DNA from: a virus
IMG/VR virus record: IMGVR_UViG_3300011013_000096
Span: 1-23,938 of that record
Length of the DNA: 23,938 nt
Direction: 5' to 3' (one strand)
Program-made: the position numbers and the translations under genes
Part shown: positions 1-23,938 of the stretch, one piece after another
How positions within the stretch are numbered: the stretch's first letter is position 1
How the letters are laid out: the number at the start of each line of letters is the position of its first letter
Notes under the pieces: generated by a model
What the model saw: only the letters and a program-made list of their open reading frames with translations
Told to the model about the DNA's origin: nothing
The model's database searches: none

Positions 1-52
1 GAAGAAAATGAACAGAACTTTAAAGTCATACGGATTTAAAAACAAATTATGA
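1..52 (+). CDS. 3' end of an upstream gene (partial, frame uncertain)
   Basis: Two + frames are open into the window from its left edge. One ends at TAA 37-39 (last residues ...NFKVIRI). The other ends at TGA 50-52 (last residues ...SYGFKNKL) and overlaps the next start codon as ATGA, an arrangement seen elsewhere in this phage. I favour the ATGA frame but cannot exclude the other. Too little is left to name a product. Confidence 0.35.
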   Translation, partial: KKMNRTLKSYGFKNKL

Positions 53-213
53 CACCACAAGTAAAAGTATTTATCGGGGCAACCGCTCAAGATGATTGTA
101 ACGATTTCCTAGAAACATTGCAACCAGGGCAACTGATCCAAGTTCAACCTCTATTCAATACGTCAACTTTTTTGATTGAGTTCGTTGTGACAGTTCAGGA
201 GTCAACACCATAA
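49..213 (+). CDS. 54-aa hypothetical protein
   Basis: Open frame from ATG 49 to TAA 211-213. The start follows an A-rich leader (AACAAATT) like those before other genes here, and the ATG overlaps a possible upstream stop as ATGA. The product begins MTPQVKVFIGATAQD and is acidic to neutral, with no membrane segment and one cysteine. The hydrophobic/polar alternation in its second half (LIQVQPLFNTSTFLIEFVV) suggests a small beta-rich fold. I do not recognise the family. Support is the open frame, the start context and its place in a run of small same-strand genes. Confidence 0.5.
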   Translation: MTPQVKVFIGATAQDDCNDFLETLQPGQLIQVQPLFNTSTFLIEFVVTVQESTP

Positions 214-342
214 AACATGGAATTACAATGACTCCTAAGAAAGTAACCTTTTTTTGCCTTTGCTATGGTGAACAAAAAAAATAAAGATCAAATCAATTAG
301 TACACCCGAATAGGGTTAAACAAACACTTAAATCAAATTACT

Positions 343-471
343 ATGTCAGAAGAAGCAAAAGTACTATACGAACTATTCAAAGTAAAACTAACCTGGGAGC
401 AGATAAGGGATATGAATTTGGGCAATGTTGCTAGTTTGGAATCCTTAGCCGAGTTAGTTAAGCCAAAGTAA
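343..471 (+). CDS. 42-aa hypothetical protein
   Basis: ATG 343 to TAA 469-471. The product is a short, probably alpha-helical protein (begins MSEEAKVLYELFKVKLTWEQ, ends LAELVKPK). The leader (AAATCAAATTACT) is A/T-rich as in the neighbours. The following gene starts 12 nt after its stop, in a gap that contains CGTTCGTA directly before the next ATG, so the two are probably co-transcribed. No family recognised. The length, start context and operon position favour a real gene. Confidence 0.5.
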   Translation: MSEEAKVLYELFKVKLTWEQIRDMNLGNVASLESLAELVKPK

Positions 472-482
472 AACCGTTCGTA

Positions 483-818
483 ATGGAGAAGATTATAACA
501 TATTTCAACCAGCCAGCAAAGGTTAATTGTGATGAGAATTGTAAAAAGGCATGGGGTGGCAGTAACAGACCTAGAGTTAATTTGAGTGATGATGAAGACG
601 ATTGGTGCTATTTATCAGACGATGAATTAGGAGAAGCTCCTTCTGATCCTGGAACCTATGAAGGTGGCGAAGGTAAGCCAGCACATAAAAATGAGGTACC
701 AAATAAATGGTGTGTAAGGGAGTGTGAAAGATGTAATATATCCAATCCAGGAAAAAGTCATTTGCCATTAAAGGTTCGTGATTTTTCACAACGCTTTTAT
801 AACATACCAAGAAAATAA
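483..818 (+). CDS. Cysteine-rich, probably zinc-binding small protein
   Basis: 111 aa from ATG 483. Six cysteines fall in two clusters: C16-x3-C20 near the N-terminus and C77-x3-C81-x2-C84 (KWCVRECERCN) near the C-terminus, with C42 between. An acidic linker (residues 35-65, rich in Asp/Glu) joins them. The clusters look like the two knuckles of a zinc-binding fold. The basic C-terminus (residues 97-111) could touch nucleic acid. Zinc binding is inferred from the spacing only, and no enzymatic motif is seen. The gene is followed after 8 nt by the next gene, with CGTTCGTA between them. An antiphase minus-strand frame of 127 aa over this gene has no support. Confidence 0.65.
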   Translation: MEKIITYFNQPAKVNCDENCKKAWGGSNRPRVNLSDDEDDWCYLSDDELGEAPSDPGTYEGGEGKPAHKNEVPNKWCVRECERCNISNPGKSHLPLKVRDFSQRFYNIPRK

Positions 819-826
819 CGTTCGTA

Positions 827-1099
827 ATGGTAGAGAAAGAATTCAAGGGGTTTGAGGTTGATGACCCAATAATTAAAGAAAAAACAAGACTTATGTGTTT
901 ACTAAGAAAAAAGAAATCAAGTCCAGAAATTGAAATAATAGAACCGAACTGGGATGGCATTGCTAATGCAATTGACTCGTTTACTCAATTGTACAAAGTT
1001 GCTCCTAATAAGGAACTCGTTGACGAAGCATTTAAAAAGATGTTTCTGCCTGATCCAATTATTCACATGGCCGATGCTGGGACTTCAGTTAATTTTTAA
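827..1099 (+). CDS. 90-aa hypothetical protein
   Basis: ATG 827 to TAA 1097-1099. The start lies 8 nt after the previous stop, with CGTTCGTA directly upstream. The protein has a basic patch (residues 28-31, RKKK) after an acidic N-terminus, then a helical centre (WDGIANAIDSFTQLY). It may be soluble and helical, and no family was recognised. It is probably in one transcript with its upstream neighbour. The downstream gap again contains CGTTCG (1101-1106). Confidence 0.6.
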   Translation: MVEKEFKGFEVDDPIIKEKTRLMCLLRKKKSSPEIEIIEPNWDGIANAIDSFTQLYKVAPNKELVDEAFKKMFLPDPIIHMADAGTSVNF

Positions 1100-1110
1100 T
1101 CGTTCGGATT

Positions 1111-1677
1111 ATGAAAAAAATAAATAGAATGAAAAAATTAAGCACATTATTTAAAAAAGACCCTAACGATTTAGGGAGAGTAATTAATGAAGTAAACCCT
1201 GAAAACGAATGGGCTTTTACTGATGGGATACCAACACGTAAATTTGATGGCACAAGCTGTGCTATTATTAATGGCGAACTATACAAAAGGTTTGATTTAA
1301 AAAAAGGTAGAACTCTACCACCGAATGCTATATCTTGCCAAGAACCTGATAGTAAAAGTGGACACCATCCACATTGGGTAAAATGTGATAGAGAAGATAA
1401 AAGTAATAAGTGGCATTTTGTAGGCTTTGACTCTTTAGAAAATAAGGAGGATGGTACTTATGAGCTTTGTGGTAAAAAAGTACAAGGAAACCCTGAAAAT
1501 ATTGAAGGTCATCAATTAATTAAGCACGGTTCAGAAAGATTAAGTTTAGAAGTTGATTCTTTTGAATACATAAAGAAATACTTAACTGAAAACGATATTG
1601 AAGGCATTGTATTTCATCATAGAAATGATGATAGAATGTGTAAGATTAGAAAATCTGATTTTGGGATACGTAGGTAG
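1111..1677 (+). CDS. RNA ligase, RLIG1/DUF5565 type
   Basis: 188 aa with the ordered nucleotidyltransferase motifs of ATP-dependent RNA ligases. Motif I is KFDGTS with the predicted AMP-accepting Lys44, motif Ia is YKRFDLKKG (58-66), the III/IIIa-like block is GTYELCGKKVQGNPE (115-129) with Glu118, motif IV is IEGIVFHH (163-170) with Glu164, and motif V is MCKIRK (176-181). The family (eukaryotic RLIG1/C12orf29 and phage relatives) joins 5'-phosphate and 3'-OH RNA ends through an enzyme-AMP intermediate. In a phage this fits repair of tRNA cut by host anticodon nucleases. No partner kinase/phosphatase gene is visible. The gene stands alone, ending 8 nt before the first AAC/GTT palindrome, and may be the first unit of the cassette array. 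The motif order gives high confidence; the biological role is inference. Confidence 0.85.
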   Translation: MKKINRMKKLSTLFKKDPNDLGRVINEVNPENEWAFTDGIPTRKFDGTSCAIINGELYKRFDLKKGRTLPPNAISCQEPDSKSGHHPHWVKCDREDKSNKWHFVGFDSLENKEDGTYELCGKKVQGNPENIEGHQLIKHGSERLSLEVDSFEYIKKYLTENDIEGIVFHHRNDDRMCKIRKSDFGIRR

Positions 1678-1684
1678 TATTAAT

Positions 1685-1752
1685 GCTAACGCTAAATATA
1701 TTAAGCGTGGGAATAAGGAACGAATGAGCATGATTTATATATAATGTTATGC
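1685..1752 (+). repeat. attC-like palindromic junction S1
   Basis: Between the RNA ligase and XRE genes. AAC (1688-1690, in GCTAACG) is followed by 5 nt, a stem ATATAT plus AA, a loop of about 25 nt, the return stem TT plus ATATAT, 3 nt (AAT) and GTT (1746-1748, in GTTATGC). This is the same geometry as S2, S4, S5 and S6. The A/T-rich stem is weaker evidence alone than the agreement in layout. GTTATGCTTA to the right is matched inverted at the far end of the XRE gene. Confidence 0.6.
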
Positions 1753-1754
1753 TT

Positions 1755-1787
1755 ATTTTTTTATCTCAGAAATATTTATTACCTTTG
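1755..1787 (+). promoter_or_regulatory. Putative Bacteroidota-type promoter of the XRE gene
   Basis: TACCTTTG at 1780-1787 fits the Bacteroidota -7 box TAnnTTTG. A T-rich run (about 1755-1762) lies about 19 nt upstream, where the -33 box is expected but is imperfect. Transcription would start near 1793, ahead of ATG 1809. This argues against the alternative in-frame ATG at 1749, which would put the promoter inside the gene. Confidence 0.5.
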
Positions 1788-1808
1788 GTTAAATTAAAAT
1801 ACAAAATT

Positions 1809-2096
1809 ATGAACATAGGACAAGCTATAAGAACGCTAAGAAAAAATGAATTAATGAATCAAGAAGAGTTTGCGTCAAGTGTAGGTATAACACAATCTTA
1901 TTTATCATTAATTGAAAAAGGGCACAAAAAACCAAGTTTAGAAGTGTTACAACAAATGGCAGATATTTTAAATACTCCGTTGCCTGTTCTTTTTTGGTTT
2001 GGAATAGAAAGGGAAGATGTAGACGAAAAAAAGCAATACGCTTACGACACTTTAAAGCCCTCTATTGACAATTTGATTAATGAGGTTTTCAATTAA
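1809..2096 (+). CDS. XRE-family helix-turn-helix regulator
   Basis: 95 aa. Residues 5-60 form a Cro/C1-type HTH: IGQAIRTLRK, then MNQEEFASSVGITQSYLSLIEKG with the recognition helix near residues 27-36, then PSLEVLQQMADIL. The typical role is sequence-specific DNA binding as a dimer and transcriptional repression. The tail (61-95) has an aromatic segment (LFWFG) and an acidic helix that could dimerise. I chose ATG 1809, after ACAAAATT, because the domain begins there and a promoter box lies just upstream; the frame is open back to 1749. The gene sits alone between S1 and S2 as a single-gene cassette, with no obvious partner such as a toxin, so its target is unknown. Confidence 0.85.
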   Translation: MNIGQAIRTLRKNELMNQEEFASSVGITQSYLSLIEKGHKKPSLEVLQQMADILNTPLPVLFWFGIEREDVDEKKQYAYDTLKPSIDNLINEVFN

Positions 2097-2156
2097 GCAT
2101 AACGCATTGTGTATGGTGCGTATGCCGATAGGCTATGCAATATACACGTTGTTAGC
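2097..2156 (+). repeat. attC-like palindromic junction S2
   Basis: GCATAACG at the left edge, where AAC is 2101-2103. Then 5 nt (GCATT), a stem GTGTAT, further pairing of GCGTATGCC with GGCTATGC around a tight tip (GCCGATAGGC), the return stem ATACAC, 3 nt (GTT) and GTT 2151-2153 within GTTAGC. It is the best folded of the set and lies between the XRE and beta-helix genes. The left arm pairs with the start of the XRE cassette and the right arm with the end of the beta-helix cassette. Confidence 0.75.
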
Positions 2157-2192
2157 TACTGCGATTTATTAACTATAAAATTAAATATAAAT

Positions 2193-2792
2193 ATGATTAC
2201 AAGTATATCAAAAGAATTAAACAGAATTGAAATCCCATTTTTTAATGGAGAAATAAGTATGCTATCATTTGATTTAAGTGACTTAACTACTTTACCAAAT
2301 GAATTTAGAGAAACAGCAAAAGAAATGGTCAAGAGCCTACCTAACAAAGTAGGTGAAGCGTTTTTAACTGTACATGGAAAGTTTGTAAAAAAGTCAAAAA
2401 CTTTAAGACGTGGAGCAGCACATATTGATGGAAACTATTTAAAAGAAGTTGCTTCTTGGGGTTCTGGTGGTGGAAACGGTTGGAAAGTTGGTGAAAATGG
2501 AATGAAACTAACAAGTAAAGAACACGCTTTATCTTATGAGAATCAAAAAGGAGGCATGCTGATAGCATCAAATTACTCTGCTTGTAAAGGGTGGAACGGG
2601 GTGTTTGATGATAAAGCTGGAATTGGAGGTGATTGTTCTCACTTAAAATTAGATGAAGGTTTTATGCTTGAAGCAAACAAGGTTTATTACGGAAACTCAC
2701 AATTTGTACACGAAAGTTTGCCAGTTGATAAAGATGTGCATAGAATTATGTACAGAATCACTCTTCCTATAAACCACGAATGTAAGTTGTAG
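2193..2792 (+). CDS. Probable double-stranded beta-helix (Fe(II)/2-oxoglutarate-type) protein
   Basis: 199 aa from ATG 2193, which follows the A-rich leader TTAAATATAAAT; the frame is open back to 2109, but that part overlaps junction S2. An HxD pair (AHIDG, His77 and Asp79) is followed about 95 residues later by a second histidine (FVHES, His173) and Arg184/Arg188 in a strand-like segment (HRIMYRITLP). This order, HxD...H...R, is how Fe(II)/2OG oxygenases bind iron and 2-oxoglutarate. A Gly-rich stretch (91-95) and many polar turns lie between. The substrate cannot be told; base, nucleotide or protein hydroxylation are all open. It could instead be a metal-free cupin. It forms a single-gene cassette between S2 and S3. 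Confidence 0.5.
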   Translation: MITSISKELNRIEIPFFNGEISMLSFDLSDLTTLPNEFRETAKEMVKSLPNKVGEAFLTVHGKFVKKSKTLRRGAAHIDGNYLKEVASWGSGGGNGWKVGENGMKLTSKEHALSYENQKGGMLIASNYSACKGWNGVFDDKAGIGGDCSHLKLDEGFMLEANKVYYGNSQFVHESLPVDKDVHRIMYRITLPINHECKL

Positions 2793-2839
2793 CTAACGGT
2801 TTGGCTAAACTCCGTTTCCTTTAAATACGGAGAACAACG
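2793..2839 (+). repeat. Degenerate attC-like junction S3
   Basis: It begins CTAACGG (AAC 2795-2797) directly after the beta-helix stop. A perfect 6-bp stem CTCCGT (2810-2815) / ACGGAG (2827-2832) closes a loop of 11 nt, followed by AACAACG where the other sites have GTT. The left box matches its own cassette's start exactly over 9 nt, but the right box is not recognisable, so this junction seems altered or assembled differently. Confidence 0.5.
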
Positions 2840-2857
2840 ATTTAATAATAGAAAAAT

Positions 2858-3061
2858 ATGAGCGAAGAAACTAAGACTGTAAACAAGCAAGGCAATGGAG
2901 ATTTAGCTGTTGTTATCAAACGTGACTTAGGCAATCATTTAGCTGAAGTAATAAAAGAGTGTAGTAAAGGTATGAATCAATTAGAAACTAGTTCAAGAGA
3001 TTGGACTTGGCTGGCAAGTAAAAAGACATTAGCAGAAAGTATATTAATTCAATTCTGTTAG
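2858..3061 (+). CDS. 67-aa hypothetical protein
   Basis: ATG 2858 after AATAATAGAAAAAT, stop TAG 3059-3061. The product is soluble and likely helical in residues 15-40 (LAVVIKRDLGNHLAEVIKEC), with a Trp-rich stretch (RDWTWLASKK, 47-56) and two cysteines. No family recognised. It is the one unit of the array whose 5' boundary lacks the expected GTT arm matching its 3' arm (TTTGCTAAC, 3067-3075). Cassette membership is inferred from its position between S3 and S4. Confidence 0.6.
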   Translation: MSEETKTVNKQGNGDLAVVIKRDLGNHLAEVIKECSKGMNQLETSSRDWTWLASKKTLAESILIQFC

Positions 3062-3069
3062 TCATGTTT

Positions 3070-3120
3070 GCTAACGCTTAGTGTAAAATGGCGTTTTAAT
3101 GCATTTTAAACATTGTTGTA
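3070..3120 (+). repeat. attC-like palindromic junction S4
   Basis: GCTAACG (AAC 3073-3075), 5 nt, a stem GTGTAAAATG (3081-3090) paired with CATTTTAAAC (3102-3111) with one mismatch, a loop of 11 nt, 3 nt (ATT) and GTT 3115-3117. It lies in the 78-nt gap between the 67-aa and 80-aa genes and has the shared AAC/5/stem/3/GTT layout. The stem sequence is unrelated to those of the other sites. Confidence 0.75.
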
Positions 3121-3139
3121 AATCTTTTAAATACGAATT

Positions 3140-3382
3140 ATGAAAACGGAAATTAAAATAAACGAGATAACTATTGATAATGCCGACTTAATAAAACAAG
3201 AGTTGGAAAACGGAAAGAATTGGCAAATAACTATTTATGATGGTACAGACGATGATAAAGCAGTAGGTATTTTCTTAGAACAATCAGACTTGAGTAAAGG
3301 CTGCACTGTAATGTTTGAGCTAAACGAAAAAGAGGCATTATTTTTAGGAAAGTCTTTAATAGCGATGGCTGAAAGTATTTAA
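3140..3382 (+). CDS. 80-aa hypothetical protein
   Basis: ATG 3140 (leader AAATACGAATT) to TAA 3380-3382. The product looks like a small alpha/beta protein: strand (KTEIKINEITI), helix (NADLIKQELE), strands (NWQITIYDGT, VGIFLEQ, TVMFELNEKEA), helix (LFLGKSLIAMAESI). It is acidic with one cysteine. I do not recognise the family. It is a single-gene unit between S4 and S5. The DNA flanking it on both sides carries inverted GTTRTAAA and TTAAATAC blocks, and the 3' copy overlaps the last codons and stop. Confidence 0.6.
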   Translation: MKTEIKINEITIDNADLIKQELENGKNWQITIYDGTDDDKAVGIFLEQSDLSKGCTVMFELNEKEALFLGKSLIAMAESI

Positions 3383-3387
3383 TTGTT

Positions 3388-3487
3388 TATAACGCCAAAG
3401 TATATGGTTTTGTAAGCCATAGCAGAAATTTACAAGTTAAAAACGAATATTAATTAGGCTTATAAACTATATACATTGTTGTGTGTA
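3388..3487 (+). repeat. attC-like palindromic junction S5 (long arm)
   Basis: AAC 3391-3393 in TAACGCC, 6 nt (GCCAAA), then an arm GTATATGGTTTTGTAAGCC (3400-3418) whose inverted partner GGCTTATAAACTATATAC (3457-3474) matches it with few mismatches. The loop is 38 nt, and 3 nt (ATT) precede GTT 3478-3480. It has the longest stem in the array. It separates the 80-aa gene from the 69-aa gene. Confidence 0.8.
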
Positions 3488-3518
3488 GTACGGAATTTAA
3501 GCCACAAACTTTATTGAA

Positions 3519-3728
3519 ATGAATATTTACGCAAAAGAAGGAACAAAAGTAAAATACACGGGGAATGGAGGTTATGACAGTCATAAAGAACACGCTAATA
3601 AGTATTTGAAAGTAGGCGAAACATATACTGTATTAAACACAAATGTAAGTGGATGGCATACTGACGTGTTCTTGAAAGAAATACCAAACCAATGTTTTAA
3701 CTCTGTTCATTTTGAAGAACTAACGTAG
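3519..3728 (+). CDS. 69-aa small SH3-like protein
   Basis: ATG 3519 after CTTTATTGAA; stop TAG 3726-3728. The sequence reads as a compact beta-barrel: GTKVKYTGNGGYD, a turn, LKVGETYTVLNTNV, then GWHTDVFLKEIP and FNSVHFEEL. Conserved-looking features are the L-x-x-G-E-x-Y-T-V strand, a GWHT turn and the F-N-S-V-x-F ending. They resemble small phage and host proteins with an SH3-like fold. The molecular role is unknown. The gene is a single-gene cassette flanked by near-perfect inverted 14-mers (3478-3491 and 3728-3741). Confidence 0.65.
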   Translation: MNIYAKEGTKVKYTGNGGYDSHKEHANKYLKVGETYTVLNTNVSGWHTDVFLKEIPNQCFNSVHFEELT

Positions 3729-3732
3729 TATT

Positions 3733-3790
3733 ACACACAACGTACTTGTATAAAAAATCGTTTTAATGTTTTTTATACGGTGTTATATAC
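3733..3790 (+). repeat. attC-like palindromic junction S6
   Basis: AAC 3739-3741 in CACACAACG, 6 nt (GTACTT), a perfect 10-bp stem GTATAAAAAA (3748-3757) / TTTTTTATAC (3769-3778), a loop of 11 nt, 3 nt (GGT) and GTT 3782-3784. It has the same geometry as S5 with a different stem. The left box belongs to the 69-aa cassette and the right box to the methyltransferase cassette. Confidence 0.8.
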
Positions 3791-3803
3791 AGTAATTAAA
3801 AAA

Positions 3804-3830
3804 TTGGCGTGGCTGACGACAGGAAGCCAA
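3804..3830 (+). promoter_or_regulatory. Small hairpin in the methyltransferase leader
   Basis: TTGGC (3804-3808) can pair with GCCAA (3826-3830), or GGCT (3811-3814) with AGCC (3825-3828). The two pairings exclude each other. The G+C-rich patch stands out in an AT-rich leader 22 nt before the methyltransferase start and could affect its translation or be a residue of the cassette end. No T-run follows, so it is not an intrinsic terminator. Confidence 0.3.
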
Positions 3831-3851
3831 ACTGCGTAATAAAAATAAAAT

Positions 3852-4634
3852 ATGAGTAAAAATATAGAATTAGATAAATTTTACACACCAAAAGAAACGG
3901 CAAAGAAATGTATTGATATGTTTTGGCAAACATTTTTTGGTGTTACAGAAATAATTGAACCAAGTGCAGGAAATGGTGCTTTTAGTTTGCAAATACCAAA
4001 CTGTATATCTTACGATTTAGAACCTGAACACGAAAGCATAATTAAACAAGACTTTCTTAAATTAGATTTACCTTACAAGCAAGGCAGAGCATTTATAGGA
4101 AACCCACCTTTTGGTGATAGAAATAATTTAAGTAGAAGTTTTTATAAACACGCTTGTAAAATGGCTGATATGATAGGTTTTATTTTACCCATTAGCCAAT
4201 TAAATAATACAGATAGTTTATACTTGTTTGATTTGGTTAAAAGCGTTGATTTAGGTTCTTTAGAATATAGCGGAATGAAAGTACATTGTTGTTTTAATCT
4301 ATACCACAGACCCAAAGATGGTAAGTTAAATAAGAAGCCTAAATATAAAATAGACTGGATGAAAATACATAGAGATGACGAGAATGGTTATGAAAATATA
4401 AAATATGATTTATGTATTACGAGAAGAGGTAATTTAGGTAAAGAAAGATTTGAAAACATAAATAGTAGTTCTTTTAAAATAATATTAAAAGATAAATCAA
4501 TCATTGATTTTGTAAGGAATACTATAATCTCTTTTGATTGGCATAATTACAAAACACACCAATCAGCACCCTGTATGAGTAAAAATGATATTTACAGGCT
4601 TTTTTCACGCAAGAGTGAGTCGCTAATTTTTTAA
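3852..4634 (+). CDS. Adenine-type DNA methyltransferase (orphan)
   Basis: 260 aa. Motif I of the SAM pocket is EPSAGNGAF (36-44), an acidic residue after strand 2 is D55 (ISYDLEP), and the catalytic motif IV is NPPFG (84-88), the (D/N)PP(Y/F) form of amino-methyltransferases that modify adenine N6. The N-terminal FYTPKETAKKCID (10-22) is the usual TP-x-x-x-A lead-in of these enzymes. The C-terminal half is basic and probably recognises DNA. No restriction endonuclease lies beside it, so it is orphan. In a phage the likely use is protecting its own DNA or changing gene expression. RNA as the target cannot be excluded. ATG 3852 follows AAAATAAAAT. It is the last clear single-gene unit of the array, flanked by matching inverted 16-mers (3782-3797, 4633-4648). 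Confidence 0.8.
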   Translation: MSKNIELDKFYTPKETAKKCIDMFWQTFFGVTEIIEPSAGNGAFSLQIPNCISYDLEPEHESIIKQDFLKLDLPYKQGRAFIGNPPFGDRNNLSRSFYKHACKMADMIGFILPISQLNNTDSLYLFDLVKSVDLGSLEYSGMKVHCCFNLYHRPKDGKLNKKPKYKIDWMKIHRDDENGYENIKYDLCITRRGNLGKERFENINSSSFKIILKDKSIIDFVRNTIISFDWHNYKTHQSAPCMSKNDIYRLFSRKSESLIF

Positions 4635-4639
4635 TTATT

Positions 4640-4722
4640 GTATATAACAACAGAATAAATAACAGGTCTAATTCTGGTAAGGGTGTCGCACACAGAGGAA
4701 GTTCACCACCTGTTTTATAAAT
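4640..4722 (+). repeat. Irregular attC-like junction S7 at the end of the array
   Basis: The left box GTATATAAC (AAC 4646-4648) pairs with the start of the methyltransferase cassette. Inside, AACAGGT (4661-4667) pairs exactly with ACCTGTT (4708-4714) around a 40-nt loop that holds a smaller GTGTCGCACAC hairpin. The spacing from the box to the stem does not follow the 5-6/3 rule of the other sites, and no matching right-hand cassette end was found. Confidence 0.45.
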
Positions 4723-4883
4723 CATTAACAAACAACAAACCGTTCCGCTTTCGGGAACATAAAACGAATACCAGTGTACTAGCCATGCAAACATTCAATC
4801 GAGTTGGTGGTGGCTCCACTCTCCGAAAGGACGGACTGCCTTGTTGCAGAATACTCGCATTGAAGCTGAATAAAAACAAAATT
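4723..4883 (+). other. Non-coding leader with several hairpins
   Basis: This stretch lies between the array and the micro-proteins. It is richer in G+C than the array and contains short stems: GTTCC/GGAAC (4742-4758), GTGG/CCAC near 4807-4820 and TCC-GAAA-GGA near 4825-4836. An open frame crosses it from GTG 4683, but its translation has low complexity, no recognisable domain and no start signal. A structured RNA or leader is possible; this is inference from eye-read pairing only. Confidence 0.3.
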
Positions 4884-4988
4884 ATGGACGCTATAGGATT
4901 TGCGGCAATTCTTTGGGTAACACTCGAAATTGCTAAATGGATTTACAAAAAAGAAAACGAACATGCTCGAGAAAACAGAGAGAAATGA
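4884..4988 (+). CDS. 34-aa single-helix membrane micro-protein
   Basis: ATG 4884 follows AAAAACAAAATT, the same leader type as before other genes here. Residues 3-20 (AIGFAAILWVTLEIAKWI) form one membrane-length hydrophobic helix, followed by a strongly charged tail (YKKENEHARENREK). The frame is open further upstream from GTG 4683, but the sequence ahead of 4884 looks non-coding. The next micro-gene overlaps its 3' end by 26 nt in another frame. Size, topology and overlap are reminiscent of nested lysis or spanin-like pairs, but there is no family evidence and it is far from the likely lysis genes. Confidence 0.5.
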   Translation: MDAIGFAAILWVTLEIAKWIYKKENEHARENREK

Positions 4989-5046
4989 AACCATTTTATG
5001 GGTATTGCTTTTCGCAATTGTGATAGTATCAAGATTCATTTGTTGA
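4963..5046 (+). CDS. 27-aa single-helix membrane micro-protein, nested
   Basis: ATG 4963 to TGA 5044-5046, starting inside the previous micro-gene in a different frame. The protein has a charged N-terminus (MLEKTERNE) and a hydrophobic stretch ILWVLLFAIVIVS (11-23), ending RFIC. Two consecutive tiny frames that each encode one clean transmembrane helix are unlikely by chance, but each is short, so confidence is moderate. Function unknown. Confidence 0.4.
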   Translation: MLEKTERNETILWVLLFAIVIVSRFIC

Positions 5047-5089
5047 AAATGAAATCACGCCCACCTGAAAAATAATTCATTTTATTTTA

Positions 5090-5112
5090 TACTTTTGTTG
5101 AAACACGTGTTT
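5090..5112 (+). promoter_or_regulatory. Late promoter box plus 12-bp palindrome before the portal gene
   Basis: TACTTTTG (5090-5097) fits the Bacteroidota -7 box TAnnTTTG; no good TTTG is seen at the -33 position. Directly downstream is the perfect palindrome AAACACGTGTTT (5101-5112), ending 1 nt before the portal ATG at 5114. It would overlap the transcription start and the ribosome landing site, the position of an operator. It starts the structural operon. Confidence 0.5.
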
Positions 5113-5113
5113 A

Positions 5114-6409
5114 ATGGAAGTAAAGGAGAGCCGCCTCAAAAGGTGGTCGAAGGTATTCACAAGAAAGTCCAGCCTAACCCCTATGGGCTTGCAGCCGATT
5201 TCATCATCTGGATCGCTTGTTCGTTTCAGAATCCTTGAGCAATTCCTAAACTATTTCCAAACAGGAAAACACACGGCCGCCAACCTCATGAACACATACA
5301 CCAGCTCACCGCTGGTTTTTTTGGTTGTGAGCAAAATTTCACGAACATCCTCAGCAATTCCAAGGATTGCAGTAAATGAGCAAGACGAGCCAATCGAAAA
5401 CAGCAAGGTTCTGGAAGTTCTCAACAATCCAGGTGGTGGCTTGTCAATGCAGGAATTTTATGAGCAATCTGGTGAAAGCCTTTCTTTATCTGGAAATACA
5501 TTTATCAGATGGATTGAGGGAATTGGGGCAGGTCAAGCAATGGAGGTTTTACGACCTGGCTGCATCGAACCAAAGACCAACAACATTGGTGAAATAACTC
5601 ACTACATTTATGAGCTGCCAGGAGGTAGAAAAATAAGACTTGAGGCCGAGGATGTTCTACACATAAAGACAAGTAACATTGCTCAAAAAGAGAATACAAA
5701 CGAGTCATGGGGTGTTAGTCCGCTGCAGGCTCTTTGGATAGTTGTTAAAGCCTCAGACGAGAAATTCAATGCATCTGCGTCTATATTCAAAAACCGTGGG
5801 ATCATCGGAATACTGACAAACAAATCAGACATTCCAATGCTTCCGCCAGAAAGGGAAAGACTGCAAGATGAGCTTGACAAGGAGATAGGAGGAGCCGACA
5901 GGTTCAACAAAATAAAGATTTCAACAACTGACCTCTCGTACATCCAAACAGGGATGAGCCCATCCGATTTGAAGCTACTCGAGGGAATTGTTGCAGATCT
6001 CAGATTGATTTGCGCAGCATACGGGATGCCATCGGTATTGTTTAACGACAACGAGAAATCAACCTACAACAACATTTCTGAGGCTAAAAAATCAGCTTTC
6101 ACTGACGCTTATTTACCACTAGCTCACAAGCTAGACACAAAAATCGGTGCATTTGTTTCCGGCAAATTAGGTGTAAATGAGTTCATAAAGGCTGACCTCA
6201 CTCAAATTGAAGAAATTCGAAATACAACCAATTCGGTTATGAATGCGATCAACGCATTGGAGCCACGTGTTGCGTCAACTGTTATTGAAGTGATGCGCGT
6301 AAACGATGTTCTTGAAATGGTTGGCTTGGAAGCAATTACCGATGGCGGTGATGTCCAGGTCGCACAATTAAGATCACCACAACCGACTAACAACAACGAA
6401 GATGCCTAA
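5114..6409 (+). CDS. Phage portal protein, HK97 family
   Basis: 431 aa, a normal length for HK97-type portals, which form the dodecameric ring at the capsid vertex for DNA packaging and tail joining. Family landmarks are an N-terminal entry helix region with VFLVVSKISRTSSAIP (about 72-88), LNNPGGGLSMQEFYEQSGESLSLSGNTFI (about 105-133), LPGGRKIRLEAEDVLHIKT (about 168-187), WGVSPLQALW (about 200-209), FKNRGIIGIL, and the late TGMSPSDLKLLEG and YGMPSVLFNDNEKSTYNN blocks. Many portals of this family have the same G-x-S-P-L-x-A and N-x-S segments. The C-terminus is low in order. It is the first gene of the structural operon and overlaps the next gene by 8 nt. Confidence 0.9.
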   Translation: MEVKESRLKRWSKVFTRKSSLTPMGLQPISSSGSLVRFRILEQFLNYFQTGKHTAANLMNTYTSSPLVFLVVSKISRTSSAIPRIAVNEQDEPIENSKVLEVLNNPGGGLSMQEFYEQSGESLSLSGNTFIRWIEGIGAGQAMEVLRPGCIEPKTNNIGEITHYIYELPGGRKIRLEAEDVLHIKTSNIAQKENTNESWGVSPLQALWIVVKASDEKFNASASIFKNRGIIGILTNKSDIPMLPPERERLQDELDKEIGGADRFNKIKISTTDLSYIQTGMSPSDLKLLEGIVADLRLICAAYGMPSVLFNDNEKSTYNNISEAKKSAFTDAYLPLAHKLDTKIGAFVSGKLGVNEFIKADLTQIEEIRNTTNSVMNAINALEPRVASTVIEVMRVNDVLEMVGLEAITDGGDVQVAQLRSPQPTNNNEDA

Positions 6410-6542
6410 AGCACCAGTAAAAAAAACAACAGATCCAATTGATGACCTTGCCAAAAGGGTTGCAAAAATGCCTGATGGCGCAACAAAAAAGGCAATGCTT
6501 AAAGATTTGGAATTGAAGAAATCTAAATCAGTCACAAAATGA
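6402..6542 (+). CDS. 46-aa basic hypothetical protein
   Basis: ATG 6402 overlaps the end of the portal gene by 8 nt, and TGA 6540-6542 overlaps the protease ATG (6539) as ATGA. The product is lysine-rich and helical (begins MPKAPVKKTTDPIDDLAKRV, ends KKSKSVTK). Double overlap with two core genes is strong positional evidence of translation. It could be a small portal or scaffold accessory, but no family was recognised. Confidence 0.65.
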   Translation: MPKAPVKKTTDPIDDLAKRVAKMPDGATKKAMLKDLELKKSKSVTK

Positions 6543-7387
6543 GCGTAGTTTACAAATGTATCGAGCTACCTGGCAAGGAGTTCACAAGCAAACATGCTAT
6601 GTTCAAGGCCATCAAAGCCAAAAAGAACGAAATAATTGGCTTGAAAAAAGCCCAAGTGAAGCACTCCGACAGCCTTCGCTTTGTTGCCGTTCATGGTGTT
6701 GATGCCGAAAAGGGAATAAATGTTCCTGACGGTCACGTGATGGCCGTAATAAATACAACCAAGTACATGGACTCTCACAATGATGTACATTTAAACGGTA
6801 TTTGGAGCAAATCGGTTGAAGATCAACAAGGAAAGATTTATTTCATTGCAGACCACGACCTCAGTGTAAAATCGGTTATTGCATTTCCCAACGATGTTGA
6901 TATGATGGTCAAAAGTATCGACTGGAAGGATTTGGGAGCCGATTTTCCTGGCACCACTCAAGCCTTGATTTTTAAGGTGAGAAAAGAGGACATTGTACTC
7001 GATGCGGCTAAACATATCATTGAGGAAAAGTTGCCGATTGAGCACAGTGTAAGAATGCAATACGTGACAATAAAGTTTGCAGTAAACTCTGATAGTCCTG
7101 ATTTTGCAGAGGAAAAAAAAGAGTGGGATCACACCATTGAACTCGTTGCAAATAAGGATATAGCCATTGAGAATGGTTATTACTGGACTGTATCGGAGGC
7201 AAAAATATTCAAAGAGGGTAGCATGGTACTCGCTGGATCAAACGACGTGACACCGATGTTGTTGTCGTCAAAAAACATTGCGGAGCCGTCTGATGACACT
7301 TTGCACGCTGAGCCGTCTGCTGACACTCAGGAACCCCCAAAACCGAAAAGCTCGGAATTGGATTACATAACACAAAATCTTTATTAA
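6539..7387 (+). CDS. Prohead maturation protease, HK97-type (U35-like)
   Basis: 282 aa. It sits between portal and capsid genes, the usual place of the serine protease that trims the capsid delta domain. Candidate catalytic residues are His106 in FIADHDLS (102-109) and Ser170 in PIEHSVRMQYV (166-176), which stands where the family's S-x-G-F strand is found. The later WTVSEAKIFKEGSMVLAGSNDVTP (216-239) corresponds to the family's E-x-S-L-V-x-x-P-A segment. The Ser/His pairing is by position, not proof. The C-terminal tail (247-282) is low complexity with a repeated EPS(D/A)DT (DNA copies 7283-7300 and 7310-7327) and could be self-cleaved. It starts in an ATGA overlap with the 46-aa gene. Confidence 0.8.
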   Translation: MSVVYKCIELPGKEFTSKHAMFKAIKAKKNEIIGLKKAQVKHSDSLRFVAVHGVDAEKGINVPDGHVMAVINTTKYMDSHNDVHLNGIWSKSVEDQQGKIYFIADHDLSVKSVIAFPNDVDMMVKSIDWKDLGADFPGTTQALIFKVRKEDIVLDAAKHIIEEKLPIEHSVRMQYVTIKFAVNSDSPDFAEEKKEWDHTIELVANKDIAIENGYYWTVSEAKIFKEGSMVLAGSNDVTPMLLSSKNIAEPSDDTLHAEPSADTQEPPKPKSSELDYITQNLY

Positions 7388-7388
7388 A

Positions 7389-8654
7389 ATGAAGACTATT
7401 AAGCAATTTCTTGAGAGCAAAGACATTTCTCAAGAGGATTTCGATGCAATGTCAGCCGAACAAAAAGCGGCATTGTACAACGAACTCAGCAAATTGAATG
7501 CAACGGCTTTCGCTGATTTGCAAGCAAAAGCTGACAAAGTTGAAGCGGTAGAGGCTGCGCTTAAAATAATGGCCGACAATCAAGCTGAGTCGCTGAAAAG
7601 CATCATGCTCACGATTGAAAAGCAAGGGCTTGCTCTTGCCAAGGTTACTAACAAAGAAACGGGCGAGTCTCGTTTAACTGTTAAGAGCCAGATTTCGGAG
7701 AACATGGCTACTATCAAGAACTTAGCCAACAAAGTTGATTCAACTGATGTTGAAATCAAAGCACTCACAAATGTTGCGTCTGTTGACTCTAACACTTGGG
7801 CTTACAACTTACCAGATGTAGGACAGTTAGGTACTCGACAAATCAACATGGAGGAGCTTTTCCCTTCAATCACGATTGGTGGGGTAAACATCAACAAGGC
7901 AATCACTTATTGGGATTGGGATGAGGCTACAATCGCAAGAGCTGCCGACATGGTTGCAGAGGGCGATGTTTTCCCTGAGTCAACCGCAAAATGGAAGCAA
8001 TACACGTTGCCGATCCAAAAAGTTGGTGACACTATCCCTGTGACCGAGGAGTTCATGGAAGATGAGAGCATGTTCGCATCTGAGCTTGAGCTTTTCCTTG
8101 CAACTAACGTTGCATTGAAAGTTGACGATCAAATCGTCAATGGTGATGGAACTGGTAACAACCTTTTAGGTCTTAACGCCTCAATCCCTGCTTACGTACC
8201 TGTTGCGTCTGGAATTCTTGACGCCAGTATTTACGATCTAATCGTGAAGTTGATCGAGGATATTACCACTCTTAGAGGGTCTAAGTATCGACCAAATTTT
8301 GTTGTGATGAACATCGCGGACATCAACAAAATGAAGTTGAAGAAAGACGCGAATAACAACTACGTAATGCCTCCTTTCGTTTCGAGAGATGGAAACGTTG
8401 TTGCTGGAATCACAGTTGTTGAGAACAATGCGCAAACCGCAAACACTCTTGCAATTGGAGATCAGAGATTCGCGAAACTTTACTCTGCGGCTGGGTTCAC
8501 ACTATCGAGAGGTACTGTTGATGCTCAATTCACGTCTGACATGATGACGCTGAAAGTACGTAGACGTATGGCTTTCTTAATCAGAGAAGTTGATAAAACT
8601 GGTTTCCGTCAGGTTACTAGTATTTCTGCAGCTCTTACAACGTTAGCATCGTAA
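7389..8654 (+). CDS. Major capsid protein, HK97 fold
   Basis: 421 aa, starting 1 nt after the protease stop. Residues 1-110 are helical and charged (AEQKAALYNELSKLN, LQAKADKVEAVEAALK), the expected scaffold or delta domain removed by the protease. The mature part begins somewhere after about residue 90-130. Typical HK97-fold segments follow: EGDVFPESTAKW (about 194-205), the strand-turn LPIQKVGDTIPVTEEFMEDESMF (about 209-231), the spine-helix region ELELFLATNVALKVDDQIVNGDGTGNNLLGL, a central FVVMNIADINKMKLKKD helix and the C-terminal VRRRMAFLIREVDKTGFRQVTS. It assembles the icosahedral shell. Cross-linking residues cannot be judged from sequence alone. Confidence 0.92.
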   Translation: MKTIKQFLESKDISQEDFDAMSAEQKAALYNELSKLNATAFADLQAKADKVEAVEAALKIMADNQAESLKSIMLTIEKQGLALAKVTNKETGESRLTVKSQISENMATIKNLANKVDSTDVEIKALTNVASVDSNTWAYNLPDVGQLGTRQINMEELFPSITIGGVNINKAITYWDWDEATIARAADMVAEGDVFPESTAKWKQYTLPIQKVGDTIPVTEEFMEDESMFASELELFLATNVALKVDDQIVNGDGTGNNLLGLNASIPAYVPVASGILDASIYDLIVKLIEDITTLRGSKYRPNFVVMNIADINKMKLKKDANNNYVMPPFVSRDGNVVAGITVVENNAQTANTLAIGDQRFAKLYSAAGFTLSRGTVDAQFTSDMMTLKVRRRMAFLIREVDKTGFRQVTSISAALTTLAS

Positions 8655-8655
8655 G

Positions 8656-8919
8656 ATGAGAACGGTTAAGTTCATAAAGGATTTTGCAACAAAGAAGCAA
8701 GGAGAGTCGTGGAAATGCGACTCTCAACTTTCCTCGCAATTGGTTAGAACTGACAAGGTTGCTGTTTACGATGATGAAGCCCCAAAAGCTGACAAGCCTG
8801 CAAAGGCCAGCGAAGGAGCCAAACCAAAGAAAAGAGCACCTAAGAAAGAAGAACCAAAGGCCGTTGAGAAATCCGAGGAAAAACCAACAGAATCAAAAGA
8901 AAAACCAAGCGATAAATAA
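8656..8919 (+). CDS. 87-aa Lys/Glu/Pro-rich small phage protein
   Basis: ATG 8656 lies 1 nt after the capsid stop. The first 38 residues (VKFIKDFATKKQGESW, then SSQLVRTDKVAVYD) look like the short barrel-like domain of small proteins often encoded just after phage capsids. Residues 43-87 are disordered and repetitive in Lys, Glu, Pro and Ala. It may be a virion-associated or capsid-decorating protein; that is inferred from position. A second frame (8684-8944) overlaps but reads as a shadow of the repetitive DNA. Confidence 0.6.
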   Translation: MRTVKFIKDFATKKQGESWKCDSQLSSQLVRTDKVAVYDDEAPKADKPAKASEGAKPKKRAPKKEEPKAVEKSEEKPTESKEKPSDK

Positions 8920-8922
8920 ATC

Positions 8923-9438
8923 ATGTCAAGATTTGCACAAATAACAGACTTCAAAGTTGAGCCTTTCAAGATACCGTTGAACCCAGTTCAAAGCGCTGAC
9001 TTGCAGGCAATAATTGATGAGGTTGAGGATTATTACATCCCACGATTGTTTGGCAAGGATCTGGCTGACTTATTTATATTGGATTGGGATGCTTTACCCG
9101 TTGGAGCAATTGACCCGAGATTCGTTTTTATTTACAATCCTTTTACCTACCAAGATGGTTCGTTCTTTCTTCAAAGCGAAGGGATTAAAAAAATGATCCA
9201 AGGCATTGTTTATTACAAATACTTACGTGATCGCTTTACAAGAGTAGCCACCACCGGTGGAAAGAAAACTCAAAGCGCAAACGCGAGTAATGTGAGCGGC
9301 ACGCATCACGACATAAACAGGAGGTACAACTCTTCAATCGAAACGTTTCAAGTACTTCAAACATACATGAGCTGTATCGATTCTGGTTTATACCCTGAAT
9401 ATGACGGAATCCATGAACGGTTTAACCATATTTTTTAG
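8923..9438 (+). CDS. Head-tail connector (adaptor) candidate
   Basis: 171 aa. It begins MSRFAQITDFKVEPFKIPLNP and is largely helical, with DLQAIIDEVEDYYIPRLFGKDLADLF (26-51), a Ser/Gly turn, SEGIKKMIQGIVYYKYLRD (84-102) and a polar loop TTGGKKTQSANASN. This order (long first helix, YL/RLFG turn, YF/YY-helix, then an N/S-rich loop) is common to the adaptor-like proteins of Bacteroidota phages, encoded just after the capsid gene. The assignment rests mainly on gene order. The stop TAG 9436-9438 touches the next start. Confidence 0.6.
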   Translation: MSRFAQITDFKVEPFKIPLNPVQSADLQAIIDEVEDYYIPRLFGKDLADLFILDWDALPVGAIDPRFVFIYNPFTYQDGSFFLQSEGIKKMIQGIVYYKYLRDRFTRVATTGGKKTQSANASNVSGTHHDINRRYNSSIETFQVLQTYMSCIDSGLYPEYDGIHERFNHIF

Positions 9439-9440
9439 TG

Positions 9441-10136
9441 ATGGCAAACTTAGTTGACGTTATGAAATACATTCTTGGGCAACTTGACTACACTGTCAAG
9501 GTGAAAAGCATTACGCTCCCAAATGTTTTCGTGTGCGAAACAACTAAGCATTTGACCGTTGGTAATATCATAACTGATGGCGGTGGCCTGGAATACCTGG
9601 TAACCGCTATTGATGTAAACAATTATGTTGAGTTAACACCGACAAATGGAAACACGGTTGATTTTGACAGTGATGTCATGAATTTACCGCCAGTACATTT
9701 GCAACACGGAACCCCTCAAATGGTGAACAATGAGTATCTTGATGCTGAGGTCGATACAGTGGACAAAACCCCATTTATTTGGGTGTACGAGAACACTGAG
9801 AGCGATTTACCAGCAAGAGACTCATCACTTGAGGCCACTTTTGACGTTCGCCTTTTCCTTTTGGCATGGGCAAACGAACCTGAGTGGGTTAATGACCAAC
9901 ACAATGACCTAGCTGTGAAGCCAATGCAGAACCTTTCACAACAGATAATTGACGTTATAAACGCTGATTATTCGTTCAAGAGGGTAAACGGTGGTCGAAC
10001 ACGTCCGAGGTCAAATTTTGGTGTTTATGTCACAAACAATGGCAATGAAAAGGACATCATTGATGAAGACCTGACAGGGGTGGAACTGCGTTTCAATCTC
10101 GAGGCATACGACCTGAGCGGTTGTAATTGCAATTAA
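9441..10136 (+). CDS. Neck or tail-terminator candidate
   Basis: 231 aa from ATG 9441; an in-frame GTG at 9438 overlapping the previous TAG is the alternative start. The N-terminus is helical (VDVMKYILGQLDY), followed by beta-rich repeats (TVGNIITDGGGLEYLVTAIDVNNYVELT) and a helical section (LAVKPMQNLSQQIIDVINADYSF) before a C-terminal strand ending CNCN. Position between the connector and tail tube genes is where head-completion or tail-terminator proteins are encoded. No family recognised, and a neck or tail-joining role is inference. Confidence 0.55.
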   Translation: MANLVDVMKYILGQLDYTVKVKSITLPNVFVCETTKHLTVGNIITDGGGLEYLVTAIDVNNYVELTPTNGNTVDFDSDVMNLPPVHLQHGTPQMVNNEYLDAEVDTVDKTPFIWVYENTESDLPARDSSLEATFDVRLFLLAWANEPEWVNDQHNDLAVKPMQNLSQQIIDVINADYSFKRVNGGRTRPRSNFGVYVTNNGNEKDIIDEDLTGVELRFNLEAYDLSGCNCN

Positions 10137-10168
10137 CTGAATAATTAAACGCTATAAAACAAAATAAA

Positions 10169-11128
10169 ATGAGCGGAATTGAATGTAACTGCGCAAACCC
10201 AACCTTTGGGAACACTGGTTTGCCAGGATGCTCAACAGAGCAAAAGGCTATGGCCTTTCCAGTCCTCATGCCTCGGTATGGTTCGGACGGAACAAGAAAC
10301 ACAATTGATGTGACTAGCACAACGCTAGGAGCTGACTTACTTGCAATGCTTAATGCTGCAGATCCTCGTGATCGAATCTACCCATTGCCAAGAGTTGAAA
10401 ACGCATCTTTCACAAGAACTGACACTCAGTATGATGAGGCGCCAAGTGGAAGAAAGTACAGACTTGATGGCGTTGGAGGTGTTCGAACGTGGGCAATGGA
10501 GCTTTGGGCTAAATCGGCTGTGTCTGGAATGCACCGAGAATTGAAGAAATACGGATGCGTTGAGCTTGATGCTTTTTACGTGGATATTTCTGGTTCAATC
10601 TTCGGAATTAAGGACAATCCAACTGACACTATCATGAAGGGTTACGAGCTTGCAACAGAAACGTTTGACGTTTTTGCTGACTACGCTACCGACACGACTG
10701 TCAGAAAACTCATGATTTCATGGGATTTGGACAGCCAAGTTTGTGAGGAGAACGCTTACGCGATCACCGGCACTGAGCTAGGATATAAAGCCACAACTTT
10801 GAGCGGCCTATTGACTGCAGACCAAGTTGTGACTGAGCCGGCTGATGGAACCGTGAACCAAGTCGTTCGAACAACTTACGGAACAGCGGTAACGCTTGAC
10901 CCTGTTGTTGGATTAGACACGAGTGGTGCGGTATTGGCGTTGTACAATGTTACTCAAGATGTTGCAATGACAGCGCCCACTGGTTGGGCTGCGGTTGCTG
11001 GTTCTGATGGAGAATACACTTTTGCATATTTAACGGCTGAGGCCACGACAAATGATGTGATTCGTGTATCTGTAAGCGGTGCGCCTGGGTACGATGTACA
11101 GGATGCAACGTTTGTTCACACTTTCTAA
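10169..11128 (+). CDS. Major tail (tube) protein candidate with Ig-like C-terminus
   Basis: 319 aa. Residues 1-200 form a beta-rich domain with the strong pattern PRVENASFTRTDTQYDEAPSGRKYRLDGVGGVRTWAMELWAKS, typical of tail-tube sheets, and several Cys near the N-terminus (CNCANPTFGNTGLPGC). Residues about 205-319 (LSGLLTADQVV... AVLALYNVTQDVAMTAPTGW... VIRVSVSGAPGYD) resemble an appended immunoglobulin-like domain, common on tail-tube proteins as a surface decoration. The gene has a 32-nt leader and stands after the neck genes. The MTP call is by position and beta pattern. Confidence 0.65.
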   Translation: MSGIECNCANPTFGNTGLPGCSTEQKAMAFPVLMPRYGSDGTRNTIDVTSTTLGADLLAMLNAADPRDRIYPLPRVENASFTRTDTQYDEAPSGRKYRLDGVGGVRTWAMELWAKSAVSGMHRELKKYGCVELDAFYVDISGSIFGIKDNPTDTIMKGYELATETFDVFADYATDTTVRKLMISWDLDSQVCEENAYAITGTELGYKATTLSGLLTADQVVTEPADGTVNQVVRTTYGTAVTLDPVVGLDTSGAVLALYNVTQDVAMTAPTGWAAVAGSDGEYTFAYLTAEATTNDVIRVSVSGAPGYDVQDATFVHTF

Positions 11129-11131
11129 TCA

Positions 11132-11377
11132 ATGGCAAAGTCAAAAGTCATTGAATTAGCTAGGCAAAAGTACGATGCCGATTGGTTGAGATCTGTACCT
11201 CTCAATAAGGCAATAAACGTGCTGAAAAACTGCCATGACAAAAACCAAGTCACCAACGCCTGGAAACAAGCGAACAGCCTTAGTGTAAGAAATTACAACA
11301 AGGCAGGCGAAAAGGTTGAAGCCAAGGCACCAGCTAAAAAAGCAAGGAAATCACCGACTAAAAAGTCGAGCAAATAG
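11132..11377 (+). CDS. 81-aa hypothetical protein with lysine-rich tail
   Basis: ATG 11132 follows the tail-tube stop after 3 nt. An N-terminal helical domain (KVIELARQKYDADWLRSVPLNKAINVLKN) and an HDKNQVTNAWKQAN helix are followed by a basic tail KAPAKKARKSPTKKSSK. Last gene of this transcript: a terminator starts 7 nt after its stop. It may be a small tail or assembly factor, or a DNA-binding protein because of the tail; not recognised. Confidence 0.6.
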   Translation: MAKSKVIELARQKYDADWLRSVPLNKAINVLKNCHDKNQVTNAWKQANSLSVRNYNKAGEKVEAKAPAKKARKSPTKKSSK

Positions 11378-11384
11378 TAAAATC

Positions 11385-11412
11385 AAGCCCCTCAATTGCG
11401 GGGGGCTTTTTT
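11385..11412 (+). terminator. Rho-independent terminator after the tail-tube gene set
   Basis: AAGCCCC (11385-11391) pairs with GGGGCTT (11402-11408) around a 10-nt loop, followed by a T-run (11407-11412). It ends the 5114-11377 transcript and lies just before the next gene at 11422, whose promoter is not obvious. Confidence 0.85.
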
Positions 11413-11421
11413 AACATCTAA

Positions 11422-12285
11422 ATGGATTATAGAGTCAAAGAGAATTACAAGGTTATCACTTTTCCAAAAGGATTTGAGGAGGAGGATCGTGGCGTGAAAG
11501 GATGCTGCACATGCAAAGAACTTGTTCTTGCCCATCCATCTGACTCAGAAACATTTAAAAACGATTGTACAGGCGTTTATTTAAAGCGATCAGATCCAGG
11601 TGATTTGGTTGCGATCACAATGGAGGACGCTAATGGTGCCACTATCACAAACCTCGGAACGGCCGCTATATTTCCAAACGACTCTGACACTGTTGGTTTT
11701 ATCTACGATTGGCAACAGATATTGAACGCAAACGGGATTGGGTGCTACACCATAAAGGTGAATTTCACAATTGCTGGCGTTACGAGTGGTTACACTCATG
11801 GGATTTATGAGTTGAGACAATTCTCAACAGAATCCTCAAAAGGAACCGTTCGAATAAAGAGCGCGTTCAACACATTTTACCAAAAATTATTGGTTGATTT
11901 CACGGACTCAAATTTTGTTGACTGCGTGAGATTTAACGGCTATTTCGGTGACCGTCAACCAAAGACCGAGATCAACAACATTGTAAGTAAAAACAGGCGA
12001 GTTGAGAAGTCAACAAGGGAGAACGTAAACAACTATTTCCTAAAAACAGACCCGTTGGACATTTGCATCACAAGGCAATTGGTTGACTTTCATTTCTTAA
12101 ACGAGGACGACTGTTTTGTGAGTGACTACAACTACCACAACCACGATTATTTGATACAAGACAAATCGGTTGAGCTTATTGATTCATCCGAGCTAGAATA
12201 CTTTAGAGGCAATAGACTTGCAAAGTTGGAGGCCACTTTTGGAGATAGGAATTTACTAGATAAAAACTTTTATAAAACAAGCTGA
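11422..12285 (+). CDS. Tail or baseplate structural protein candidate
   Basis: 287 aa. The N-terminal part carries CCTCKE (residues 28-33) and an otherwise polar segment; residues 45-140 form a beta-sandwich-like pattern (DPGDLVAITMEDANGATITNLG, YTIKVNFTIAGVTSGYTHGIYELRQF); the C-terminal half has the charged, Tyr/Asn-rich stretch YNYHNHDYLIQDKSVELIDS. Many Cys are spread through the protein. Its stop (TGA) overlaps the next start as TGATG, coupling it to the fibre-like genes. It comes first after the terminator. A baseplate or fibre-attachment role is inferred from context. Confidence 0.5.
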   Translation: MDYRVKENYKVITFPKGFEEEDRGVKGCCTCKELVLAHPSDSETFKNDCTGVYLKRSDPGDLVAITMEDANGATITNLGTAAIFPNDSDTVGFIYDWQQILNANGIGCYTIKVNFTIAGVTSGYTHGIYELRQFSTESSKGTVRIKSAFNTFYQKLLVDFTDSNFVDCVRFNGYFGDRQPKTEINNIVSKNRRVEKSTRENVNNYFLKTDPLDICITRQLVDFHFLNEDDCFVSDYNYHNHDYLIQDKSVELIDSSELEYFRGNRLAKLEATFGDRNLLDKNFYKTS

Positions 12286-13160
12286 TGTCATTCAAATTTG
12301 AAATAATTGAAAGCGCCCTTGTTATAACTGACACGAACACAGGAATTGTTGCTGAGGAGCACCCGAAAAGGGATATGTATTTCGACAACAAAAAACTTGT
12401 TCAGGATAGCATTGTCAAGATTTATGACACCAATGGCGTAAACGAAACGAGTTCGGGGGTTTTTGAGAAACCTCTTTCTGAGTGTCAAGACCCTAACGGC
12501 GTCACATTCACTGACGCAACCCTGCGGGATTTTGCTCGTGAGAACTTGGGAAAAACTAGCGGTGGAGGATCTGGAACGGGTTGGGACGGTCGAGTTGACC
12601 TATACGCCAATCTGCCTACCACCTTGTCAAATCCAGCAATAGGATCAATTTATTTAGTAGAACAACCCACTACCATACTTTTCGGTGCTTACAAAACACG
12701 GCAAAGCGGCCTTTATATAAAAGACCTTGACACCGGAAGTTTAAGCGATTGGCGAAAGTTAAACGTAAAAGTTAATTTCACAGACGCAGAATTTGCCCTG
12801 GTAAATGCTGCAGACAATTCAAAAAGGGCTAAAATTGATTTATCACTTTTAACAACTTCAACAACTTATACTTATCAACACCAGGGCAAAAATGGAATAA
12901 TTGCCCATTTATCAGATCTTAAACCAGATTTCAACGTTGATTTAGACGAATCGGAGGTTTCTGTTTCGAGAGTTTTTGCCGGGGGCAGAACCACTTTTAC
13001 GGTTACACATAGTCTGAACACTATCGATGTAAAACCTGTAGTTTTTAGACTATCGGACGGCAGAAATATCGGCTGGAGGATAGAAAGAACAGGAGTTAAC
13101 ACTGTTGATGTATCAAGAAACGGCAACATTGCAAACGGTTTATTTAGATTAGTAATATAA
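12285..13160 (+). CDS. Tail fibre or appendage protein candidate
   Basis: 291 aa. The N-terminal domain (1-90) has strands (FKFEIIESALVITDTNTGIVAEEHPKRD). A glycine-rich linker, TSGGGSGTG (about 91-98), leads into VDLYANLPTTLSNPAIGSIYLVEQPT and LYIKDLDTGSLSDWRKLN, a pattern common in phage tip and fibre proteins. The C-terminus (FTVTHSLNTIDVKPVVFRLSDGRNIGWR) is beta-rich. Linker plus terminal domains suit a modular adhesion protein. It overlaps the previous and next genes at their start and stop codons. Confidence 0.6.
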   Translation: MSFKFEIIESALVITDTNTGIVAEEHPKRDMYFDNKKLVQDSIVKIYDTNGVNETSSGVFEKPLSECQDPNGVTFTDATLRDFARENLGKTSGGGSGTGWDGRVDLYANLPTTLSNPAIGSIYLVEQPTTILFGAYKTRQSGLYIKDLDTGSLSDWRKLNVKVNFTDAEFALVNAADNSKRAKIDLSLLTTSTTYTYQHQGKNGIIAHLSDLKPDFNVDLDESEVSVSRVFAGGRTTFTVTHSLNTIDVKPVVFRLSDGRNIGWRIERTGVNTVDVSRNGNIANGLFRLVI

Positions 13161-14617
13161 TGGAAATACAAGACATCATACAAGGGTTAACGCAAACAGA
13201 GATTAATGCTATTACCTCGCCAGATGAGCGCAGTTTAATAGTTAATACCACTCTAAATCAAGCTGTCATATATGTTAACGGTACTTTCAAACAGTCAAGT
13301 TTTACTAATTCTGATGACATACCAGAAGGAACCACTAATAAGTATATTACAACTTCTGATCTTTCGCAAATAACAACAAACGCAAATGATATATCTTCCT
13401 TACAAACAGGCAAAGAGGACGCTTTCACAAAGAACACAGCATTTAATAAAGATTTTGGAACAAGCACAGGTGAGGTTTTGCCGGGTAATACTCCAACGAT
13501 AACACCAACGCAAGCAAGCAATATAACCACAAATAACTCAAAAGTCTCCTTTCCAGAAGCCCCTATTGATGGAAAGCAGTACGCAAGAAAAGATAGTTCA
13601 TGGGAAGAGGTAGCAGCAAGTGGAACCTCAGAGCCTTTACCTATAATAATTTTGACAAGTACTGACGATACGCAATTGTTTAATAGGTCTACGCCTTACA
13701 CTATAGAGTGGGATTCAGAAAAAGAAAAAGATTCTGCGTTTGCACATAGCAACAATACAAACAATAGTATTATAGAAGTAAATGATACTAGCACTTATTT
13801 ATTTGCAGGCAATATTAGGATATTTAACGGAACCGACCAAAGGACACAGCCTACTGTAAAATTAATAATCGATGGGACTTTACAGGATTGGAATCTGTCA
13901 AGTGGATATATTAGAAATGCTGGTAATGCTTCTGATTTTTGGACTTTAGATTTTAGTTTTCAACCAGTCAAACTAAATTCTGGTCAAGAAGTAGAGCTTC
14001 AAATATCACACGAAGCATCAAACCCATCTACATGGGATTCAACATTTATAGGCTCAGAGTCTTATTTTTGGGGCATAAAACTACAAGGTGTAAAAGGAGA
14101 AAAAGGAGATACTGGTAGTGGTTCAAATATAGTACTTGAAAAAGACGGCTTAACAGTTGGAACTGTAACAGAAACTATTGATATTTTAGGGGGTGTCCCT
14201 GTTGTTGATGAGGGTGGAAATGTTACAAGTATTGAGATAGGAAACTACGCTCATGCTACAGGAATTACTCAGATGCCCAGTAGTCAAATAACAAACTACA
14301 CCGAAACAGGAGGAGGTTCAGTAGATATTGATAACTACGATTTAGGAACGTCAAATGTTCATTTTATTAATCCAGGGTCGCATGATAGAGATTTTACTGG
14401 TATGGTTGCTCCTCCTGCTGGTGTTAATAGAACAGTTACTATAATAAACTCAGGGACTGATAAAAAACTAAAGTTCAAAGATAACGACTCTTCAAGCACG
14501 GCAGCAAATAGAATGCTATTAGCAGATGAAAGTGATTTTGATTTACCACAAGGAGGGAGTTTGCAAATGATTTATAACCACAACGTTAATCGCTGGACAA
14601 CATATTCATATTATTAG
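13160..14617 (+). CDS. Tail fibre protein with collagen-like segment
   Basis: 485 aa. An N-terminal anchor-like domain (about 1-55) with a Thr/Asn/Ser-rich stalk is followed by a beta domain (about 155-300), a short collagen-like run GVKGEKGDTGSG (310-321) and a C-terminal domain (about 385-485) with DFTGMVAPPAGVNRTVTIINSG and TAANRMLLADESDFDLPQGGSLQMIY, as in terminal receptor-binding parts of other fibres. From its start onward the DNA becomes clearly more AT-rich than the preceding structural genes, as expected for exchangeable host-range genes. The cognate host receptor cannot be inferred. Confidence 0.75.
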   Translation: MEIQDIIQGLTQTEINAITSPDERSLIVNTTLNQAVIYVNGTFKQSSFTNSDDIPEGTTNKYITTSDLSQITTNANDISSLQTGKEDAFTKNTAFNKDFGTSTGEVLPGNTPTITPTQASNITTNNSKVSFPEAPIDGKQYARKDSSWEEVAASGTSEPLPIIILTSTDDTQLFNRSTPYTIEWDSEKEKDSAFAHSNNTNNSIIEVNDTSTYLFAGNIRIFNGTDQRTQPTVKLIIDGTLQDWNLSSGYIRNAGNASDFWTLDFSFQPVKLNSGQEVELQISHEASNPSTWDSTFIGSESYFWGIKLQGVKGEKGDTGSGSNIVLEKDGLTVGTVTETIDILGGVPVVDEGGNVTSIEIGNYAHATGITQMPSSQITNYTETGGGSVDIDNYDLGTSNVHFINPGSHDRDFTGMVAPPAGVNRTVTIINSGTDKKLKFKDNDSSSTAANRMLLADESDFDLPQGGSLQMIYNHNVNRWTTYSYY

Positions 14618-14619
14618 AA

Positions 14620-15030
14620 ATGGAGAAGAAATTTTATAAAGAAGATAACGAGCCAATACCATCTATAGTTTATAGTGAAACTCAACCTGTAGGTTTTAGC
14701 GAGATAACAGACCAAACAGAATTGTCGGAACTTTATTTAAAACTAAACAACAAGAAAAGTAATTGGGGTAAAGATTATATTTCATTATTTAAAGTTGAAA
14801 ACTTTGGAGAAAAGTATAGAGATGGAACTTTGACCGATTCTAATATATACTATTTGTATCAAAAACTATCCTTGTTGATAGTGGTATTAGAAGATGGTAA
14901 TCTTGATTGCGCTTTATTTATTCTTAATAATGAAATAAACACTATAACGCAAACTGATATTGACAATGGATATACCCAGGAAATACACGACAAAATAATA
15001 CAAGACCTAAATAACTATTTAACTCAATAA
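14620..15030 (+). CDS. 136-aa fibre-associated hypothetical protein
   Basis: ATG 14620 is 2 nt after the fibre stop. An N-terminal segment (residues 18-34, VYSETQPVGFSEITDQT) precedes a helical part ending IQDLNNYLTQ. Small genes right after a fibre gene often encode fibre-assembly factors, chaperones or terminal caps. The sequence alone is not diagnostic. Confidence 0.55.
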   Translation: MEKKFYKEDNEPIPSIVYSETQPVGFSEITDQTELSELYLKLNNKKSNWGKDYISLFKVENFGEKYRDGTLTDSNIYYLYQKLSLLIVVLEDGNLDCALFILNNEINTITQTDIDNGYTQEIHDKIIQDLNNYLTQ

Positions 15031-15032
15031 TT

Positions 15033-15191
15033 ATGAAAAAGAAAGAAGAACAAGAAATCGTAAAAGAAATTTTAAAACTAGCGGATAAATTGGGAGATAA
15101 AGCTAATATCTCGCAGGATAAAGATTCTCTAAGAATAACTGTTGGTGGAGATTGGACGAATGGACATCCTAGCAAGCGACCGAGGAAGTGA
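15033..15191 (+). CDS. 52-aa charged small protein
   Basis: ATG 15033, TGA 15189-15191. The protein starts MKKKEEQEIVKEILKLADKL, an amphipathic charged helix, and ends in a polar tail HPSKRPRK. It lies 2 nt after the fibre-associated gene and its stop overlaps the next gene's GTG start (GTGA). No family recognised. Tight packing on both sides supports it. Confidence 0.55.
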   Translation: MKKKEEQEIVKEILKLADKLGDKANISQDKDSLRITVGGDWTNGHPSKRPRK

Positions 15192-15814
15192 TTATTTTTT
15201 ACTTTTTGTATTACATTGGTATGAGGATAATCCCCGAAGCCATAGACAGCGACCATTGTTATTGGCTCATGGATTCAATACTCATGATCTCAATTGCCGT
15301 TTTCATATTTCTGAAATCAAAGAAAAACATAATAAATCTATTTTTTACTGCAGCTTGTATTGTTTCTTTTTGTTACGATTTATTCGATTATATGTATATT
15401 GTCACAATGGGAGGCTTTAGTACGGATGGAATCAGGGTGGCCTTTTGCATTTCAATATCTTTGGTTGTTTATTGCCTGATTTTTAGAAAAAGATACGAAT
15501 GGAACAAATTAAAAAGTGAAAATTACAACAAAAATAAAATCCAAGCTATATACTCCAAGCCTTCAACGACAATAACGTTGTTAGGTGCGGCCACTTCTTT
15601 TAGCCCAAAGTGCAGTGTAAGATATAGTTATGACGGTAAAATGATTCGATTTAAAAAGGGTTATCCTACCCCAATAATGACAAACTTTGTTGTAAAGGAC
15701 ACAGATATTATAAAAACCACGGATATTGATCCTTCGTTATTTTATACTAGATTTGAAGAAATAAAGGATAAAAAATACAATTTTTTAACCTTTAATTGTA
15801 GAAAACTGTTTTAA
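15188..15814 (+). CDS. 208-aa membrane protein with C-terminal globular domain
   Basis: GTG 15188 overlaps the previous stop (GTGA). An in-frame ATG at 15221 (residue 12) is the alternative. Residues 1-98 contain three or four hydrophobic segments (about 2-12, 27-42, 47-72, 80-98). The C-terminal 110 residues are soluble (TITLLGAATSFSPKCSVRYSYD, then IRFKKGYPTP, then YNFLTFNCRKLF). The terminal FNCRK resembles the NC signature at the end of permuted papain-like NlpC/LRAT-type domains, but the catalytic His is not clear. It may be a host-surface or lysis protein; uncertain. Confidence 0.5.
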   Translation: MIIFYFLYYIGMRIIPEAIDSDHCYWLMDSILMISIAVFIFLKSKKNIINLFFTAACIVSFCYDLFDYMYIVTMGGFSTDGIRVAFCISISLVVYCLIFRKRYEWNKLKSENYNKNKIQAIYSKPSTTITLLGAATSFSPKCSVRYSYDGKMIRFKKGYPTPIMTNFVVKDTDIIKTTDIDPSLFYTRFEEIKDKKYNFLTFNCRKLF

Positions 15815-16213
15815 ATGGTAGAAAGTAAATTTTTAATTGATGTTGTTTTTGGTGTTTTAGGCGTTGTTCTAATGACATTTTTTTTATTTTGGTTCACCTA
15901 TGTTAATAAGACACAAAAAGAACATGAAGGGAAAATACAAGAAGGCGCTATCAAGCAGATAGTAAATGAAAAGGACAACCGAATACAGGACAAACAATTA
16001 GTAGAAAATAAAACAGCAAACCAAAAAGCAAAAGGAGAATTTTATAAAACTGCGGAAGATTTAGCCAAAACAATGAATGAGCTAGGAAATTCACAAAAAG
16101 AAAATCATATTTTAATAAAAGAAAATCATATTTTAATAAAACAAAATATTCTTAGGATAGAAAACTTAGAGGATTCAAATAAATTTATAGTTGAAAATAT
16201 GATTAAAAAATAA
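15815..16213 (+). CDS. Membrane-anchored coiled-coil protein (spanin- or holin-associated candidate)
   Basis: 132 aa, starting right after the previous stop. One N-terminal membrane segment (6-28: FLIDVVFGVLGVVLMTFFLFWF) is followed by a long charged coiled coil (32-132). The coil has a heptad repeated exactly twice (ENHILIK, residues 96-109), encoded by a perfect 21-bp tandem duplication, and a decayed third copy. One helix plus coil matches Rz-like spanins and other lysis-block membrane proteins in layout only. Confidence 0.55.
   Translation: MVESKFLIDVVFGVLGVVLMTFFLFWFTYVNKTQKEHEGKIQEGAIKQIVNEKDNRIQDKQLVENKTANQKAKGEFYKTAEDLAKTMNELGNSQKENHILIKENHILIKQNILRIENLEDSNKFIVENMIKK
16100..16141 (+). 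repeat. Perfect 21-bp tandem repeat (two copies)
   Basis: The unit gaaaatcatattttaataaa plus one base occurs at 16100-16120 and 16121-16141 without change, and a third degenerate copy follows (16142-16162). It encodes the heptad ENHILIK and therefore keeps the coiled-coil register. A recent slippage or recombination event is likely. Confidence 0.9.
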
Positions 16214-16226
16214 AATTCACACTAAA

Positions 16227-16305
16227 ATGAGTAAAATACTACGTCCAACCCGAGGCAATCATCAAAGGGCTGTCTGAAATAATTAAAAACAACTCAAAAC
16301 CATAA
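16227..16305 (+). pseudogene. Possible frameshifted 25-codon gene
   Basis: ATG 16227 opens MSKILRPTRGNHQRAV and stops at TGA. If one A of the run AAAA near 16232-16235 were absent, the frame would read MSKYYVQPEAIIKGLSEIIK onward to TAA 16303-16305, just before the next gene's ATG. The second reading looks like a real small protein. This could be a decayed gene, a homopolymer sequencing error or a slippery run read by frameshifting. Confidence 0.35.
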
Positions 16306-16308
16306 ACA

Positions 16309-16686
16309 ATGGATAATCTAAATCTTGAAATGATTTTGTTGGCCTTGCTTGGGCTGACCACTCATGTTTGTGCAACCGTAATTAACAGAAAAAAAAGTCA
16401 CGGAAAAATATCTCTAAAGGCCTTTTTCAGTGATGGAATGAATTGGGTCAGAATAGTCATGTCAATCGCGTCACTTGTTGCGCTATTGATAATGGCAGAC
16501 GACCTGGTTGACTTTCTTGGCGTAAAGCTGAGTGATGATTCAATCGCTAGAAAAATGTTTGCTTTTGCAGCTGGTCACGCGCCTCATGCATTTATCAGAT
16601 ATGTATTGAAGGTTTTTAAAAATAGAATTAACAAAGAGGAGAAGGATGGCGAGGAGATCGAAAACACCGAGGAAAGTGAGTCATGA
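16309..16686 (+). CDS. Holin-like small membrane protein
   Basis: 125 aa with membrane segments at about residues 8-25 (MILLALLGLTTHVCATVI) and 46-72 (WVRIVMSIASLVALLIMADDLVDFLGV), a third weaker one (85-104), and a very acidic, disordered tail (110-125, EEKDGEEIENTEESES). Size, two or three segments and charged C-terminus fit class I/II holins, which open the membrane at lysis. The place in a block of membrane proteins supports it. ATG 16309; its stop overlaps the next gene's ATG (ATGA at 16683). Confidence 0.6.
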   Translation: MDNLNLEMILLALLGLTTHVCATVINRKKSHGKISLKAFFSDGMNWVRIVMSIASLVALLIMADDLVDFLGVKLSDDSIARKMFAFAAGHAPHAFIRYVLKVFKNRINKEEKDGEEIENTEESES

Positions 16687-17066
16687 AGGGCAGGAAAATG
16701 ACCTACGTAAAAGCCGTTTTAATAGGCTTGGATCAACTTGGGAACGCCCTTTCGGGTGGAAATCCAGATTGCACGATCAGTGGGCGAACGGGTTTTTTTC
16801 AATATAACGCCCGTTTTCCAATGGTGATTTATTGGAGAATCAACGCTTTCATTGTTGACTTGACTTTTTACCCTTTCGATGGTCACGGCCATTGTCGCCA
16901 GCCTTACGAGCTCGAGAAAGATGAGGAGTTCTATGCAACCGAGAATGTTGTTGCGTTGTTTTTGCTGTCAACTTTGACTCTTGGTTCTTGCTCTGCTTTG
17001 CTGGTGCCATTTTATCTGGTTTTCGCAATAAAGAGTTTAATCGACCTTTTCAAAAAAAATGAGTAA
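16683..17066 (+). CDS. Conserved small phage membrane protein (GGNPDxTxSxR / HC type)
   Basis: 127 aa. An N-terminal segment (VLIGLDQLGNALSGGNPDCTISGRTG, 12-37) and the later FDGHGHCRQPYELEKD (64-79) match the scheme I know from a widespread small phage protein near lysis genes, with motif GG-x-P-D-x-T-x-S-x-R and a downstream H-C-x-x-x-Y. The function is not established. A C-terminal hydrophobic stretch (88-120) suggests membrane association. It overlaps the holin-like gene as ATGA and is the last gene before the GAAA terminator. Confidence 0.65.
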   Translation: MKGRKMTYVKAVLIGLDQLGNALSGGNPDCTISGRTGFFQYNARFPMVIYWRINAFIVDLTFYPFDGHGHCRQPYELEKDEEFYATENVVALFLLSTLTLGSCSALLVPFYLVFAIKSLIDLFKKNE

Positions 17067-17104
17067 ATTGCAGTCACAATAAGTTTAACTAAAATTAGTA
17101 GTGG

Positions 17105-17143
17105 AAAAGCAATTGATCTCGAAAGGGGTTAGTTGCTTTTTTT
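17105..17143 (+). terminator. Strong intrinsic terminator with GAAA tetraloop
   Basis: A 14-bp stem (17107-17120 with 17125-17138, allowing G-T pairs) closes the tetraloop GAAA (17121-17124) and is followed by seven T (17137-17143). It ends the lysis block. An in-frame GTG at 17101 would place this hairpin within a gene, so the next gene is better started at 17152. Confidence 0.85.
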
Positions 17144-17151
17144 GTTTCACC

Positions 17152-17595
17152 ATGTTTGAGGAGGTTTATGACATACTAGACAAGGCAATTGCATTGGATG
17201 AGTCTGAGGCGTTTGTTTTTGTTATGGATGCAGAGAGCAAAGAGCTTGTTGTTGACTTAAATACACGGCTGCAGTTGGGTCGAGATGGCGTTGACTCTCT
17301 TGATGCAGATCTCGGAGAATATGCGGATTTTACTATTGTAAAGAGGTCTGAGCTTGGCCTGCAGACGGATCACATTGACTTCAAGGTGACTGGTGATTAT
17401 TGGGCGAGCTGGAAAGTACTGGTAAGTGGTGAGTATTTTGAAATACTTGTTGACCAACAAAGGTTTGACGAGTTGGTGAATGATTTAGGATTTGCCAGGG
17501 AACATGTTGGACTCAATGCAGAAAGCCTTTCGATTCTAACAAAAAAATTGCTGCCTAAGTATCAAAATTACGTTAGGCTAAAACTTGGTATTTGA
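17152..17595 (+). CDS. Tail assembly chaperone candidate A
   Basis: 147 aa from ATG 17152, directly after the terminator. The protein is acidic, alpha/beta (VYDILDKAIALDESEAFVFVMD, YASW-type strands) and ends KYQNYVRLKLGI. It is the first gene of the unit that ends in the tape measure, where long-tailed phages encode the G-type chaperone that coats the tape measure during tail assembly. The next gene overlaps by 4 nt in the -1 frame, as in the lambda G/GT type. There is no sequence signature, so this is a positional inference. Confidence 0.5.
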   Translation: MFEEVYDILDKAIALDESEAFVFVMDAESKELVVDLNTRLQLGRDGVDSLDADLGEYADFTIVKRSELGLQTDHIDFKVTGDYWASWKVLVSGEYFEILVDQQRFDELVNDLGFAREHVGLNAESLSILTKKLLPKYQNYVRLKLGI

Positions 17596-18059
17596 GCTAC
17601 TACATCTACATATCAAAGTTTCCTTTAATCAATTGGCGTGATTGCCTTGATGGAGATAAATCAAGAACAAGAATCGAATCAGATAAAGGAACAACTGAGG
17701 AGGACGAAAGTGCTTGGGAGGTTTTGCACGACCAATATATTGCCAAGTATGGTGTTGGTGACGACCAAAGCAAATTGTTTGAATTAAAGGAGGAGCTTGC
17801 TTACGCCCAACTCAATTATGTGATTGATGGAAACACCTTTTTACTGAACAACATTAACCGGTTGGAGTCTGATATTTTAAAAATACTAAAGAGGCCGGTC
17901 GAGGGTTCAATGGATGACTGCATCATATACCTTTCAAAGTGGCTTGGCTACCACTTCGATCAAGAAAAAAGGACGGTCACGGAGTTCCACGATGCAATGG
18001 AGCTTTACAAAAAAGAAGCTGAGGAAATGAGAAAACTTAACGCTAAAAAACAGGCATAA
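17592..18059 (+). CDS. Tail assembly chaperone candidate B (TTG start or frameshift product)
   Basis: 155 aa from TTG 17592, overlapping the stop of the previous gene as TTGA. The product has a helical C-terminus (DEESAWEVLHDQYIAKYG, KELEAY and KKEAEEMRKLNAKK). There is no Met codon in the first 100 residues, so it starts at TTG or is made by -1 frameshifting from gene A. The shared open stretch in both frames is 17577-17592 and contains only a weak A-AAA slip site (17580-17583). It lies just before the tape measure start, separated by 0 nt. This is the arrangement of T-type chaperone parts, inferred from context. Confidence 0.5.
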   Translation: MSYYIYISKFPLINWRDCLDGDKSRTRIESDKGTTEEDESAWEVLHDQYIAKYGVGDDQSKLFELKEELAYAQLNYVIDGNTFLLNNINRLESDILKILKRPVEGSMDDCIIYLSKWLGYHFDQEKRTVTEFHDAMELYKKEAEEMRKLNAKKQA

Positions 18060-21000
18060 ATGAGCAAGGTTACAAGGTCACAAGTTGCCGAAAATGATGT
18101 ATTTGGCGGTATTGGAAAAAGCGCGATTGACTCCAAGGGAAAGGTCGATCTCTTAAAGCATTCGATTGAGATGCTTACAGAGGTAGCGAAAAACCTCAAA
18201 GAGAAGTTGGCGGGAGCCGACCCGAAAAGCCTGAGCTCAATGAAGGAGTTCAACGAGCTAGTTGAAAAAGCAAACGGACTTGCTGGCGACCGAAAGGTTG
18301 TTAACGAGGAAATGGCAAAAGCCCAGGCGAAAGTAAATGAGCAGAATCAAAAATCAATTAAGTCCATAGAGCGATTAACTGCGGATCTCGATTCTTTGAA
18401 AAAACAAAGAACTGCATTAAACCGAGCAGAGAAAAAGGGAGTTGTAACGGCTCAGGAAGCCAACAAAGAGCGTGCTCGCTTAAATGTTCAAATAAGAAAG
18501 TCGTCTAAAGAGCTCAACGATGCCACAAAAAAACAACTTGGGCTTGTTACTGCCATTGACGAGGAAAAGAAGAAACTCACCAATTTAATAAAAGCTCGTG
18601 AGGGTCTTAGTTTGGCCGGCAAAGACAACACAAAAACAGCTGAACAACTCGAGAAGCAAATCGAGAGAACCGCAAAAGGAATCGACAAGGCTGAGAAATC
18701 AACCAGGAGATTCAAGAAAGGTTTTTCTGGCCTCAAAGGCTCTGTTGATGGTGTCCGAAAGAAATTAGGACAACTCATGTCTGCATTGGGCATTGTTGCT
18801 GGCTTCCAATTATTCAGGCGAGTTGTTGGGAATGCAACCGACATTATCAGGGATTTTGAGAAAGCAAATGCAGAGCTCGCTGGTGTGTTAAACACGTCTC
18901 TCGATGGAGTGAGCAAGTTGACCGATAATGCAAAAGAACTTGGATCAACAACAGCTTTCACTGCCTCACAAGTAACCGCTTTACAAATAGCCTACTCGCG
19001 TCTAGGATTCGAGCAAGAGGAGATTATACAGTTGACCGAGGGAACCATAAACGGTGCTATTGCTTTAAATGCAAGCCTTGACGAAACTGCTGAGTTGGCT
19101 GGCGCCATGGTCAGAACATTCCAAGACCTAAAAACCACCGATACTGACCTAATACTCGACAAGCTCACCGTTTCAACTCAAAAATCAGCCCTCAACTTTC
19201 AAAAACTACAGAAAGCCTTGCCAATTGTTGGGGGTGCTGCAGAGGCCGCTGGAATCAATTTTGACAGGTTACTCGCTTTACTTGGTAAACTTTCCGATTC
19301 TGGAATTGACGCCAGCACGTCTGCAACCGCGCTGAGAAACATCTTTATCGAGTCCAGCGCACAAGGCCTTACTTATGAGCAAATACTCGCTAAGATTGTA
19401 AAAGAACAAGACAAGTTGACTGCCGCAAATGATGAGTTTGGAAAGCGTGCAGCTGTTTCTGGTGCCATCCTTGCCAGAAATCTTGACGCAACTGTTGATC
19501 TTGAAAACGCAATAAGTAATGCGGGAGGAACCGCTGAGGAGGTTGCAAAGACACAACTCGACACCTTGGATGGATCAATAAAGTTGCTGCAGTCTGCCTG
19601 GGAGGGTTGGATTTTAAGGATAAATGAGTCGGTTGATGCAAGTGCATTCTTAAAGAATGCAATTCGTTTCTTGGCTGACAACCTTGATACCATAATGTCA
19701 ACACTCGGTCGATTGGTTCAGGTTTTCTTGACGTACAAAGCAACTGTTTTGCTTGTTAATTTCGGAATCAAAGCTCAAGCAATTGTTACAAACACCTTGA
19801 GAATCGCTAAGATTGCACTAGCAAGAGGGATAAAAGGCGCCACAACCGCAATGAAAAAATTCAATGCCGCACAAAAGGCCAACATAATTGGTGCAATTGT
19901 CGCGGTCGTCATTCTTTTGGTGCAAGAACTTGATAATCTGATGTCGGCAACAACGGCCGCTGAGGATGCTCAAAACAAATTCAATGATGAGCTTTCAAGG
20001 GCTCAGGCAGAGGCAGAGAGTGCGTTCGAGGCATTGAAGAATGCCACAAAGGGAACCGATGAACACAAGGCAGCTCTTGACAAAGTGAATGAGGTTTATG
20101 GCCCTTATTTAACCAACCTACTCAATGAAGAAAGCAGCCTCAAGGATATTGAGCGAGCCCAGGAGTTGGTAAATAGAGCTCTCGAGAAAAATATTGCCCT
20201 AAAAATACAGGAGGAAGAAACAACAAACGCAAGGACTCGGGCGATAAAATCGCAAAAAGACTTCTCATCCGAATTGATTACCCAATTGCGTGATGAAGGA
20301 AAAGAGCAAAGCGAAATAAATCAAATTGTTGCGCAAGCAAACTCACTGCTAAAAGAGCGGGCTAAATTGACCCAAGGCTTTGGAGATGTTCGTTTCGGTT
20401 CTTCATTCATACTAGAAGACCAAGAGGTTGCCGACCAAATACAAGCAATTGACGACCAAATCGGAAGTCTTGCAGATCGGGCAAATGTTGGGTTGTTTGG
20501 GTTTTTAGGTGAAGGGTTTAGGGCTGAGCTCGTAAACTCATCAAATGCGATTGCCCAAGCAAATCAGGACATCCTTGACATTGAGGCAAGTTTCTCGGGA
20601 ATATTGGGGGACAGCCTTGGTGAAACTCTTCTAAATGCTCTAACACCAACAGGTAACTCAAAAAATGCCATCGACAACATCGAGGCCGCAGCTGGTGAGG
20701 CAAAAACTAGGCTTGAAGAACTGAGGGAGGAATTGAAGAAAAACAGGGAATCACTCGAGAAATTGGCAGATGAAAACACAAGTTCGAGCGATGAGAGAGT
20801 TGTTTCTTTAAACACTGAGGGGCGATTGATTAAGGAACAAATCAAGACAATCGAAGCTCTTTTGAATTTGGAAATAAAAACCAAAGACACGAGAGAGCTC
20901 GCAAACAAGCAAAGACTCAAAGAGCTTTCAGCGCAATTGGAAGCCGAAAGAAAGCTCATTGCATTCAATGTTGTTGACAAAGGAAAGAACCCTCAAGGCG

Positions 21001-22256
21001 CTCAATTCTTTGATAGGGAGAAAGTCGAGAGAGATTTACAAATAAAGTTGCGTCAAATTAGGCTCGAATTCCTAAACGAAGAACTATCAGAAAAAGAGGC
21101 CGCTTTGATGCAAAACTTTGACACCGAGGGCAAGCTATTTGAGGAGGCTCAAAAATTGCGTTTGGAAAAAATAAAGCTGGAAAACGAGATCAGAGACGAG
21201 CAATTCAATGAAACTCAAGAGGGTCTGTTAAAGGAGGAGCTTGATTTGCAAAATGATTTCCTTAGTAAGAAGTTAAACAACGAGCTTGGAAACGATCAAC
21301 AAATCGAGGAGGCTGAAAAAGAGTTGCAAAAAAAGCTCATTGACCTACAAATTGAGAGGTTGAGAAATGAGAAATTCATACTTGACGAGGAAAGCCTTGA
21401 GTACAAAAAATTGACCGAGAAAATATTCTCACTGCAACAAAAGCGTTCGGATCTGGACAAAAAAGATTCTGAGGAGGAAAAGCTCAGGTTCGAGAATAGA
21501 CGACAAGCAATTGAAATATTTACCGACTTTTTTGTGCAGCAAGCCGACAAGAGGATTGCAAAAATTGACGAGGAAATTGCCGCAGCCCAAAGACAAGCAG
21601 ACACGTTGAGTGGGCTGGCTCAGTCTGGAAACATAACAGCTCAACAATCCCTTGCTCAACAAGACCAAATTATAAAAGAAGCGCAAAGAAGACGTGAGGA
21701 GTTGGAGAAAAGAAAGCAACGCGTTTTGCTTGCCTCATCCATATTGCAAACCTACAACTCGGAGCTTGCAACCGGCAAAACATCTGGCGAGGCTTTTGCG
21801 AGCGCGATCACTTCGACAACTGTGCTACAACAGTTTATCGAGGCTCTGCCAACCTTCTTTGAGGGGACTGAAAATGTAGGGCAAGCCCTTGGCGCACCTC
21901 ATTTAAACACCTCTCGAGATCAATACATAATTCGTGCTGATGGGTCTGAGAGGATATTAACAGGAGATCAGAACAAGAGAATTGGCAACAACGTTTCCAA
22001 TGAGGAGCTTGTTGGTGCATTCGAAGAAAGACGAGCCGGCAGCTACATTGTAAACGCTAAATACATGCAAGCAAGCAACGGAGGCCAGACGCCAAATAAA
22101 GAATTGCTTTCGGAGATAAAGGGCATGAGAAAAGACATTCAAGGGCAACCGGTTACAGAGAACAAGGTCGGTGAAATACTTAGTTCATATATGACATTCA
22201 AAACAACCCAAACAAAGGGCAATGAGGTCACTCAAACAACCTACAAAGTCGAATGA
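18060..22256 (+). CDS. Tail tape measure protein, TP901 family
   Basis: 1398 aa, the largest gene. Residues 1-230 form a long helical coiled coil (EKANGLAGDRKVVNEEMAKAQ, EKQIERTAKGIDKAEKS). The TP901-type tape measure core is at about 285-445 (LTDNAKELGSTTAFTASQVTALQIAYSRLGF, AELAGAMVRTFQDLKTTDT, GINFDRLLALLGKLSDSGIDASTSATALRNIF). Hydrophobic segments lie near residues 237-253 (MSALGIVAGFQLF) and 607-627 (NIIGAIVAVVILLVQEL) and may insert into the host membrane at DNA entry. The C-terminal 600 residues are charged coiled coil. It sets tail length and helps DNA passage. Its length implies a long tail. It overlaps the next gene (ATGA). Confidence 0.9.
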   Translation: MSKVTRSQVAENDVFGGIGKSAIDSKGKVDLLKHSIEMLTEVAKNLKEKLAGADPKSLSSMKEFNELVEKANGLAGDRKVVNEEMAKAQAKVNEQNQKSIKSIERLTADLDSLKKQRTALNRAEKKGVVTAQEANKERARLNVQIRKSSKELNDATKKQLGLVTAIDEEKKKLTNLIKAREGLSLAGKDNTKTAEQLEKQIERTAKGIDKAEKSTRRFKKGFSGLKGSVDGVRKKLGQLMSALGIVAGFQLFRRVVGNATDIIRDFEKANAELAGVLNTSLDGVSKLTDNAKELGSTTAFTASQVTALQIAYSRLGFEQEEIIQLTEGTINGAIALNASLDETAELAGAMVRTFQDLKTTDTDLILDKLTVSTQKSALNFQKLQKALPIVGGAAEAAGINFDRLLALLGKLSDSGIDASTSATALRNIFIESSAQGLTYEQILAKIVKEQDKLTAANDEFGKRAAVSGAILARNLDATVDLENAISNAGGTAEEVAKTQLDTLDGSIKLLQSAWEGWILRINESVDASAFLKNAIRFLADNLDTIMSTLGRLVQVFLTYKATVLLVNFGIKAQAIVTNTLRIAKIALARGIKGATTAMKKFNAAQKANIIGAIVAVVILLVQELDNLMSATTAAEDAQNKFNDELSRAQAEAESAFEALKNATKGTDEHKAALDKVNEVYGPYLTNLLNEESSLKDIERAQELVNRALEKNIALKIQEEETTNARTRAIKSQKDFSSELITQLRDEGKEQSEINQIVAQANSLLKERAKLTQGFGDVRFGSSFILEDQEVADQIQAIDDQIGSLADRANVGLFGFLGEGFRAELVNSSNAIAQANQDILDIEASFSGILGDSLGETLLNALTPTGNSKNAIDNIEAAAGEAKTRLEELREELKKNRESLEKLADENTSSSDERVVSLNTEGRLIKEQIKTIEALLNLEIKTKDTRELANKQRLKELSAQLEAERKLIAFNVVDKGKNPQGAQFFDREKVERDLQIKLRQIRLEFLNEELSEKEAALMQNFDTEGKLFEEAQKLRLEKIKLENEIRDEQFNETQEGLLKEELDLQNDFLSKKLNNELGNDQQIEEAEKELQKKLIDLQIERLRNEKFILDEESLEYKKLTEKIFSLQQKRSDLDKKDSEEEKLRFENRRQAIEIFTDFFVQQADKRIAKIDEEIAAAQRQADTLSGLAQSGNITAQQSLAQQDQIIKEAQRRREELEKRKQRVLLASSILQTYNSELATGKTSGEAFASAITSTTVLQQFIEALPTFFEGTENVGQALGAPHLNTSRDQYIIRADGSERILTGDQNKRIGNNVSNEELVGAFEERRAGSYIVNAKYMQASNGGQTPNKELLSEIKGMRKDIQGQPVTENKVGEILSSYMTFKTTQTKGNEVTQTTYKVE

Positions 22257-23938
22257 GTTTAGAAACAAAATACTACTTTGAGGGAGGTGTTGAATTTCGA
22301 CCAAAGAACGCTGATAATATCGGCTTCAAATTCGATTGGACTCGTGACATTTTAGAGGCTGAGCTCACCACCGATGCAATTGTCCTTGGCGACACACCTG
22401 GAAACCCAGCAAAATCATTTGTTATTAATCATTACAGAACCCTTGGAGCCTTTCAGGGAATACCAATAACCATCGAAATTGGGTCGGTTTCTGTTGATTA
22501 CTACATTGATTTAAAGGATCAGCCAAAGTTGTCTGGCGATGGAGATGACGCGATTGAGGTGAAAATAAAAAGACGAAAGGCGGTTGATTATTTCAAGCAA
22601 CAAGCCAACGGCCTAACCTTTGAATTGCTGAACACAACACACCCAATTGATACGTTCAAAATACCGTACTTAATTGTCAGGGACAACCAGGTTGAGTTGG
22701 CGATAACACTATCAATTGCAACATACAACTTGACAAAGGCGCTCATCGAGGGTGTTCGAGATCTGGTTGAGGCAATTACCGAAGTTATAAGGGCTACAAC
22801 CCCAAACGCAGGCATTCCACCGTCAATTGATACTGGCGACATAATCGCGGCCGTTTTATTGGCTACCGCGAGAATCATCTACATAGCCGCATTATTGATT
22901 GCGCTCATAAAAATCGCAAAGGACATAATTGAACTTGTTTTCCCACCGGTTAAGGAGTTTAAAGTTTCCACCGTTAATGAGTTGTTAACAAAGGGATGTG
23001 CTAAACTTGGTTACAATTTTTTGAGCACCGTTTCGGAATTCGACAACATGACCATTTTGCCGAAACCAGTTCTTTGCCCAAAGGAGGGAATTTTCAAAAA
23101 GATTTTCACTTTTGACAGCGGACTAAGGACAAAGGGGTTTCCAACTGGAATTGGTGGCGACTCTGTCACAACCGTTGGTGGATTGGTTGACTTTGGGCTC
23201 GATTGGTGCAACGGTCGCCTGAGAATAAAGGGCAACGATGTTTACATTGATAGACGAGATCATTGGAGGATTAATTCAGGCATAAACATCAAAAACACCT
23301 TAAACATTCAAGCGAGCAGGGTGAATGAGTACACCATAAACACTGGCGAGTCATGGAAAAGGTATTTTTTGCAGTGGCAACTCGACCCCATGGATGCGCA
23401 CACTTTCGATGATGTTACCGGCATTTACTCCGAGCACTCAACCGAGCCGATAACTGTGCCAGAAAGTGACCTAACATTAATAACAGGGCTTGTTCGAAAG
23501 CAATTTCCATTTGCATTTGGATCAAGAAAGGACGGCCTCAACTTTATTGAGAAAGCGTTTTTGCCATTTGCAGGGCTTGCTGATGGCGTGGTGAATCTTT
23601 TCGGTGGCTCATCAAACCTTGTTTCTGGAATAAATGGACGTGTTGGGGTGCTTCAAATATCAAGTCAATACTTTGGACAAACCAAAATGCTCTATATTGT
23701 AGGAACAAAACAACCTGAGAATTTTCGGGACATTATAGGAGCGGAGCAGAGTTACCAAAAATACCATGTAATAAACCAGGTAAAGGAGAATTTCAAGGAC
23801 ATTTTTGCAACAGAAATACCTTTCAGCACAAAGAACCTTGAAACTTTACTCGACAGTAACTACGTAAATGACATTGATGGTGAGCCGCTTGAAATTCTTA
23901 CCTTTGAGTTTCTTAATGCTTCAAAAATGGGAGCAATA
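22253..23938 (+). CDS. Large tail (tip or baseplate) protein, 3' end outside the window
   Basis: ATG 22253 overlaps the tape measure stop (ATGA), and the frame stays open for 562 codons to the last base. The N-terminus (YFEGGVEFRPKNADNIGFKFDWTRDILEAELTTDAIVL) is beta-rich, as in distal-tail and tip proteins. A long hydrophobic helix (about 196-230: DIIAAVLLATARIIYIAALLIALIKIAKDIIELVF) is unusual in a tail structural protein. Later segments (GGDSVTTVGGLVDFGLDWCNGRLRIKGNDVYIDRRDHWRI) form a typical baseplate hub-like beta domain. Encoded directly after the tape measure, it is probably part of the tail tip. No enzymatic motif seen. Confidence 0.65.
   Translation, partial: MSLETKYYFEGGVEFRPKNADNIGFKFDWTRDILEAELTTDAIVLGDTPGNPAKSFVINHYRTLGAFQGIPITIEIGSVSVDYYIDLKDQPKLSGDGDDAIEVKIKRRKAVDYFKQQANGLTFELLNTTHPIDTFKIPYLIVRDNQVELAITLSIATYNLTKALIEGVRDLVEAITEVIRATTPNAGIPPSIDTGDIIAAVLLATARIIYIAALLIALIKIAKDIIELVFPPVKEFKVSTVNELLTKGCAKLGYNFLSTVSEFDNMTILPKPVLCPKEGIFKKIFTFDSGLRTKGFPTGIGGDSVTTVGGLVDFGLDWCNGRLRIKGNDVYIDRRDHWRINSGINIKNTLNIQASRVNEYTINTGESWKRYFLQWQLDPMDAHTFDDVTGIYSEHSTEPITVPESDLTLITGLVRKQFPFAFGSRKDGLNFIEKAFLPFAGLADGVVNLFGGSSNLVSGINGRVGVLQISSQYFGQTKMLYIVGTKQPENFRDIIGAEQSYQKYHVINQVKENFKDIFATEIPFSTKNLETLLDSNYVNDIDGEPLEILTFEFLNASKMGAI

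Follow-up and report, generated by a model that had tools for sequence, protein, structure and literature searches.

We consider it quite probable that the phage studied here carries a minimal stand-alone RNA ligase of the RLIG1 type, likely engaged in tRNA resealing, which was obtained as an integron-type gene cassette. The window, meaning the whole 23,938-nt stretch of DNA that was analysed, is a 23.9-kb fragment of an incomplete phage genome. The ligase heads an integron-type attC cluster of seven sites (one degenerate) at 1681-4649 and has been transferred between unrelated phages. Computation here established the ligase's family, its active site and predicted fold and the purifying selection on it, as well as the attC array, the borders of the cassettes and inter-phage transfer. 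The features of the window are as follows.

1101..1110, + strand: 5′ junction of the ligase cassette, CGTTCGGATT, with GTT core and CGGATTAT
1129..1677, + strand: RLIG1-type ATP-dependent RNA ligase CDS, 182 aa (Pfam, PHROG, PDB, AlphaFold, conservation)
1681..1755, + strand: attC-like site behind the ligase, R″ TAATGCTAAC at 1681-1690 and R′ GTTATGCTTA at 1746-1755
1809..2096, + strand: cassette CDS, XRE/HTH_3 regulator
2094..2160, + strand: attC-like site 2
2193..2792, + strand: cassette CDS, phrog_8970 (PHROG match), unknown function
2788..2832, + strand: degenerate attC-like site 3, R″ TGTAGCTAAC and hairpin, without clear R′
2858..3061, + strand: cassette CDS, 67 aa, no family
3066..3124, + strand: attC-like site 4, CGTTTTAATG loop
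3140..3382, + strand: cassette CDS, 80 aa, no family
3384..3487, + strand: attC-like site 5, long form
3519..3728, + strand: cassette CDS, phrog_8472 (PHROG match), unknown function
3732..3791, + strand: attC-like site 6, CGTTTTAATG loop
3852..4634, + strand: cassette CDS, DNA methyltransferase-like (PHROG 5172/799, PADLOC MTase_II)
4621..4649, + strand: R″ end of the last cassette and end of the array, 29-nt inverted repeat with 3781-3809 (93%)
5114-6409, + strand: portal, one of the phage structural genes at 5114..22256
7389-8654, + strand: major head protein, in the same structural region
18060-22256, + strand: tape measure, in the same structural region

The ligase gene and its family

The ligase ORF was confirmed at 1111-1677 and encodes 188 aa if read from the ATG at 1111. 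The true start is probably the ATG at 1129, giving 182 aa, because the relative L002, at 93% identity, lacks an upstream ATG and the relatives share a common N-terminus, which reads MKK(I/L)(S/T)TLF in nearly all of them. Adding 6 to a residue number of the 182-aa protein gives the 188-aa number of the first-pass annotation. An Rfam search of the 23.9-kb window gave no match.

The first-pass annotation had assigned the protein to the RLIG1/DUF5565 type and proposed a profile search, a structural overlay and conservation of Lys44 as checks, and all three agreed with the assignment. The ligase scored 28.1 bits with the Pfam RLIG1 profile (PF17720), above the cut-off of 25, PHROG 14301 'RNA ligase' matched at 2.8e-70, and a sequence search of the PDB retrieved the Yasminevirus RLIG1 crystal structure. 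Comparison with two close homologues gave a dN/dS of ~0.07-0.09, indicating purifying selection. The PHROG and Pfam matches and the dN/dS show that the match to the family is not due to chance. The AlphaFold model of the ligase (pLDDT 95.1, with 45 relatives as input) has the ATP-grasp RNA ligase fold. When it was submitted to Foldseek, the best PDB folds were all Yasminevirus RLIG1 (E 1e-11, TM 0.79); this held for every one of the 12 matches at E <0.001, and a Naegleria RNA ligase and then, weakly, T4 Rnl1 followed.

In the 182-aa numbering the motifs are K38-x-D40-G41 (I), R54 (Ia), E112 (III), H133 (IIIa), E158 (IV) and K172 (V). The active site of Yasminevirus RLIG1 consists of K73, D75, R89, E174, H195, E240 and K253 (PMC11494293), and all seven residues have counterparts in the ligase, namely K38, D40, R54, E112, H133, E158 and K172. 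Residues K44 (the nucleotidyl lysine), R60, E118, H139, E164 and K178 of the 188-aa numbering were conserved in 152/152 relatives and D46 in 151/152. Lys44, Glu118, Glu164 and Lys178, listed earlier as nucleotidyltransferase motifs, thus stood as motifs I, III, IV and V; Arg180 and Lys181 from the same list were not invariant, and Arg60 (Ia) and His139 (IIIa) had been overlooked. A protein without ligase activity, either a catalytic relic or an AMP-binding protein, is very improbable. It is short and its nucleotidyltransferase core is not joined to any RNA-binding domain, as that reading would have it, but every active-site residue is intact under strong purifying selection, and Yasminevirus RLIG1, which also has no RNA-binding domain of the T4 Rnl1 kind, is active (PMC11494293).

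Relatives of the ligase were found in at least 337 IMG/VR stretches, 80 of which were retained, and in 78 bacterial or MAG contigs, 20 phage records and 13 plasmid records. The homologue in Cellulophaga phage phi10:1 bears the RefSeq name 'RNA ligase', so the family is known. The ligase is an ordinary family member and is not new, since phage and bacterial RLIG1 homologues, ligation of tRNA halves and the tRNA-gene neighbourhood have already been published.

The attC array and transfer of the ligase cassette

The ligase had been described as heading an array of cassettes, and integron-type attC sites do come after it; the integron type of the cassettes and the cassette nature of the ligase itself were absent from that description. 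Behind each of the six ORFs downstream of the ligase stands an imperfect inverted repeat, or one half-site, whose cores are AAC and GTT; this is the anatomy of attC sites. With at least two attC sites, ORFs between them and a single orientation, the array is a CALIN, an attC cluster that lacks an integrase. Site 5 was 80% identical over ~105 bp to a site in the ligase-bearing phage contig L098.

It is unlikely, in our estimate, that the ligase spread by ordinary homologous or illegitimate phage recombination and that the attC-like sequences are incidental hairpins at gene ends. Such an explanation is at odds with the pairing of the half-sites. In the five cassettes with both half-sites, R′ and R″ of the same cassette were complementary at 10, 9, 7, 10 and 10 of 10 positions, and this own-partner pairing was the best among 2,520 assignments (the ligase cassette, whose R′ is lost in the window, was left out). 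A covariance model, R1, was built from seven attC sites, with 1682-1755 outside the training set. It found further untrained attC sites, including the one at 1682-1755 behind the ligase (27.4 bits, E 0.002), and no attC at E<1 in mycobacteriophage Thyatira and the tRNA-context controls. Its matches in phi10:1 were AT-rich and weak and were not counted. Single-strand folding was convincing for the attC of L002 (z -4.8), and two window sites folded no better than shuffles. In a published assay, recombination with attI1 took place at phage attC sites, one of them from Polaribacter phage P12002L (PMC9892861), and this too argues against incidental hairpins.

At least 120 IMG/VR stretches (viral_contigs, L190-L269) contain the attC type TAACG-N-CGTTTTAATG-N-TTGTTA, up to five times each, and nearly all of the matches listed are 45-48 nt long; this recurrence also speaks against ordinary recombination. 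Viral contigs may hold far more integron-type arrays than the 17 CALINs published so far.

Nucleotide comparison placed the borders of the ligase cassette. The window was 94.3% identical to L018 over 1102-1695 and 91.8% identical to L002 over 1102-1691 and had almost nothing else in common with either; structural proteins of the three phages were 20-39% identical or unmatched, and their other proteins were at most 40% identical or had no counterpart. In both comparisons identity ended at the cassette borders, namely the GTT core on one side and a position shortly after R″ on the other, which again speaks against ordinary recombination. The ligase has been transferred between unrelated phages, and its carriage in a row of swappable integron-type cassettes explains nearly identical copies in otherwise unrelated phages. 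L018 (G010 contig 64) is labelled as a Flavobacteriales MAG, but its structural genes mark it as phage DNA.

Upstream of the ligase in L002 and in L018 lies a complete attC whose end is GTTAGCATTA, and the stop codon in both is followed by TAATGCTAAC/T; R′ and R″ of the ligase cassette match exactly at 10/10 positions in L002 and 9/10 in L018. The window junction reads GTT-CGGATTAT where L018 and L002 have GTT-AGCATTAGTA-CGGATTAT (GTTAGCATTAGTACGGATTAT), so that the window copy lacks some 10 bp of R′. A second version of the ligase cassette was 91-93% identical at the DNA level among L022, L110 and L112. Intact ligase cassettes were found at seven loci, and the 3′ half only at about six more, the window included. 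On a quick tree, the only one on which this distribution was read, intact and 3′-half-only cassettes lay on several branches, and well-supported forks forced at least three label changes.

The reading as ordinary recombination draws on the missing intact 5′ half-site of the window copy, on phi10:1 and many other relatives that have the ligase without flanking attC, and on the fact that no integron integrase was found. The TIGR02249 profile had no match in the 23.9-kb window, a fragment record, and two recombinases considered as IntI (L177 9774-10604 and L176 1586-2644) were rejected, as they scored below the cut-off and on inspection had no IntI-specific extra domain. The first of these is a Xer-like tyrosine recombinase located between the ligase cassette and the terminase of another phage contig. 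We favour acquisition of the ligase by the phage as an integron-type gene cassette. It heads an attC array without an integrase, unrelated Bacteroidota phages hold intact cassettes with matching 5′ and 3′ half-sites, and a portion of the 5′ half-site is missing from the window copy.

The motif CGTTCG(T/G)A(A/T)T was located at 475-484, 819-828 and 1101-1110, just before three consecutive ORFs, and had no other exact copy in the window. Three copies were found where 0.17 were expected, and none of 100 shuffles reached three. This suggests a leader element or a recombination scar.

Proposed function and healing partners

By family biochemistry, the ligase would adenylylate itself on Lys38 (Lys44 in the 188-aa numbering), pass the AMP to an RNA 5′-phosphate and then seal it to a 3′-OH. 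Most likely it would reseal tRNAs that are cleaved in their anticodon loop while the phage infects its host. A counter-defence role through tRNA repair is likely by analogy with the biochemistry of the family (PMC11494293) and its gene neighbourhood (PMC10364804), and a counter-immunity role of viral RLIG1 has already been predicted (PMC11494293). PADLOC had no defence-model match for the ligase. For this copy we infer activity, tRNA substrate, counter-defence role and recombination by a host integrase.

The first-pass annotation saw no kinase or phosphatase beside the ligase, and none was present among the ten nearby ORFs tested in the 23.9-kb fragment. The PNK3P profile had no match in 11 records examined, and AAA_33 (Pnk-type kinase), PNK3P and RtcB were all missing from the complete ligase-bearing phages phi10:1 and Thyatira. 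The AAA_33 profile exceeded its cut-off in jumbo-phage contigs and, by a narrow margin, in a single further contig, and nowhere else in those records. A phage-encoded kinase-phosphatase partner of the T4 Pnk/Rnl1 type was thus not found for the window, whose genome is incomplete. The absence of healing enzymes in phi10:1 and Thyatira is consistent with stand-alone action of the ligase. A kinase-free ligase acts directly only on 5′-P/3′-OH ends, and damage leaving a 2′,3′-cyclic phosphate would need help from the host because no healing enzyme was found; the ends may be healed by a host enzyme, or else the breaks may be ligatable as they are.

A general role in RNA maintenance, in which nicks in phage mRNA or host rRNA are repaired during infection and tRNA-cutting defences are not the target, seems to us rather unlikely. 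In favour of it, a link between human Rlig1 and the integrity of 28S rRNA has been described for oxidative stress (PMC13244148), and the tree holds many bacterial chromosomal copies, some adjoining an RNase T-type exonuclease (in Flavobacterium) or an Rnl2-type ligase (in Chryseobacterium). Against this, the ligase stands directly behind tRNA arrays in many relatives, and, in earlier work that expressed phage and bacterial homologues, several homologues ligated tRNA halves (PMC11494293). Same-strand tRNA genes precede the ligase in many Flavobacterium relatives, three Flavobacteriales-type contigs, one cyanobacterium and some phages. When relatives were thinned to 100 representatives, a tRNA gene lay within 500 nt upstream of the ligase in 9/93 and downstream in 1/96. 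Over-representation of tRNA genes beside the RLIG1 family was published in 2023 (PMC10364804). A search of the 23.9-kb window for tRNA genes found none.

Several neighbourhoods were observed in passing. Co-directional tRNA arrays, some with tRNAs of unreadable anticodon, lie directly upstream of RLIG1 in Flavobacterium chromosomes, and an array of ~31 tRNA genes surrounds it in a Phormidium contig (loci L024-L033, L064, L087 and L091). In Chryseobacterium (L050 1924-3582) the RLIG1 gene comes directly after a T4 Rnl2-type ligase, so that two different RNA ligases adjoin. In Thyatira (L013 8065-9027) a queuine tRNA-ribosyltransferase is encoded seven genes downstream of the RLIG1 homologue.

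It is possible, if doubtful, that RLIG1 forms a shared integron-cassette pool for Bacteroidota phages, a one-gene, kinase-free counter-defence by tRNA repair against nucleases leaving 5′-P/3′-OH ends.

Comparison with known systems

Phage attC arrays are already known (PMC9892861), and the combination of an RLIG1 ligase with a phage attC array was not found in the literature searched. The only new element is the packaging of an RLIG1 ligase in a phage attC array. A biochemically characterised RNA-repair family is now seen as a mobile cassette moving between unrelated phages, which points to integron cassettes as a route of gene exchange among phages. The ligases, 92-96% identical, make a natural set with which to ask what kinds of tRNA damage a phage ligase without a kinase can answer.

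The ligase shares its fold and motifs I, Ia, III, IIIa, IV and V with RLIG1/C12orf29 (PF17720), Yasminevirus RLIG1 (9c6l/9c6m) and 'C. phage' RLIG1 (PMC11494293), as well as the minimal architecture without an RNA-binding domain. It is smaller, with 182 aa against ~277-324 in the RLIG1/C12orf29 family, and ~25% identical to the solved Yasminevirus RLIG1 structure in the Foldseek alignment. Gene gp057 of phi10:1 (PHROG 14301), likewise a phage gene, is 70% identical over 96% of the query; unlike the window ligase, it has no flanking attC half-sites and its neighbours are different. The T4 Rnl1/Pnk tRNA repair system belongs to the same nucleotidyltransferase superfamily and has a like sealing step, whereas the window ligase has no C-terminal RNA-binding domain and no Pnk partner was found for it; the relation to T4 Rnl1 is remote (Foldseek E 0.2). 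Like phage CALINs such as that of Polaribacter phage P12002L (PMC9892861), the window is from a Bacteroidota phage and has an IntI-free attC array that includes DNA methyltransferase cargo. No RNA ligase is mentioned in the main text on phage CALINs (PMC9892861), whereas the cargo of the window array includes one.

Follow-up and report, generated by a model that had tools for sequence, protein, structure and literature searches.

The window, i.e., the whole 23,938-base viral record IMGVR_UViG_3300011013_000096 (possibly a fragment), carries a row of seven genes that are interspersed with hairpin sites, all reading on the same strand (Table 1). The first gene had been predicted to encode an RNA ligase, which is backed by both Pfam and PHROGs. 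For the last gene, PHROGs agree with the predicted DNA methyltransferase, but all Pfam matches fall below the cut-off. A beta-helix protein had been suggested for gene 3, and this is unsupported since Pfam gives no match and PHROGs only a family of unknown function.

Table 1. Units and sites of the array, with positions in the window; matches between unit ends are counted over 14 bases, with the methyltransferase unit left out of the count
Feature	Position	Strand	Ends (start / end)	End bases matching	Basis or remark
RNA ligase unit, phrog_14301	1111-1690	+	3' end ...ATTAATGCTAAC		PHROG E 2.8e-70; Pfam support too
Site S1, hairpin core between AAC and GTT	1688-1748	+			Mechanical search, shuffles
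XRE-regulator cassette	1746-2103	+	GTTATGCTTA / TAAGCATAAC	12/14	HTH_3 E 5.5e-15
Site S2	2101-2153	+			Mechanical search, shuffles
Gene-3 cassette, phrog_8970	2151-2797	+	GTTAGCTAC / GTAGCTAAC	10/14	PHROGs
S3, probably a decayed site	2795-2857	+			Retains left arm AACGGTTTGGCTAAA but neither right arm nor GTT
Gene-4 unit, 67 aa	2858-3075	+	3' end ...TTTGCTAAC		5' end lost; no family in Pfam or PHROGs
Site S4	3073-3117	+			Mechanical search, shuffles
Gene-5 cassette, 80 aa	3115-3393	+	GTTGTAAAT / GTTTATAAC	9/14	Imperfect pairing
Site S5	3391-3480	+			Mechanical search, shuffles
Gene-6 cassette, 69 aa, phrog_8472	3478-3741	+	GTTGTGTGTAGTAC / GTATTACACACAAC	13/14	Inverted repeat, PHROGs
Site S6	3739-3784	+			Mechanical search, shuffles
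DNA methyltransferase cassette, phrog_799	3782-4648	+			E 7.3e-11; long terminal inverted repeats

A mechanical search recovers the same architecture at five of the seven junctions (S1, S2, S4, S5, and S6), in each case on the + strand, with AAC followed after 5–6 nt by a stem, a loop and the returning stem, and then exactly 3 nt before GTT. This is the arrangement that had been described for these junctions. The accompanying claim that a palindrome bounds each of the seven genes applies to these five, and fails at S3 (2795-2840) and at the last junction (from 4646), where the mechanical search does not find the geometry. When the seven junctions were subjected to 1000 dinucleotide shuffles, 982 yielded no junction with a score of at least 7.5, 17 yielded one and a single shuffle yielded two, compared with five of seven in the actual sequence; geometry and score threshold were here chosen after the sites had been seen. 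The junction geometry thus exceeds what shuffled sequence provides. In a scan of the whole window, seven matches were obtained against a shuffle mean of 0.81 and a maximum of 3, and the two located at 4045-4140 and 9328-9388 are taken as chance matches since they fall within genes. The stems had been thought to be of unrelated sequence, which is wrong, as they have a family pattern in common, about GTATATGAG / TTATATAC. Five members of this family are packed within 2.1 kb of window sequence, with no intI. Folding energy taken alone gives a weak signal: energies of the five sites on the + strand are modestly better than those of shuffles (z from -0.2 to -2.4), but the DNA energy minimum of S1 is a different stem from the one proposed. 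The S3 stretch 2795-2840 has a z of -0.63. Because of the AT-rich DNA, folding energy is too weak as a test of sites, and was dropped.

The array is partly decayed, since two units, those of the RNA ligase and of gene 4, lack their 5' site. For the RNA ligase unit, both the 5' terminal repeat and the site are missing in the window, and a related locus (L015) retains them as GTTAGCATTAGTAC...GTAGTATTAATGCTAAC. Judged from its remaining left arm, S3 is probably a site that has undergone decay. At the other end of the array, the methyltransferase cassette has terminal inverted repeats of 29 nt (93%), and its right end, TATAAC, adjoins DNA without another core.

The original prediction overlooked a signal stronger than the palindromes, namely that a unit starts with the reverse complement of its own end. 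This is a general pattern, as seen in a test of 90 cassettes in which the 9 nt beyond the GTT of the cassette start were compared with the cassette's own end: at least 7 matches were found in 31 of the 90, compared with 1.8% when pairs were mismatched and with 6 of 223 comparisons between the two arms of one site. In a set of 252 cassettes, 131 show at least five of seven R-box matches between their ends. Homologous cassette pairs differ in the R box in 4 of 10 cases, and in three of these four both ends have changed together. Folding of 22 cassettes is better as a circle than within the array, an advantage that is largely given by construction because these were picked for matching ends. The longest open reading frame runs in the direction of the site in 101 of 106 cassettes.

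On balance, we favour the interpretation that these genes make up an array of mobile cassettes, by now partly decayed, in a tailed phage whose host is probably a flavobacterium. The array would operate as follows. A cassette would usually hold a single gene whose terminal inverted repeats are its own and take the form GTT-NNNNNNN, mostly then G ... T, then NNNNNNN-AAC, and neighbouring cassettes would be separated by a hairpin core, AACG...TGTT. With the cassette ends joined, as in an excised circle, the repeats could pair and together with the core form a folded attC-like site, with an R-like stem of ~10 bp, a 5–6/3 nt internal loop and an L-like stem. An integron- or Xer-type tyrosine recombinase, provided by the host or another element, would then act on the folded single strand, possibly as a circle or single-stranded intermediate, and exchange at both boundaries would be explained if both strands were used. 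The methyltransferases and small proteins carried as cargo may represent swappable counter-defence or accessory genes.

Comparison of relatives indicates what is exchanged. Gene order varies between relatives, as L010, L003, and L005 show other neighbours for the gene-3 cassette, for core S2 and for the methyltransferase gene. The gene-3 homolog in L010 (95% aa) is preceded by a different core, core S2 recurs in L005 ahead of a methyltransferase, and methyltransferase homologs with other flanks are present among L001-L009. The XRE-regulator cassette aligns to Flavobacterium phages over 174 nt at 71.6% identity, and L117 has a start homologous to that of the gene-6 cassette. In the sister Cellulophaga phages phi12:1, phi18:1, and phi17:1, different hairpin-plus-gene units lie between the same AAC|G and AAC|TACC flanks, and L131 and L441 likewise carry different units between the same flanks. 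Where both boundaries are visible, the exchanged unit is the 5' core plus the gene to its right, cut at AAC, on the opposite side from integron cassettes; this is the case in two sets of related phages, with a third set revealing the right boundary only. Between related sequences, swap boundaries, judged by eye, occur at AAC and at GTT. No empty version of the Cellulophaga locus was found; each of the five records that span 80% or more of the joined query aligned to it as two pieces. Among pairs with the upstream cassette in common, the core differs in 21 of 21 and is retained in none; with the downstream cassette in common, another core is present in 31 of 34 pairs and, in a larger set, in 60 of 65. 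As the core is retained with its downstream gene in only 5 of these 65 pairs, core plus gene does not constitute a stable unit, which counts against the cassette interpretation.

The sites form one family, with members in hundreds of viral stretches as well as Polaribacter phage P12002L, where model R1 matches at 30005-30059, 32220-32284, 38032-38093, and 38876-38939. In 511 family sites, G-T pairs (C-A on the other strand) occupy stem position 7 in 75.7% and position 12 in 61.4%, counts that are biased upward since the sites were selected by pairing or by pattern (AAC...GTT, two-stem geometry). Clusters of attC sites without IntI are known as CALINs. Phage CALINs, including attC sites in P12002L, have been published by Qi et al. 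2023 (PMC9892861), who describe 17 from 10,705 phages screened and name two sites in P12002L. Of these, P12002L_attC2 probably corresponds to our 30005 site, given its R' box, GTTAGGC, and the methyltransferase on each side. Beyond that paper, the journal papers among the matches listed show no account of the site family; passages of PMC9668308, PMC10013915, PMC8618304, PMC8946536, and PMC9024848 were covered.

As noted from the sequence, the window has no integron integrase, and a profile search of the whole record with TIGR02249 and PF00589 finds no tyrosine recombinase. In other array-bearing viral records, PF00589 is absent from 63 of 70 and present in 7 (3/20 and 4/50), two of which (L131 and L280) were sampled because a motif scan had already shown one. 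The lack of a linked recombinase in the window and in most array records weighs against the cassette interpretation, under which the enzyme would be supplied in trans. L131 encodes a 279-aa Xer/IntI-like protein between the array and a portal-like gene. A phage-encoded enzyme of this kind was considered and rejected: a scan of viral contigs for relatives of the L131 protein gave only L441 and L440, of which the latter (100% match, on a contig of equal length, 13,169 b) is probably the same record, and most array records have no recombinase. Chromosomal IntI, which exceeds the cut-off in 104 of 390 sampled genomes of the G001 group, was likewise set aside as the enzyme. Around 20 IntI genes (stretches of 11.6-19.9 kb), model R1 gave a strong match in L201 alone, besides three weak matches distributed over L193 and L196. 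It gave nothing in two viral recombinase loci and 20 short IntI loci. Several chromosomal IntI surroundings hold other repeats near intI, some of which start with TAAC. In G013, one of the 104 genomes, a relaxed finder located three sites of the family kind, starting 3.8 kb from intI; model R1 scored one of the three, and a DNA search gave four copies. A megablast search for the G013 IntI gene in phages gave no match. A chromosomal reservoir defined by the strict site pattern was also rejected, since the pattern occurs in 1 of 395 genomes of the G001 group and 1 of 100 of the G297 family, the same genome both times. This rarity does not demonstrate chromosomal absence, because the strict pattern admits few variants (loop 15-45) and, in the two whole genomes given a covariance search, only 150 candidates each were scored.

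The strongest competing explanation is an ordinary CALIN, in which plain attC sites and their cassettes derive from a host integron through canonical IntI recombination. The AAC/GTT ends, the folded site and the cassette-paired ends are all compatible with such an origin, as are the chromosomal IntI genes and the sites near intI in G013. Moreover, IntI1 recombined P12002L_attC2 from the phage that holds the site family, a finding that also favours the cassette interpretation, and did so on the bottom strand only, as is canonical. The top strand gave no recombinants and P12002L_attC1 none (PMC9892861), results that are at odds with two-strand use, at least in the case of IntI1, and that make us slightly less confident in the cassette interpretation. 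We nevertheless find this origin rather unlikely, as GTTRRRY is present at 53 and RYYYAAC at 41 of the 511 sites, and the exchanged unit has its core 5' of the gene. In canonical integrons, it is established that the attC core stays with the upstream gene, and such retention is seen in none of our 21 pairs. The original description as integron-like cassettes is supported by the single-gene units, private repeats and AAC/GTT swaps, but a reading as plain attC sites is not supported.

Phage mosaicism, with near-identical cores serving homologous or relaxed-fidelity recombination and without a site-specific enzyme, could draw on the 890 pairs in which identical or near-identical cores lie beside different genes, meaning that short homology exists. 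In most swaps the cores differ and the joint lies at AAC or GTT, where few bases are in common, and the private end repeats and their joint change would be left unexplained, which makes mosaicism improbable. A role of the hairpins in transcription termination or RNA processing, with the modularity incidental, is very hard to sustain: the fixed-position G-T pairs do favour pairing on the coding strand, but only two terminator-like matches occur in 1600-5000 (shuffle mean 1.3), neither at a site, Rfam gives no match at E<=1, and end repeats and swaps are left unexplained.

Returning to the cassette interpretation, a broader proposition can be put forward tentatively. Flavobacterial phages may possess a cassette system of their own, composed of private-repeat units with freely interchangeable 5' cores, exchange at AAC/GTT and, common to unrelated Cellulophaga phages, a docking hairpin (AACTACCATATAT...AATGTT) that accumulates units, in which the enzyme acting in trans need not be a known IntI and phages are the main reservoir. 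The occurrence of the family across hundreds of viral stretches would imply that phages commonly exchange cassettes and that current models overlook most of this exchange, which would offer phages a general route to swap methyltransferases and other small genes. Because core and gene are decoupled, cultured Cellulophaga baltica phages lend themselves to tests of which strand is chosen, and of site polarity, when folded sites recombine.

Compared with known systems, the array resembles an integron cassette array in how it works, although its sites are not textbook attC. The similarities to integron attC are the palindromic AAC/GTT site, the folded R and L stems with a spacer, and the variable terminal loop, and as in integron cassettes, the cassette start is complementary to its own end. 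The family differs in that the R-box consensus is rare, the core lies 5' of the exchanged gene and is not linked to the upstream gene, and the G-T pairs at stem positions 7 and 12 are fixed. Unlike a complete integron, the window record has no intI. The pdif modules, which are moved by XerCD on plasmids, likewise consist of genes between recombination sites and depend on a recombinase in trans, as proposed for our array. Their sites have a conserved sequence ~28 bp long, whereas in our family the arm sequences vary between sites. In Bacteroidetes proper, one complete integron, that of Salinibacter ruber, is named by IntegronFinder 2.0 in the passages covered (PMC9024848). Phage attC clusters are already published, and the closest counterpart is the P12002L CALIN, which like the window array has methyltransferase cassettes in a flavobacterial phage, no integrase and the same site family (PMC9892861). 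Private end repeats, decoupling of core and gene, and exchange of the 5' core are features of the window family that the available text of that paper does not describe for phage CALINs.

The architecture claimed in the original prediction, i.e., AAC, 5–6 nt, stem, loop, stem, exactly 3 nt, and GTT, is retrieved by a mechanical finder at junctions S1, S2, S4, S5, and S6. S3 appears to be a decayed site, and the last unit of the array adjoins DNA without a core (the AACG...TGTT hairpin between neighbouring cassettes). In 1000 shuffles of the seven junctions, 982 gave no site, 17 gave one, and 1 gave two, as against the five observed, with a geometry that was set post hoc, after the sites had been inspected. 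Folding of the junctions had also been suggested as a check, and the energies by themselves proved insufficient to support the sites. The finder's other two matches in the window are both within genes, and count as chance matches.

Among 28 aligned sites, 95.9% of the cells are paired and both-side changes occur at 11 of 11 stem pairs, figures that are biased by the selection of these sites for pairing. A covariance model of the site family (R1) gives 34 matches in 29 sources at E ≤ 1, 33 of them on the gene strand and 16, by our own count, outside the training set; it misses 10 of its 28 training sites, chiefly those with long loops. At E ≤ 0.05, there are 136 matches in 80 sources, nearly all of which were obtained through a site pattern. 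Four strict patterns matched at least 120, 75, at least 120, and 41 stretches in viral contigs (counts without shuffled control, some stretches being on one contig). In 511 distinct sites, located by pairing, stem positions 1–6 are Watson-Crick in at least 96.9%, and G-T is the pair at position 7 in 75.7% of the sites and at position 12 in 61.4%, T-G being below 1% at either position. Position 11 of the end repeat is G in 67% of the starts, facing T in 87% of the ends; this position and stem position 7 are each 10 nt from the G of GTT, on opposite sides. On the other strand, these G-T pairs become C-A mismatches, which could plausibly act as a strand signal replacing extrahelical bases. A site-like hairpin pattern is also seen next to a methyltransferase gene in the cyanophage S-CBS2.

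Cassettes (gene units from GTT to AAC) carry private end repeats. The start of the methyltransferase unit is the reverse complement of its own end over 29 nt (93%), and that of the gene-6 unit over 14 nt (93%); the matches are 12/14 for the XRE unit, 10/14 for gene 3, and 9/14 for gene 5. At least 7 of the 9 bases past GTT pair the start with its own end in 31 of the 90 cassettes from an initial set of loci. Such agreement is seen in 1.8% of pairs taken from mismatched cassettes, and in 6 of 223 cases when the arms of a single site are compared. The R box, i.e., the repeat next to AAC/GTT, matches at 5 or more of 7 positions in 131 of 252 cassettes, where some low scores reflect cassettes spanning a missed site. 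It differs in 4 of 10 homologous cassette pairs, and in 3 of those 4 both ends are altered jointly.

In the Cellulophaga phages phi12:1, phi18:1, and phi17:1, the same gene end, GTTTAAC|G, lies on the left, and AAC|TACCATATATAAAA is the right flank in all three. The intervening gene is gp6 in phi18:1 and gp8 in phi17:1, and both genes come with a 5′ core of their own and end repeats that match. In phi12:1, a methyltransferase cassette, likewise with a core and repeats of its own, precedes gp5, for which neither a clear site nor a matching repeat is seen. In phi17:1, the right flank recurs further along, after another cassette. Likewise, in the comparison loci L131 and L441, the upstream cassette is the same and so is AAC|TACAATAT, and the intervening core and gene differ. 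From these phi12:1/phi18:1/phi17:1 and L131/L441 boundaries, the exchanged unit thus consists of the 5′ core plus gene, with AAC at either side, wherever both boundaries are visible. In phi13:2, phi18:3, and phi19:3, the right boundary only is seen, with AAC|AATGTTATATAAC common and different preceding cassettes. Viewed on the other strand, the exchanged unit has a G^TT crossover, a spacer ending in C, and a reversed gene; attC sites have a G^TT crossover with a spacer ending in C. Seven Cellulophaga phages carry, at the ends of units, a docking-like hairpin, AACTACCATATATAAAA(A/C)CGTTTTAATGTTTTATATA.AATGTT, which is possibly attI-like.

The proposed search for the same junctions with different genes was productive, as the S2 core of the window stands before a methyltransferase in L005. 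The gene-3 cassette of L010 matches that of the window from GTTAGCTACTGCG onward, behind another core that also stands before the RNA-ligase cassette of L015. In a core-linkage test of 511 site contexts, the core is the same in 0 of 21 pairs (14 families) with a common upstream cassette and in 5 of 65 pairs (30 families) with a common downstream cassette, at a background rate of 0.68%; the 890 pairs with the same core share the upstream cassette in 0 cases and the downstream cassette in 5. Linkage of core and downstream cassette exceeds chance (P 9e-5, for pairs that are not independent), and downstream and upstream linkage do not differ significantly (Fisher 0.33). L063 and L135 share a cassette at 99.7% identity and diverge directly after GGCTAACG. 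In 11 loci, a mini-cassette without gene, GTTGTAAAATCGTTTTAATGTTTTACAAC, occupies the position of a gene cassette.

Positions of junctions, recurrent hairpins, and neighbouring features
Feature	Record or locus	Position	Remark
S1	window	1688–1748	
S2	window	2101–2153	
S3	window	2795–2840	
S4	window	3073–3117	
S5	window	3391–3480	
S6	window	3739–3784	
Other finder matches	window	4045–4140; 9328–9388	
CGTTCG(TAATGG) repeats	window	463–486; 807–830; 1097–1111	third copy identified by eye
Mini-cassette	L059	4544	
Mini-cassette	L442	906	
Mini-cassette	L222, L233 (one variant), L242, L287, L319, L397, L404, L411, L420		
AATGTT hairpin, by phage	phi12:1, phi18:1, phi17:1 (twice), phi39:1, phi19:1, phi10:1, Nekkels_1 (end changed)		
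AATGTT hairpin, by locus	L442; L444; L445; L447	932–976; 1503–1545; 1501–1543; 152–191	
AATGTT hairpin, by locus	L428, L429, L430		
Site-like hairpin pattern	L238 (Synechococcus phage S-CBS2)	extent of the locus, 3319–6318	
Xer/IntI-like recombinase	L131	11288–12127 (−)	

The window, an IMG/VR virus record, contains portal, major head, and tape-measure genes. Its portal protein matched 111 phage records, every one below 60% identity (by phage name, Moraxella 22, Polaribacter 17, and Cellulophaga 10), and the best among the matches listed are from other hosts. The 28 phage records matching the array DNA are from Flavobacterium (23), Polaribacter (2), Synechococcus (2), and Tenacibaculum (1). 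A flavobacterial host is likely for the window phage. Upstream of the array, CGTTCG(TAATGG) repeats stand directly before successive gene starts. As for cargo, a loose motif count finds methyltransferase-like motifs in 26 of the 106 proteins encoded by cassettes, and 10 hand-picked cassette proteins gave Pfam matches over cut-off to D12 or N6_N4 methylase (2) and MUG113/T5orf172 (1).

We propose that the cassette's own repeats and the core would form a folded single-strand site, to be cut by a tyrosine recombinase supplied in trans, which agrees with the anatomy. For 22 cassettes picked for matching ends, mean folding is −10.4 to −10.9 kcal/mol in the array form versus −14.9 to −15.9 kcal/mol in the circle form; array sites fold less well because the two repeats at one array site mismatch, and this weaker folding would make insertion more favourable than excision. 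The boundaries on both sides of the core would be accounted for if both strands were used. The absence of a visible integron integrase, noted originally, is borne out in the 23,938-base window, where neither TIGR02249 (IntI) nor PF00589 (tyrosine recombinase) has a match. In two sets of viral records with arrays, out of several hundred such records, PF00589 was found in 3 of 20 and in 4 of 50. In L131, a 279-aa Xer/IntI-like recombinase, scoring under the NCBIfam cut-offs, sits between the cassette array and a portal-like gene assigned by eye; adjacency of array and portal is common to L131 and the window.

In the group of a genome with the record title Bacteroidetes bacterium UBA5697, 104 of 390 genomes have IntI above the TIGR02249 cut-off, a frequency exceeding what the Bacteroidetes literature consulted suggests. 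Genome G013 has three sites of the family kind by a relaxed finder, beginning 3.8 kb from intI; R1 scores one of these three, and a fourth copy lies elsewhere. In four loci of this genome group (L184, L194, L195, and L198), integron integrases have repeated TAAC-starting cores nearby.

Clusters of attC without IntI (CALINs) have already been reported in phages, Polaribacter phage P12002L included (PMC9892861); in that study, IntI1 recombined attC2 of this phage and not attC1. P12002L has four R1 sites at E ≤ 0.002, and the window therefore belongs with it. The bottom strand is the main strand used by integrons (PMC8946536), and the top strand of P12002L_attC2 was not used by IntI1 (PMC9892861); such strand use, chiefly bottom, runs counter to our two-strand proposal, at least for IntI1. 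As far as the searched literature shows, what is new is how widely the family extends, together with the cassettes' private repeats, the polarity of the exchanged unit, and the decoupling of core and gene.
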